Part shown: positions 1-64,000 of the stretch, in pieces
How positions within the stretch are numbered: position 1 is the first letter of the stretch
Layout of the letters: every line of letters starts with the position of its first letter
Assembly (NCBI GenBank): GCA_947184155.2
Contig: CAMXCT020000893.1
Location: 62,001 to 126,000, forward strand
Length of the DNA stretch: 64,000 nt
Origin: Cladocopium goreaui
Taxonomy: Eukaryota; Sar; Dinophyceae; Suessiales; Symbiodiniaceae
Direction: 5' to 3'
Notes under the pieces: generated by a model
The model's database searches: none
Seen by the model: the letters and a program-made list of their open reading frames with translations, nothing else
Told to the model about the DNA's origin: nothing
Program-made: the position numbers and the translations under genes

Positions 1-133
1 ACTATAGGTTTGTATCTGTATCTGTATCATGTATATTCATGTATCCGCGTGCATTCTACAATCCCACCCCAGGGTTCGCTTCTGACAGTACAGTAGCATA
101 ACAAGAAGCGTCATGCCCTCGAGCTGTTCATAG

Positions 134-329
134 CTGGGACAAATTTGCCGCAACCTTCAATCGCATCTTTGTCTCCGGAGATGGTGTCCACAATGGCGAC
201 ATCAAGGGAATTGACCTCTGGGAAGCTGTACAAAGCAATGGGAAATGGCGACGCAGAGTGAGTGAGCACGATGCAAAACGCCAAGAGTCGACAGAATTGG
301 AACAGTTTTGTGGAAGTCGCAGGGGCTAG
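134..329 (+). CDS. 3'-terminal exon of an unrecognised host gene
   Basis: Read from an AG acceptor (TTCATAG just before 134), the plus strand encodes WDKFAATFNRIFVSGDGVHN and continues through a charged tail ending CGSRRG and a TAG at 327-329. The composition is that of a normal globular protein, and no other frame here reads as well. The in-frame stop at 99-101 means the exon must begin after it, which fits the acceptor at 133. I do not recognise the family. Its partner exons lie left of the window. It converges tail-to-tail with the minus-strand gene ending at 581. The acceptor is inferred. Confidence 0.5.
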
Positions 330-580
330 GTGCGCCTACTGAATGTATATGATATTTAAATTCCTTCAGTCGGTGCAGGAATAGTTTGGCCAAAGGCACT
401 CCACAGCAATCTCCACCTTTGCTGGTTTGGGGTGTCGCCAGCGACTTTCCTGCAAATTGGAGGGAGCGTAGCAGCGCTGGGATCGTGCTCTTCAAATTAC
501 ATGACTCTTGTCAGCGCGCACGTGTGTGTATACAATGCAAGTGTAGGCCAACTATATAATTCCGAGGAACTCACAAGTTG

Positions 581-1018
581 TCAGAAAATCTGTTGCAGGT
601 CCTTCTTGTGATGATCCAAGGACTTCCGAAGGAAAGCTGCTTCTTGCCGCGCCTGTGAAATATTGCATATTGGTAAACCAAACTTTATAAAAAGGAGGTA
701 TGAGGAAGGTGCTTCTACAGATCCACCTGCTTGTTGTTGATCCTTCTTCCACGTTTACAAGTCCACAAATGAACAGGACTTGCCTGTGAGAAAATCCTAT
801 GAGCATCTGATCTTTCATAATTTATGACTCACGACCTGTCAAACCCTCACATGAGTTTTCTGATGAGCAACAATGATTCACAGAAGTGAATTGTGACTTT
901 TACAGGATTCGGTGTTTTTTTTGCCGCTTCTGCGTCTGATGTTTCTGCTCTCTCGAACCTCCAGCATCTTTGTGTTGTGTTCTTCCTTGAGCTCTCCATG
1001 CCTTGAACCAGCGGTCAT
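581..1018 (-). CDS. C-terminal exons of an unrecognised spliced gene
   Basis: Two exons join cleanly on the minus strand. Exon 783-727 (19 codons, ASPVHLWTCKRGRRINNKQ) follows a TTCTCACAG acceptor and ends CAG before a GTGGAT donor. After a 74-nt intron, exon 652-581 follows TTTCACAG and reads ARQEAAFLRKSLDHHKKDLQ then QIF and a TGA. Both junctions are phase 0. A further exon is likely at 1018-904 (DDRWFKAWRAQGRTQHKDAG and a Lys/Gln-rich continuation, acceptor TTTTTGCAG, donor GTAAAAG), but its phase does not join directly to the 783 exon, so a piece is missing or mis-set. The C-terminus is helical and basic. Function is unknown. Short introns and exons suit a dinoflagellate gene. Confidence 0.5.
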
Positions 1019-1129
1019 CTGCAAAAATCTGTCAACCAAATAAGAATTGATTTATTAAGATATCAGGAACTCAACTAAACCACTCAAAGCACAATCACAA
1101 CGATGCGTACTGATTACTCTAACGAAAAC

Positions 1130-1760
1130 AAACGTAGACCCTAATTACATTAAACCTACGTTTAAACGTAGACCCCGGTGAGCAAATTTGCTGATCCAGG
1201 GTCTATCTTTTCTTGTAAAAACATGTAAAAAAAAACATGCAAGTCAAAAAGTGTGGATAACATAGACCCTTGGGATGACATGAACAACAATGGAAAACTG
1301 GCATAACATAGACCCCACATGTTGCATGCAATTTTAACCTTGTTTTACTCACTAACATGGACCTTAACAACAACTTATAATACCTGTGCAGTAGCATTGC
1401 AAGTAGGGATAACACAGACCCTGGACTGGTATCAGGGTCTATGGTTCCTTGTAATAAAGATTTGGGTGCCTGCAAAACTCAACAATGGGGATAACATAGA
1501 CCCTGGGGATACAATGGACAACAATGGCCAACAATGGACAACTGGCATAATAACATAGACCCCACATGTTGCATGCCAATTTCACCTCCAACTCTGGGGA
1601 TCACATAGACCCTGGGGATACAATGGACAAAATGAAAAAACGAGCAAGACATAGACCCTATAAATTGCATTCTCGCTTTACCACACTAACACAGACCCTG
1701 TCAATAATAACTTTATTTGAATGGACTCCATTCCAGATATGGATCTCATAGACCCTTTTA
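1130..1760. repeat. degenerate TAGACCC-containing repeats
   Basis: The heptamer TAGACCC or its complement recurs here at irregular spacing, usually as AACATAGACCC or AAACGTAGACCC. A larger unit of about 240 bp is visible: the stretch with GACATGAACAACAATGG, ACTGGCATAACATAGACCCC and ACATGTTGCATGC near 1270-1330 returns, diverged, near 1507-1580. Two places fold back (TAGACCC...GGGTCTA at about 1165-1203 and 1411-1441). No convincing gene is seen. The same heptamer occurs in each unit of the neighbouring 483-bp satellite and again at 51.6-51.8 kb. Confidence 0.6.
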
Positions 1761-1902
1761 CCTAGAAGGGGGGAAGAGCAAGAAGAAGGGAAGGAGAAAG
1801 AGGATAAACGGAAGTTAGAGACTTTCACAAGACAAGGGCGTGCTTGTAGAAACAAGCACTTCACTTAACCAATCTATAAACCGCTATTGACAAGTCAACT
1901 GC

Positions 1903-4211
1903 CAACTTGGAGGCGGTTTCCAAACATTCCACACAAGTCCCCAAAGCAAATCATACCCATGTTTGATGAGAATGGTTCCCTATTGTTTAGACCCTGGTGC
2001 TAGATGCATGATCTATCTTCAGACACAACAAAGGATGGTACCATCCAAGATCCCCGTGCAGATTTCAAACCAAAATATCATGTTTTTCTTTTCACACGTC
2101 TCTATTCAAAAAGGCTCTTCTGAGTCATTTTTTGGGCCAACAAAGGGGGTACCCCAGAATGATTTCATGTTTGTGCCCCTTCCAAGGCTTTCCCAGGTCC
2201 AATATTCTTGCAAGACTTTAAAGATGCTAACGGCCACTAACATGGACCCTCAAAACAAAGGTTTTGTGTTCCTTAGCCAAAAAAAGTAGAAACTAACGAT
2301 GCAAAAGCAACAAGAAGGCTCACCTAGACCCTGATGGTAGGGGTGGTGTAGCTTTGGCATGCTGTGGCCAAAGTTTGGAGGCGGTTTCCAAAACATTCCA
2401 CACAAGTCCCCAAAGCAGATCATACCCATGTTTGATGAGAATGGTCCCCTATTGTTTTTATGGTTTACCTAGACCCGGGTGCTAGATGCATGATCTATCT
2501 TCAGCCACAACAAAGGATGGTACCATCCAAGATCCCCGTGCAGATTTCAATCCAAAATATCACGTTTTTCTTTTCACAAGTCTCTATTCAAAAAGGCTCT
2601 TCTGAGTCATTTTTTGGGCCAACAAAGGGGGTACCCCAGAATGATTTCATGTTTGTGCCCCTTCCAAGGTTTTCCCAGGTCCAACATTCTTGCAAGACTT
2701 TAAAGATGCTAACGGCCACTAACATGGACCCTCAAAACAAAGGTTTTGTGTTCCTTAGCCAAAAAAAAGTAGAAACTAACGATGCAAAAGCAACAAGAAG
2801 GCTCACCTAGACCCTGATGGTAGGGGTGGTGTAGCTTTGGCATGCTGTGGCCAAAGTTTGGAGGCGGTTTCCAAAACATTCCACACAAGTCCCCAAAGCA
2901 GATCATACCCATGTTTGATGAGAATGGTTCCCTATTGTTCCCTATTGTTTTCATGGTTTACCTAGACCAGGGTGCTAGATGCATGATCTATCTTCAGCCA
3001 CAACAAAGGATGGTACCATCCAAGATCCCCGTGCAGATTTCAAACCAAAATATCATGCTTTTCTTTTCACACGTCTCTATTCAAAAAGGCTCTTCTGAGT
3101 CATTTTTTGGGCCAACAAAGGGGGTACCCCAGAATGATTTCATGTTTGTGCCCCTTCCAAGGTTTTCCCAGGTCCAATATTCTTGCAAGACTTTAAAGAT
3201 GCTAACGGCCACTAACATGGACCCTCAAAACAAAGGTTTTGTGTTCCTTAGCCAAAAAAAGTAGAAACTAATGATGCAAAAGCAACAAGAAGGCTCACCT
3301 AGACCCTGATGGTAGGGGTGGTGTAGCTTTGGCATGCTGTGGCCAAAGTTTGGAGGCGGTTTCCAAAACATTCCACACAAGTCCCCAAAGCAGATCATAC
3401 CCATGTTTGATGAGAATGGTTCCCTATTGTTTTTATGGTTTACCTAGACCCTGGGTGCTAGATGCATGGTCTATCTTCAGCCACAACAAAGGATGGTACC
3501 ATCCAAGATCCCCGTGCAGATTTCAAACCAAAATATCATGCTTTTCTTTTCACAAGTCTCTATTCAAAAAGGCTCTTCTGAATCATTTTTTGGGCCAACA
3601 AAGGGGGTACCCCAGAATGATTTCATGTTTGTGCCCCTTCCAAGGTTTTCCCAGGTCCAATATTCTTGCAAGACTTTAAAGATGCTAACGGCCACTAACA
3701 TGGACCCTCAAAACAAAGGTTTTGTGTTCCTTAGCCAAAAAAAAAGTAGAAACTAACGATGCAAAAGCAACAAGAAGGCTCACCTAGACCCTGATGGTAG
3801 GGGTGGTGTAGCTTTGGCATGCTATGGCCAAAGTTTGGAGGCGGTTTCCAATCATTCCACACAAGTCCCCAAAGCAGATCATACCCATGTTTGATGAGAA
3901 TGGTTCCCTATTGTTTAGACCCTGGTGCTAGATGCATGGTCTATCTTCAGCCACAAGAAAGGATGGTACCATCCAAGATCCCCGTGCAGATTTCAATCCA
4001 AAATATCACGTTTTTCTTTTCACAAGTCTCTATTCAAAAAGGCTCTTCTGAGTCATCTTTTGGGCCAACAAAGGGGGTACCCCAGAATGATTTCATGTTT
4101 GTGCCCCTTCCAAGGTTTTCCCAGGTCCAATATTCTTGCAAGACTTTAAAGATGCTAACGGCCACTAACATGGACCCTCAAAACAAAGGTTTTGTGTTCC
4201 TTAGCCAAAAA
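1903..4211 (+). repeat. 483-bp satellite array I
   Basis: There are about 4.8 units. The landmark GCTGTGGCCAAAGTTTGGAG falls at 2361, 2844 and 3336, and as GCTATGG at 3821, giving periods of 483, 492 and 485. Each unit contains CCTAGACCCTGATGG, GGAGGCGGTTTCC and ATGGTACCATCCAAGATCCC. Because 483 is divisible by three, a frame of about 116 codons stays open in most units. Differences between units are indels and non-synonymous changes with no sign of constraint, so I treat these frames as non-coding. Confidence 0.9.
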
Positions 4212-4374
4212 CTAGACGACGGATGGCCCGAGAGCGTAGAGGAGCAGGGTCTTCTCTTGTTAGTATGGAGAAATCATATTAAAAAACATTATATTAAAGA
4301 TGTGTCATAGGCAGTCGAGAAGACTAGTAACAAGACAATATAGCACAAGTACAAGACAATAGTTTGCATCGCCA
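4212..4374. other. junction spacer between satellite and minisatellite
   Basis: About 160 bp of single-copy-looking sequence (AGACGACGGATGGCCCGAGA onward) bridges the last satellite unit and the minisatellite. The identical spacer recurs at 21666-21827, so it belongs to the ~17.5-kb duplicated unit. No gene is seen. Confidence 0.6.
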
Positions 4375-5135
4375 ACACTTTTACACACAGAAGCTTTTAC
4401 ACACAGACGCTTTTACACACAAAGGCTTTTACACACAGAAGCTTTTACACACAGCAGCTTTTACACACAAAAGCTTTCACATACAGAAGCTTTTACAGAC
4501 ATACACTTTCACACACAGACCCTTTTACACACAGACGCTTGTACACACGGACGGTTTTACACGCAGACACTTTTACACACAGACGCTTTTACACAGACGC
4601 TTTTACACACAAAGGCTTTTACACACAGAAGCTTTTACACACAGCAGCTTTTACACACAAAAGCTTTCACATACAGAAGCTTTTACAGACATACACTTTC
4701 ACACACAGACCCTTTTACACACAGACGCTTGTACACACGGACGGTTTTACACACAGACACTTTTACACACAGACGCTTTTACACAGACGCTTTTACACAC
4801 AAAGCTTTTACCCACAGAAGCTTTTACCGACAGAAGCTTTTACACACAGACACTTTTACACAGACGCTTTTACACACAGACACTCTTACACACAGACGCT
4901 TTGACACACAGACACTTTTAACAAAGACCCTTTTACACACAGGAGCTTTTACACACAGAAGCTTTTACATGCAAACACTTTTACACACAAAAGCTTTTAC
5001 ACACAGAAGCTTTTACACATAGACACTTTTTCACACAGAAACTTTTACACAGAAGCGTTTTTACACACAATCACTTTTACACAGACATACGCTTTTACAC
5101 ACAGAAGCTTTTACACACAGACGCTTTTACACATA
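4375..5135 (+). repeat. 16-bp minisatellite, copy I
   Basis: Tandem units of CTTTTACACACAGAAG with variable last bases (AGACG, AAAGG, AGCAG) run for about 47 units. A higher-order repeat of exactly 190 bp is visible: the rare variant GTACACACGGACGGTTTTAC occurs at about 4540 and again at 4730. All three plus frames are open for long stretches (16 bp x 3 = 16 codons) and give FYTQKLLHTDAFTHK-type peptides. These are artefacts of the repeat. Confidence 0.9.
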
Positions 5136-5914
5136 GGCCGGTCCATGTTTTCCCAGCAAAGTCATCGTCGTCGTGGCCACCTCAGCAATCCGACGGGGGG
5201 AGTGAATCAAATGATCTGACTCGAAACCAGCATGTATAAACATGTCATGAGGGCTGTGTGCTTTGGGGCCCCCCCAACCAAAGTGGTTTGCCATTTCCCT
5301 CCAAAAAGTATAAACGGGCGGACCTGGCAGGCGGCGAACGTTTTTGGGCTGGGACAAGCACAGTATTACAATATGATATAATTAATGGGATGGCCCTTGT
5401 GCTCCTTTCCATGTGCTTTTTAGGTTTAGGGTCCTGACTCCGGACTGTGACTTGAATTGAAACTCTTATCTTAACATTCATACCATGTATTTGTGCCGTG
5501 TATTGCTCAGACAGCTCTGGTTGCAATACAAGAATCAAAGTTAAACATCAAATAACTAAGCTGCTCACAAAGGTGTTGACTCACGCCGATGCACTACGGT
5601 GAGACAGGATGCACTACGGTGAAACTGAATGTCTCAAGCAAAGATGCGTGCATCAACACGTCTCAGACAGTTCTGGTTGACTCATGCTGATGCACTTCAA
5701 TTTCAAATTCAATGCTCAGACAGTTCTGGTTGCAATACAAGAATCAAAGTTAAACATCAAATAACTAAGCTGCTCACAAAGGTGTTGAGTCAGGCAAAGA
5801 ACCGACCTGGCCCCCCGCCAGGGTGGGGGAACCATCCTATCCCTCAAAATATTATAGGAGCAGGCCAGAATTATATACCTATTATCAAAGTCTGAAGCTA
5901 AGGCCTAAGGCTGT
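5136..5914. other. left flank of the TIR element, with an internal ~90-bp direct repeat
   Basis: No convincing gene. A segment beginning CAGTTCTGGTTGCAATACAAG and ending AAGGTGTTGA occurs twice (about 5510-5580 and 5728-5795). The same flank, with indels, precedes copy B at 22591-23384. It ends CCTAAGGCTGT immediately before the TIR. The last bases AGGCTGTT are the proposed target-site duplication of the element. Confidence 0.6.
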
Positions 5915-5915
5915 T

Positions 5916-6175
5916 TATTAAATTTCACGAGTTCCTGGGATTTTGTGATTTTTAGGGAATATTGGATATCAAGGTCAAGATGCAATATTTGGTGCAGTGT
6001 ACGCGCGCAAGGGTGGCACCAAAAAACTTAAGCGTCATGGTTTGCACGGGTTTGCACTGGATCAGGCTTCCATAAATGGAATTGGCCCAATTAATCGTTC
6101 AGAAAAAATGAAACGGTCGGAAACGGTCGGAAACAGTCGGAAACGGTCGGAAACGGTCGGAAACGGTCCCTGAGC
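5916..6175 (+). repeat. left TIR of copy A
   Basis: This matches the reverse complement of 16877-17113 almost base for base, including GATTTTTAGGGAATATTGGA, GTGCAGTGTACGCGCGCAAG and AAAAAATGAAACGGTCGG. The differences I see are single bases (GGTTTGCACGGG against GGTTGCACGGG, GGCCCAATT against GGTCCAATT). The inner end is a run of GGAAACGGTC units, then CCTGAGCATCCGATATTGAT. In copies B and C that last segment has its mirror on the right side, so the full TIR reaches at least 6200. High identity of the two arms implies a recent insertion or homogenisation. Confidence 0.85.
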
Positions 6176-6506
6176 ATCCGATATTGATTACAATCAATAT
6201 TTTTTTTAAAAAAATATCGATATTGATTTTACTAAAAAATCAAAATAAATATCAATATAAAACTAATGCTTTTGAAGCTTCAAAATCAATATAAAAAGTT
6301 GGACCAAATGCCTCTTTCTATTGATATCCACTTTGATTTTTATACTCATTTTCCTCTATTTTTATATTGATTTTGAAGCCTCCAAAACCAATATTTATAT
6401 TGATTTTGTGGTTGGTTTTTGACATGGTTTTGGAGTCTGGGAATGTGTGCGCTCTGCAGTTTTTGGCTTTCAAGTGAAACAGAATTCTTTAAAATATCTT
6501 CACCAA
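6176..6506. other. subterminal AT-rich zone with ATATTGATTTT repeats
   Basis: Between the TIR and the first hairpin the motif ATATTGATTTT or its complement AAAATCAATAT recurs many times, a pattern mirrored inside the right TIR. Repeated subterminal motifs of this kind often serve as transposase binding sites in TIR elements. That role is inference. No coding sequence is seen. The stretch at 6454-6474 resembles the 3' half of the dinoflagellate spliced leader (TTTTGGCTTTCAAG). Confidence 0.5.
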
Positions 6507-6594
6507 TCCTTGCAAAAGGTTAAGGGTCCTTGAGAAAGGACAGCAATCCTTGCAAAAGGAGTCCTTGGAAAAGGACAGCACTCCTTGCAAAAGG
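6507..6594 (+). repeat. GNRA-hairpin cluster in the 5' leader of gene 1
   Basis: Five units follow one another: ATCCTTGCAAAAGG, GTCCTTGAGAAAGGAC, ATCCTTGCAAAAGGAG, GTCCTTGGAAAAGGAC and CTCCTTGCAAAAGGAT. Each folds as a 4-6 bp stem with a GCAA, GAGA or GGAA tetraloop. The last unit abuts the gene 1 start codon at 6595. Confidence 0.85.
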
Positions 6595-7779
6595 ATGGCC
6601 AGGGGTGGGCCCAATCATAAGGCCAAGGTTTACACTGACCCTTCCTTGCTTCTGCAGGTCTTGGGTCAGAAACCAGAGCTGGTGGCAGACCTTGGCCAGT
6701 ATGAAACAGTCAGCAGGGCAGGGGCAGTAGACCCAGCTGGCTTGGTCAAGGTTGCACCCCTTGTGAAAGGGTTGTTGGCTGTTTGCCCCTCAGCCTCTGT
6801 TGCTCCAGGACCTTTGAGGCAGGCTTTGCTGTCCATGCTTACTTCAATGCCAGAAGTTAACAAGACCAAGTGGAATGGCAGTACCTGGAGCAACTTGAAG
6901 CAAGATAGGTTGGCCACAATCTTCTTCCACATCAGAAAGCTTGCAAGGGACCAAGACCAAATGAGGCTGTGTGCCAGCAAGCTGAATGCAAGTTCCTTTC
7001 TGCAGTTGCAGGAGCTGGTAAAGATGGTCAAGCTGCCTGAAGAAGACCATCAGCCCTTGAAAAAGGGTGAAGAAACCCCCTTGCAAAAGGGTGAGTCCTT
7101 GAAAAAGGATGAGGATGCAGTTTCTCTGGACTCATCAGGCATTCCAAAGATGTTTCTGACACCAGAGAAACAAGAAGAGAAGCATCCAAAAGCCAGCTCT
7201 GCTTCCCATGCCAAATCATTTATGATGAGAAGGGAAGGATCCTTGCAAAAGGAAAAAGGAACTCATGCCTTGCAAAAGGCATTGGGGTATGGCAGCAAGC
7301 CTTGCAAAAGGCCTGCATCCCTTGAAACTAAAGTGGAAGGAACCCTTGCAAAAGGGAAAAGCCAACCCCAAGGGGTGACAAAGTCCCTTGGGAAAGGGAA
7401 GAAAGCCCTTGAGAAAGGGAAGAAAGCCCTTGAAAAAGGGAAGAAAACCCTTGAGAAAGGGAAGAAAGCCCTTGAGAAAGGGAAGAAAGCCCTTGAGAAA
7501 GGGAAGAAAACCCTTGAGGAAGGGCACCAAGGGATGAAAGATGGCCCTTGGTATAATGTGAGGAAGACAAATGCAAAAAAAACCCAAAGGACCTACCTCA
7601 CAGGATGCTTGCAAGAAGGACAAGGGACAAGAAGGATTTTGATTGTAGAAGTCCCAGCTACCTGGAGCTCACAGCATGAATATATCTGTGATGAGATCAT
7701 GAAGTCCTTGAAAAAGGACAAGATTGGCAAAGAGGAAGCCTTGCAAATGAGACAGGTGCTGGTGAACAATTTCCCTTGA
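6595..7779 (+). CDS. element gene 1, unrecognised protein with K/G-rich hairpin-encoded repeats
   Basis: This open frame has 394 codons. I chose the ATG at 6595 (MARGGPNHKAKVYTDPSLLL) because the frame has no earlier ATG and a hairpin cluster sits directly upstream. Residues 1-150 are ordinary and helical (for example WSNLKQDRLATIFFHIRKLA). Residues about 150-310 are dominated by LQKGE, LKKG, LAKG and GKKALEKGKKALEK repeats, each made by one hairpin unit. The C-terminal ~70 residues (TRRILIVEVPATWSSQHEYI) look folded again. There are no motifs I recognise. In copy B the gene (24083-25267) is the same length and almost identical. Both being open suggests constraint or recent duplication. Product function is unknown. 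Confidence 0.6.
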   Translation: MARGGPNHKAKVYTDPSLLLQVLGQKPELVADLGQYETVSRAGAVDPAGLVKVAPLVKGLLAVCPSASVAPGPLRQALLSMLTSMPEVNKTKWNGSTWSNLKQDRLATIFFHIRKLARDQDQMRLCASKLNASSFLQLQELVKMVKLPEEDHQPLKKGEETPLQKGESLKKDEDAVSLDSSGIPKMFLTPEKQEEKHPKASSASHAKSFMMRREGSLQKEKGTHALQKALGYGSKPCKRPASLETKVEGTLAKGKSQPQGVTKSLGKGKKALEKGKKALEKGKKTLEKGKKALEKGKKALEKGKKTLEEGHQGMKDGPWYNVRKTNAKKTQRTYLTGCLQEGQGTRRILIVEVPATWSSQHEYICDEIMKSLKKDKIGKEEALQMRQVLVNNFP

Positions 7780-8001
7780 CCCTTGGACCTTTGAGCCCTT
7801 GGGAAAGGGTAAGCATCCACAAAGAACCCTTGCAAAAGGGCTTTATAGCCCTTGTAAAAGGGCAAGCCCTTGCAAAAGGGAATTTTTGAAGAACCCTTGC
7901 CAAAGGGTGTGGAGAAGAAAGCCCTTGCAAAAGGGTGCATGTATATAGAAAGCAGCCCTTGCAAAAGGGTGTGTACAGAATGCAGCCCTTGCAGGTTGTA
8001 T
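7780..8001 (+). repeat. GNRA-hairpin cluster in the 3' region of gene 1
   Basis: After the TGA there are seven close units (GCCCTTGGGAAAGGG, ACCCTTGCAAAAGGG, GCCCTTGTAAAAGGGC, GCCCTTGCAAAAGGG, ACCCTTGCCAAAGGGT and two further GCAA units). They stop abruptly where AT-rich spacer begins. The distribution suggests they are inside the transcript, probably its 3' UTR. Confidence 0.85.
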
Positions 8002-8660
8002 ATAGGCCAGTTTTAGATAAATGAAGAAATTACAAAAAATGTTAAAAATAAGTAAATAGACAAATTTATTAAAACAACTAAAATAAATATAAATATGTTA
8101 TTATTAAACCAACATATGAAAAAACATGAAGTAAACTCATGAGAACTGTTTGAAAATAGTTTTGAAAAACATGCATATTGACATGTGTATGTATATATAT
8201 ATGTATATGTTTCAATATATATATAATGTGTTTGTTTATTTTCACCTCTAACCTTGCACACCTTTATCTACCTATAGCTATCTATCTTGCCACTACTGTC
8301 CTATACTTGCAACCCTTTAATCTTCTAGATCTGGCTTCCAGTTACCTATATAAATGCCCATATGTGCAAACCTAGCACCACCACACTTCCTTATTTTTCT
8401 CACCAATGAGATATACTTCTTTTCTTGTTTTCTCATACCTTCACCCACCTAAAGCAGTTTTCTATCTTTAACCATTAGTTTGCCTTTTCATGTCTACCAT
8501 TCCTTTCCATGCATATTTCCTGTATTTGCATGATATATAGCTTTTTGTTTAAAACATGTTGCTCCATACCATGCATATACATATTTGTTATATGTGTATA
8601 TTTGCACATGTCTTATCTTTTGTTCCTTTCCCACTTCTTCTTTCCTGTGGTGTTTGTCTC
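8002..8660. other. AT-rich spacer without hairpins
   Basis: A low-complexity AT-rich stretch includes TATATATATGTATATG. It has no hairpin units and no convincing frame. It could be an intron or the intergenic/promoter zone between genes 1 and 2. The copy at 25490-26150 is practically identical. Confidence 0.5.
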
Positions 8661-8666
8661 TACCCT

Positions 8667-8704
8667 GCCCCTTGCAAAAGGGTAGCCCTTGCAAAAGGGT
8701 GTTC
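8667..8704 (+). repeat. two GNRA hairpins upstream of gene 2
   Basis: CCCCTTGCAAAAGGGT and GCCCTTGCAAAAGGGT lie side by side about 110 bp before the first gene 2 ATG, after 650 bp with none. This marks a likely transcribed leader. Confidence 0.8.
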
Positions 8705-8813
8705 CTTGTATTTCCTTTTGTGCCATGTTTGTTGTCCATATGTTTTTGTCTCTTTTCCTATGCTATGCTGCAAACAAAACATGTTTAGTTGTTAAAACAA
8801 GCAAACTAAACAC

Positions 8814-9952
8814 ATGAACATGTCCTGCCTGCAGCCATTTTTGGTTCTGAGCCTAGCAGCTATGAGTAGGAAGAAGGGGAAGGAAGATGTGGACATGGAG
8901 GAGGAGGAGGAAGAAGAGGAGGAGTGGGAGGGGGATGAACCTTGGAGAAATTCCAAGGGAAGGAAGACTGGTGGGGGCACCACCTCTTGGGCTAGGCAAG
9001 CCAGAAGAGCTGCCAAGCAAGCCAAGAGGGTGGTGATGTCCACTGGCAAGCCCCTTGAAAAAGGGGAGGAAGCCCTTGCAAAAGGGAAACCCCTTGAGAA
9101 AGGGAACAAGAACAAAGCCCTTGCAAAAGGGACACCCCTTGAGAAAGGGAAAGCCCTTGCAAAAGGGCAAAATGAAGCCAGGTTCCAGGAGCTGAAGGAC
9201 AAGCTGACTAAGAGCCTCAAAAAGGGGAAGCTTGGTCCCAGGCTGGAAACTGGCACACCCCTTGAGAAAGGGACAGGTGCAAGCAGCAGCAATGCTGCAC
9301 CCCTTAAAAAAGGGAAAAAAAAACCTCTTGAAAAGAGGAGGCAACAGCCCTTGAAAAAGGGCAATTCCTTGAAAAAGGAAATGTTGCCAAAAAGGTGGCA
9401 GTTCTGGAGTCAAAGACTGCCACCAACAAGCAGGCAAAATCCCTTGCAAAAGGGAAGGAGACTGCAGCCCTTGAAAAGGGGTCAGAAAAGAAGCAGTCTC
9501 CTGAAGCCCAATCAGAACCTTTGGCTGTGTTGGTTGATTGGCACCATTGCCTGAAAAATGGTCCCCAGGACACTGTGCTGGTCCAGGACCTGCAGAAGCT
9601 CCTTGACAAAGGAGTGGAGGTGCATGTGCTCTCCTTCTGTGGGGCCAAGCAGGTTCCCAAAGTTGAAAAGGAAATCTGGGACAAGCTCCCAGATCTCATT
9701 GACCAACTTCACTGGTGGGGAACCTGCACCAGTCGCACTGGGGTGGGGGGCAAGGCAGAGTATGCCACAGAGTGGGGCTGCCAGGTGGCCTTTGATGATT
9801 CAAAGGACATCTTGCAAGAGCTGGGCTCATGGGGTGTCAAAACCTATGGCATCCAGACACCCAGAGAGAGCCATGCATGGATGCCAGAAAACTCCAGGTT
9901 TGCATCCTTTGCAGATGCAGTGAAGCAGTTCATCAGGGATTACAATCTTTGA
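8814..9952 (+). pseudogene. element gene 2, HAD-like domain protein, frameshifted in copy A
   Basis: The frame opens at 8814 (a second in-frame ATG at 8862 starts MSRKKGKEDVDM) with an acidic Glu run, then hairpin-encoded LEKG/LAKG repeats. By comparison with copy B (26305-27459) one A is missing in the hairpin CCTCTTGAAAAGAGG at about 9322-9336 (B has CTCTTGAAAAAGAG). The frame is lost there and resumes about 60 bp later in another frame through to TGA at 9950-9952. The C-terminal domain is intact: VLVDWHHCL, VHVLSFCG, GGKAEYA and VAFDDSKDILQE match the order of haloacid dehalogenase motifs I-IV. Motif I has DWH in place of DxD, so catalysis is doubtful. A also lacks nine bases (in frame) that B has near 9590. 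Confidence 0.55.
8828..8851 (+). promoter_or_regulatory. possible spliced-leader relic before gene 2
   Basis: CCTGCAGCCATTTTTGGTTC and the following TGAG resemble the conserved core of the dinoflagellate trans-spliced leader (GTAGCCATTTTGGCTCAAG), with one extra T and several mismatches. It sits 10 bp before the ATG at 8862. Relic leaders arise when trans-spliced mRNA is copied back into the genome. The match is imperfect and could be chance. The same sequence is at 26319-26342. Confidence 0.25.
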
Positions 9953-9961
9953 GACTGCTTC

Positions 9962-10440
9962 CAGCCCTTGCAAAAGGGTGCTCTGCAAAACCCTTGAAAA
10001 AGGGTATGGCTCTCACATGGCAACCCTTGAAAAAGGGTAGGTGTCTAGCCCCAATCCTTGCAAAAGGATAACCCTTGAAAAAGGGTAAGTGTCCCCACCC
10101 CCAAGGATAACCCTTGAAAAAGGGTAGGTGACTGGCCCCAATCCTTGCAAAAGGATACCCCTTGAAAAAGGGATGTCCCACCCCAAGCCTTGCAAAAGGA
10201 TACCCCTTGAAAAAGGGACAGTGTCTCACCCCAACCCTTGCAAAAGGATAATCCTTGCAAAAGGATCAAATAAGAGCAACCCTTGCAAAAGGGTCATGTG
10301 GCTCAGGTCTACACACAGCATTTGCAATAACAAATGCATGTATTTACACACACATACATATACAATATAACATTGTGTGTTTCTGTTTGTTGTGTGCTAA
10401 CCTGAGCCATAGCCCAGCCCTTGCAAAAGGGTCACTTGTA
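9962..10440 (+). repeat. GNRA-hairpin cluster in the 3' region of gene 2
   Basis: About 14 units follow the gene 2 stop, with GCAA and GAAA loops alternating: GCCCTTGCAAAAGGGT, ACCCTTGAAAAAGGGT, ATCCTTGCAAAAGGAT, CCCCTTGAAAAAGGG and others. Two more isolated units lie at about 10749 and 10782. Stem ends change together (ACCC with GGGT, ATCC with GGAT). Some pairs are broken in one copy but restored in the other: ACCCTTGCAAAAGGAT near 10237 is ATCCTTGCAAAAGGAT in copy B. Confidence 0.85.
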
Positions 10441-10797
10441 GCTGCAGCCCAACAGTGGTTTGTACAGAAGCTACCAAATGTGTAGCAAGCAGCAAAAAAA
10501 ATGAAATAGATAAATAAAAATAAATCAAAATAACTAAATAATTAATGTATTAAATATAAATACATGCAATTTTACACAACTTGTTTACACAACTTGTTTT
10601 TTTAATTAGAAACCTTTGCCATGGACATATGCCTTGTGAAAACCTGATGTTTTTTGAGTTTTGCATGGACCCTAAAACAACCAAGCAGGGAAACGCAGAT
10701 ACTACTGAAAAAAAAGGCAATGGAATAAAGTCTTTCCCAGAATGTCAACCCCTTGCAAAAGGGGCACCAAATTAAACATTATCCCTTGCAAAAGGGA

Positions 10798-12093
10798 CAC
10801 CACACACATTCAAGATTTAAGGTGTCAAGGTTCATTTTTGTAAACTGAGATGATTTCTCAAATGCTGTTTGGTGTCTGTTTCAGGCTGCAGGCAGATGAT
10901 TATGTTTCTGTTGACTCTGCAGTTTCTTGATCCAAACAAATCCCACAATGATATTTGAAACAGCATAGAAACACAGAGTACTAAACTGTTTCACCCAAAA
11001 TTAAAAGCCAGTGAATTCATACCTGAAAAAACATGAATTAAATTTGATTTATATATATATATAAGGTTAAGATGCAGATGGGAAAATCCTTACTTGCAGA
11101 AATAAGTGTTCAAATTATTTATTTTAAGAGTCAGACACAAATAGTATCTGGAATCTATCTCAAATTATACAATGTATTTTCAAAAAATCCAGTATAGTTT
11201 CAATATAGTCCAATACAGGTTTGACAGTGAAATGTTGCCTTACTGTTTTGTTGTGTACAAAAAAGCATTAAAAACTATTTAACCTATTTGTTTTGGTTTT
11301 GAAAAGCTTTATAAATTAAAAACTATGGTTTTAAAAATGTTAGTGCCAATCCAATCCTATCCAATTCTATCAGTTTATTTGTTTTTTGAACAGGTTCATC
11401 AAAAAAAATCATGGTGTTGAAAAAAAAACTGAACTTTGATGAAATTTGATGAAAACCTGGTTTTCATCAAATTTCATCAAATTTCATCAGATTTCATCAA
11501 AGTTCAGTTTTTTTTAAATTCATTTGAAAAAAATCAACAACCAGTGATTGAAACCAGATTTAGATTTGCAACACCTTGAAAAAGTTGAGATTAATGTAAC
11601 CAATGTTTGTTGAACATTGGTTTTGTTATTGAACTTATATGTGTTGTATGTTTGTTTGGTTAGTAACATCAATTTGTTTTGGTTTGGAAAATATTGAAAA
11701 ACACGTGTTTTGCTTAAATAACAAAAATGTTTTATCTATGTTTGTTTTATATTGTTTTGGTTTGTGTTAATGTATTGCTTTGGTTTGGTTGAAAAATCAT
11801 GGGTTTTCTTCCACCTGCAAAATAATTAAATCATAAATATTCAATATAATTCAATATAATTGCATAAAATTAATAATATACATTTATATAAATAAATATT
11901 ATTTATATATAGTTATTAATGAACATGCTTGTGTATGATATATGCATGGTGTTTTTATTTGTTATGTAGTTTTGACTAGAAAACTATTTATATGCCTTAT
12001 AATATATTATATGTTTGTTTTAAAACACACACATGAACTAAACCCTTCATGCAACTGCAGCCTTTTTAAACTTCAAACACTTTTAGGAAGAAA
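10798..12093. other. AT-rich spacer with a TTTGATGAAA fold-back
   Basis: About 1.3 kb without hairpins or a convincing gene. At about 11429-11508 TTTGATGAAATTTGATGAAA faces its complement TTTTCATCAAATTTCATC, forming a long AT-rich stem. The number of ATTTCATCAA units differs between copies: longer in B (about 28935-29125), shorter in C (about 35726-35795). TATA-rich tracts and CTGCAGCC precede gene 3. TTTTAGGAAG just before its ATG could be a splice acceptor. Confidence 0.55.
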
Positions 12094-13435
12094 ATGCAAA
12101 TTTCCAAGATGGCAAAACCCTTGAAAAAGGGAATTTTGAAAAAACAAGCCCTTGCAAAAGGACAAGCCCTTGCCAAAGGGCAAACCCTTGCCAAAGGGCA
12201 AGCCCTTGCCAAAGGGCAAGCCCTTGGGAAAGGGCAAGCCCTTGGGAAAGGGCAAGCCCTTGCCAAAGGGCAAGCCCTTGGGAAAGGGCAAGCATCTCCC
12301 CAGCAGTGGCAGCAAGTCCTTGAAAAAGGACAAGCCCTTGAAAAAGGGCAAGCTGTGTGCTAAGAACCTCAAGAGACTTGGCAACCTTTCTTTGCAAGAG
12401 AAGGTTACTGCAGTTTGTGAGGAGCACACTGATGAAGAAGATGCTGCCAAGGCCTTGAAAAAGGCCATGACTCCTGCAGAGAATGCAAAGGTCTGGAGCC
12501 AACACCAGACCCACTTGAAGAGAAACCCCTTGGAAAAGGGGGAGCATGATGAGAGAGGCAAGCTGGAGAAGGGGTTTGCAGCTGCCCTTTGGCTCTTGAA
12601 AAAGAGCTCTGCAGGAAGCAGATTTCTCCATGTCAAGGAAGAGGTTGCTGGCAGCACCTCTTGGAACAAAAAGGAGAAATGGAGCAGCAAGAAGGAGATG
12701 TTGAAAATATGGGAAGAAGATGAGTTTGAAGCTCATCTGTCCTCAGGCAGGATCCGCTGGAGAGAGAGTCCCACCACCTGGGGTGTGTGGGAGTACTCAG
12801 ATACCCAAGACCTTGAGAAGAACTTCAAGGTCACTAAGGGTAGAACCACTGCCAGGGGTGTGGAATATGATCCTGCTGAGCAGGAGGAGGAAGCCTTTGA
12901 CAGCCTTTGGCAGGCAGATGGCCACACTGGGGTGCTGGGCCTCTGCCAAGATGGAGCCAAAGGATCCCTTGGAAAAGGGAACACAAGCAAAGGCCTTGGA
13001 AAAGGCCAAGGCCTTGCAAAAGGCAAAGGCCTTGCAAAAGGCCAAGGGGAAAGCCAACAATTGGCCATCAAGGACAAGGAGGTGGAGGATGAGGAGCAGG
13101 ATGAGGAGAAGGATGATGAAGATCCTGCGAAACTCCTCAAGAGAGCCAAAAGAGCCAGGGATGAATGCAGCAAGTGCATCAATGAACTGGAAGAAACCTT
13201 GCAAAAGGCCAAAAGCAGGCTCTCAAAGATGGCCAAAGATGAAATTGAGAAGAAGGTGGAGGCCTTGAAAAAGGTCCAGGACAAGTTGAAAGACTTGCTC
13301 CTGAAGAAGCCAGGTCCACCTACCTTGAAAAAGGCATTGGTGGAATGTGCCAATATGTGCAAGCAAGCCAAGGAGGAGGCCAAGGAGCTGAAGCAGCTTG
13401 CCAACAAGGCAGCCAGCAAAGCTTCTAGCATGTGA
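12094..13435 (+). pseudogene. element gene 3, charged coiled-coil protein, frameshifted near the N-terminus in copy A
   Basis: The ATG at 12094 gives MQISKMAKPLKKGILKK, but one extra base in the A-run near 12138-12144, relative to copy B, puts it into a frame that stops at 12363. The main frame is open from there to TGA 13435 without its own early ATG; the first internal ATG is about 12467. The N-terminus is a run of 18-nt units coding KGKPLP or KGKPLG, one hairpin per unit. The middle (EEDEFEAHLSSGRIRWRESP, TTWGVWEYSDTQDLEKNF) looks folded. A second hairpin cluster codes GLGKGQGLAKGKGLAK. The C-terminal ~120 residues are acidic, then a Lys/Glu/Leu coiled coil (ELEETLQKAKSRLSKMAKDE). Function is unknown. 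The intact version is in copy B (29698-31038). Confidence 0.6.
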
Positions 13436-13436
13436 T

Positions 13437-13668
13437 CCTTGCAAAAGGATAACCCTTGCAAAAGGGATGCTGGCTTGCACAGCCCTTGCAAAAGGGTTAG
13501 TGGCACAGGCACTCCCTTTGACCCTTGCAAAAGGGTAACCCCTTGCCAAATGCTTCCTGGCCCTTGCAAAAGGGCAGCCCCAACCCTTGCAAAAGGGCAG
13601 CCCCAACACTTGCAAAAGGGTGCCAGCCCTTGCAAAAGGGTCATGCAAGCCCCTTGCAAAAGGGTAGT
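13437..13668 (+). repeat. GNRA-hairpin cluster after gene 3
   Basis: Nine units follow the stop codon, all with GCAA loops: ATCCTTGCAAAAGGAT, ACCCTTGCAAAAGGG, GCCCTTGCAAAAGGGT, CCCCTTGCAAAAGGGT and others. One related sequence, CCCCTTGCCAAATGC, has lost its right arm. In copy B one GCAGCCCCAACCCTTGCAAA segment is missing, so unit number changes by tandem loss. Confidence 0.85.
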
Positions 13669-13876
13669 TTTTTTAAATCCAATTTTGGTAGATAGAAGCT
13701 AGGAGAACTTCTTCACATGCCTAGAAAAAAGTTTGCTGGCTGCAGCTTGGGGAGATGGTGAAGGGAAATGCATGCATGGAAAGGCATGTATAGGTTGAGG
13801 TGACATGCATGCCTCTGCAGCTGTTTTGCTTCAAAACTGTAGGTTTAGTTTAGTAGGTAGTAGAGTAGGAGATTAA
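13669..13876. other. spacer between hairpin clusters of genes 3 and 4
   Basis: About 200 bp without hairpins. It contains GCATGCATGGAAAGGCATG and CTGCAGCTGTTTTGC and no frame of note. It is conserved in all three copies (31250-31457, 37957-38163). Confidence 0.4.
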
Positions 13877-14316
13877 GCCCTTGCAAAAGGGTAAGTTCCA
13901 ACCCTTGCAAAAGGGAAGCAAAGCCTTGCAAAAGGCAAAAAGGCACACCTTTGCAAAAAGGTATAGCAAGCCTTGCAAAAGGCAAAGCCTTGCAAAAGGC
14001 AAACCTTTGGAAAAAGGTAGAGGAAAGCCTTGCAAAAGGCAAACCCTTGCCAAGGACACCCTTGCAAAAGGGTCAGCCTCTCACCCCTTGCAAAAGGAAA
14101 CCCTTGCAAAAGGGTTGCTGGCTTGCACAGCCCTTGCAAAAGGGACACCCTTGCAAAAGGGCAGGTCTTACCAAAAGCAGCCTGGCTAGAGCCCTTGCAA
14201 AAGGACAATCCTTGAGAAAGGGCTGCTTCCACACCCCTTGCAAAAGGGTTGCAGGGAGAGACCTTGCAAAAGGTCCAGCCAAGTGCTCTTCTGCCTGAGC
14301 CTTTGTGAAAAGGCAC
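13877..14316 (+). repeat. dense GNRA-hairpin cluster in the leader of gene 4
   Basis: About 22 units in 430 bp, ending 10 bp before the gene 4 ATG. Stem variety is greatest here: GCCTTGCAAAAGGC, ACCTTTGCAAAAAGGT, ACCTTTGGAAAAAGGT, ACCCTTGCAAAAGGGT, GACCTTGCAAAAGGTC and GCCTTTGTGAAAAGGC. In each the outer bases change in pairs and keep the stem, while the loop remains GCAA, GGAA or GTGA. Confidence 0.88.
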
Positions 14317-14326
14317 TTCCTCAGCC

Positions 14327-16132
14327 ATGAAAAATGCAAAGAGGCTGAGAGGGTGGAAGAAGGATATGGATCTGGGTGCAGACACAGAAGGAGAAACCCC
14401 ATCCACAAGTTCTGCACCCAGCAACTTGGCTACAAAGCTATTGTCCCTTTGGGCACATGGCAAGCTCTCTGCAGTGGAAGTGCAAAAGCTCTCCAACCTG
14501 GCCACACTTGATGGTTGCAGCCATCCTGAAGTTGCAACTCTTGGAGCAGCTGGGAATTTTGGAGAGCAGCCAGGAAATTGCCACAGGGCCTTGGTAAGGT
14601 CCTTCTGCAACCAGCTGTCAGTGCCTGAGCCTGGCTTGGTCACATGCAAATGCTTTGACCCCAAGACCAGCAAAATCATTGATGAGGATGTTGCGATTTT
14701 CTACCCACACCTCATGTTCAGTGCATTGGCTGAGAGTTACCCAGAAGTTTTTCAAAGCTTTTCAAGCTTCATGAGCTGCCTGAATTTTGGGAACAAACCT
14801 TGGCAAGGGATGATGACAGGCTGGTTAACCATCCAGCAACCCTTGAAAAAGGGTGGGAGCAAGTCACCATCCCTCTGTTCACACATGGTGATGGAGTGGA
14901 ATATGAATCCAGGGACAGCTTGATGGTTTGGAGCTTTGGACCACTCCTCTCCCAAGAACAATCCCTGGACAGCCACTTGCTCATGGCAGCTTGGCCCAAG
15001 AGTTGCACTTGCAAAGACACATGGCCACAGCTCTGGAAAGAATTGGCTTGGTCCTTCAAAGCCCTTGCAAAAGGACAGCACCCAACTCATGATGCAGATG
15101 GCAACCCCTTGAAAAAGGGGAGCCCTTTCTGGGCAAAGAAAGGCAAGCCACTGGCATCAGGCCTTAAGGCCATTGTGTGGTGCATTGAAGGAGACCATGA
15201 ATTCTTCAGCAACAGCTTGGGCCTTCCCCATTGGAGGAATGCATCCCCATGCTGGAATTGCGATTGCCCTCAAGCTGCTGGAGAGAAGCCATACAACAAG
15301 CTCCATCCATGGGATCAGTTCACAGAGGTGGATCACTCTTGGGCCCAGGCCTTTCCTAGCAGTGAACACCCCTTGCTAACTGAGGTCCCTGGCAACAGTA
15401 GCAGGCTTGTGAGAGGAGATGCCCTGCATATCCTGTTCACAAAAGGTTTGTATGGGCACCTCCTTGGATCCATCCTGCATTATTTGTGCTGGTATGATGA
15501 AGGTGCACACCAGGCAAAAAGAGGTCCAAGCAGTGTACACCGACAAAGAAGTGACACGCAGGCTCACCAATTTGGTGCTAAGCATGTTCACTGATCCAAA
15601 GAAGCCTTGGGCAAACTGGGCCAACCTGAGCTGTAAAGGTGGTGAAGGCAAGCACCTGGCTCCATGCCTGCTGGAAGTCTTGAAAAACATCTTGGATTTC
15701 AGCAAGCCAGAGCACAGCCACATGCTCAAGTGCTTAGAGCATGTATGCCAGGTGGTGGCAATCTGGGACTCTGCAGGAACATTTCTCACAAAAGCAGAGT
15801 TCAAGAAGTCTTGGCAATTGGCACAAGATGCCATGAAAGAATACCAGTGGCTGAATGCATGGTCGGAAGATTGTGGAAGGAGTTCCTTCCACATAGTCAT
15901 CAAGCACCATACATTTCTACATCTTGCAAAAGATGCCTGGTATTTAAATCCCAGAGTCTTCTGGTGCTTCAAGGCAGAAGACTATGTGGGTCACATAAGT
16001 ACTGTGACCCACAGTGTGTCCATGGGTGTGAAAGCAACCAAGATCAGCCAAAAACTGGCCATCAAGTACAGAATTTTATTACATCTTCTGTACACAAGGC
16101 CAGGGTTTCATCTGCAAACCGAGGTTGAATAG
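14327..16132 (+). pseudogene. element gene 4, candidate DDE-type transposase, two frameshifts in copy A
   Basis: ATG 14327 (MKNAKRLRGWKKDMDL) opens a gene of about 601 codons. It contains LWAHGKLSAVEVQKLSNLAT, then IPLFTHGDGVEYESRDSLMV, IEGDHEFFSNSLGLPHW, and CWNC-D-C (15250-15267, a CxxC likely to bind zinc), then HILFTKGLYGHLLGSILHYL. The paired Asp motifs (HGD, EGD) with a CxxC insertion resemble RNase-H-fold transposases, and I recall the same motif order in repetitive dinoflagellate proteins. No third catalytic acid is assigned. Copy A has lost one base at about 14752 (TTTCAAAGC against TTTCAAATGC in C), and like all copies has an extra A in the run at 15517-15521 that shifts the last ~200 codons. 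Few hairpins fall inside this gene (about 14838, 15061, 15105), unlike genes 1-3. Confidence 0.5.
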
Positions 16133-16144
16133 CTTGGCTCTGCT

Positions 16145-16565
16145 ATCCCTTGAGAAAGGGACACCCTGGCAAAAGGATTGCCCTTGCAAAAGGGCAATTG
16201 CCAAGACTAGCCCTTGAGAAAGGGTGCCCCTTGAAAAAGGGAGTTTGCCACAAGCAATCCTTGAGAAAGGATGTCCCTTGCAAAAGGGAAATTGCCAAAA
16301 TCAATCCTTGAGAAAGGATGCTCCTTAATGCAAAAGGAAACCCCTTGCAAAAGGGCACTGCCACCTTAGCCCTGGAGCTCTTTGGACATCCCTTGGGAAA
16401 GGGAAAGATACCAGCACTGATCCTTGCAAAAGGATAAAACCCTTGCAAAAGGGTAAGTTGCCAGAGGCCCTTGAGAAAGGGCATCCCTTGAGAAAGGACA
16501 TCCCTTGAAAAAGGGAGTGATGGAGCTAATCCTTGAGAAAGGGTCCTGATCCTTGGCAAAGGATA
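16145..16565 (+). repeat. GNRA-hairpin cluster after gene 4
   Basis: About 18-20 units follow the stop at 16132, here mainly with GAGA loops (TCCCTTGAGAAAGGGA, ATCCTTGAGAAAGGAT, GCCCTTGAGAAAGGGC) mixed with GCAA, GAAA and GGGA. The last is ATCCTTGGCAAAGGAT, about 550 bp inside the right end of the element. Beyond it I see no more units up to copy B. Confidence 0.85.
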
Positions 16566-16876
16566 ACACTTTGCCTTGAAATTTGTACATACAACCCTCC
16601 AAAAGAGGGGGCTGGTGCTGCAATGTCTGGGGTCCAAAAGGGAAAGGGGAGACAAGTGGAAACATTGGAAAATATTGATTTTTAAATGGATTTTTATATT
16701 GATTTTGATATTGATTTTTATATGGATTTTTATATGGATTTTTAGAGCGAAGGTGCCATCTCCGACTGTTTCCAACCGTTTCCCCTTGGACACCTTTGGA
16801 CCTTCAAAAAAAACGGCGTTGCGCGGAAATGCGTATTAAAAAAAATGCGGGTTGGGCAAGTTTTGGCCTGATCATG
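16566..16876. other. right subterminal zone of copy A, with internal deletion
   Basis: ATATTGATTTTTA-type repeats (16668-16742) run directly into GAGCGAAGGTGCCATCTCCG. In copies B and C these are separated by about 370-400 bp holding the inner TIR and one arm of a nested fold-back. Copy A therefore has a deletion with its junction at about 16743-16746, leaving only the right arm of the fold-back (16746-16880). Confidence 0.7.
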
Positions 16877-17113
16877 TTTCCGACCGTTTCCGACTGTTTC
16901 CGACCGTTTCCGACCGTTTCATTTTTTCTGAACGATTAATTGGACCAATTCCATTTATGGAAGCCTGATCCAGTGCAAACCCGTGCAACCATGACGCTTA
17001 AGTTTTTTGGTGCCACCCTTGCGCGCGTACACTGCACCAAATATTGCATCTTGACCTTGATATCCAATATTCCCTAAAAATCACAAAATCCCAGGAACTC
17101 GTGAAATTTAATA
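16877..17113 (-). repeat. right TIR of copy A
   Basis: Reverse complement of 5916-6160 with only a few single-base differences. It begins with GGAAACGGTC units read in reverse (CCGACCGTTTCCGACTG) and ends CTCGTGAAATTTAATA. It is followed by AGGCTGTT, the proposed target-site duplication. Confidence 0.85.
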
Positions 17114-17114
17114 A

Positions 17115-17325
17115 GGCTGTTAATCTAAATATTGCAAAGATCTAAGATGACGACTTGACAATGTGCACCTCATCACAATACGTGACCAAGTGTGTAATGT
17201 CATGGCGAGCCTAACTAAAACTTGTGTCCGTCCCGATATTGTCCTGCAAAACCTTGAAGCGATCACTGCCCGCAGACTATCGCAGCTGTTGCATGCCATT
17301 CAGCATGGTCGGGTCCACTGGCCAT
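17115..17325. other. right flank of the insertion with a short open frame
   Basis: Sequence present three times (17115, 35065, 41775). A plus-strand frame at about 17163-17330 reads ASLTKTCVRPDIVLQNLEAI and is moderately protein-like, but it runs straight into the CATTTCGTGCGAA tandem repeat. It could be an exon relic. I would not call it a gene. Confidence 0.3.
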
Positions 17326-17820
17326 CATTTCGTGCGAAGGGGTTGCTCCAGGACAAGTCCGGCAAGAAAAATCGCAATTTTTCCTAAGGTTTTTGAAATC
17401 GACCCTCATTTCGTGCGAAAGGGTTGCTCCGGGACAAGTCCGGCAAAAGAAAAAAAGAAGTCTGGATATACAGCAACACCTCAGCAAATTTTACCTCAGT
17501 TTTTGGCGATCGACCCTCATTTCGTGCGAAAGGGTTGCTCCGGGACAAGTCCGGCCACAGAAAAAATGCAAAATTTTACCTCCCAGCCCCCAGTCCCCAG
17601 TCCAGTTCCACAGGCCAGCCAGTCAGCCAGTCCAGTTTTGGCGATCGACCCTCATTTCGTGCGAAAGGGTTGCTCCGGGACAAGTAAACTCGCAAATTTA
17701 CCTCAGTTTTTGCCGATCGACCCTCATTTCGTGCGAAAGGGTTGCTCCAGCACAAGTAAAATCGCAATTTTACCTCAGTTTTTGCTGATCGACCCTCATT
17801 TCGTGCGAAAGGGTTGACAT
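17326..17820 (+). repeat. CATTTCGTGCGAAAGGGTTG tandem repeats
   Basis: Six units of variable length (about 60-125 bp) each contain GATCGACCCTCATTTCGTGC, GAAAGGGTTGCTCC and, in most, CGGGACAAGTCCGG followed by TTACCTCAGTTTTTG. Two palindromes recur: TTTCGTGCGAAA and CCGG-ACAAG-TCCGG. The copy at 41988-42385 has more regular units. Copy B breaks off inside the first unit at 35302. Confidence 0.8.
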
Positions 17821-17889
17821 TTCGTGACTCGCCGCCGGTACCACCCTCGGCCTAAAGAGAGAAAGATAAAGAAGGCGAGAGAGAGAAAA

Positions 17890-18275
17890 GGGAGAGAGAA
17901 AAGGCAGATGTGAAGATGAGCAGATGTGAAGATGAGCAGATGTGAAGATGAGCAGATGTGAAGATGAGCAGGTGTGAAGATGAGCAGATGTGAAGATGAG
18001 CAGATGTGAAGATGAGCAAGATGAGCAGATGTGAAGATGAGCAGATGTGAAGATGAGCAGATGTGAAGATGAGCAGATGTGAAGATGAGCAGATGTGAAG
18101 ATGAGCAGGTGTGAAGATGAGCAGGTGTGAAGATAAGCAGATGTGAAGATGAGCAGATGTAAAGATGAGCAGATGTGAAGATGAGCAGATGTGAAGATGA
18201 GAAGATGTGAAGACGAGCAGGTGTGAAGATGAGCAGGTTTGAAGATGAGCAGATGTGAAGATGAGAAGATGAGAT
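17890..18275 (+). repeat. 16-bp AGATGAGCAGATGTGA microsatellite
   Basis: About 24 units of AGATGAGCAGATGTGA with minor variants. Purine-rich on the plus strand. It leads through a ~40-bp spacer (ACAGACCCCCACTATTGG) into satellite array II. The counterpart is at 42483-42857, where units are more irregular. Confidence 0.85.
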
Positions 18276-18311
18276 ACAGACCCCCACTATTGGAAGAACC
18301 CTGCGCTCAAA

Positions 18312-21300
18312 CGCTCTCGGGAAAAAGTAGAAACTAACGATGCAAAAGCAACAAGAAGGCTCACCTAGACCCTGATGGTAGGGGTGGTGTAGCTTTGGCA
18401 TGCTGTGGCCAAAGTTTGGAGGCGGTTTCCAAAACATTCCACACAAGTCCCCAAAGCAGATCATGCCCATGTTTGATGAGAATGGTTCCCTATTGTTTTT
18501 ATGGTTTACCTAGACCCGGGTGCTAGATGCATGGTCTATGTTCAGCCACAACAAAGGATGGTACCATCCAAGATCCCCGTGCAGATTTCAAACCAAAATA
18601 TCATGCTTTTCTTGTCACAAGTCTCTATTCAAAAAGGCTCTTCTGAGTCATTTTTTGGGCCAACAAAGGGGGTACCCGAGAATGATTTCATGCTTGTGCC
18701 CCTTCCAAGGTTTTCCCAGGTCCAATATTCTTGCAAGACTTTAAAGATCGTAACGGCCACTAACACGGACCCTCAAAACAAAGGTTTTGTGTTCCTTAGC
18801 CAAAAGAAAGTAGAAACTAACGATGCAAAAGCAGCAAGAAGGCTCACCTAGACCCTGATGGTAGGGGTGGTGTAGCTTTGGCATGCTGTGGCCAAAGTTT
18901 GGAGGCGGTTTCCAAAACATTCCACACAAGTCCCCAAAGCAGATCATACCCATGTTTGATGAGAATGGTTCCCTATTGTTTAGACCCTGGTGCTAGATGC
19001 ATGGTCTATCTTCAGCCACAACAAAGGATGGTACCATCCAAGATCCCCGTGCAGATTTCAAACCAAAATATCATGCTTTTCTTTTCACAAGTCTCTATTA
19101 AAAAAGGCTCTTCTGAATCATTTTTTGGGCCAACAAAGGGGGTACCCCAGAATGATTTCATGTTTGTGCCCCTTCCAAGGTTTTCCCAGGTCCAATATTC
19201 TTGCAAGACTTTAAAGATGCTAACGGCCACTAACATGGACCCTCAAAACAAAGGTTTTGTGTTCCTTAGCCCAAAAAAAGTAGAAACTAACGATGCAAAA
19301 GCAACAAGAAGGCTCACCTAGACCCTGATGGTAGGGGTGGTGTACCTTTGGCATGCTATGGCCAAAGTTTGGAGGCGGTTTCCAATCATTCCACACAAGT
19401 CCACAAAGCAGATCATACCCATGTTTGATGAGAATGGTTCCCTATTGTTTAGACCCTGGTGCTAGATGCATGGTCTATGCTCAGCCACAAGAAAGGATGG
19501 TACCATCCAAGATCCCTGTGCAGATTTCAATCCAGAATATCATGCTTTTCTTTTCACACGTCTCTATTCAAAAAGGCTCTTCTGAGTCATTTTTTGGGCC
19601 AACAAAGGGGGTACCCCAGAATGATTTCATGTTTGTGCCCCTTCCAAAGTTTTCCCAGGTCCAACATTCTTGCAAGACTTTAAAGATGCTAACGGCCAGT
19701 AACATGGACCCTCAAAACAAAGGTTTTGTGTTCCTTAGCCAACAAAAAGTAGAAACTAACAATGCAAGAGCAACAAGAAGGCTCACCTAGACCCTGATGG
19801 TAGGGGTGGTGTAGCTTTGGCATGCTGTGGCCAAAGTTTGGAGGCGGTTTCCAAAACATTCCACACAAGTCCCCAAAGCAGATCATGCCCATGTTTGATG
19901 AGAATGGTTCCCTATTGTTTTTATAATTTACCTAGACCCTGGTGCTAGATGCATGGTCTATGTTCAGCCACAACAAAGGATGGTACCATCCAAGATCCCC
20001 GTGCAGATTTCAAACCAAAATATCATGCTGTTCTTTTCACACGTCTCTATTCAAAAAGGCTCTTCTGAGTCATTTTTTGGGCCAACAAAGGGGGTACCCC
20101 AGAATGATTTCATGTTTGTGCCCCTTCCAAAGTTTTCCCAGGTCCAACATTCTTGCAAGACTTTAAAGATGCTAACGGCCACTAGCATGGACCCTCAAAA
20201 CAAAGGTTTTGTGTTCCTTAGCCAACAAAAAGTAGAAACTAACAATGCAAGAGCAACAAGAAGGCTCACCTAGACCCTGATGGTAGGGGTGGTGTAGCTT
20301 TGGCATGCTGTGGCCAAAGTTTGGAGGCGGTTTCCAAAACATTCCACACAAGTCCCCAAAGCAGATCATTCTCATGTTTGATGAGAATGGTTCCCTATTG
20401 TTTTTATGGTTTACCTAGACCCGGGTGCTAGATGCATGATCTATCTTCAGCCACAACAAAGGATGGTACCATCCAAGATCCCCGTGCAGATTTCAAACCA
20501 ACATATCATGCTTTTCTTTTCACACGTCTCTATTCAAAAAGGCTCTTCTGAGTCATTTTTTGGGCCAACAAAGGGGGTACCCCAGAATGATTTCATGTTT
20601 GTGCCCCTGACAAAGTTTTCCCAGGTCCAACATTCTTGCAAGACTTTAAAGATGCTAACGGCCACTAACATGGACCATCAAAACAAAGGTTTTGTGTTCC
20701 TTAGCCCAAAAAAAGTAGAAACTAACGATGCAAAAGCAACAAGAAGGCTCACCTAGACCCTGATGGTAGGGGTGGTGTAGCTTTGGCATGCTGTGGCCAA
20801 AGTTTGGAGGCGGTTTCCAAAACATTCCACACAAGTCCCCAAAAGCAGATCATACCCATGTTTGATGAGAATGGTTCCCTATTGTTTTTATAATTTACCT
20901 AGACCCTGGTGCTAGATGCATGGTCTATGTTCAGCCACAACAAAGGATGGTACCATCCAAGATCCCCGTGCAGATTTCAAACCAAAATATCATGCTTTTC
21001 TTTTCACAAGTCTCTATTCAAAAAGGCTCTTCTGAATCATTTTTTGGGCCAACAAAGGGGGTACCCCAGAATGATTTCATGTTTGTGCCCCTTCCAAGGT
21101 TTTCCCAGGTCCAATATTCTTGCAAGACTTTAAAGATGCTAACGGCCACTAACATGGACCCTCAAAACAAAGGTTTTGTGTTCCTTAGCCAAAAAAAAGT
21201 AGAAACTAACGATGCAAAAGCAACAAGAAGGCTCACCTAGACCCTGATGGTAGGGGTGGTGTAGCTTTGGCATGCTATGGCCAAAGTTTGGAGGCGGTTT

Positions 21301-21665
21301 CCAATCATTCCACACAAGTCCCCAAAGCAGATCATACCCATGTTTGATGAGAATGGTTCCCTATTGTTTAGACCCTGGTGCTAGATGCATGGTCTATCTT
21401 CAGCCACAAGAAAGGATGGTACCATCCAAGATCCCCGTGCAGATTTCAATCCAAAATATCACGTTTTTCTTTTCACAAGTCTCTATTCAAAAAGGCTCTT
21501 CTGAGTCATCTTTTGGGCCAACAAAGGGGGTACCCCAGAATGATTTCATGTTTGTGCCCCTTCCAAGGTTTTCCCAGGTCCAATATTCTTGCAAGACTTT
21601 AAAGATGCTAACGGCCACTAACATGGACCCTCAAAACAAAGGTTTTGTGTTCCTTAGCCAAAAAC
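18312..21665 (+). repeat. 483-bp satellite array II
   Basis: About seven units of the same satellite as array I, ending at the identical junction with the AGACGACGG spacer. Units vary at CACACGTCTC/CACAAGTCTC, at GATGCTAACGG/GATCGTAACGG, and at CCCGGGTGC/CCTGGTGC. The open frames across units are not treated as genes. Confidence 0.9.
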
Positions 21666-21827
21666 TAGACGACGGATGGCCCGAGAGCGTAGAGGAGCAG
21701 GGTCTTCTCTTGTTAGTATGGAGAAATCATATTAAAAAACATTATATTAAAGATGTGTCATAGGCAGTCGAGAAGACTAGTAACAAGACAATATAGCACA
21801 AGTACAAGACAATAGTTTGCATCGCCA

Positions 21828-22590
21828 ACACTTTTACACACAGAAGCTTTTACACACAGACGCTTTTACACACAAAGGCTTTTACACACAGAAGCTTTTA
21901 CACACAGCAGCTTTTACACACAAAAGCTTTCACATACAGAAGCTTTTACAGACATACACTTTCACACACAGACCCTTTTACACACAGACGCTTGTACACA
22001 CGGACAGTTTTACACGCAGACACTTTTACACACAGACGCTTTTACACAGACGCTTTTACACACAAAGGCTTTTACACACAGAAGCTTTTACACACAGCAG
22101 CTTTTACACACAAAAGCTTTCACATACAGAAGCTTTTACAGACATACACTTTCACACACAGACCCTTTTACACACAGACGCTTGTACACACGGACGGTTT
22201 TACACACAGACACTTTTACACACAGACGCTTTTACACAGACGCTTTTACACACAAAGCTTTTACCCACAGAAGCTTTTACAGACAGAAGCTTTTACACAC
22301 AAACGCTTTTACACAGACGCTTTTACACACAGACACTCTTACACACAGACGCTTTTACACACAGACACTTTTAACAAAGACCCTTTTACACACAGGAGCT
22401 TTTACACACAGAAGCTTTTACATGCAAACACTTTTACACACAAAAGCTTTTACACACAGAAGCTTTTACACATAGACACTTTTTCACACAGAAACTTTTA
22501 CACAGAAGCGCTTTTACACACAATCACTTTTACACAGACATACGCTTTTACACACAGAAGCTTTTACACACAGACGCTTTTACACATAGG
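21828..22590 (+). repeat. 16-bp minisatellite, copy II
   Basis: Near-identical copy of the 4375-5135 minisatellite, including the 190-bp higher-order duplication, offset by 17453 bp. The neighbouring 163-bp spacer is also copied, so the block moved by segmental duplication and not by independent expansion. Confidence 0.9.
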
Positions 22591-23384
22591 CCGGTCCATG
22601 TTTTCCCAGCAAAGTCATCGTCGTCGTGGCCACCTCAGCAATCCGACGGGGGGGGTGAATCAAATGATCTGACTCGAAACCAGCATGTATAAACATGTCA
22701 TGAGGGCTGTGTGCTTTGGGCCCCCCCAACCAACGTGGTTTGCCATTTCCCTCCAAAAAAGTTTTATAGCACGGGCGGACCTGGGCAGGCGGGAACGTTT
22801 TGGGCTGGGGACAAGCACAGTTATTTTACAATAGATATAATAATGGGATGGCCTTGTGCTCCTTCCATGTGCTTTTAGTTTTGAGGGTCCGACTTCCGGG
22901 GGACCTGTGACTTGAATTGAAACACACTCTTACTCGAACAATTCATACCATGTCTTTGTTTGCCTTGCGGTTATGCTCAGACAGTTCTGGTTGCAATACA
23001 AGAATCAAAGTTAAACATCAAATACCTAAGCTGCTCACAAAGGTGTTGACTCACGCCGATGCACTACGGTGAGACAGGATGCACTACGGTGAAACTGAAT
23101 GTCTCAAGCAAAGATGCGTGCATCAACACGTCTCAGACAGTTCTGGTTGACTCATGCTGATGCACTTCAATTTCAAATTCAATGCTCAGACAGTTCTGGT
23201 TGCAATACAAGAATCAAAGTTAAACATCAAATAACTAAGCTGCTCACAAAGGTGTTGAGTCAGGCAAAGAACCGACCTGGCCCCCCGCCAGGGTGGGGGA
23301 ACCATCCTATCCCTCAAAATATTATAGGAGCAGGCCAGAATTATATACCTATTATCAAAGTCTGAAGCTAAGGCCTAAGGCTGT
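22591..23384. other. left flank of copy B, indel-rich copy of 5136-5914
   Basis: Same sequence as 5136-5914, but 22725-22960 carries many single-base insertions and deletions relative to it (for example ACCTGGGCAGGCGGGAACG against ACCTGGCAGGCGGCGAACG). The remainder is practically identical. No gene is seen. Confidence 0.6.
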
Positions 23385-24082
23385 TTATTAAATTTCACGA
23401 GTTCCTGGGATTTTGTGATTTTTAGGGAATATTGGATATCAAGGTCAAGATGCAATATTTGGTGCAGTGTACGCGCGCAAGGGTGGCACAAAAACATTAA
23501 GCGTCTGGTTTGCACGGGTTTGAACGGATCAGGCTTCCTCTTTTCCCATAAAATGGAATGGTCAATTAACGTTCAGAAAAAATTTGAACGGTCGGAAACA
23601 GTCGACAACGGTCGGAAAAGGTCCTGAGCATCCGATATTGATTACAATCAATATTTTTTCAAAAAAATATCGATATTGATTTTACTAAAAAATCAAAATA
23701 AATATCAATATAAAACTAATGCTTTTGAAGCTTCAAAATCAATATAAAAAGTTGGACCAAATGCCTCTTTCTATTGATATTCACTTTGATTTTTATACTC
23801 ATTTTCCTCTATTTTTATATTGATTTTGAAGCCTCCAAAACCAATATTTTATATTGATTTTGAAGCCTCCAAAATCAATATTTTATATTGATTTTGTGGT
23901 TGGTTTTTGACATGGTTTTGGAGTCTGGGAATGTGTGCACTCTGCAGTTTTTGGCTTTCAAGTGAAACAGAATTCTTTAAAATATCTTCACCAATCCTTG
24001 CAAAAGGATAAGGGTCCTTGAGAAAGGACAGCAATCCTTGCAAAAGGAGTCCTTGGAAAAGGATAGCAATCCTTGCAAAAGG

Positions 24083-25267
24083 ATGGCCAGGGGTGGGCCC
24101 AATCATAAGGCCAAGGTTTACACTGACCCTTCCTTGCTTCTGCAGGTCTTGGGTCAGAAACCAGAGCTGGTGGCAGACCTTGGCCAGTATGAAACAGTCA
24201 GCAGGGCAGGGGCAGTAGACCCAGCTGGCTTGGTCAAGGTTGCACCCCTTGTGAAAGGGTTGTTGGCTGTTTGCCCCTCAGCCTCTGTTGCTCCAGGACC
24301 TTTGAGGCAGGCTTTGCTGTCCATGCTTACTTCAATGCCAGAAGTTAACAAGACCAAATGGAATGGCAGTACCTGGAGCAACTTGAAGCAAGATAGGTTG
24401 GCCACAATCTTCTTCCACATCAGAAAGCTTGCAAGGGACCAAGACCAAATGAGGCTGTGTGCCAGCAAGCTGAATGCAAGTTCCTTTCTGCAGTTGCAGG
24501 AGCTGGTAAAGATGGTCAAGCTGCCTGAAGAAGACCATCAGCCCTTGAAAAAGGGTGAAGAAACCCCCTTGCAAAAGGGTGAGTCCTTGAAAAAGGATGA
24601 GGATGCAGTTTCTCTGGACTCATCAGGCATTCCAAAGATGTTTCTGACACCAGAGAAACAAGAAGAGAAGCATCCAAAAGCCAGCTCTGCTTCCCATGCC
24701 AAATCATTTATGATGAGAAGGGAAGGATCCTTGCAAAAGGAAAAAGGAACTCATGCCTTGCAAAAGGCATTGGGGTATGGCAGCAAGCCTTGCAAAAGGC
24801 CTGCATCCCTTGAAACTAAAGTGGAAGGAACCCTTGCAAAAGGGAAAAGCCAACCCCAAGGGGTGACAAAGTCCCTTGGGAAAGGGAAGAAAGCCCTTGA
24901 AAAAGGGAAGAAAGCCCTTGAGAAAGGGAAGAAAGCCCTTGAGAAAGGGAAGAAAGCCCTTGAGAAAGGGAAGAAAGCCCTTGAGAAAGGGAAGAAAACC
25001 CTTGAGGAAGGGCACCAAGGGATGAAAGATGGCCCTTGGTATAATGTGAGGAAGACAAATGCAAAAAAAAACAAAAGGACCTACCTCACAGGATGCTTGC
25101 AAGAAGGACAAGGGACAAGAAGGATTTTGATTGTAGAAGCCCCAGCTACCTGGAGCTCACAGCATGAATATATCTGTGATGAGATCATGAAGTCCTTGCA
25201 AAAGGACAAGATTGGCAAAGAGGAAGCCTTGCAAATGAGACAGGTGCTGGTGAACAATTTCCCTTGA
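24083..25267 (+). CDS. element gene 1, copy B
   Basis: This frame of 394 codons starts at the ATG just after the leader hairpins and is nearly identical to copy A. Differences are one hairpin loop (GAAA/GAGA exchanges in the GKKALEK run), NKRTYL in place of TQRTYL, and LQKDK in place of LKKDK. Lys/Gly repeats occupy about residues 150-310, between an N-terminal helical domain and a C-terminal ~70-residue domain. No family is recognised. It is followed by a hairpin-rich 3' region (25280-25457) and then AT-rich spacer. Confidence 0.65.
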   Translation: MARGGPNHKAKVYTDPSLLLQVLGQKPELVADLGQYETVSRAGAVDPAGLVKVAPLVKGLLAVCPSASVAPGPLRQALLSMLTSMPEVNKTKWNGSTWSNLKQDRLATIFFHIRKLARDQDQMRLCASKLNASSFLQLQELVKMVKLPEEDHQPLKKGEETPLQKGESLKKDEDAVSLDSSGIPKMFLTPEKQEEKHPKASSASHAKSFMMRREGSLQKEKGTHALQKALGYGSKPCKRPASLETKVEGTLAKGKSQPQGVTKSLGKGKKALEKGKKALEKGKKALEKGKKALEKGKKALEKGKKTLEEGHQGMKDGPWYNVRKTNAKKNKRTYLTGCLQEGQGTRRILIVEAPATWSSQHEYICDEIMKSLQKDKIGKEEALQMRQVLVNNFP

Positions 25268-25279
25268 CCCTTGGACCTT

Positions 25280-25457
25280 TGAGCCCTTGGGAAAGGGTAA
25301 GCATCCACAAAGAACCCTTGCAAAAGGGCTTTATAGCCCTTGTAAAAGGGCAAGCCCTTGCAAAAGGGAATTTTTGAAGAACCCTTGCCAAAGGGTGTGG
25401 AGAAGAAAGCCCTTGCAAAAGGGTGCATGTATATAGAAAGCAGCCCTTGCAAAAGGG
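25280..25457 (+). repeat. GNRA-hairpin cluster after gene 1, copy B
   Basis: Same seven units as 7794-7968, including the GTAA and GCCA loop variants. The pattern of unit order and spacing is preserved. Confidence 0.85.
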
Positions 25458-26304
25458 TGTGTACAGAATGCAGCCCTTGCAGGTTGTATATAGGCCAGTT
25501 TTAGATAAATGAAGAAATTACAAAAAATGTTAAAAATAAGTAAATAGACAAATTTATTAAAACAACTAAAATAAATATAAATATGTTATTATTAAACCAA
25601 CATATGAAAAAACATGAAGTAAACTCATGAGAACTGTTTGAAAATAGTTTTGAAAAACATGCATATTGACATGTGTATGTATATATATATGTATATGTTT
25701 CAATATATATATAATGTGTTTGTTTATTTTCACCTCTAACCTTGCACACCTTTATCTACCTATAGCTATCTATCTTGCCACTACTGTCCTATACTTGCAA
25801 CCCTTTAATCTTCTAGATCTGGCTTCCAGTTACCTATATAAATGCCCATATGTGCAAACCTAGCACCACCACACTTCCTTATTTTTCTCACCAATGAGAT
25901 ATACTTCTTTTCTTGTTTTCTCATACCTTCACCCACCTAAAGCAGTTTTCTATCTTTAACCATTAGTTTGCCTTTTCATGTCTACCATTCCTTTCCATGC
26001 ATATTTCCTGTATTTGCATGATATATAGCTTTTTGTTTAAAACATGTTGCTCCATACCATGCATATACATATTTGTTATATGTGTATATTTGCACATGTC
26101 TTATCTTTTGTTCCTTTCCCACTTCTTCTTTCCTGTGGTGTTTGTCTCTACCCTGCCCCTTGCAAAAGGGTAGCCCTTGCAAAAGGGTGTTCCTTGTATT
26201 TCCTTTTGTGCCATGTTTGTTGTCCATATGTTTTTGTCTCTTTTCCTATGCTATGCTAAAGCAAACAAAACATGTTTAGTTGTTAAAACAAGCAAACTAA
26301 ACAC

Positions 26305-27459
26305 ATGAACATGTCCTGCCTGCAGCCATTTTTGGTTCTGAGCCTAGCAGCTATGAGTAGGAAGAAGGAGAAGGAAGATGTGGACATGGAGGAGGAGGAG
26401 GAGGAGGAAGAAGAGGAGGAGTGGGAGGAGGATGAACCTTGGAGAAATTCCAAGGGAAGGAAGACTGGTGGGGGCACCACCTCTTGGGCTAGGCAAGCCA
26501 GAAGAGCTGCCAAGCAAGCCAAGAGGGTGGTGATGTCCACTGGCAAGCCCCTTGAAAAAGGGGAGGAAGCCCTTGCAAAAGGGAAACCCCTTGAGAAAGG
26601 GAACAAGAACAAAGCCCTTGCAAAAGGGACACCCCTTGAGAAAGGGAAAGCCCTTGCAAAAGGGCAAAATGAAGCCAGGTTCCAGGAGCTGAAGGACAAG
26701 CTGACTAAGAGCCTCAAAAAGGGGAAGCTTGGTCCCAGGCTGGAAACTGGCACACCCCTTGAGAAAGGGACAGGTGCAAGCAGCAGCAATGCTGCACCCC
26801 TTGAAAAAGGGGAAAAAAAACCTCTTGAAAAAGAGGAGGCAACAGCCCTTGAAAAAGGGCAATTCCTTGAAAAAGGAAATGTTGCCAAAAAGGTGGCAGT
26901 TCTGGAGTCAAAGACTGCCACCAACAAGCAGGCAAAATCCCTTGCAAAAGGGAAGGAGACTGCAGCCCTTGAAAAAGGGTCAGAAAAGAAGCAGTCTCCT
27001 GAAGCCCAATCAGAACCTTTGGCTGTGTTGGTTGATTGGCACCATTGCCTGAAAAATGGTCCCCAGGACACTGTGCTGGTCCAGGACCTCATGGCCCTGC
27101 AGAAGCTCCTTGACAAAGGAGTGGAGGTGCATGTGCTCTCCTTCTGTGGGGCCAAGCAGGCCCCCAAAGTTGAAAAGGAAATCTGGGACAAGCTCCCAGA
27201 TCTCATTGACCAACTTCACTGGTGGGGAACCTGCACCAGTCGCACTGGGGTGGGGGGCAAGGCAGAGTATGCCACAGAGTGGGGCTGCCAGGTGGCCTTT
27301 GATGATTCAAAGGACATCTTGCAAGAGCTGGGCTCATGGGGTGTCAAAACCTATGGCATCCAGACACCCAGAGAGAGCCATGCATGGATGCCAGAAAACT
27401 CCAGGTTTGCATCCTTTGCAGATGCAGTGAAGCAGCTCATCAGGGATTACAATCTTTGA
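26305..27459 (+). CDS. element gene 2, HAD-like domain protein (intact copy)
   Basis: The frame has 384 codons from ATG 26305, or 368 from the in-frame ATG 26353 (MSRKKEKEDVDMEEEE), which follows a spliced-leader-like stretch. Domains in order: an acidic Glu run; a basic stretch (RQARRAAKQAKRVV); about 15 hairpin-encoded LEKG/LAKG units; then a folded domain of about 150 residues. That domain has VLVDWHHCL, VEVHVLSFCG, GVGGKAEYA and VAFDDSKDILQE followed by GVKTYGIQTP. This order and spacing fit a HAD-superfamily Rossmann domain (nucleophile strand, Ser, Lys, paired Asp). The usual DxD of motif I is DWH, so it may be a non-catalytic or divergent member. Hairpin insertions stop exactly at the domain border. 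Confidence 0.65.
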   Translation: MNMSCLQPFLVLSLAAMSRKKEKEDVDMEEEEEEEEEEEWEEDEPWRNSKGRKTGGGTTSWARQARRAAKQAKRVVMSTGKPLEKGEEALAKGKPLEKGNKNKALAKGTPLEKGKALAKGQNEARFQELKDKLTKSLKKGKLGPRLETGTPLEKGTGASSSNAAPLEKGEKKPLEKEEATALEKGQFLEKGNVAKKVAVLESKTATNKQAKSLAKGKETAALEKGSEKKQSPEAQSEPLAVLVDWHHCLKNGPQDTVLVQDLMALQKLLDKGVEVHVLSFCGAKQAPKVEKEIWDKLPDLIDQLHWWGTCTSRTGVGGKAEYATEWGCQVAFDDSKDILQELGSWGVKTYGIQTPRESHAWMPENSRFASFADAVKQLIRDYNL

Positions 27460-27470
27460 GACTGCTTCCA

Positions 27471-27945
27471 GCCCTTGCAAAAGGGTGCTCTGCAAAACCC
27501 TTGAAAAAGGGTATGGCTCTCACATGGCAACCCTTGAAAAAGGGTAGGTGTCTAGCCCCAATCCTTGCAAAAGGATAACCCTTGAAAAAGGGTAAAGTGT
27601 CCCCACCCCCAAGGATAACCCTTGAAAAAGGGTAGGTGACTGGCCCCAATCCTTGCAAAAGGATACCCCTTGAAAAAGGGATGTCTCACCCCAAGCCTTG
27701 CAAAAGGATACCCCTTGAAAAAGGGACAGTGTCTCACCCCAATCCTTGCAAAAGGATAGTCCTTGCAAAAGGATCAAATAAGAGCAACCCTTGCAAAAGG
27801 GTCATGTGGCCCAGGTCTACACACAGCATTTGCAATAGCAAATGCATGTATTTACACACACATACATATACAATATAGCATTGTGTGTTTCTGTTTGTTG
27901 TGTGCTAACCTGAGCCATAGCCCAGCCCTTGCAAAAGGGTCACTT
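27471..27945 (+). repeat. GNRA-hairpin cluster after gene 2, copy B
   Basis: About 13 units matching 9962-10440. Several bases differ from copy A. One change restores pairing (ATCCTTGCAAAAGGAT where A has ACCCTTGCAAAAGGAT). Two more units lie at about 28254 and 28287. Confidence 0.85.
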
Positions 27946-28311
27946 GTAGCTGCAGCCCAACAGTGGTTTGTACAGAAGCTACCAAATGTGTAGCAAGCAG
28001 CAAAAAAATGAAATAAATAAAAATAAATCAAAATAACTAAATAATTAATGTATTAAATATAAATACATGCAACTTTACACAACTTGTTTACACAACTTGT
28101 TTTTTAAATTAGAAACCTTTGCCATGGACATATGCCTTGTGAAAACCTGATGTTTTTTTGAGTTTTGCATGGACCCTAAAACAACCAAGCAGGGAAACAC
28201 AGATACTACTGAAAAAAACGGCAATGGAATAAAGTCTTTCCCAGAATGTCAACCCCTTGCAAAAGGGGCACCAAATTAAACATTATCCCTTGCAAAAGGG
28301 ACACCACACAC

Positions 28312-29697
28312 ATTCAAGATTTAAGGTGTCAAGGTTCATTTTTGTAAACTGATATGTTTTCTCAAATGCTGTTTGGTGTCTGTTTCAGGCTGCAGGCAGA
28401 TGATTATGTTTCTGTTGACTCTGCAGTTTCTTGATCCAAGCAAATTCCACAATGATATTTGAAACAACATAGAAACACAGAGTACTAAACTGCTTCACCC
28501 AAAATTAAAAGCCAGTGAATTCATACCTGAAAAACATGAATTAAATTTGATTTATATATATATAATAGGTTAAGATGCAGATGGGAAAATCCTTACTTGC
28601 AGAAATAAGTGTTCAAATTATTTATTTTAAGAGTCAGACACAAATAGTATCTGGAATCTATCTCAAATTATACAATATATTTTTTAAAAAAAAATCCAGT
28701 ATAGTTTCAATATAGTCCAATACAGGTTTGACAGTGAAATGTTGCCTTACTGTTTTGTTGTGTACAAAAAAAGCATCAAAAACTATTTAACCTATTTGTT
28801 TTGGTTTTGAAAAGGTTTATAAATTAAAAACTATGGTTTTAAAAATGTTAGTGCCAATCCAATCCTATCCAATTCTATCAGTTTATTTGTTTTTTAACAG
28901 GTTCATCAAAAAATCATGGTTTTGAAAAAAAAAACTGAACTTTGATGAAATTTGATGAAAACCAGGTTTTCATCAAATTTCATCAAATTTCATCAAAGTT
29001 CATCAAAAAAATCATGGTTTTGAAAAAAAAAACAGAACTTTGATGAAATTTGATGAAATTTGATGGAATTTGATGAAATTTGATGAAAACCTGGTTTTCA
29101 TCAAATTTCATCAAAGTTCAGTTTTTTTTAAATTCATTTGAAAAAAATCAACAACCAGTGATTGAAACCAGATTTAGATTTGCAACACCTTGAAAAAGTT
29201 GAGATTAATGTAACCAATGTTTGTTGAACATTGGTTTTGTTATTGCATTTATATGTGTTGTATGTTTGTTTGGTTAGTAACATCAATTTGTTTTGGTTTG
29301 GAAAATATTGTAAAACACGTGTTTTGCTTAAATAACATAAATGTTTTATCTATGTTTGTTTTATATTGTTTTGGTTTGTGTTAATGTATTGCTTTGGTTT
29401 GGTTGAAAAATCACGTGTTTTCTTCCACATGCAAGATAATTTAATATTAAATATTTAGTATAATTTAATTAATAATGTACATTTATATATATATATATAG
29501 ATATAAATATATAGTTATTAATGAACATGCTTGTGTATGATATATGCATGGTGTTTTTTATTTGTTATGTAGTTTTGACTAGAAAACTATTTATATGCCT
29601 TAATAATATATTATATGTTTGTTTTAAAACACACACATGAACTAAACCCTTCATGCAACTGCAGCCTTTTTAAACTTCAAACACTTTCAGGAAGAAA
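28312..29697. other. AT-rich spacer of copy B with expanded fold-back
   Basis: Counterpart of 10798-12093, about 90 bp longer because the TTTGATGAAA / TTTCATCAAA fold-back (28935-29125) contains additional units. No hairpins of the GNRA type and no gene. Confidence 0.55.
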
Positions 29698-31038
29698 ATG
29701 CCAATTTCCAAGATGGCAAAACCCTTGAAAAAGGGAATTTTGAAAAACACGCCCTTGCAAAAGGACAAGCCCTTGCAAAAGGGCAAGCCCTTGCCAAAGG
29801 GCAAGCCCTTGCCAAAGGGCAAGCCCTTGGGAAAGGGCAAGCCCTTGCCAAAGGGCAAGCCCTTGCCAAAGGGCAAGCCCTTGGGAAAGGGCAAGCATCT
29901 CCCCAGCAGTGGCAGCAAGTCCTTGAAAAAGGGCAAGCCCTTGAAAAAGGGCAAGCTGTGTGCTAAGAACCTCAACAGACGTGGCAACCTTTCTTTGCAA
30001 GAGAAGGTTGCTGCAGTTTGTGAGGGGCACACTGATGAAGAAGATGCTGCCAAGGCCTTGAAAAAGGCCATGACTCCTGCAGAGAATGCAAAGGTCTGGA
30101 GCCAACACCAGACCCACTTGAAGAGAAACCCCTTGGAAAAGGGGGAGCATGATGAGAGAGGCAAGCTGGAGAAGGGGTTTGCAGCTGCCCTTTGGCTCTT
30201 GAAAAAGAGCTCTGCAGGAAGCAGATTTCTCCATGTCAAGGAAGAGGTTGCTGGCAGCACCTCTTGGAACAAAAAGGAGAAAAGGAGCAGCAAGAAGGAG
30301 ATGTTGAAAATATGGGAAGAAGATGAGTTTGAAGCTCATCTGTCCTCAGGCAGGATCCGCTGGAGAGAGAGTCCCACCACCTGGGGTGTGTGGGAGTACT
30401 CAGATACCCAAGACCTTGAGAAGAACTTCAAGGTCACTAAGGGTAGAACCACTGCCAGGGGTGTGGAATATGATCCTGCTGAGCAGGAGGAGGAAGCCTT
30501 TGACAGCCTTTGGCAGGCAGATGGCCACACTGGGGTGCTGGGCCTCTGCCAAGATGGAGCCAAAGGATCCCTTGGAAAAGGGAACACAAGCAAAGGCCTT
30601 GGAAAAGGCCAAGGCCTTGCAAAAGGCAAAGGCCTTGCAAAAGGCCAAGGGAAAAGCCAACAATTGGCCATCAAGGACAAGGAGGTGGAGGATGAGGAGC
30701 AGGATGAGGAGAAGGATGATGAAGATCCTGCGAAACTCCTCAAGAGAGCCAAAAGAGCCAGGGATGAATGCAGCAAGTGCATCAATGAACTGGAAGAGAC
30801 CTTGCAAAAGGCCAAAAGCAGGCTCTCAAAGATGGCCAAAGATGAAATTGAGAAGAAGCTTCAGGCCTTGAAAAAGGTCCAGGACAAGTTGAAAGACTTG
30901 CTCCTGAAGAAGCCAGGTCCACCTACCTTGAAAAAGGCATTGGTGGAATGTGCAAATATGTGCAAGCAAGCCAAGGAGGAGGCCAAGGAGCTGAAGCAGC
31001 TTGCCAACAAGGCAGCCAGCAAAGCTTCTAGCATGTGA
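29698..31038 (+). CDS. element gene 3, charged coiled-coil protein (intact copy)
   Basis: The frame of 446 codons starts at a true ATG (MPISKMAKPLKKGILKNTPL) and runs unbroken to TGA 31036-31038. Residues about 20-75 are a tandem repeat of KGKPLP/KGKPLG/KGKPLQ, one 18-nt hairpin unit each. Residues about 80-290 carry a probable folded domain with KIWEEDEFEAHLSSGRIRW and TTWGVWEYSDTQDLEKNF. Next comes a short hairpin-encoded GLAKGKGLAKGQ tract, an acidic patch (EVEDEEQDEEKDDEDP), and a C-terminal coiled coil rich in Lys, Glu and Leu. No family is recognised. A DNA- or RNA-binding or structural role would suit the charge pattern, but this is a guess. Confidence 0.65.
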   Translation: MPISKMAKPLKKGILKNTPLQKDKPLQKGKPLPKGKPLPKGKPLGKGKPLPKGKPLPKGKPLGKGKHLPSSGSKSLKKGKPLKKGKLCAKNLNRRGNLSLQEKVAAVCEGHTDEEDAAKALKKAMTPAENAKVWSQHQTHLKRNPLEKGEHDERGKLEKGFAAALWLLKKSSAGSRFLHVKEEVAGSTSWNKKEKRSSKKEMLKIWEEDEFEAHLSSGRIRWRESPTTWGVWEYSDTQDLEKNFKVTKGRTTARGVEYDPAEQEEEAFDSLWQADGHTGVLGLCQDGAKGSLGKGNTSKGLGKGQGLAKGKGLAKGQGKSQQLAIKDKEVEDEEQDEEKDDEDPAKLLKRAKRARDECSKCINELEETLQKAKSRLSKMAKDEIEKKLQALKKVQDKLKDLLLKKPGPPTLKKALVECANMCKQAKEEAKELKQLANKAASKASSM

Positions 31039-31248
31039 TCCTTGCAAAAGGATAACCCTTGCAAAAGGGATGCTGGCTTGCACAGCCCTTGCAAAAGGGT
31101 TAGTGGCACAGGCATTCCCTTTGACCCTTGCAAAAGGGTAACCCCTTGCCAAATGCTTCCTGGCCCTTGCAAAAGGGTAGTCCCAACACTTGCAAAAGGG
31201 TGCCAGCCCTTGCAAAAGGGTCATGCAAGCCCCTTGCAAAAGGGTAGT
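31039..31248 (+). repeat. GNRA-hairpin cluster after gene 3, copy B
   Basis: Eight GCAA units following the stop; one fewer than in copies A and C because of a short tandem loss. One unit (ACACTTGCAAAAGGGT) carries a stem mismatch. Confidence 0.85.
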
Positions 31249-31456
31249 TTTTTTAAATCCAATTTTGGTAGATAGAAGCTAGGAGAACTTCTTCACATGC
31301 CTAGAAAAAAGTTTGCTGGCTGCAGCTTGGGGAGATGGTGACGGGAAATGCATGCATGGAAAGGCATGTATAGGTTGAGGTGACATGCATGCCTCTGCAG
31401 CTGTTTTGCTTCAAAACTGTAGGTTTAGTTTAGTAGGTAGTAGAGTAGGAGATTAG

Positions 31457-31896
31457 GCCCTTGCAAAAGGGTAAGTTCCAACCCTTGCAAAAGGGAAGCA
31501 AAGCCTTGCAAAAGGCAAAAAGGCACACCTTTGCAAAAAGGTATAGCAAGCCTTGCAAAAGGCAAAGCCTTGCAAAAGGCAAACCTTTGGAAAAAGGTAG
31601 AGGAAAGCCTTGCAAAAGGCAAACCCTTGCCAAGGACACCCTTGCAAAAGGGTCAGCCTCTCACCCCTTGCAACAGGAAACCCTTGCAAAAGGGTTGCTG
31701 GCTTGCACAGCCCTTGCAAAAGGGACACCCTTGCAAAAGGGCAGGTCTTACCAAAAGCAGCCTGGCTAGAGCCCTTGCAAAAGGACAATCCTTGAGAAAG
31801 GACTGCTTCCACACCCCTTGCAAAAGGGTTGCAGGGGGAGACCTTGCAAAAGGTCCAGCCAAGTGCTCTTCTGCCTGAGCCTTTGTGAAAAGGCAC
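31457..31896 (+). repeat. GNRA-hairpin cluster in the leader of gene 4, copy B
   Basis: Same dense cluster as 13877-14316. A point change gives CCCCTTGCAACAGG near 31664, which breaks one hairpin. The rest retain paired stems. Confidence 0.85.
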
Positions 31897-31906
31897 TTCC
31901 TCAGCC

Positions 31907-33713
31907 ATGAAAAATGCAAAGAGGCTGAGAGGGTGGAAGAAGGATATGGATCTGGGTGCAGACACAGAAGGAGACACCCCATCCACAAGTTCTGCACCCA
32001 GCAACTTGGCTACAAAGCTATTGTCCCTTTGGGCACATGGCAAGCTCTCTGCAGTGGAGTGCAAAAGCTCTCCAACCTGGCCACACTTGATGGTTGCAGC
32101 CATCCTGAAGTTGCAACTCTTGGAGCAGCTGGGAATTTTGAAGAGCAGCCACGAAATTGCCACAGGGCCTTTGGTAAGGCCCTTCTGCAACCAGCTGTCA
32201 GTGCCTGAGCCTGGCTTGGTCACATGCAAATGCTTTGACCCCAAGACCAGCAAAATCATTGATGAGGATGTTGCGATTTTCTACCCACACCTCATGTTCA
32301 GTGCATTGGCTGAGAGTTACCCAGAAGTTTTTCAAAAGCTTTTCAAGCTTCATGAGCTGCCTGAATTTTGGGAACAAACCTTGGCAAGGGATGATGACAG
32401 GCTGGTTAACCATCCAGCAACCCTTGAAAAAGGGTGGGAGCAAGTCACCATCCCTCTGTTCACACATGGTGATGGAGTGGAATATGAATCCAGGGACAGC
32501 TTGATGGTTTGGAGCTTTGGACCACTCCTCTCCCAAGAACAATCCCTGGACAGCCACTTGCTCATGGCAGCTTGGCCCAAGAGTTGCACTTGCAAAGACA
32601 CATGGCCACAGCTCTGGAAAGAATTGGCTTGGTCCTTCAAAGCCCTTGCAAAAGGACAGCACCCAACTCATGATGCAGATGGCAACCCCTTGAAAAAGGG
32701 GAGCCCTTTCTGGGCAAAGAAAGGCAAGCCACTGGCATCAGGCCTTAAGGCCATTGTGTGGTGCATTGAAGGAGACCATGAATTCTTCAGCAACAGCTTG
32801 GGCCTTCCCCATTGGAGGAATGCATCCCCATGTTGGAATTGCGATTGCACTCAAGCTGCTGGAGAGAAGCCATACAACAAGCTCCATCCATGGGATCAGT
32901 TCACAGAGGTGGATCACTCTTGGGCCCAGGCCTTTCCTAGCAGTGAACACCCCTTGCTAACTGAGGTCCCTGGCAACAGTAGCAGGCTTGTGAGAGGAGA
33001 TGCCCTGCATATCCTGTTCACAAAAGGTTTGTATGGGCACCTCCTTGGATCCATCCTGCATTATTTGTGCTGGTATGATGAAGGTGCACACCAGGCAAAA
33101 AGAGGTCCAAGCAGTGTACACCGACAAAGAAGTGACACGCAGGCTCACCAATTTGGTGCTAAGCATGTTCACTGATCCAAAGAAGCCTTGGGCAAACTGG
33201 GCCAACCTGAGCTGTAAAGGTGGTGAAGGCAAGCACCTGGCTCCATGCCTGCTGGAAGTCTTGAAAAACATCTTGGATTTCAGCAAGCCAGAGCACAGCC
33301 ACATGCTCAAGTGCTTAGAGCATGTATGCCAGGTGGTGGCAATCTGGGACTCTGCAGGAACATTTCTCACAAAAGCAGAGTTCAAGAAGTCTTGGCAATT
33401 GGCACAAGATGCCATGAAAGAATACCAGTGGCTGAATGCATGGTCGGAAGATTGTGGAAGGAGTTCCTTCCACATAGTCATCAAGCGCCATACATTCCTA
33501 CATCTTGCAAAAGATGCCTGGTATTTAAATCCCAGAGTCTTCTGGTGCTTCAAGGCAGAAGACTATGTGGGTCACATAAGTACTGTGACCCACAGTGTGT
33601 CCATGGGTGTGAAAGCAACCAAGATCAGCCAAAAACTGGCCATCAAGTACAGAATTTTATTACATCTTCTGTGCACAAGGCCAGGGTTTCATCTGCAAAC
33701 CTCCGTTGAATAG
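31907..33713 (+). pseudogene. element gene 4, candidate DDE-type transposase, copy B
   Basis: Same start as copy A. The first frame runs to a TGA at 33173-33175, and the last ~200 codons continue in the +1 frame to 33713. A single extra A in GGCAAAAAGAGG near 33100 accounts for this, so the ancestral protein was about 601 residues; a programmed +1 shift is the alternative. Copy B also lost one base at about 32058 (GTGGAGTGC against GTGGAAGTGC) and gained one at about 32170 (CCTTTGG against CCTTGG), so roughly 40 residues are read in another frame before the frame is restored. Motifs kept: THGDGVEY, EGDHEFF, LGLPHW and CWNC-D-C. The downstream part (CLLEVLKNILDFSKPEHSHM, WCFKAEDYVGHISTVTHSVS) remains protein-like. 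Confidence 0.5.
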
Positions 33714-33724
33714 CTTGGCTCTGC

Positions 33725-34145
33725 TATCCCTTGAGAAAGGGACACCCTGGCAAAAGGATTGCCCTTGCAAAAGGGCAATTGCCAAGACTAGCCCTTGAGA
33801 AAGGGTGCCCCTTGAAAAAGGGAGTTTGCCACAAGCAATCTTTGAGAAAGGATGTCCCTTGCAAAAGGGAAATTGCCAAAATCAATCCTTGAGAAAGGAT
33901 GCTCCTTAATGCAAAAGGAAACCCCTTGCAAAAGGGCACTGCCACCTTAGCCCTGGAGCTCTTTGGACATCCCTTGGGAAAGGGAAAGATACCAGCACTG
34001 ATCCTTGCAAAAGGATAGAACCCTTGCAAAAGGGTAAGTTGCCAGAGGCCCTTGAGAAAGGGCATCCCTTGAGAAAGGACATCCCTTGAAAAAGGGAGTG
34101 ATGGAGCTAATCCTTGAGAAAGGGTCCTGATCCTTGGCAAAGGAT
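33725..34145 (+). repeat. GNRA-hairpin cluster after gene 4, copy B
   Basis: Same GAGA-rich cluster as 16145-16565. One stem base differs (ATCTTTGAGAAAGGAT for ATCCTTGAGAAAGGAT). Confidence 0.85.
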
Positions 34146-34469
34146 AACACTTTGCCTTGAAATTTGTACATACAACCCTCCAAAAGAGGGGGCTGGTGCT
34201 GCAATGTCTGGGGTCCAAAAGGGAAAGGGGAGACAAGTGGAAACATTGGAAAATATTGATTTTTAAATGGATTTTTATATTGATTTTGATATTGATTTTT
34301 ATATGGATTTTTATATTGATTTTTGGCTTGCTTTTCAAACCCAGCAAACAAATCAATATAGAAAAATAACACCAAGGGCTCTGAAATCAATATTTTATAT
34401 TGAAAAAACATTGAAAATCAAAAGTGCTTGGCCCCATATTGATTGTTATCAATATTCGGATGCTCGGGC

Positions 34470-34833
34470 GTCGGAAAAACATGATCCGGCCAAAAAAACT
34501 TGTTCAACCGCATTTTTGTATTACGCATTTCCGCGCAACGCCGTTTTTTTTTGAAGGTCCAAAGGTGTCCAAGGGGAAACGGTTGGAAACAGTCGGAGAT
34601 CGCACCTTCGCTCGGCAAAAAAGACATGTTTTTACAGAATTTTCAAACATGTTTCATGAACATATGCTACAAAATAAATTACTTTTTTGCCGAGCGAAGG
34701 TGCGATCTCCGACTGTTTCCAACCGTTTCCCCTTGGACACCTTTGGACCTTCAAAAAAAAACGGCATTGCGCGGAAATGCTTATTTAAAAAAAAATGCGG
34801 GTTGGACAAGTTTTGGCCTGATCATGTTTCCGA
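34470..34833. mobile_element. nested fold-back (MITE-like) insertion in the right TIR of copy B
   Basis: Two arms of about 150 bp are inverted around a loop of about 60 bp. AACATGATC.GGCCAAAA, CGCATTTCCGCGCAACGCCG, GGTCCAAAGGTGTCCAAGGG and CTTCGCTCGGCAAAAAAG on the left face CTTTTTTGCCGAGCGAAGG, CCTTGGACACCTTTGGACC and GCGCGGAAATGC on the right. It interrupts the TIR between GGATGCTC and the GGAAACGGTC units. The left arm has acquired several indels. The cleaner version is in copy C. Confidence 0.7.
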
Positions 34834-35301
34834 CCGTTTCCGACTGTTTCCGACCGTTTCCGACCGTTTCATTTTTTCTGAACGATTAATTGGACCAATT
34901 CCATTTATGGAAGCCTGATCCAGTGCAAACCCGTGCAACCATGACGCTTAAGTTTTTTGGTGCCACCCTTGCGCGCGTACACTGCACCAAATATTGCATC
35001 TTGACCTTGATATCCAATATTCCCTAAAAATCACAAAATCCCAGGAACTCGTGAAATTTAATAAGGCTGTTAATCTAAATATTGCAAAGATCTAAGATGA
35101 CGACTTGACAATGTGCACCTCATCACAATACGTGACCAAGTGTGTAATGTCATGGCGAGCCTAACTAAAACTTGTGTCCGTCCCGATATTGTCCTGCAAA
35201 ACCTTGAAGCGATCACTGCCCGCAGACTATCGCAGCTGTTGCATGCCATTCAGCATGGTCGGGTCCACTGGCCATCATTTCGTGCGAAGGGGTTGCTCCA
35301 G

Positions 35302-35303
35302 GA
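35302..35303. other. breakpoint between copies B and C
   Basis: To the left the sequence is the flank of copy B inside the first CATTTCGTGCGAA unit (GGGGTTGCTCCAGGA). To the right it is identical to copy A from 11006 (GCCAGTGAATTCATACC). At most one or two bases of microhomology are shared. This is either an unequal recombination joint or an assembly chimera. Confidence 0.8.
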
Positions 35304-36380
35304 GCCAGTGAATTCATACCTGAAAAAACATGAATTAAATTTGATTTATATATATATATAAGGTTAAGATGCAGATGGGAAAATCCTTACTTGCAGAAAT
35401 AAGTGTTCAAATTATTTATTTTAAGAGTCAGACACAAATAGTATCTGGAATCTATCTCAAATTATACAATGTATTTTCAAAAAATCCAGTATAGTTTCAA
35501 TATAGTCCAATACAGGTTTGACAGTGAAATGTTGCCTTACTGTTTTGTTGTGTACAAAAAAGCATTAAAAACTATTTAACCTATTTGTTTTGGTTTTGAA
35601 AAGGTTTATAAATTAAAAACTATGGTTTTAAAAATGTTAGTGCCAATCCAATCCTATCCAATTCTATCAGTTTATTTGTTTTTTGAACAGGTTCATCAAA
35701 AAAATCATGGTGTTGAAAAAAAAAACTGAACTTTGATGAAATTTGATGAAAACCTGGTTTTCATCAAATTTCATCAAATTTCATCAGATTTCAGTTTTTT
35801 TTAAATTCATTTGAAAAAAATCAACAACCAGTGATTGAAACCAGATTTAGATTTGCAACACCTTGAAAAAGTTGAGATTAATGTAACCAATGTTTGTTGA
35901 ACATTGGTTTTGTTATTGAACTTATATGTGTTGTATGTTTGTTTGGTTAGTAACATCAATTTGTTTTGGTTTGGAAAATATTGAAAAACACGTGTTTTGC
36001 TTAAATAACAAAAATGTTTTATCTATGTTTGTTTTATATTGTTTTGGTTTGTGTTAATGTATTGCTTTGGTTTGGTTGAAAAATCATGGGTTTTCTTCCA
36101 CCTGCAAAATAATTAAATCATAAATATTCAATATAATTCAATATAATTGCATAAAATTAATAATATACATTTATATAAATAAATATTATTTATATATAGT
36201 TATTAATGAACATGCTTGTGTATGATATATGCATGGTGTTTTTATTTGTTATGTAGTTTTGACTAGAAAACTATTTATATGCCTTATAATATATTATATG
36301 TTTGTTTTAAAACACACACATGAACTAAACCCTTCATGCAACTGCAGCCTTTTTAAACTTCAAACACTTTTAGGAAGAAA
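35303..36380. other. AT-rich spacer of copy C
   Basis: Counterpart of 11006-12093 with a shorter TTTGATGAAA fold-back (35726-35795). No gene or hairpin. Confidence 0.5.
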
Positions 36381-37722
36381 ATGCAAATTTCCAAGATGGC
36401 AAAACCCTTGAAAAAGGGAATTTTGAAAAAACAAGCCCTTGCAAAAGGACAAGCCCTTGCCAAAGGGCAAACCCTTGCCAAAGGGCAAGCCCTTGCCAAA
36501 GGGCAAGCCCTTGGGAAAGGGCAAGCCCTTGGGAAAGGGCAAGCCCTTGCCAAAGGGCAAGCCCTTGGGAAAGGGCAAGCATCTCCCCAGCAGTGGCAGC
36601 AAGTCCTTGAAAAAGGACAAGCCCTTGAAAAAGGGCAAGCTGTGTGCTAAGAACCTCAAGAGACTTGGCAACCTTTCTTTGCAAGAGAAGGTTACTGCAG
36701 TTTGTGAGGAGCACACTGATGAAGAAGATGCTGCCAAGGCCTTGAAAAAGGCCATGACTCCTGCAGAGAATGCAAAGGTCTGGAGCCAACACCAGACCCA
36801 CTTGAAGAGAAACCCCTTGGAAAAGGGGGAGCATGGTGAGAGAGGCAAGCTGGAGAAGGGGTTTGCAGCTGCCCTTTGGCTCTTAAAAAAGAGCTCTGCA
36901 GGAAGCAGATTTCTCCATGTCAAGGAAGAGGTTGCTGGCAGCGCCTCTTGGAACAAAAAGGAGAAATGGAGCAGCAAGAAGGAGATGTTGAAAATATGGG
37001 AAGAAGATGAGTTTGAAGCTCATCTGTCCTCAGGCAGGATCCGCTGGAGAGAGAGTCCCACCACCTGGGGTGTGTGGGAGTACTCAGATACCCAAGACCT
37101 TGAGAAGAACTTCAAGGTCACTAAGGGTAGAACCACTGCCAGGGGTGTGGAATATGATCCTGCTGAGCAGGAGGAGGAAGCCTTTGACAGCCTTTGGCAG
37201 GCAGATGGCCACACTGGGGTGCTGGGCCTCTGCCAAGATGGAGCCAAAGGATCCCTTGGAAAAGGGAACACAAGCAAAGGCCTTGGAAAAGGCCAAGGCC
37301 TTGCAAAAGGCAAAGGCCTTGCAAAAGGCCAAGGGGAAAGCCAACAATTGGCCATCAAGGACAAGGAGGTGGAGGATGAGGAGCAGGATGAGGAGAAGGA
37401 TGATGAAGATCCTGCGAAACTCCTCAAGAGAGCCAAAAGAGCCAGGGATGAATGCAGCAAGTGCATCAATGAACTGGAAGAAACCTTGCAAAAGGCCAAA
37501 AGCAGGCTCTCAAAGATGGCCAAAGATGAAATTGAGAAGAAGGTGGAGGCCTTGAAAAAGGTCCAGGACAAGTTGAAAGACTTGCTCCTGAAGAAGCCAG
37601 GTCCACCTACCTTGAAAAAGGCATTGGTGGAATGTGCCAATATGTGCAAGCAAGCCAAGGAGGAGGCCAAGGAGCTGAAGCAGCTTGCCAACAAGGCAGC
37701 CAGCAAAGCTTCTAGCATGTGA
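36381..37722 (+). pseudogene. element gene 3, copy C
   Basis: As in copy A, the ATG at 36381 enters a frame stopping at 36650 because of the extra base in the A-run near 36428, and the main frame is open to 37722. Differences from A are few: D to G in KGEHGERGK, T to A in AGSASWNKK, and GCTCTTAAAAAAGAGC replacing the GAAA loop. The shared frameshift groups C with A against B. Confidence 0.6.
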
Positions 37723-37723
37723 T

Positions 37724-37960
37724 CCTTGCAAAAGGATAACCCTTGCAAAAGGGATGCTGGCTTGCACAGCCCTTGCAAAAGGGTTAGTGGCACAGGCACT
37801 CCCTTTGACCCTTGCAAAAGGGTAACCCCTTGCCAAATGCTTCCTGGCCCTTGCAAAAGGGCAGCCCCAACCCTTGCAAAAGGGCAGCCCCAACACTTGC
37901 AAAAGGGTGCCAGCCCTTGCAAAAGGGTCATGCAAGCCCCTTGCAAAAGGGTAGTTTTTT
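37724..37960 (+). repeat. GNRA-hairpin cluster after gene 3, copy C
   Basis: Identical in order to 13437-13668. Confidence 0.85.
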
Positions 37961-38163
37961 TAAATCCAATTTTGGTAGATAGAAGCTAGGAGAACTTCTT
38001 CACATGCCTAGAAAAAAGTTTGCTGGCTGCAGCTTGGGGAGATGGTGAAGGGAAATGCATGCATGGAAAGGCATGTATAGGTTGAGGTGACATGCATGCC
38101 TCTGCAGCTGTTTTGCTTCAAAACTGTAGGTTTAGTTTAGTAGGTAGTAGAGTAGGAGATTAA

Positions 38164-38603
38164 GCCCTTGCAAAAGGGTAAGTTCCAACCCTTGCAAAAG
38201 GGAAGCAAAGCCTTGCAAAAGGCAAAAAGGCACACCTTTGCAAAAAGGTATAGCAAGCCTTGCAAAAGGCAAAGCCTTGCAAAAGGCAAACCTTTGGAAA
38301 AAGGTAGAGGAAAGCCTTGCAAAAGGCAAACCCTTGCCAAGGACACCCTTGCAAAAGGGTCAGCCTCTCACCCCTTGCAAAAGGAAACCCTTGCAAAAGG
38401 GTTGCTGGCTTGCACAGCCCTTGCAAAAGGGACACCCTTGCAAAAGGGCAGGTCTTACCAAAAGCAGCCTGGCTAGAGCCCTTGCAAAAGGACAATCCTT
38501 GAGAAAGGGCTGCTTCCACACCCCTTGCAAAAGGGTTGCAGGGAGAGACCTTGCAAAAGGTCCAGCCAAGTGCTCTTCTGCCTGAGCCTTTGTGAAAAGG
38601 CAC
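38164..38603 (+). repeat. GNRA-hairpin cluster in the leader of gene 4, copy C
   Basis: Identical in order to 13877-14316; about 22 units ending just before the gene 4 ATG. Confidence 0.85.
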
Positions 38604-38613
38604 TTCCTCAGCC

Positions 38614-40420
38614 ATGAAAAATGCAAAGAGGCTGAGAGGGTGGAAGAAGGATATGGATCTGGGTGCAGACACAGAAGGAGAAACCCCATCCACAAGTTCT
38701 GCACCCAGCAACTTGGCTACAAAGCTATTGTCCCTTTGGGCACATGGCAAGCTCTCTGCAGTGGAAGTGCAAAAGCTCTCCAACCTGGCCACACTTGATG
38801 GTTGCAGCCATCCTGAAGTTGCAACTCTTGGAGCAGCTGGGAATTTTGGAGAGCAGCCAGGAAATTGCCACAGGGCCTTGGTAAGGTCCTTCTGCAACCA
38901 GCTGTCAGTGCCTGAGCCTGGCTTGGTCACATGCAAATGCTTTGACCCCAAGACCAGCAAAATCATTGATGAGGATGTTGCGATTTTCTACCCACACCTC
39001 ATGTTCAGTGCATTGGCTGAGAGTTACCCAGAAGTTTTTCAAATGCTTTTCAAGCTTCATGAGCTGCCTGAATTTTGGGAACAAACCTTGGCAAGGGATG
39101 ATGACAGGCTGGTTAACCATCCAGCAACCCTTGAAAAAGGGTGGGAGCAAGTCACCATCCCTCTGTTCACACATGGTGATGGAGTGGAATATGAATCCAG
39201 GGACAGCTTGATGGTTTGGAGCTTTGGACCACTCCTCTCCCAAGAACAATCCCTGGACAGCCACTTGCTCATGGCAGCTTGGCCCAAGAGTTGCACTTGC
39301 AAAGACACATGGCCACAGCTCTGGAAAGAATTGGCTTGGTCCTTCAAAGCCCTTGCAAAAGGACAGCACCCAACTCATGATGCAGATGGCAACCCCTTGA
39401 AAAAGGGGAGCCCTTTCTGGGCAAAGAAAGGCAAGCCACTGGCATCAGGCCTTAAGGCCATTGTGTGGTGCATTGAAGGAGACCATGAATTCTTCAGCAA
39501 CAGCTTGGGCCTTCCCCATTGGAGGAATGCATCCCCATGCTGGAATTGCGATTGCCCTCAAGCTGCTGGAGAGAAGCCATACAACAAGCTCCATCCATGG
39601 GATCAGTTCACAGAGGTGGATCACTCTTGGGCCCAGGCCTTTCCTAGCAGTGAACACCCCTTGCTAACTGAGGTCCCTGGCAACAGTAGCAGGCTTGTGA
39701 GAGGAGATGCCCTGCATATCCTGTTCACAAAAGGTTTGTATGGGCACCTCCTTGGATCCATCCTGCATTATTTGTGCTGGTATGATGAAGGTGCACACCA
39801 GGCAAAAAGAGGTCCAAGCAGTGTACACCGACAAAGAAGTGACACGCAGGCTCACCAATTTGGTGCTAAGCATGTTCACTGATCCAAAGAAGCCTTGGGC
39901 AAACTGGGCCAACCTGAGCTGTAAAGGTGGTGAAGGCAAGCACCTGGCTCCATGCCTGCTGGAAGTCTTGAAAAACATCTTGGATTTCAGCAAGCCAGAG
40001 CACAGCCACATGCTCAAGTGCTTAGAGCATGTATGCCAGGTGGTGGCAATCTGGGACTCTGCAGGAACATTTCTCACAAAAGCAGAGTTCAAGAAGTCTT
40101 GGCAATTGGCACAAGATGCCATGAAAGAATACCAGTGGCTGAATGCATGGTCGGAAGCTTGTGGAAGGAGTTCCTTCCACATAGTCATCAAGCACCATAC
40201 ATTTCTACATCTTGCAAAAGATGCCTGGTATTTTAATCCCAGAGTCTTCTGGTGCTTCAAGGCAGAAGACTATGTGGGTCACATAAGTACTGTGACCCAC
40301 AGTGTGTCCATGGGTGTGAAAGCAACCAAGATCAGCCAAAAACTGGCCATCAAGTACAGAATTTTATTACATCTTCTGTGCACAAGGCCAGGGTTTCATC
40401 TGCAAACCGAGGTTGAATAG
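38614..40420 (+). pseudogene. element gene 4, candidate transposase, copy C (best version)
   Basis: This copy has none of the extra frame changes of A or B, only the shared A-run shift at about 39805. The first 422 codons are open to 39882 and the remaining ~200 codons continue in +1 to 40420. It reads through LWAHGKLSAVEVQKLSNLAT, AAGNFGEQPGNCHRAL, VTCKCFDPKTSKIIDEDVAI, IPLFTHGDGVEYESRDSLMV, CIEGDHEFFSNSLGLPHWRN, CWNCDC and DALHILFTKGLYGHLLGSIL. If the shift is programmed or spliced out, this would be a full-length ~601-residue product. Otherwise it is a pseudogene. Confidence 0.5.
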
Positions 40421-40431
40421 CTTGGCTCTGC

Positions 40432-40855
40432 TATCCCTTGAGAAAGGGACACCCTGGCAAAAGGATTGCCCTTGCAAAAGGGCAATTGCCAAGACTAGCC
40501 CTTGAGAAAGGGTGCCCCTTGAAAAAGGGAGTTTGCCACAAGCAATCCTTGAGAAAGGATGTCCCTTGCAAAAGGGAAATTGCCAAAATCAATCCTTGAG
40601 AAAGGATGCTCCTTAATGCAAAAGGAAACCCCTTGCAAAAGGGCACTGCCACCTTAGCCCTGGAGCTCTTTGGACATCCCTTGGGAAAGGGAAAGATACC
40701 AGCACTGATCCTTGCAAAAGGATAGAACCCTTGCAAAAGGGTAAGTTGCCAGAGGCCCTTGAGAAAGGGCATCCCTTGAGAAAGGACATCCCTTGAAAAA
40801 GGGAGTGATGGAGCTAATCCTTGAGAAAGGGTCCTGATCCTTGGCAAAGGATAAC
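40432..40855 (+). repeat. GNRA-hairpin cluster after gene 4, copy C
   Basis: Same GAGA-rich cluster as in copies A and B. Confidence 0.85.
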
Positions 40856-41172
40856 ACTTTGCCTTGAAATTTGTACATACAACCCTCCAAAAGAGGGGGC
40901 TGGTGCTGCAATGTCTGGGGTCCAAAAGGGAAAGGGGAGACAAGTGGAAACATTGGAAAATATTGATTTTTAAATGGATTTTTATATTGATTTTGATATT
41001 GATTTTTATATGGATTTTTATATTGATTTTTGGCTTGCTTTTCAAACCCAGCAAACAAATCAATATAGAAAAATAACACCAAGGGCTCTGAAATCAATAT
41101 TTTATATTGAAAAAACATTGAAATCAAAAGTGCTTGCCCCATATTGATTGTAATCAATATCGGATGCTCAGG

Positions 41173-41535
41173 GGTCGGAAACATGATCAGGCCAAAACTT
41201 GTTCAACCCGCATTTTTTTTAATACGCATTTCCGCGCAACGCCGTTTTTTTTTTGAAGGTCCAAAGGTGTCCAAGGGGAAACGGTTGGAAACAGTCGGAG
41301 ATCGCACCTTCGCTCGGCAAAAAAGACATGTTTTTACACAATTTTCAATCATTTTTCATGAACATATGCTACAAAATAACTACTTTTTTGCCGAGCGAAG
41401 GTGCCATCTCCGACTGTTTCCAACCGTTTCCCCTTGGACACCTTTCGACCTTCAAAAAAAAACGCGTCGCGCGGAAATGCTTATTTTAAAAAAAATGCGG
41501 GTTGGGCAAGTTTTGGCCTGATCATGTTTCCGACC
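41173..41535. mobile_element. nested fold-back (MITE-like) insertion in the right TIR of copy C
   Basis: This is a clean example: a left arm from GGTCGGAAACATGATCAGGC to CTTCGCTCGGCAAAAAAG (about 41173-41326), a loop of about 60 bp, and a right arm CTTTTTTGCCGAGCGAAGG to GCCTGATCATGTTTCCGACC. It separates CCGATATTGATTACAATC (inner TIR, here as its complement up to 41172) from the outer GGAAACGGTC units. No coding capacity. The fold-back may have spread with the GGTCGGAAAC sequence as target. Confidence 0.75.
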
Positions 41536-41537
41536 GT

Positions 41538-41773
41538 TTCCGACCGTTTCCGACTGTTTCCGACCGTTTCCGACCGTTTCATTTTTTCTGAACGATTAAT
41601 TGGACCAATTCCATTTATGGAAGCCTGATCCAGTGCAAACCCGTGCAACCATGACGCTTAAGTTTTTTGGTGCCACCCTTGCGCGCGTACACTGCACCAA
41701 ATATTGCATCTTGACCTTGATATCCAATATTCCCTAAAAATCACAAAATCCCAGGAACTCGTGAAATTTAATA
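41538..41773 (-). repeat. right TIR of copy C
   Basis: Same as 16877-17113 with an additional CCGACCGTTT unit. It ends with AAATTTAATA followed by AGGCTGTT. Confidence 0.85.
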
Positions 41774-41987
41774 AGGCTGTTAATCTAAATATTGCAAAGA
41801 TCTAAGATGACGACTTGACAATGTGCACCTCATCACAATACGTGACCAAGTGTGTAATGTCATGGCGAGCCTAACTAAAACTTGTGTCCGTCCCGATATT
41901 GTCCTGCAAAACCTTGAAGCGATCACTGCCCGCAGACTATCGCAGCTGTTGCATGCCATTCAGCATGGTCGGGTCCACTGGCCATCA

Positions 41988-42410
41988 TTTCGTGCGAAGG
42001 GGTTGCTCCAGGACAAGTCCGGCAAGAAAAATCGCAATTTTTCCTCAGTTTTTGACCATCGACCCTCATTTCGTGCGAAAGGGTTGCTCCGGGACAAGTC
42101 CGGCACAAGAAAAATCGCAATTTTACCTCAGTTTTTGGCGATCGACCCTCATTTCGTGCGAAAGGGTTGCTCCGGGACAAGTCCGGCACAAGAAAAATCG
42201 CAATTTTACCTCAGTTTTTGCGATCGACCCTCATTTCGTGCGAAAGGGTTGCTCCAGCACAAGTAAAATCGCAATTTTACCTCAGTTTTTGCGATCGACC
42301 CTCATTTCGTGCGAAAGGGTTTGCTACAGCAACAGTAAATCGCATTTTACTCAGTTTTTGCTGACGACCATCATTTCGGCGAAAAGGGTTGTGACATTTC
42401 GTGACTCGCG
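41988..42410 (+). repeat. CATTTCGTGCGAAAGGGTTG tandem repeats, copy C
   Basis: Five to six units of about 75 bp, more regular than at 17326-17820. The distal units (after about 42300) show single-base indels. Confidence 0.8.
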
Positions 42411-42482
42411 CCGGTACCACCCTCGGCCTAAGGAGAAAGATAAAGAGAAGGCGAGAGGAGAAAAAGGAGAGAGCAAACGGCA

Positions 42483-42857
42483 GAGGTGAAGATGAGCGAT
42501 GTGAAGAAAGATGAGGAGATGTGAAGATGAAGCAGATTGGAAGATGAGCAGGTGTGAAGATGAGCAGGATGTGAGATGAGCAGATGTGACGATGAGCAGA
42601 TGAGCAGATTTTGAAGATGAGCAGATGGAAGATGAGCAGATGTGAAGATGAGCAGATGTGAAGATGAGCAGATGTGAAGATGAGAAGGTGTGAAGATGGG
42701 AAGGTGTGAAGATGAGCAGATGTGAAGATGAGCAGATGTGAAGATGAGCAGATGTGAAGATGAGCAGATGTGAAGATGGGAAGCTGTGAAGATGAGCAGA
42801 TGTGAAGATGAGAAGATGTGAAGATGGGAAGGTGTGAAGATGAGCAGATGAGATACA
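42483..42857 (+). repeat. 16-bp AGATGAGCAGATGTGA microsatellite, copy C
   Basis: Same repeat as 17890-18275 but with many irregular units (AGATGGGAAGGTGTGA and partial units). Confidence 0.8.
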
Positions 42858-42904
42858 GACCCCCATATTGGAAGAACCCTGCGCTCAAACGCTCTTCGGG
42901 AAAA

Positions 42905-45900
42905 AAAGTAGAAAACTTAACGATGCAAAAAGCAACAAGAAGGCTCACCTAGACCCCTGATGGTAGGGGTGGGTGTAGCTTTAGCATCTGTGGCCCAAAG
43001 TTTGGGAGGCGGTTTCCCAAAAACACTCACACAAGTTCCCCAAAGGCAGATCAGCCATGTTTGATGAGATGTTCCCTATTGTTTTTTATGGTTTACCTAG
43101 ACCCGGATAGATGCAGTGGTCTATGTTCAGCCACAACCCAAAGGATGGTTTACCATCCAAGATCCCCGTGCAGATTTTCAAAACCAAAACTATCATGCTT
43201 TCTTGTCAACAATCTCTGATTCAAAAAGGTCTTCTGAGTCATTTTTTTTGGGACAACAAAGGGGGTAACCCGAGAATTGATTTTCATGCTTGTGGCCCCT
43301 TCCAAGGTTTTCCCAGGTCCAATATTCTTGCAAGACTTTAAAGATCGTAACGGCCACTAACACGGACCCTCAAAACAAAGGTTTTGTGTTCCTTAGCCAA
43401 AAGAAAGTAGAAACTAACGATGCAAAAGCAGCAAGAAGGCTCACCTAGACCCTGATGGTAGGGGTGGTGTAGCTTTGGCATGCTGTGGCCAAAGTTTGGA
43501 GGCGGTTTCCAAAACATTCCACACAAGTCCCCAAAGCAGATCATGCCCATGTTTGATGAGAATGGTTCCCTATTGTTTTTGTTTACCTAGACCCTGGTGC
43601 TAGATGCATGGTCTATGTTCAGCCACAACAAAGGATGGTACCATCCAAGATCCCCGTGCAGATTTCAAACCAAAATATCATGCTTTTCTTGTCACAAGTC
43701 TCTATTCAAAAAGGCTCTTCTGAGTCATTTTTTGGGCCAACAAAGGGGGTACCCCAGAATGATTTCATGTTTGTGCCCCTTCCAAAGTTTTCCCAGGTCC
43801 AACATTCTTGCAAGACTTTAAAGATGCTAACGGCCACTAACATGGACCCTCAAAACAAAGGTTTTGTGTTCCTTAGCCCAAAAAAAGTAGAAACTAACGA
43901 TGCAAAAGCAACAAGAAGGCTCACCTAGACCCTGATGGTAGGGGTGGTGTAGCTTTGGCATGCTGTGGCCAAAGTTTGGAGGCGGTTTCCAAAACATTCC
44001 ACACAAGTCCCCAAAGCAGATCATACCCATGTTTGATGAGAATGGTTCCCTATTGTTTTTATAATTTACCTAGACCCTGGTGCTAGATGCATGGTCTATG
44101 TTCAGCCACAACAAAGGATGGTACCATCCAAGATCCCCGTGCAGATTTCAAACCAAAATATCATGCTTTTCTTTTCACACGTCTCTATTCAAAAAGGCTC
44201 TTCTGAGTCATTTTTTGGGCCAACAAAGGGGGTACCCCAGAATGATTTCATGTTTGTGCCCCTTCCAAGGTTTTCCCAGGTCCAATATTCTTGCAAGACT
44301 TTAAAGATGCTAACGGCCACTAACATGGACCCTCAAAACAAAGGTTTTGTGTTCCTTAGCCAAAAAAAGTAGAAACTAACGATGCAAAAGCAACAAGAAG
44401 GCTCACCTAGACCCTGATGGTAGGGGTGGTGTAGCTTTGGCATGCTGTGGCCAAAGTTTGGAGGCGGTTTCCAAAACATTCCACACAAGTCCCCAAAGCA
44501 GATCATACCCATGTTTGATGAGAATGGTTCCCTATTGTTTTTATAATTTACCTAGACCCTGGTGCTAGATGCATGGTCTATCTTCAGCCACAACAAAGGA
44601 TGGTACCATCCAAGATCCCCGTGCAGATTTCAAACCAAAATATCATGCTTTTCTTTTCACAAGTCTCTATTCAAAAAGGCTCTTCTGAGTCATTTTTTGG
44701 GCCAACAAAGGGGGTACCCCAGAATGATTTCATGTTTGTGCCCCTTCCAAGGTTTTCCCAGGTCCAACATTCTTGCAAGACTTTAAAGATGCTAACGGCC
44801 ACTAGCATGGACCCTCAAAACAAAGGTTTTGTGTTCCTTAGCCAAAAAAAGTAGAAACTAACGATGCAAAAGCAACAAGAAGGCTCACCTAGACCCTGAT
44901 GGTAGGGGTGGTGTAGCTTTGGCATGCTGTGGCCAAAGTTTGGAGGCGGTTTCCAAAACATTCCACACAAGTCCCCAAAGCAGATCATTCTCATGTTTGA
45001 TGAGAATGGTTCCCTATTGTTTTTATGGTTTACCTAGACCCGGGTGCTAGATGCATGATCTATCTTCAGCCACAACAAAGGATGCTACCATCCAAGATCC
45101 CCGTGCAGATTTCAAACCAAAATATTATGCTTTTCTTTTCACACGTCTCTATTCAAAAAGGCTCTTCTGAGTCATTTCTTGGGCCAACAAAGGGGGTACC
45201 CGAGAATGATTTCATGCTTGTGCCCCATCCAAGGTTTTCCCAGGTCCAATATTCTTGCAAGACTTTAAAGATGCTAACGGCCACTAACATGGACCCTCAA
45301 AACAAAGGTTTTGCGTTCCTTAGCCAAAAAAAAGTAGAAACTAACGATGCAAAAGCAACAAGAAGGCTCACCTAGACCCTGGTGGTAGGGGTGGTTAGCT
45401 TTGGCATGCTGTGGCCAAAGTTTGGAGGCGGTTTCCAATCATTCCACACAAGTCCCCAAAGCAGATCATACCCATGTTTGATGAGAATGGTTCCCTATTG
45501 TTTTTATGGTTTACCTAGACCCGGGTGCTAGATGCATGATCTATCTTCAGCCACAACAAAGGATGGTACCATCCAAGATCCCCGTGCAGATTTCAATCCA
45601 AAATATCATGCTTTTCTTTTCACAAGTCTCTATTCAAAAAGGCTCTTCTGAGTCATTTTTTGGGCCAACAAAGGGGGTACCCCAGAATGATTTCATGTTT
45701 GTGCCCCTTCCAAGGTTTTCCCAGGTCCAATATTCTTGCAAGACTTTAAAGATGCTAACGGCCACTAACATGGACCCTCAAAACAAAGGTTTTGCGTTCC
45801 TTAGCCAAAAAAAAGTAGAAACTAACGATGCAAAAGCAACAAGAAGGCTCACCTAGACCCTGATGGTAGGGGTGGTGTAGCTTTGGCATGCTGTGGCCAA

Positions 45901-46599
45901 AGTTTGGAGGCGGTTTCCAAAACATTCCACACAAGTCCCCAAAGCAGATCATACCCATGTTTGATGAGAATGGTTCCCTATTGTTTTTATGGTTTACCTA
46001 GACCCAGGGTGCTAGATGCATGATCTATCTTCAGCCACAACAAAGGATGGTACCATCCAAGATCCCCGTGCAGATTTCAAACCAAAATATCATGCTGTTC
46101 TTTTCACACGTCTCTATTCAAAAAGGCTCTTCTGAGTCATTTTTTGGGCCAACAAAGGGGGTACCCCAGAATGATTTCATGTTTGTGCCCCTTCCAAGGT
46201 TTTCCCAGGTCCAATATTCTTGCAAGACTTTAAAGATCGTAACGGCCACTAACACGGACCCTCAAAACAAAGGTTTTGTGTTCCTTGGCCAAAAAAGTAG
46301 AAACTAACGATGCAAAAGCAACAAGAAGGCTCACCTAGACCCTGATGGTAGGGGTGGTGTAGCTTTGGCATGCTGTGGCCGAAGTTTGGAGGCGGTTTCC
46401 AAAACATTCCACACAAGTCCCCAAAGGCCCATGTTTGATGAGAATGGTTCCCTATTGTTTTTATAATTTACCTAGACCCTGGGGCTAGATGCATGGTTCA
46501 GCCACAACAAAGGATGGTACCATCCAAGATCCCCGTGCAGATTTCAAACCAAAATATCATGCTTTTCTTTTCACACGTCTCTATTCAAAAAGGCTCTTC
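42905..46599 (+). repeat. 483-bp satellite array III
   Basis: About 7.5 units. The first unit (42905-43330) is peppered with single-base insertions (GGTTTCCCAAAAACACTCAC for GGTTTCCAAAACATTCCAC), while later units are clean. The last unit stops within CAAAAAGGCTCTTC, where the 2.5-kb insertion begins. Array IV resumes with GGCTCTTCTGAG. Confidence 0.9.
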
Positions 46600-46624
46600 G
46601 AGACGTGATCCGGAGAGAGGTCTG

Positions 46625-46850
46625 CAGAGTTGGCTTCGACCAGCGAAACCCGAAACCCGAAACCCGAAACCCCTGTCCAAATTCTTCAAGAGTTAAACCC
46701 GAAAACGAAACCCGAAACCGATCTGAAACTTAACTTTGTGACCTGGCCAAAAAATAAACCTAACCCGAAACCCGAAACCGACTCTGAAGACTTACCTTCC
46801 CCAGGACCGATCGAAACCCGAAACCCGAAACCCGAAACCTTTACCTAACT
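46625..46850 (+). repeat. CCCGAAA heptamer repeats, left block
   Basis: Short runs of CCCGAAA separated by unique bits (CTGTCCAAATTCTTCAAGAG and similar). CCCGAAA differs by one base from the dinoflagellate/plant-type telomere heptamer CCCTAAA. Confidence 0.8.
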
Positions 46851-46854
46851 AACT

Positions 46855-48155
46855 TAATCCCCAGGACAGATCTTATCTAATCTAGATCTAACCTAATCTT
46901 TCAGTCTATCTAATCAATCTAATCTAATCTAATCTGATCTAATCTAATCTAATCTATCTAATCTAATCTAACCTAATCTATTCTATCTAATCTAATCTAG
47001 TCTATCTAATCTAATCCAATCTACCTAATCTAATCTAAACTAATCTACCTAATCTAATCTAATCTAATCTATCTATCTAACTAATCTAATTCAAATCTAA
47101 TTCTAATCTAATTTAATCATATTTAATCTACCTAATCTAATCTAATCAAATCTAATTCAAATCTAATCTCATCTATATAGTCCAACCTAATCTCATCTAC
47201 CTAACCTGCTCTAATTCAAATCTAGTTTGATCTATCTAATCTTCTACCAAATCTAATCTAATCTCTCTAATCTGATCTAATCTACTAATCTATTCTAATC
47301 TCTAATCTAATCTACCTCCATTCTAATCTAATCCTAATCTAATCTAATCTAATCTACCTAATCTAATCTATTTATAATCTTATCTATCTATTCTAATCTA
47401 ATCAAATCTAATTTCATCTACCTAATCTAATCTAATTCTAATCTAGTTTTACCTATCTAATCTTATCTACTCTACCTAATCGAATCTAATTCTAATCTAA
47501 TCTAACCTAATCTACCTAACATAATCTAATCTACCTAATCTAACCTAATCTATATATCTAAGTAATCTAATTCTAATCTAATCTTATCTACCTAATCAAA
47601 TCAGATTCTAATCTAACCAAAGCTAATCTAATCTAATCAATCTAATCTAATCTATCTAATCTAATCTAACCAACCTATTCTATAATAATTCTTATTCCAA
47701 TCTAATCTAATCTACCTAATCTAATATTTCTAATCTAATATTTCTAATCTAATCTCATATCATATCATATCATATCATATCTATCCAACTAATCTAATCT
47801 AACCTAATCTAATCTATCTAATCTAATCTAATTTAATCTACCTAATCTAATCTAATCTAAAATAATTCTAATCTCATCTCATCTATATAGTCTAACCTAA
47901 TCTAATCTACCTAACCTATTCTAATTCTAATCTATATCATAATCATCTATCTATCCAACTAATCTAATCTAACCTAATCTAATCTATCTAATCTAATCTA
48001 ATTTAATCTACCTAATCTAATCTAATCTAAAATAATTCTAATCTCATCTCATCTATATAGTCTAACCTAATCTAATCTACCTAACCTATTCTAATTCTAA
48101 TCTAGTTTAATCTATCTAATCTAATCTAATCTACCTAATCTAATCTAATCTAATC
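46855..48155 (+). repeat. TCTAA pentamer array
   Basis: About 1.3 kb of TCTAATCTAA with frequent ATCTACC, ATCTATC and ATTCTAA variants. A 170-bp segment starting CTATCCAACTAATCTAATC is duplicated in tandem (47781 and 47951). A short CATATCATATCATAT tract precedes it. No coding capacity. Confidence 0.9.
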
Positions 48156-48329
48156 CACTCAGTGACAGCTACTTACGGATATTGGCAGGTTTCCCCCAAA
48201 CCGTTGCCGTTTCTCCTCTCTGACCTTTTCAGGCGCTTGTCACTCACCGCTCTTGTTTTTGACGACTGCATGGAGAACGACACTTGGGTGATGTGAGATC
48301 GGCATCGTACTGGTGAATCTAAAGGTGGT

Positions 48330-49080
48330 TTCGACCTACGAAACCCGAAACCCGAAACAAACAGCTAAAGTTAGCTTCAATCGACGAAACCCGAAACCCG
48401 AATCCCGAAACCGACAGCGAAAGTTGGTTTCAGGCGACGAAACCCGAAACCCGAAACCCGAAACCCGAAACCCGAAACCGACAGCGAAAGTTGGTTTCAA
48501 GCGACGAAACCCAAAACCCGAAACCCGAAACCCACAGCAAAAGTAGGTTTCAATCGACGAAACCCGAAACCCGAAACCCGAAACCGACAGCGAAAGTTGG
48601 TTTCAAGCGACGAAACCCGAAACCCGAAACCCGAAACCGACAGCGAAAGTTGGTTTCAAGCGACGAAACCCGAAACCCGAAACCCACAAAACCGACAGCG
48701 AAAGTGGGTTTCAATCGACGAAACCCGAAACGGACAGCGAAAGTTGGTTTCAAGCGACGAAACCCGAAACCCACAACCGACAGCGAAAGTGGGTTTCAAT
48801 CGACGAAACCCGAAACCGACAGCGAAAGTGGGTTTCAATCGACGAAACCCGAAACCCGAAACCCGAAACGGACAGCGAAAGTTGGTTTCAAGCGACGAAA
48901 CCCGAAACCCGAAACCCACAAAACCGACAGCGAAAGTGGGTTTCAATCGACGAAACCCCGAAACCCGAAATCCGAAACGGACAGCGAAAGTGGGTTTCAA
49001 TCGACGAAACCCGAAACCCGAAACCGACAGCGAAAGTTGGTTTCAATCGACGAAACCCGAAACCCGAAACCCGAAACCGA
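48330..49080 (+). repeat. higher-order CCCGAAA array with hairpin spacers
   Basis: About 14 units of GACAGCGAAAGTTGGTTTC, a 7-nt AAGCGAC or AATCGAC, then GAAA(CCCGAAA)n with n from 1 to 5. In each unit GGTTTC or GGGTTTC pairs with GAAACC or GAAACCC across the 7-nt spacer, forming a 6-7 bp hairpin. Long open frames (NPKPETR repeats) follow from the 7-bp periodicity and are not genes. Confidence 0.85.
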
Positions 49081-49120
49081 CTCGAATCCGACTTTTGGGT
49101 GGCTCTCCGGATCGGAACTC

Positions 49121-51578
49121 GGCTCTTCTGAGTCATTTTTTGGGCCAACAAAGGGGGTACCCCAGAATGATTTCATGTTTGTGCCCCTTCCAAAGTTTTC
49201 CCAGGTCCAACATTCTTGCAAGACTTTAAAGATGCTAACGGCCACTAACATGGACCCTCAAAACAAAGGTTTTGTGTTCCTGAGCCAAAAAAAAGTAGAA
49301 ACTAACGATGCAAAAGCAACAAGAAGGCTCACCTAGACCCTGATGGTAGGGGTGGTGTAGCTTTGGCATGCTGTGGCCAAAGTTTGGAGGCGGTTTCCAA
49401 AACATTCCACACAAGTCCCCAAAGCAGATCATACCCATGTTTGATGAGAATGGTCCTCTATTGTTTTTTTATGGTTTACCTAGACCCGGGTGCTAGATGC
49501 ATGATCTATCTTCAGCCACAACAAAGGATGGTACCATCCAAGATCCCCGTGCAGATTTCAAACCAAATTATCATGCTTTTCTTTTCACACGTCTCTATTC
49601 AAAAAGGCTCTTCTGAGTCATTTTTTGGGCCAACAAAGGGGGTACCCCAGAATGATTTCATGTTTGTGCCCCTTCCAAGGTTTTCCCAGGTCCAATATTC
49701 TTGCAAGACTTTAAAGATGCTAACGGCCACTAACATGGACCCTCAAAACAAAGGTTTTGTGTTCCTTAGCCCAAAAAAAGTAGAAACTAACGATGCAAGA
49801 GCAACAAGAAGGCTCACCTAGACCCTGATGGTAGGGGTGGTGTAGCTTTGGCATGCTGTGGCCAAAGTTTGGAGGCGGTTTCCAAAACATTCCACACAAG
49901 TCCCCAAAGCAGATCATACCCATGTTTGATGAGAATGGTCTCCTATTGTTTTTATGGTTTACCTAGACCCGGGTGCTAGATGCATGATCTATCTTCAGCC
50001 ACAACAAAGGATGGTACCATCCAAGATCCCCGTGCAGATTTCAAACCAACATATCATGCTTTTCTTTTCACACGTCTCTATTCAAAAAGGCTCTTCTGAG
50101 TCATTTTTTGGGCCAACAAAGGGGGTACCCCAGAATGATTTCATGTTTGTGCCCCTTCCAAAGTTTTCCCAGGTCCAACATTCTTGCAAGACTTTAAAGA
50201 TGCTAACGGCCACTAACATGGACCCTCAAAACAAAGGTTTTGTGTTCCTTAGCCAAAAAAAAGTAGAAACTAACAATGCAAACGCAACAAGAAGGCTCAC
50301 CTAGACCCTGATGGTAGGGGTGGTGTAGCTTTGGCATGCTGTGGCCAAAGTTTGGAGGCGGTTTCCAAAACATTCCACACAAGTCCCCAAAGCAGATCAT
50401 ACCCATGTTTGATGAGAATGGTTCCCTATTGTTTTCATGGTTTACCTAGACCCGGGTGCTAGATGCATGATCTATCTTCAGCCACAACAAAGGATGGTAC
50501 CATCCAAGATCCCCGTGCAGATTTCAAACCAAAATATCATGCTTTTCTTTTCACACGTCTCTATTCAAAAAGGCTCTTCTGAGTCATTTTTTGGGCCAAC
50601 AAAGGGGGTGCCCCAGAATGATTTCATGCTTGTGCCCCTTCCAAGGTTTTCCCAGGTCCAATATTCTTGCAAGACTTTAAAGATCGTAACGGCCACTAAC
50701 ACGGACCCTCAAAACAAAGGTTTTGTGTTCCTTAGCCAAAAAAAAGTAGAAACTAACGATGCAAAAGCAGCAAGAAGGCTCACCTAGACCCTGATGGTAG
50801 GGGTGGTGTAGCTTTGGCATGCTGTGGCCAAAGTTTGGAGGCGGTTTCCAAAACATTCCACACAAGTCCCCAAAGCAGATCATACCCATGTTTGATGAGA
50901 ATGGTTCCCTATTGTTTTCATGGTTTACCTAGACCCGGGTGCTAGATGCATGATCTATCTTCAGCCACAACAAAGGATGGTACCATCCAAGATCCCCGTG
51001 CAGATTTCAAACCAAAATATCATGCTTTTCTTTTCACAAGTCTCTATTCAAAAAGGCTCTTCTGAGTCATTTTTTGGGCCAACAAAGGGGGTACCCCAGA
51101 ATGATTTCATGTTTGTGCCCCTTCCAAGGTTTTCCCAGGTCCAATATTCTCGCAAGACTTTAAAGATGCTAACGGCCACTAACATGGACCCTTTGTGTTC
51201 CTTAGCCAAAAAAAAGTAGAAACTAACGATGCAAAAGCAACAAGAAGGCTCACCTAGACCCTGATGGTAGGGGTGGTGTAGCTTTGGCATGCTGTGGCCA
51301 AAGTTTGGAGGCGGTTTGCAAAACATTTCACACAAGTCCCAAAGCAGATCATACCCATGTTTGATGAGAATGGTTCCCTATTGTTTTTATGGTTTACCTA
51401 GACCCGGGTGCTAGATGCATGATCTATCTTCAGCCACAACAAAGGATGGTACCATCCAAGATCCCCGTGCAGATTTCAAACCAAAATATCATGTTTTTCT
51501 TTTCACACGTCTCTATTCAAAAAGGCTCTTCTGAGTCATTTTTTGGGCCAACAAAGGGGATACCCCAGAATGATTTCA
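49121..51578 (+). repeat. 483-bp satellite array IV
   Basis: About five units continuing array III after the insertion. One unit near 51190 lacks about 15 bp (CTCAAAACAAAGGTT). The array ends after CAGAATGATTTCATT and gives way to TAGACC-type repeats. Confidence 0.9.
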
Positions 51579-51800
51579 TTAATATCATGAACTGTCTATG
51601 TTAGTGAGCAAAGTCTTCTTGCTTCGCAAGTGTACAATTTACCTGAATGCATAAACTATCTGCTTCCAAGGTCTATGTTAGGGCAAATTCACCCTGCCTT
51701 TCACCTCTATGTCCCAAGGTCTATCTTAGTGAGCGGAAGTGGTTTGTTATTTGCTCTTGCAAAAGTCGCTTTTTACAAATAAACGTAGACCCCGGTTTTC
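51579..51800. repeat. right-hand TAGACC repeats
   Basis: GGTCTATGTTAG occurs at about 51672 and near-copies at 51588 and 51718 (GTCTATCTTAGTGAGC), then AAACGTAGACCCCGG at 51780. This mirrors AAACGTAGACCCCGG at 1160, so the whole satellite block is bracketed by the same sequence family. Confidence 0.55.
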
Positions 51801-52158
51801 GTTTCTCAGTTTCGGTAGTTACGTTTGTTTCCAGGAGTGTATCCAAGGTGACATACCCGCAGCATACCAAAGAATGGTGTTGTTTTATGATCTCTTGCCT
51901 GTTTCCGTACCAGTCGGTTGCCGCTCGGAGCATGACACTTGAACGTCTGTGTCTGCGCATCTCAAAACATCTCAAAACCATGCTGGCATGTAGTTTCGTG
52001 CTATCATTTCTCTGCGCCACCCTGATCATGTTTGTAGGCATGTGCGTATTGCGTTTTTTAATGTATTTGTTTATGTGTGTTATATATATATATCACATAT
52101 TTATTTATATATATATATTCTTGTTATAGTTATATATACACACGCGCTGGAATGCTGT
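51801..52158. other. no feature recognised
   Basis: Plus-strand frames here are open but poorly protein-like, and the end is a TATATATA tract. I see no supported gene or RNA. Confidence 0.4.
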
Positions 52159-52373
52159 TCAAGGAACTGTCTCTTCTCTTGGATGAGGTTCCAGCGCAGC
52201 GCCTGGACGTGTGAATAGTTCAAATGGCGCAGCATCAGTGCATGCAACCAAGGGCAATGGGTTGGTGAGCAAGTATCCAGAAGACTTGTGTAGCATGGAA
52301 AATGCCTTCAAACCTTCCGTCATGCTTGTTGAGAGCAACCGAGGCATGGCATCCGGTTTGTCAATCATTGCCC
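52159..52373 (-). CDS. possible terminal exon of a host gene
   Basis: On the minus strand an exon starting after an ATAGTAG acceptor reads AMIDKPDAMPRLLSTSMTEG, LKAFSMLHKSSGYLLTNPLP, LVACTDAAPFELFTRPGAAL and ends EPHPREETVP with TGA at 52159. Residue composition is normal. The opposite strand also has an open stretch (SVHATKGNGLVSKYPEDLCS), so the strand call is not certain. It may belong to the same gene as the next exon to the right. Confidence 0.35.
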
Positions 52374-52458
52374 TACTATGCCCTAATTAGTGTGGTTGCA
52401 GGATGTTGTATACATGACAGTACAAAATGTTACATGCCCGTATATGTATAAGTCATGT

Positions 52459-52596
52459 TCAAGCCTCCTGCTGCGCAAGGCTGTCAGCAAGCGCAACTTC
52501 AAGTTGCTTCTGGATCGTGCTGCTGTGCTCCAGTTGGGATTGGTAGAAGCGCTCCAAGTGATCACAATCCTGGATGCAAAGTCTGGCAACACGCAT
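52459..52596 (-). CDS. possible coiled-coil exon of a host gene
   Basis: After an acceptor-like TTTACGATGCAG the minus strand encodes MRVARLCIQDCDHLERFYQS then QLEHSSTIQKQLEVALADSL and AQQEA, with a stop at 52459 or a GC donor (GAG|GCTTGA) before it. Heptad spacing of hydrophobics suggests a coiled coil. A further exon (SPASRPQDNDASAEKVHLQC, about 52650-52760) may precede it. Phases between the pieces are not resolved. Confidence 0.35.
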   Translation of the reverse strand: MRVARLCIQDCDHLERFYQSQLEHSSTIQKQLEVALADSLAQQEA

Positions 52597-52799
52597 CTGC
52601 ATCGTAAACAATATAAAAGGGGTGCGAACTTCCACCCTTGCAAGTCACCTGAATAGCACGTTACAAGGCACAAAACTTTGCGTGATGTCCTGGCATTGCA
52701 AATGGACCTTCTCCGCTGAAGCATCGTTATCCTGTGGCCGTGAAGCTGGGGAGTCTGCAAGTGAAGGAATCGTGATACTTACATATATTTACCATGTTT

Positions 52800-53600
52800 T
52801 AGCATGAAAGCATTCTGCATTTGAATGTATTTGACATGTACGCATTCTCAAAAACAGGCTCGGGCCTCCCTATCTCGAAACCCAAAGAATACATGTCCCA
52901 ATGCACATCCCAACAGGGGATACCCCGTACTTGGTCCCTAGGATGCTTTACGAAGCATTTGATAGAGAAAATTGGTTATAAAATGATCCTCCGTCAACCA
53001 AAATCCAGACAGCAAGTGGGAACCCTCTATGAAATGACCTCTCCGTCATCTCTATGAAATGCTTCTCCGCAGACGACGCGTGTGCAAAGACACGCAGCGC
53101 GGCATCGGGCAACAACCCAGTTATCTTCTATAAAATGCTGCTCCAATCTAAAGTGCATTTCTACCACATAGAATATTTTAGTACTCAAAAACATTTTTTT
53201 GAGTACTAAATCAATTTCTAGCAGATAGAATGCTTCTACAAATGATAGAATATTCAAAAGATACCGGTAAAAATCATCCAAAAACTTGCATTTTACCAGG
53301 TGAATAGCACTAAATCACACCAACAAAAGTGTTAAAAACATAGATTTAGTACTCAACCCCCCCCCCAAAAAATGCTTAACTTAAGACAGATATAGACAGA
53401 TAGAATATTCCACGGAACCGGTAAAACAACAAGCCGTACCTATGTAAAGTGCCTCAAAAAGTGTGTATAGATAGCCATATATAGCCACAATGCCTATGTA
53501 AAATGCTTCCACTGAGGGTACAAATATTTCATGAATGCTGCACCATACCTATATAAAGTGAGGTTGACAATGTAGCAACTGTAACATCATCAAAAGGATG
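52800..53600. other. gene-free stretch with recurring TATRAAATGCTTCTCC-like motif and a perfect hairpin
   Basis: TATGAAATGCTTCTCC (53051), CTATAAAATGCTGCTCC (53130), TATGTAAAATGCTTCC (53490) and shorter versions at 52976, 53026, 53222, 53440 and 53549 recur at irregular spacing. At 53177-53210 TTTAGTACTCAAAAA faces TTTTTGAGTACTAAA, a perfect 15-bp stem. Function unknown. A CCCCCCCCCC tract lies near 53350. Confidence 0.45.
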
Positions 53601-53756
53601 ATATCTATATATATATACTAGATAGATATATAGATTCAGCCATAAAGCTATATATGCAAATGTATATATCCTTATTCATGCATTTACCAAACATTAAGAC
53701 ATGCCAAATTAAGACATTCAAGTTCAGACATACTAAACAGGGAAGGAAAGAGGCAT

Positions 53757-54733
53757 GACTTGAAGGAAAAAGGGAAGGAAACTGAAGTGACAAGAGAGTA
53801 AAATGACAGGGACATAAAAGAAAGATGAGAAGGAAAATGAGACGAACGGAAAGGAAAATCAGAGGAACATCAGAAGGACATGAAAAAACAAAAGGAAAGA
53901 AAGGAGCGAAATTTCAATAAGATGAACGTGAAATAACGATATGATTGACGGAAATGGAAGGAACATGGAAGGAAGTGAAAGGAAACTCACAGGATAATAA
54001 AAACGCATGAAAGAAATGTGAACAGAAATGAAAGGGAAATGGCACGAACACGAAAGAAAATGCTTTTGTATGAGTGTATATTTGTTTTTTTCAATATTCA
54101 TACATATAAATTGTGACCACCAGGGTGGCCAAGGTCATGCATTCCGAATATTCTATCTGTGAGGATTTGGACATGGCATGGAGGGACAATGAAAGGATAT
54201 GAACAGATAATGGAAGGACATGAAAATAGCGCACATGAAAGGAAAGTGGAAAGAAATGAAATGCATTGAAATAAAGTAAAGTAAAGTGAAAGGAAAAAAG
54301 AAGAACGTCGGAAGAAGTAAAGAACTGAAAAGAAGCATAAACGTCCCCGTGGCAATTTCCACACTAGAAATGGATGACTTGTGCATAGTCTAAGCGAGAT
54401 CACGCGAGATCCATAATGTATTGAAAATTTGAAAATTGGAGTCAGGTTAGTCATTTTATTGTTAAGGGGTTGGTCTGAGCATTTTATTGGCCGGGGAAAT
54501 CATGATGATTTTTAACATGTTAAAATTCCGTTCTAATTTTATTGCAACAAATTGAGTGCTTGGAGCATTTTATTGCAGAATGGAACCAGTGCTTTTCGAG
54601 GATCTCTTTATATCAATTTTATTGGGCATGTCATTTGAGATCCGCGAATTTTAAGGAATTTGAAGGAATCCTAAGGAATTTTAAGGAATGTTAAGAAATT
54701 TTAAAGGAATTTGAAAGGAATTATAAGGAAATT
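53757..54733. repeat. direct repeat of about 980 bp, copy 1
   Basis: Purine-rich sequence from GACTTGAAGGAAAAAGGGAA to GGAATTATAAGGAAATTC. It is nearly identical to 55623-56600. It contains GTGACCACCAGGGTGGCCAAGG, a near-palindrome. Minus-strand frames over it are open but only because the plus strand is purine-rich. Confidence 0.85.
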
Positions 54734-55170
54734 CCAGGAATTTAGGGAGATTTAAGGACTTTGAAGGAATCTTAGAGGAAGTTGAGGGAATTTTAAAGGA
54801 ATTTGACCGAATTTGAATGAATTTGAAGGAAATTGAAAGATTTTCAAGGATTTCGAATGATTCTAAAGGATGTTAAAGGAATTTTAAGGAATCTGTTGGA
54901 ATTTGAAGGAATTTTAGGGAATTTTAAGGGATCTTAAAGGAATTTTAAGGAATCTTAAGGAATTTTAAGGAATCTTAAAGGAATTTCAAGGAAGTTTAAA
55001 GAATTTTCAAGAATCTTAGAGGAATTCCACGGAAGTTTAAGGAATTTGCAAGAATCTTAAAGGAATCTGACGGAATTTGAACGATTTTTACGGATTTTAA
55101 TGATTTTAAATGATTAAGGTATTTTCATGAGTTTTTGCGAATTTTAAGGAATTTAAATGATTTTAATGAA
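54640..55170 (+). repeat. GAATTTTAAGGAAT-type tandem repeats
   Basis: Degenerate units of about 11-16 bp (AAGGAATTTTAAGGAATCTT and variants) fill this stretch. They overlap the end of the 980-bp direct repeat and fade near 55170. Confidence 0.8.
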
Positions 55171-55622
55171 TTTTAAAGAATTGCTACGGAAGAATGCCAC
55201 CGTATTTTGTTGCTACAGAATGCTATAAACAGAAGAAAACCATTAAACATTTGAGCACCTTCACTCTAAAATACCTCTATCTAAAAAGAATTTCCTGACC
55301 CCTTTTTAAAGAGGCATTTCTGAAGGTCTTCGAATTTGGATGAACTTGGATGCCAATTCGGCGTGAATTTGCTGCAACCGCTTTTTATAGCAGAACCAGT
55401 TCTCATTGATTTTGTGCATTTTAAAGCATGAGGCCCTATGCACAAAAGCTAGACCGCTTCAAAACTGCTGCACATTATCACATAAGGAATGGGAACCCGA
55501 TGCATAAACGAGCAAGGAAGATCATGAAAAGAACCAAGGATCATGAACATAATTTGAAACGAATATGCACGGAAATTCAATATGATTTTGAAAAAATGAC
55601 AGGACATACAAGAAAAAATGGA
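55171..55622. other. single-copy spacer between the direct repeats
   Basis: I see no supported gene. The plus-strand frame at 55428-55631 (QKLDRFKTAAHYHIRNGNPM) is short and without context. Confidence 0.35.
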
Positions 55623-56603
55623 ATGACTTGAAGGAAAAAGGGAAGGAAACTGAAGTGACAAGAGAGTAAAATGAAAGGGACATGAAAGGAAGATGAGAAG
55701 GAAAATGAGACGAACGGAGAGGGAAATCAGAGGAACATCAGAAGGACATGAAAGAACAAAAGGAAAGGAGCGAAATTTCAATAAGATGAACGTGAAATAA
55801 CGATATGATTGACGGAAATGGAAGGAACATGGAAGGAAGTGAAAGGAAACTCACAGGATAATAAAAACGCATGAAAGAAATGTGAACAGAAATGAAAGGG
55901 AAATGGCACGAACACGAAAGAAAATGCTTTTGTATGAGTGTATATTTGTTTTTTCAATATTCATACATATAAATTGTGACCACCAGGGTGGCCAAGGTCA
56001 TGCATTCCGAATATTCTATCTGTGAGGATTTGGACATGGCATGGAGGGACAATGAAAGGATATGAACAGATAATGGAAGGACATGAAAATAGCGCACATG
56101 AAAGGAAAGTGGAAAGAAATGAAATGCATTGAAATAAAGTAAAGTAAAGTGAAAGGAAAAAAGAAGAACGTCGGAAGAAGTAAAGAACTGAAAAGAAGCA
56201 TAAACGTCCCCGTGGCAATTTCCACACTAGAAATGGATGACTTGTGAATAGTCTAAGCGAGATCACGCGAGATCCATAATGTATTGAAAATTTGAAAATT
56301 GGAGTCAGGTTAGTCATTTTATTGTTAAGGGGTTGGTCTGAGCATTTTATTGGCCAGGGAAATCATGATGATTTTTAACATGTTAAAATTCCGTTCTAAT
56401 ATATTATTGCAACAAATTGAGTGCTTGGAGCATTTTATTGCAGAATGGAACCTGTGCTTTTCGAGGATCTCTTTATATCAATTTTATTGGGCATGTCATT
56501 TGAGATCTGCGAATTTTAAGGAATTTGAAGGAATCCTAAGGAATTTTAAGGAATGTTAAGGAATTTTAAAGGAATTTGAAAGGAATTATAAGGAAATTCA
56601 AGG
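55623..56603. repeat. direct repeat of about 980 bp, copy 2, interrupted by the copia LTR
   Basis: Offset 1866 bp from copy 1. Identity continues through GGAAATTCAAGG and stops exactly at TGCAAAAGGG (56604), which marks the retrotransposon insertion point. Confidence 0.85.
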
Positions 56604-56732
56604 TGCAAAAGGGTTCATGTGTATGCATGTGCAACTGGACAGGTGAAGTATCTGTTCTTATCGTTGAGCACAACAGCTGCCTTTCCACTAGGCTCTTTAT
56701 GGATCAAAAGTCGCGCTGCTCTGCCTAACACA
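56604..56732 (+). repeat. 5' LTR of the copia element (proposed, ~129 bp)
   Basis: It begins TGCAAAAGGG exactly where homology to the upstream direct repeat ends, and ends CTGCCTAACACA directly before the primer site, giving TG...CA ends. The length is short for an LTR. No 3' LTR is in the window to confirm it. Confidence 0.6.
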
Positions 56733-56750
56733 GGTTATGAGCCCAACGCT
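56733..56750 (+). other. primer binding site, tRNA-Met half-molecule type
   Basis: GGTTATGAGCCCAACGCT is complementary to the anticodon arm of a tRNA-Met (GGGCTCATAACC). Priming by an internally cleaved initiator tRNA-Met is known for Drosophila copia, whose site also begins GGTTATG. It lies two bases after the LTR CA and 20 bp before the gag ATG. Confidence 0.65.
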
Positions 56751-56770
56751 CAGCTGAAGGGGCGTTTGCC

Positions 56771-59700
56771 ATGTCGTGGACTAGAGCGAGTTCGGTGCCA
56801 ACTGGTGGAAGTGGACCTCGAGGTCTACGGCTGGATCAAGAAGGCCGACCAGGGCATGGAGGCGAACGAGCTGGACATGATGGCAGAGACCTTCGGCATG
56901 GAGAACAAGGAGCTCTACCAAATGGCAGTGATGGACGAGATGAAGGTCGAGCTCTACTACGAGGCGAACATGGAGGGGCTCTACGGCAAGAACTGGATGT
57001 GAGCACTGACCTGTTGGACTTAGGCACCGAGCCGAATCCGTGGTGGTCAGCAGGGGTTCAGCAAGAACACCTACGAGAAGCACGTCAGTTGGCCATGGAG
57101 CAGCCGATGTGGACGCCAAGGGAAGAGGTCTCAGTCAAGGAGGACCTTCCGGAGATAGAAGATGCAGACGCGTCGCGAGAGTTGGAGCCGCTAGCAATGG
57201 GACGAATGAGTGCTCCGTCAAGTTGGAGTACAAGACGAGGTGTGGCCTTGCAGACTCAAGGGGCTATGCCATCAATTGATGATGAAGACCTTCGGTATCC
57301 TCAAGATGCTGGACAAGGTCAAGACCTTCGGTATCCTCAAGATGCTGGACAAGGTCGCCGTGAAGTACACCCTCAAGGTGTGGACCTTCGACATCCTCAA
57401 GATGTTGGACAAGGTCAACGTGATGAACACCCTCAAGGTGTGGACCTTCGGTATCCTCAAGATGCTGGACAAGGTCCGGAATGTACACCCTCAAGGTGTA
57501 GACCTTCGGTATCCTCAAGATGCTGGACAAGGTCAACGTGCTGGACACCCTCAAGGTGTCGAACAATGTGGACACCCTCAAGGTGTTAGACGTGATAGGC
57601 ACCCTCAAGGTGTCGAGCAAGATAGGCACCCTCAAGGTGTCGAGCAAGATGAACACCCTCAAGGTGTTGAACAAGTTGGGCACCATCGAGGTGTCGCAGC
57701 AGGGCTACTTGCTGGAGAAGTGCAACGTTCTGGCAAGGGGCATGGTCAAGGAAGAGTGGTGCGGCCCAATGGGATGGGAGGTGAGATACCATCTCATGGG
57801 GTTGCAAGACAAGGTGGGAAGACTGGAGGACTGGGAGGTGAGATACCAGTTCAAAGGTCTGACATCATGCAAGAGGCTGGACACCATCGAGGAGTCAGCC
57901 GTGGACCCTCAAGGTCTGAAGTTAATGTGCAAGAGGCTGGACACCATCGAGGAGTCAGCCGTCATGGACCCTCAAGGTCTGAAGGAAATGTGCAAGAGAC
58001 TGGACGCCACCGAGGAGTCAGTCATGGTTATGGACCTGAACGACGTCAAGTTCAGGGTCATCGAACAGTACCAAGTGGTCTGCGAGATCAATCTCAAAGA
58101 CGAGGTCATCGGCAAGATGATGGATCACCCTTGGAGAGAGTTCCAATGGGAGTGCAACAGTATGAGATGAGACGACAGATGCCACGTGAGGCAAGTCGAC
58201 AACCACAAGGCGAAGTACATGGTGCTACAACCTTTGTGGATGATGTCAATCAACAAGGGAAAGATGAGCGTGATGAGCTCAGGCGGGCTTTGGAGCAATC
58301 AATGGTTGAAGAGCTTCACAGACAGAAGCTTGAGATGGAGAAACAACAGGAAGAGATGAAGAAGTATGCTGAGGACTTGCAACGCCAGCGTGATGAGTTT
58401 GAAAAGCAAACTGAAGAGTTGAAGAAGGAGCTCAAGAAGAAGAGTTCGAGCATGGATCCACCAAGGACACCACCGCGGCGACCTCAGTACTACTCGCTGT
58501 CACCAAGAACAACACCTGGAGGAACTCAAGTTCCCCCGGGACAACCACCAATGGAGGTAGCAGATCTTCCAGAACTTCCACCATGGCAGTTTGACCCATT
58601 TGCAGTTGATGAGCATGTGGGTGGTGGAACAGGTTTTGATGGTTTGGAGGATTTTTGGACTCCAGTGGATCAACAACCGCAACAGCAGCATCATCTTCAA
58701 CCTGGAGCAGATCGTTTTGCATGGTTGGACAGAGAGGTCAGGATGATGCATGGAGAAAGACCAAGGTTGACAGGTGAGTACTGGGAGCAACCGGTGCACA
58801 GGCATGGTGGTCCACCAGCGGACTTTGGCTATGTTCCGCAACCACCACCACAACCGCCTCAAGGACATGGAGTTGGACCTTGTGGAGTACCAGTGTTTGC
58901 AGCACCAATGCAATATGGTTCAATGCCACTGCAATGGCAACAACCTCAACCACAAGCGAAAGGTCCTGATGGTGAAGCTTCTGAGGTGCTGAGAAATGTG
59001 CCGATTACACTACCAACTCTGAAGGACGTGTCAGAGCCTCAAGCTGCCCTTCGTGCAGGAGATTGGTTAAGTGAGTTGATGCCGCTGATCTCAGATGTCT
59101 CAGAAGGGGCAAGAGTGTGGTGGACCGGACTAGTACAACGAGCTCAAGATGCCTATGCAACATGGCTGACAGCGGGTCCAATGAATCGCATGGCTGTGCA
59201 ACCTGACCTTCAGGTGGAGAACAAGTATGTCAGGTTGGAGTCTCGCGTGCTGTCAATGTTGTTAGCTGCAGTGCCACAGACGGTCAAACAAGAAGCAATC
59301 TCTTTGCGAGAGATGACATGCGTGCAGTTGGTGTTTCGCAGCTTAAAGCTGTACCAACCTGGTGGTCTCAATGAGAAAAGCACCATCCTCAACAACTTGA
59401 CCCAAACAACAGCAGCCAAATCTGCAGCAGAGGCTGGTGAGATGCTACGCCAATGGCGACGTCAACTCCTGCGAGCTCGTGAACTTGGACTACAGGTTCC
59501 AGATCCCTTGCTGCAGGTGAGCGCACTCACTGAAGTGATGCGGACAGTGATTGCGAGGGAGCATCAAGCGAGCTTTCGCATCAGCAACTTTCGCATGACC
59601 CATATGGTGGATGTGGCGCCTACACAGCTCGCAGCGGAGAACTATCTGCAGATGTTGATTGCCGAAGCGGATCACTTGCATCATGGAACAATGACGAAGG

Positions 59701-61976
59701 CAAGTCCGACTTCTGGCAACCACAAGATCAACGTGGTCAATGCTGCTGGTGATAAGGGTGGTGGCAAGAAGGGATCTCCTGGTAAGAAGGGCAATGGCAA
59801 CAATGCAGAAGGCAGTGGTTATGGTGCAGGAGCTGGAGCATGCAAGCATTGGGGTAAACCTCATGGATGCCTCAAGGGTGACAGATGCACCTATGCCCAC
59901 GAGTGGAACAATCTCAACGACAAGGAGAAGAGATGTTGGAAGTGTTCCAGTTTGGAGCACATTGCCAAAGACTGCACGGCTGGTGACAAGCTTATGACAA
60001 GTCCAGGTGATAGAAGCTCCAAAGGAAGCCCCAAAGGCAAGGGAAAGAAAAAGGATAGCAAGAACGACAAGGGCAAAGGTAAGGACCGGGATAAGCCGGT
60101 CGGGGGAGTGGATCAGTCTTCAAAGGATTCACAGCCTCAAGTTGCCCAGATACAACAGCAACCTCAAGTTGCCCAGATACAACAGCAACCTCAAGTTGCT
60201 CCGACACAACAGCAACCTCAAGTTGCTCAGGTACAACAGCAGCCTCAAGTTGCTCAAGTACAACAACAAGTTCAGCCCTCAGTCATGGGTGAAGTTGCCA
60301 GTCTTCTAAAGACAATGCGAACAACGTCAACGACTCCAAGGGTGTTGGCGGTGGTGGATGACAACAATCAGGGTGTGCTACTGGACTCAGGTGCCACGCA
60401 TATCCTTAGAGGACCCTATGATGAGACTGAGTGGATGCAGGCGATCCCAACAGAGGTACAAACGGCGACTGGAAAAACACAGTTAAGGATGTCGAAGATG
60501 AGCAGATCTTTGTTGACAAAGGATGATCTGCAGCCAATTGTACCTTTGGGAATGTTGACTCAGCATGGATGTAAGATGAGGTGGCATCGCGATGGGTGTG
60601 CTCTCACACATGCCAAGCTGGGTGAAGTGAAAGTCACAGTTCGTGACAATTGTCCCTACGTGACCAATGATGTGGGGATGAAGCTCATTCGAGAGCTGGA
60701 AACTGCTGAGAAGAACAAGCAGTTGATGTTGCGAAGTTTGGAAGTCACAGGTTGGAAACAGGAAGACAAGGACATGGCCGACAAGCTCAAGAAGTTGTTT
60801 CCTGGAACACCTGTGGAGTTGTTGCAACCTATGGTGAGCAAAGCTGGTGATGAGGCTCGATTGCCATGGAATCGCCATCAAAGGCGACGTTTCAAGAAGG
60901 CCAAGGGCATTGTGCTGAATTTGTTTTCAGGTCCAGATCAAGCGTGGTGGTCAAAAAGAATGCCACACGACATCGAAGTGGTGAATGTGGATCTACTTCG
61001 AGGACAAGATCTTTTGGACTCAGCAGTTTGGCACTTTTTACTGCAGTTTGTGAGGTCGGGTCGAGTGGTTGCAGTACTCGCTGGCCCACCGTGCAGAACA
61101 GTATCAGCTGCACGTTACCGGTCTGATGGAGGACCGCGGCCTGTGAGGTCGAGACATGGTTTACAGAGGTTTGGCTTGGATACCAATACGATGATGGAGC
61201 AACAGTTGGCAGACACTGACAGCCAGCTCTGGCTGAGAACACTGCTCTTGATGTATGAGGCCAAGCTCTACAACCCTGACGTCAAGGCCGTAGTGGAGAC
61301 TCCAGAGGATCCAATGACGTACAGGCAAGACGAAGTGGAATATGCCTCTTTCACTGTGTGGCCCGAGGTGAAGTCAGTGTTGGAAAAGGCGGTGGGATTG
61401 AAAAGGTTGACGGTGGATCAAGGAGCTCTTGGACATCAACGACGAAAACCAACATGCTTGTGGAGCAATATGGACGTCATCAAGGCGCTGGATGGCCTGA
61501 AGGATGACACCAAGCATGCAGCATGGCCAGACAGTTTGTCAAGGGCTATGGGGTTGTCCAAGTCAACAGCAGCATGGGCTCCAACCTTGAAGGATCTGAT
61601 GATCAAGGAGATTCACGCAATTCCACTACCACAACTACGAACTTTGAACCTGACGGAGGAGGAATCATGGTACTTTCACCTCATGTCGGATCACATTCCT
61701 TACAGGAAGGATTGTCTTCAATGTCAAGTTGGAGCAGGACGAGATCGACCACGACGGAGGCAGAAGTTTCAATCCACTTATGAGATGAGCGTGGATTTGG
61801 CAGGACCTTTTGAACGAGCACCAGATCAAGGAAGAGCAAAAGCAAGATACTTCATGGTGGCCACTGTCAAGGTCCCATGGTTAGCAGAGATTGGTGCGTT
61901 GGTGGAGGGTTGGAAGCCGAAACCACGGCCAGAAGGTTTTCCTGACCTTGAGTCGAGGCTTTGCTTCCGGAGGTGA
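56771..61976 (+). pseudogene. copia gag-protease-MTase-like-integrase (frameshifted)
   Basis: ATG 56771 opens gag (MSWTRASSVPTGGSGPRGLR). A tandem repeat (RYPQDAGQGQ units, 57270-57560) contains a 2-nt shortfall at about 57477 that moves the frame. It then stays open to 61976. Domains by position: coiled coil 58258-58450; Pro/Gln-rich 58450-59000; gag core 59010-59690; CCCH finger 59841-59900 (C-x8-C-x5-C-x3-H); CCHC knuckle 59934-59975 (CWKCSSLEHIAKDC); PQVAQIQQQ repeats 60130-60270; protease DSGAT at 60384; a Rossmann-type domain with VLNLFSG (60910) and AGPPCRTVSAARY (PPC 61086-61094), resembling motifs I and IV of C5 DNA methyltransferases; an H2C2 zinc finger (HLMSDHIPYRKDCLQCQ) 61674-61730; and the first integrase Asp (MSVDLAGPF) at 61794. 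The frame is lost near 61970. Confidence 0.8.
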
Positions 61977-63348
61977 CTCTGGACCCAGATCCGTTCAAGG
62001 AGGTGGAGGATGTGATTCGTGGACCGGGCCGTCCCAAGAAGGTGGAGGAGAAGTATGATGTTCAAGCCTCAGATCCCTCGAAGGGGGGAGCTCCAGATTC
62101 CTCGAAGGGGGGAGCACAAGTTGAAGTTGTTGAAGTTCCTCAAAATGGAGTTCAACGTGGTGATGTTCATGTACAAGATTGCAGAGACGGGGGAGCTCAG
62201 GATGATGAGCTTGTCAAACAACTGGAGTCATGTCCATTGCCTGAAGTTCCTTTGCAAGTTTTGGAGAAGAATCCGCCAGAGGTGGATGTGAATGCGGAGG
62301 ATGTGGCAAAGCAGGCGTTCCAAAATAAGATGGCAGAACTTCAGGATGTCAATGTCAAACCCATCACCTTTGCTGTTCCTGTGAGTGATCGACGTGAAAC
62401 AACGGTAATCAATGCAGTGGCGTCTCTCTACACCAGATTTCGAGCTCTTCAAGTGCCAATCTACAGGGTGAGAGTTGACCGCGCCAAAGAACTTGTGTCA
62501 CAACGATTTCGAACATGGGCATCAGCAAGAAATCTGGAAGTTCGAGTTTCTCCAGGAGATGAACCCACTCAGAACTCCACTGCGGAGATCGAGATCCAAG
62601 TTCCCAAGAATGTGACAAGAACGTTGCTGCAGTCATCAGGCTTGGATGTGAGTTTCTGGCCACTGGCGTTACGACAAGCAGCTGAGCAAAGAAGCCGACG
62701 ACAACTCTCAGTGCTTGGACTTCAGCTACCAGCTCTACTACCATTTGGTGTTTGGGGTGTGGTTCGCAAAAAGACGTGGGCCAACAGAGGAGTTCCTCTG
62801 AAGTATCCGAAGCAACGTGTGAGGATTCTTGGTCCTTCGGCGGACATGTCACCAACATCAGGAGGGTATTGGGTGGTGGATGAACGTGGCAATGGTTTTC
62901 GCACTACAGTGGTGTCGGTGCCAACTAAGTCAGCTGAGATGGGCAATCTTCAAGATCTCAACCCTGGACAAGCTCCACTACCAGATGATGGTCAACAACC
63001 AGATGGAAAACAACTTCATGAGCAACTTCCTGAAAGCCCTGGGTATGAACCGAGCATCCTTGAAGATGATGCACTGGGACCGGGGGAGGACTTGGAGTTT
63101 GAGGACATGCAAAGATTGGTGGATGGTACGATGGAGGTGGAACTACAAGAGGTGGAAGGACATGCAACAGATCTTCCATGGCCTTTGCCACCTTTACCAC
63201 AACCACCACGACGAGTACGAGGCAAACAGCCACCAGCTGTGCGCGGTTTGATGAGCTCCGCGTACCACCAATGCAATGGATGTGGGTTGCAACAGCCCAA
63301 ACTCAACAAGTGTCACTTCTGTCATGAACCAGCTGTACCAGCTGGGGG
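61961..63348 (+). pseudogene. copia integrase remainder and linker, second frame
   Basis: This continues the polyprotein in another frame without an ATG: LLPEVTLDPDPFKEVEDVIR, then PITFAVPVSDRRETTVINAV, a second acidic position in YRVRVDRAKELVSQRF (62476), NSTAEIE as the candidate third, and GGYWVVDERGNGFRTTVVSV. The latter part holds CNGCGLQQPKLNKCHFCHEP, a possible four-Cys zinc motif. The frame goes wrong in the GGGGGG run at 63344-63349; the downstream sense continues one frame over. Confidence 0.7.
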
Positions 63349-64000
63349 GAGTGGACCGAGATGGACGATGATGAAGTTACCGCAAGACAAGATCAACAAG
63401 ATGGACAAGCTCAAGATGAAGATGTTCATCAACTACAACAACTATGCAAGGATGAGATGGCAGTCAATAATCTGGTCAAAGGGATGAGTGACCTCTGGAA
63501 TGAAGAGAGGTACATGTTGGCACAAGCAGAAGAAGGCCAAGACGTCAACGAATTGGCAAAATATGCCAACAGCATCCATAGCCAGTTGATGATGCTGCAG
63601 AATCAACAGCAACAGCTGACGAACGAGATCGACAAGATGGTGCTTGGAGAGGAGGAAAAGGTTCTCCAGACCTACACGGTGGCGGCAAAAGAGGTTCGTG
63701 CAGAAGCAGACAAGTGGAAGCCGGCCATCAAGGAGGAGATAGACAACCTACTGTCTACCAACACCATCGTCAAGATGAGCAAGGAAGAAGTGGCATCCTT
63801 GGAGAGCTCAGGGATGGCCCTTGAGAAAATACCTGGCAAGTTGGTGGCGACAAGAAAAGCACCACTTGGAAGAAGACGAGCCAGGATAGTCGCTTGCGGG
63901 AACTTTGTTCATGGCGATCCACTTGATGCAGACTCACATGTGGTTGCTGGAGGAGTGGATGGGATAGCAATTCGACTTTTGGTGAAGTTGGCTGCAGAAC
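63349..64000 (+). pseudogene. copia reverse transcriptase, N-terminal part (runs off the window)
   Basis: Third frame, open from the poly-G to the window edge: EWTEMDDDEVTARQDQQDGQ, a Gln-rich coiled linker, then TYTVAAKEVRAEADKWKPAI, KEEIDNLLSTNTIVKMSKEE and KLVATRKAPLGRRRARIVAC. The pattern W..A...E...L......V...........KWV/LVATRK..........R.VACGN is the entry to the copia (RVT_2) polymerase domain. The catalytic YxDD is beyond the edge. Confidence 0.8.

Follow-up and report, generated by a model that had tools for sequence, protein, structure and literature searches.

Dense One-Orientation Arrays of a GNRA-Loop Hairpin in a Terminal-Inverted-Repeat Transposon of Cladocopium goreaui

Introduction

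The repeated hairpins of REP/RAYT and IS200/IS605 are bacterial, are tied to a transposase and to single-stranded DNA transposition, and occur without terminal inverted repeats (TIRs). The boxB hairpin of phage lambda has a short stem (CCCT/AGGG) and a GNRA-like pentaloop read by the basic N peptide, with few sites per phage transcript, and acts in bacterial antitermination. The organelle DNA of Volvox carteri contains dense short palindromic repeats with a shared loop, which are thought to be selfish (PMC2670323). As described there, these palindromes are confined, apart from one rRNA module, to intergenic regions and introns, where they avoid intron ORFs; they measure 14-79 nt in the plastid and occur in both orientations on one strand (PMC2670323). 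Multiple degenerate packaging signals dispersed in the RNA of ssRNA viruses promote binding by one protein, as summarized in PMC6281560. The introner elements of the parasitic dinoflagellate Amoebophrya are outlined in PMC7789003 as introns bounded by inverted repeats of 8-20 nt.

The element described here is a TIR transposon with 16-nt hairpins in one orientation, located both inside its ORFs and outside them. It may be likened to REP/RAYT and IS200/IS605 in its repeated hairpins and to boxB/N in its short stem and GNRA-like loop, the latter likeness not implying homology. It shares dense short hairpins with a common loop with the Volvox palindromes as that source presents them (PMC2670323), from which it differs in its TIRs, hairpin length, placement inside ORFs and single orientation: 55 of the 119 units in copy B are in ORFs, and no GNRA loop is on the minus strand. 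The shared loop motif, the structure-only outer stem and the many sites were also found here, as in the viral packaging signals; however, ssRNA viruses have RNA genomes packaged in capsids (PMC6281560, in its account of these signals), whereas this is a DNA element for which no capsid or binding protein was identified. Hairpin-forming inverted repeats within genes recall the Amoebophrya introners as outlined in PMC7789003, but the present hairpins lie within open ORFs and adjoin them. No comparable element was recognized among the top-ranked results of larger sets from the open full-text literature, with most subscription journals outside that scope.

Element Architecture and Genes

The window, i.e., the whole 64-kb stretch of DNA analysed, contains three copies (A, B and a partial C) of an 11.2-kb element. 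Terminal inverted repeats and a target site duplication, by which class II DNA transposons are recognized, were both present.

5915..17114, plus strand: element copy A, whole, TIR to TIR (TIRs and target duplication)
5915..6154, plus strand: left TIR of copy A (aligned locally to 16876-17114 in reverse complement)
16876..17114, minus strand: right TIR of copy A (local alignment with the left TIR)
5909..5914, no strand: left target site duplication GGCTGT of copy A (read in the sequence)
17115..17120, no strand: right target site duplication GGCTGT of copy A (read in the sequence)
23385..35064, plus strand: element copy B, whole, with genes 1-3 open
35303..41774, plus strand: copy C of the element, of which just the right-hand part is present, with 99.6% identity to 11006-16743 of copy A (right end read)

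The feature was originally predicted at 6507..16565, which proved to be the hairpin-bearing interior of copy A; the whole element extends over 5915-17114. The TIRs of copy A align over 240 columns with a single gap and a single mismatch, and the TIRs of copy B are more diverged. GGCTGT flanks both A and B on either side, which counts as no more than one insertion, since duplicates share flanks. A, B and C have their flanking sequence in common; hence, a single insertion was duplicated and the copies are not independent. The interior is nearly devoid of CpG (observed/expected 0.03 in B), and the loop GCGA is absent. A nearby copia-like element seems to carry a hairpin family of its own, with a CTCAA loop. 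The genes were delimited in copy B.

24038..25267, plus strand: gene 1, protein with KALEKG repeats and without a named family; ORF from TTG, first ATG at 24083
26353..27459, plus strand: gene 2, start assigned to the ATG of MSRKKEK, ORF listed from 26305
29698..31038, plus strand: gene 3, Lys-rich protein
31907..33713, plus strand: gene 4, two overlapping ORFs (31907-33175 and 33000-33713)

Gene 4 is a candidate transposase, judged from its position alone and without a family match. Neither of its two ORFs matched a Pfam family (E up to 10) or an NCBIfam family (E up to 1); the first ORF matched 0 PDB sequences at E up to 1, and its structure model (mean pLDDT 36) was unusable. Genes 1-3 had no Pfam match reaching the cut-off, and genes 1 and 2 matched no NCBIfam family. 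The C-terminal alpha/beta domain of gene 2 has a HAD-like resemblance (model pLDDT 62, best Foldseek E 0.017, none at or below 0.001) that is too weak to name. Viral contigs contained no relative of the first ORF of gene 4, the C-terminal part of gene 2, gene 1 or the copia-like ORF. The region 12100-16100, searched as DNA, had no relative in phages, nor did the first ORF of gene 4 in plasmids.

Number, Strand, and Confinement of the Hairpins

The site CCTT-NNNN-AAGG occurred 301 times in the window, and all 301 sites were inside the element copies (A 120, B 119, C 62). GNRA loops numbered 111, 110 and 57 in A, B and C, respectively, and GNNA loops 118, 117 and 62. The original prediction, which estimated about 130 CCTT-GNRA-AAGG units in copy A, was close to the 125 sites obtained there with the looser core CTT-NNNN-AAG (321 in the window, 4 of them outside the copies). 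It had also described GCCA as the exception mostly in gene 3, where 4 of the 5 GCCA loops of copy A were located. Its claim that GNRA always lies on the gene-sense strand agreed with the scan: 278 of the 301 sites had GNRA on the plus strand and 0 of 301 on the minus strand, rather than equal numbers in both orientations. Chance arising from base composition was ruled out by resampling the interior of copy A (6500-16570; 120 sites, 111 GNRA) 200 times per Markov model. The first-order model gave means of 0.6 sites and 0.05 GNRA, and the third-order model gave 3.6 sites (maximum 9) and 0.9 GNRA (maximum 4).

Among the best 300 of 325 covariance-model matches up to E = 1, those with E < 0.1 were on the plus strand only, within 6505-16565, 23993-34146 and 36403-40853; the first minus-strand match had an E value of 0.12. 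In copy B (23996-34150), stems of at least 5 bp with a 4-nt loop included 106 GNRA hairpins on the plus strand and 0 on the minus strand. Seven of these 106 ended other than in CCTT, each with a 6-bp stem (CCTCTT, GCTCTT, ACCTTT twice, GCCTTT, CATCTT and the dissimilar GCAGCA). The window had 0 matches to Rfam families at the gathering score. Four arrays were delimited in copy A by the site scan and the covariance model.

6505..7971, plus strand: hairpin array 1, gene 1 and both its flanks
8667..10798, plus strand: hairpin array 2, gene 2 and both its flanks
12116..13666, plus strand: hairpin array 3, gene 3 and its downstream side
13876..16565, plus strand: hairpin array 4, gene 4 and both flanks, sparse within the gene

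Unit Shape and Stem Covariation

The unit is more sharply defined than first described and consists of an unpaired A, a 6-bp stem (NNCCTT/AAGGNN), the GNRA loop and another unpaired A. The Watson-Crick stem was 4, 5, 6 and 7 or more bp long in 10, 53, 52 and 4 of 119 units, respectively. Of the same 119, 96 had the flanking A 5' of the stem and 74 had it 3' of the stem (background 0.32). The compensating outer-stem variants of the original prediction are present in the sequence. Among 117 distinct units, pair 5 was complementary in 106 (56.5 shuffled) and pair 6 in 65 (31.4 shuffled), whereas pair 7 was at chance (14 versus 15.0). Two-sided changes filled 41 cells versus 8.4 in shuffled data (52 distinct rows; six of the 59 input rows were picked for pairing). 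The constant loop and strand, together with the matched outer-stem changes, suggest that the hairpin is recognized in the element's own messages.

Palindromes may also arise by mutation, and quasi-palindrome correction by template switching is a known process. The units might thus be selfish palindromes, multiplied by duplication and kept symmetric by template switching without a function for the element, which we regard as possible but unlikely. Grouped by their flanks, the 119 units reduce to 53 families, of which the two biggest have 38 and 16 members, in line with such multiplication. Nevertheless, after this collapse, pair 5 was complementary in 48 of 53 (27.2 shuffled) and pair 6 in 28 of 53 (14.5 shuffled), still beyond chance. 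Moreover, arm copying should leave a tail, but the stem ends at 6 bp with pair 7 at chance; the conserved flanking A, the retained GNRA loop and the single orientation likewise argue against palindromes of purely mutational origin.

Placement Relative to Genes

Of the 119 units of copy B, 64 lie outside ORFs, and those within ORFs use the three frames 28, 24 and 3 times. The tandem 18- and 21-base repeats of genes 1 and 3 encode KALEKG / PLQKG type peptides, as expected if protein selection on a repeated peptide yielded palindromic-looking DNA. However, in one frame, the wobble position of the Gly codon is complementary to the opposite stem base in 27 of 28 units versus 6.3 expected; given this pairing, the use of three frames and the non-coding units, peptide coding was ruled out as the cause, and this explanation is considered extremely improbable. 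Unit spacings of at most 60 bases were multiples of 3 in 33 of 37 cases inside ORFs and in 15 of 55 outside, and in all four genes, the first hairpin past the stop codon began within 0-16 nt. The AT-rich stretches, where constraint is likely lowest, make up 33% of copy B but contain just 19 of its 119 units, which argues against mutational palindromes.

Alternatively, the units might fold in one DNA strand at replication or transposition and be bound there by an element protein, by analogy with the REP/RAYT and IS200/IS605 systems, a reading that we hold to be improbable. The single strand used across 10 kb is compatible with it. GNNA is a class that forms stable DNA loops, and 117 of the 119 loops in copy B belong to it. 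Against this DNA role, no unit lies in the leftmost 610 bases (TIR included) or the rightmost 550 bases of the interior of copy B, and the units crowd ORFs and post-stop stretches, for which it offers no reason. Three internal unit-free spacers point the same way, as weak evidence since they were delimited by the absence of units.

Folding and Mismatch Evidence

The plus-strand RNA 16-mers folded better than the minus-strand ones in 114 of 119 units (mean -6.9 versus -5.4 kcal/mol). In four stretches taken as mRNAs, the mean pairing probability of the core stem was 0.47-0.68 on the plus strand and 0.29-0.41 on the minus strand; a plus-strand value of only this size counts against RNA hairpins. 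The folding energies of whole arrays (five stretches versus 60 Markov shuffles) were not decisive, with z values of -1.4 to -2.9 on the plus strand and -0.2 to -2.75 on the minus strand. Among 112 distinct units, pair 5 had 3 G-U (13.9 expected) and 6 A-C (16.4 expected) mismatches, and pair 6 had 16 G-U (17.9 expected) and 11 A-C (14.9 expected). For the 53 representatives, G-U versus A-C was 12 versus 4 at pair 6 and 2 versus 3 at pair 5. Selection on RNA should tolerate G-U, which was about as rare as A-C; hence, this result counts against an RNA hairpin. The similar depletion is consistent both with template-switched palindromes and with a hairpin in single-stranded DNA. The G-U and A-C mismatches do not tell RNA from DNA. 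Furthermore, all four genes lie on one strand, which confounds gene sense with DNA strand. The original prediction had read the variable stem with fixed loop and orientation as selection on RNA structure. The loop class, the one orientation and the compensating pairs beyond chance stood; RNA as the selected molecule was not established because of the G-U/A-C parity, this confounding, the ability of DNA to form an equal hairpin and the GNNA loops.

Divergence Between Copies A and B

The comparison of A and B left out CpG positions as well as alignment columns no more than 3 away from a gap. Changes were found at 3 of 961 core-stem positions, 13 of 477 in outer pairs and 7 of 482 in loops (6 of 241 at loop positions 2 and 3), versus 26 of 4509 in the rest of the ORFs, 14 of 1371 in the non-ORF mRNA-like rest and 116 of 2866 in spacers. 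The core stem differed from the spacers with p = 1e-11, from the UTR-like rest with p = 0.05 and from all of the mRNA-like rest with p = 0.27. The divergence is a mosaic along the element, with spacer bins at 0% in 8000-8749; therefore, no selection is claimed, and purifying selection on stems was not demonstrated by this comparison. The outer pairs changed no less than other mRNA-like parts, which counts against an RNA hairpin, and the contrast of the core with the outer pairs and loop positions 2 and 3 is the pattern expected from unit-to-unit conversion among mutational palindromes. The 26 unit differences listed for A versus B included one whole unit absent in B; the tandem period there is about 23 bases, and this also fits duplication. 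However, in none of those listed was a single isolated unit exactly gained or lost, which speaks against that origin.

Discussion

The best explanation, held tentatively and at slightly below even confidence, is a TIR transposon whose own transcripts bear dense arrays of one protein-recognition hairpin, with a predicted reader protein. The hairpin would act in the sense RNA, and its reader may be encoded by the element or be a recruited host factor. This protein would recognize the invariant inner stem together with the GNRA loop and the flanking A, whereas at the outer two pairs shape alone would matter. With many such sites on each mRNA, it could coat, protect, export or preferentially translate the element's mRNAs. 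The units may have spread by tandem duplication, frame-preserving within ORFs, and then been retained as hairpins. A wider reading, which we consider quite doubtful, is that transposable elements of this genome tag the mRNAs they produce with high-copy hairpin codes private to each element (GNRA in this one, CTCAA in its copia-like neighbour), each code read by an RNA-binding protein of the same element, as RNA-level self-recognition inside coding sequence.

If the hairpins act in RNA, structure would be selected more than 100 times within one DNA transposon, in coding and non-coding stretches alike, which would point to a means of distinguishing element mRNAs from host mRNAs. If they do not, the element would be a natural case of palindromes that mutation both makes and keeps symmetric, and a caution against covariation as proof of RNA function.

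Pairs of nearby GCAA units numbered 0 in viral contigs. Two GNRA units within 30 nt were found in 6 stretches of viral contigs and in 96 of prokaryote genomes; 72 of these 102 loci had 2 units, and the maximum was 9.

Distribution and orientation of the hairpin units

The core CCTT-NNNN-AAGG occurred 301 times in the window, and 301/301 sites lay within the three copies of one 11.2-kb TIR element, of which C is the right-hand part only.

Copies of the TIR element and their CCTT-NNNN-AAGG sites
5915-17114: copy A, 120 sites
23385-35064: copy B, 119 sites
35303-41774: partial copy C, 62 sites

A GNRA loop was read at 278/301 sites on the + strand and at 0/301 on the - strand, which upheld the single orientation claimed in the original prediction. 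The sites were also in excess over randomised sequence: 200 Markov-3 resamplings of the copy A interior gave means of 3.6 sites and 0.9 GNRA loops, against 120 and 111 observed. The estimate of about 130 units in copy A came to 120 with the CCTT core and 125 with the shorter core CTT-NNNN-AAG, for which 4/321 window sites were outside the copies. When the units were turned into a covariance model, its matches at E < 0.1 were confined to the + strand and to the copies; the best - strand match had E 0.12. The hairpin observation is real, and sharper than first described.

In copy B, 110/119 loops were GNRA and 117/119 were GNNA. GCGA loops were absent, in line with an interior almost devoid of CpG (17 in 10.1 kb, o/e 0.03; TpG 1.49, CpA 1.26), whereas the CpG o/e was 0.92 and 0.98 in the outer parts of B and ~0.5 in a separate copia-like element of the window. 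Per kilobase, values of 0.00-0.15 were found in the hairpin-element interior (7000-16000, 24000-34150, 36000-40900) and 0.4-1.2 where the element ends lay. A report on Symbiodinium methylomes describes methylation mostly at CG, ~70%, uniform over genes and transposons (PMC5890265). CG methylation could drive the CpG loss; such methylation leaves the contrast within the element unexplained.

Stem architecture and covariation

Unit anatomy and pairing, counted outward from the loop, were evaluated for the CTTG-type units of copy B (n=124, 117 distinct). The unit consisted of an unpaired A, six base pairs NNCCTT/AAGGNN, the GNRA loop and another unpaired A. The flanking A was present in 96/119 units on the 5' side and 74/119 on the 3' side (background 0.32), and Watson-Crick stems of 4, 5, 6 and more pairs numbered 10, 53, 52 and 4 of 119. 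Among distinct units, pair 5 was formed in 106/117 versus 56.5 with shuffled partners and pair 6 in 65/117 versus 31.4, both with all four Watson-Crick types represented, and pair 7 was at chance level (14/117 versus 15.0). When the 119 units were collapsed into 53 families with unlike flanks, the values were 48/53 versus 27.2, 28/53 versus 14.5 and 9/53 versus 9.3, respectively. Hence the compensating outer stem changes of the original prediction exceeded shuffles in both sets.

Pairs 1-4 have no test in this set because the units were picked by their CCTT/AAGG core. A search of copy B by shape only (4-nt loop, stem of at least 5, no core sequence required) found 106 GNRA hairpins on the + strand and 0 on the - strand. 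Seven of the 106 had a stem end other than CCTT; in six of these the alterations were at pairs 3, 4 or 5, whereas the seventh, GCAGCA, was unlike the rest. Two-sided changes filled 41 cells versus 8.4 in shuffles and at most 13 in slid structures, for 59 rows (52 distinct) made up of the 53 representatives and the six altered stems, which had been selected for pairing, with GCAGCA left out.

The element and its coding sequence

The TIRs of copy A differed by a single gap and a single mismatch in an alignment of 240 columns, those of copy B were more diverged, and a 6-bp target duplication, GGCTGT, was present at both element ends. The same sequence flanked B and, at its right-hand end, C, and A and B were 97% identical over 9.7 kb, flanking tandem arrays included; A, B and C are therefore duplicates of a single insertion.

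Genes 1-4, the four ORF regions of the element, all lay on the + strand. Nothing reached the Pfam cut-off for genes 1-4 (best gene-product match E 0.063). Comparison of genes 1, 2 and 4 with NCBIfam gave only noise, as did comparison of gene 2 and the first ORF of gene 4 with PDB sequences. From position alone, the gene 4 product is a candidate transposase. The C-terminal domain of gene 2 was modelled as alpha/beta (pLDDT 62), with weak structural matches that include HAD-type phosphatases; its DWH, VLSF and FDDSKD resemble, by eye, what we take to be HAD-like motifs. Gene 4 (14327-16132 in A, 31907-33713 in B) had an apparent frame change at a position shared by the three copies, and additional frame breaks relative to B occurred in genes 2 and 4 of A.

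In copy B, 55 units were inside ORFs (28, 24 and 3 in the three frames) and 64 outside; this counts gene 1 as starting at a TTG, and two gene 1 units precede the first ATG. Only 4 units lay in the gene 4 interior. Spacings of up to 60 bases were multiples of 3 in 33/37 cases within ORFs versus 15/55 outside; the ORFs therefore look genuine, and unit multiplication looks constrained by the reading frame. In the frame NNC CTT GNR AAA GGN, the Gly wobble base paired with its stem partner in 27/28 units, where the Gly codons used outside the units would lead one to expect 6.3; the comparison counts tandem relatives and hence is not a probability. A repeated peptide as the cause was rejected on account of the three frames, the units outside ORFs and the paired Gly wobble. 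AT-rich stretches, defined after units were masked, made up 33% of copy B but contained 19/119 of its units; for copy A the figures were 31% and 19/120.

Possible action of the hairpins in RNA or DNA

Action of the hairpin in RNA is the best-supported reading, although we hold it tentatively. The units had the sense orientation and crowded the ORFs and the stretches directly past stop codons, the next hairpin starting 16, 12, 0 and 14 nt after the stops of genes 1-4. The + strand folded better than the - strand in 114/119 unit 16-mers. Of the selection on RNA structure originally proposed, the covariation and strand bias stood. Three results spoke against RNA or were neutral: G-U and A-C mismatches were depleted to a similar degree (G-U was ahead among representatives at pair 6 only), gene sense is inseparable from DNA strand where all genes share one strand, and local folding of four stretches assumed to be mRNAs gave core-stem mean probabilities of 0.47-0.68 on + and 0.29-0.41 on -. 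Hairpins in single-stranded DNA, to which the same strand bias would apply, are rather improbable.

Selfish or mutational palindromes, as opposed to recognised hairpins, are an unlikely but weightier explanation. Between A and B, outer pairs were altered at 13/477 positions, which gave no sign of conservation, and no unit had a clean two-sided swap of a single pair; one unit (9303 in A, 26800 in B) differed in its loop and in an outer base, so that a pair was present in one copy only. Conversion from one tandem unit to another may account for some of these changes. The sharp six-pair stem, flanking A and steady loop class favour recognition over arm copying. To our knowledge, no mobile element of this hairpin-studded kind has been described, and a literature search aimed at one found none among the matches listed.

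A possible second hairpin family and other repeats

The copia-like element, presumably a Ty1/copia-like polyprotein carrier with zf-CCHC and rve matches both below cut-off, seems to carry its own sense-strand hairpin family. Such a polyprotein, together with the tandem arrays, suggests a dinoflagellate source for the window. CTCAA, a loop chosen post hoc after a scan of several loop lengths, occurred 38 times in 56701-64000, 14 times with stems of at least 4, and CCTCAAG occurred 23 times on the sense strand of 57001-64000 and 0 times on the other. Among 19 distinct sites, many CTCAA sites being tandem relatives, pair 2, adjoining the C-G closing pair, was formed in 15/19 versus 6.5 shuffled, with all four Watson-Crick types, and pair 4 in 16/19 versus 11.6; pairs 3, 5 and 6 were not clearly above shuffles. 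If each of two unrelated elements has a private loop, an element-specific reader would be likelier than one genome-wide process, though on two cases only. Sense-strand CTCAA-loop stems with the C-G closing pair in 57299-60250 included CACC/GGTG, CATC/GATG, CAAC/GTTG and GACC/GGTC.

Tandem arrays with a 483-bp repeat unit (1907-4211, 18322-21664, 42901-46602, 49121-51579), adjacent to the element copies and beyond, had no match in Rfam. Directly outside the element, 17340-17816 and 41985-42391 held ~70-83 bp repeats with CCCTCATTTCGTGCGAAAGGG, a possible hairpin. A degenerate ATCTA array (46870-48155) was followed by a CGAAACC-based array (48339-49081). In a search of prokaryote genomes for two GNRA units at most 30 nt apart, loci L085, L094, L037 and L055 had 7-9 units each, with the same core and one strand per locus; three of four matches in L085 were at 196-base intervals.
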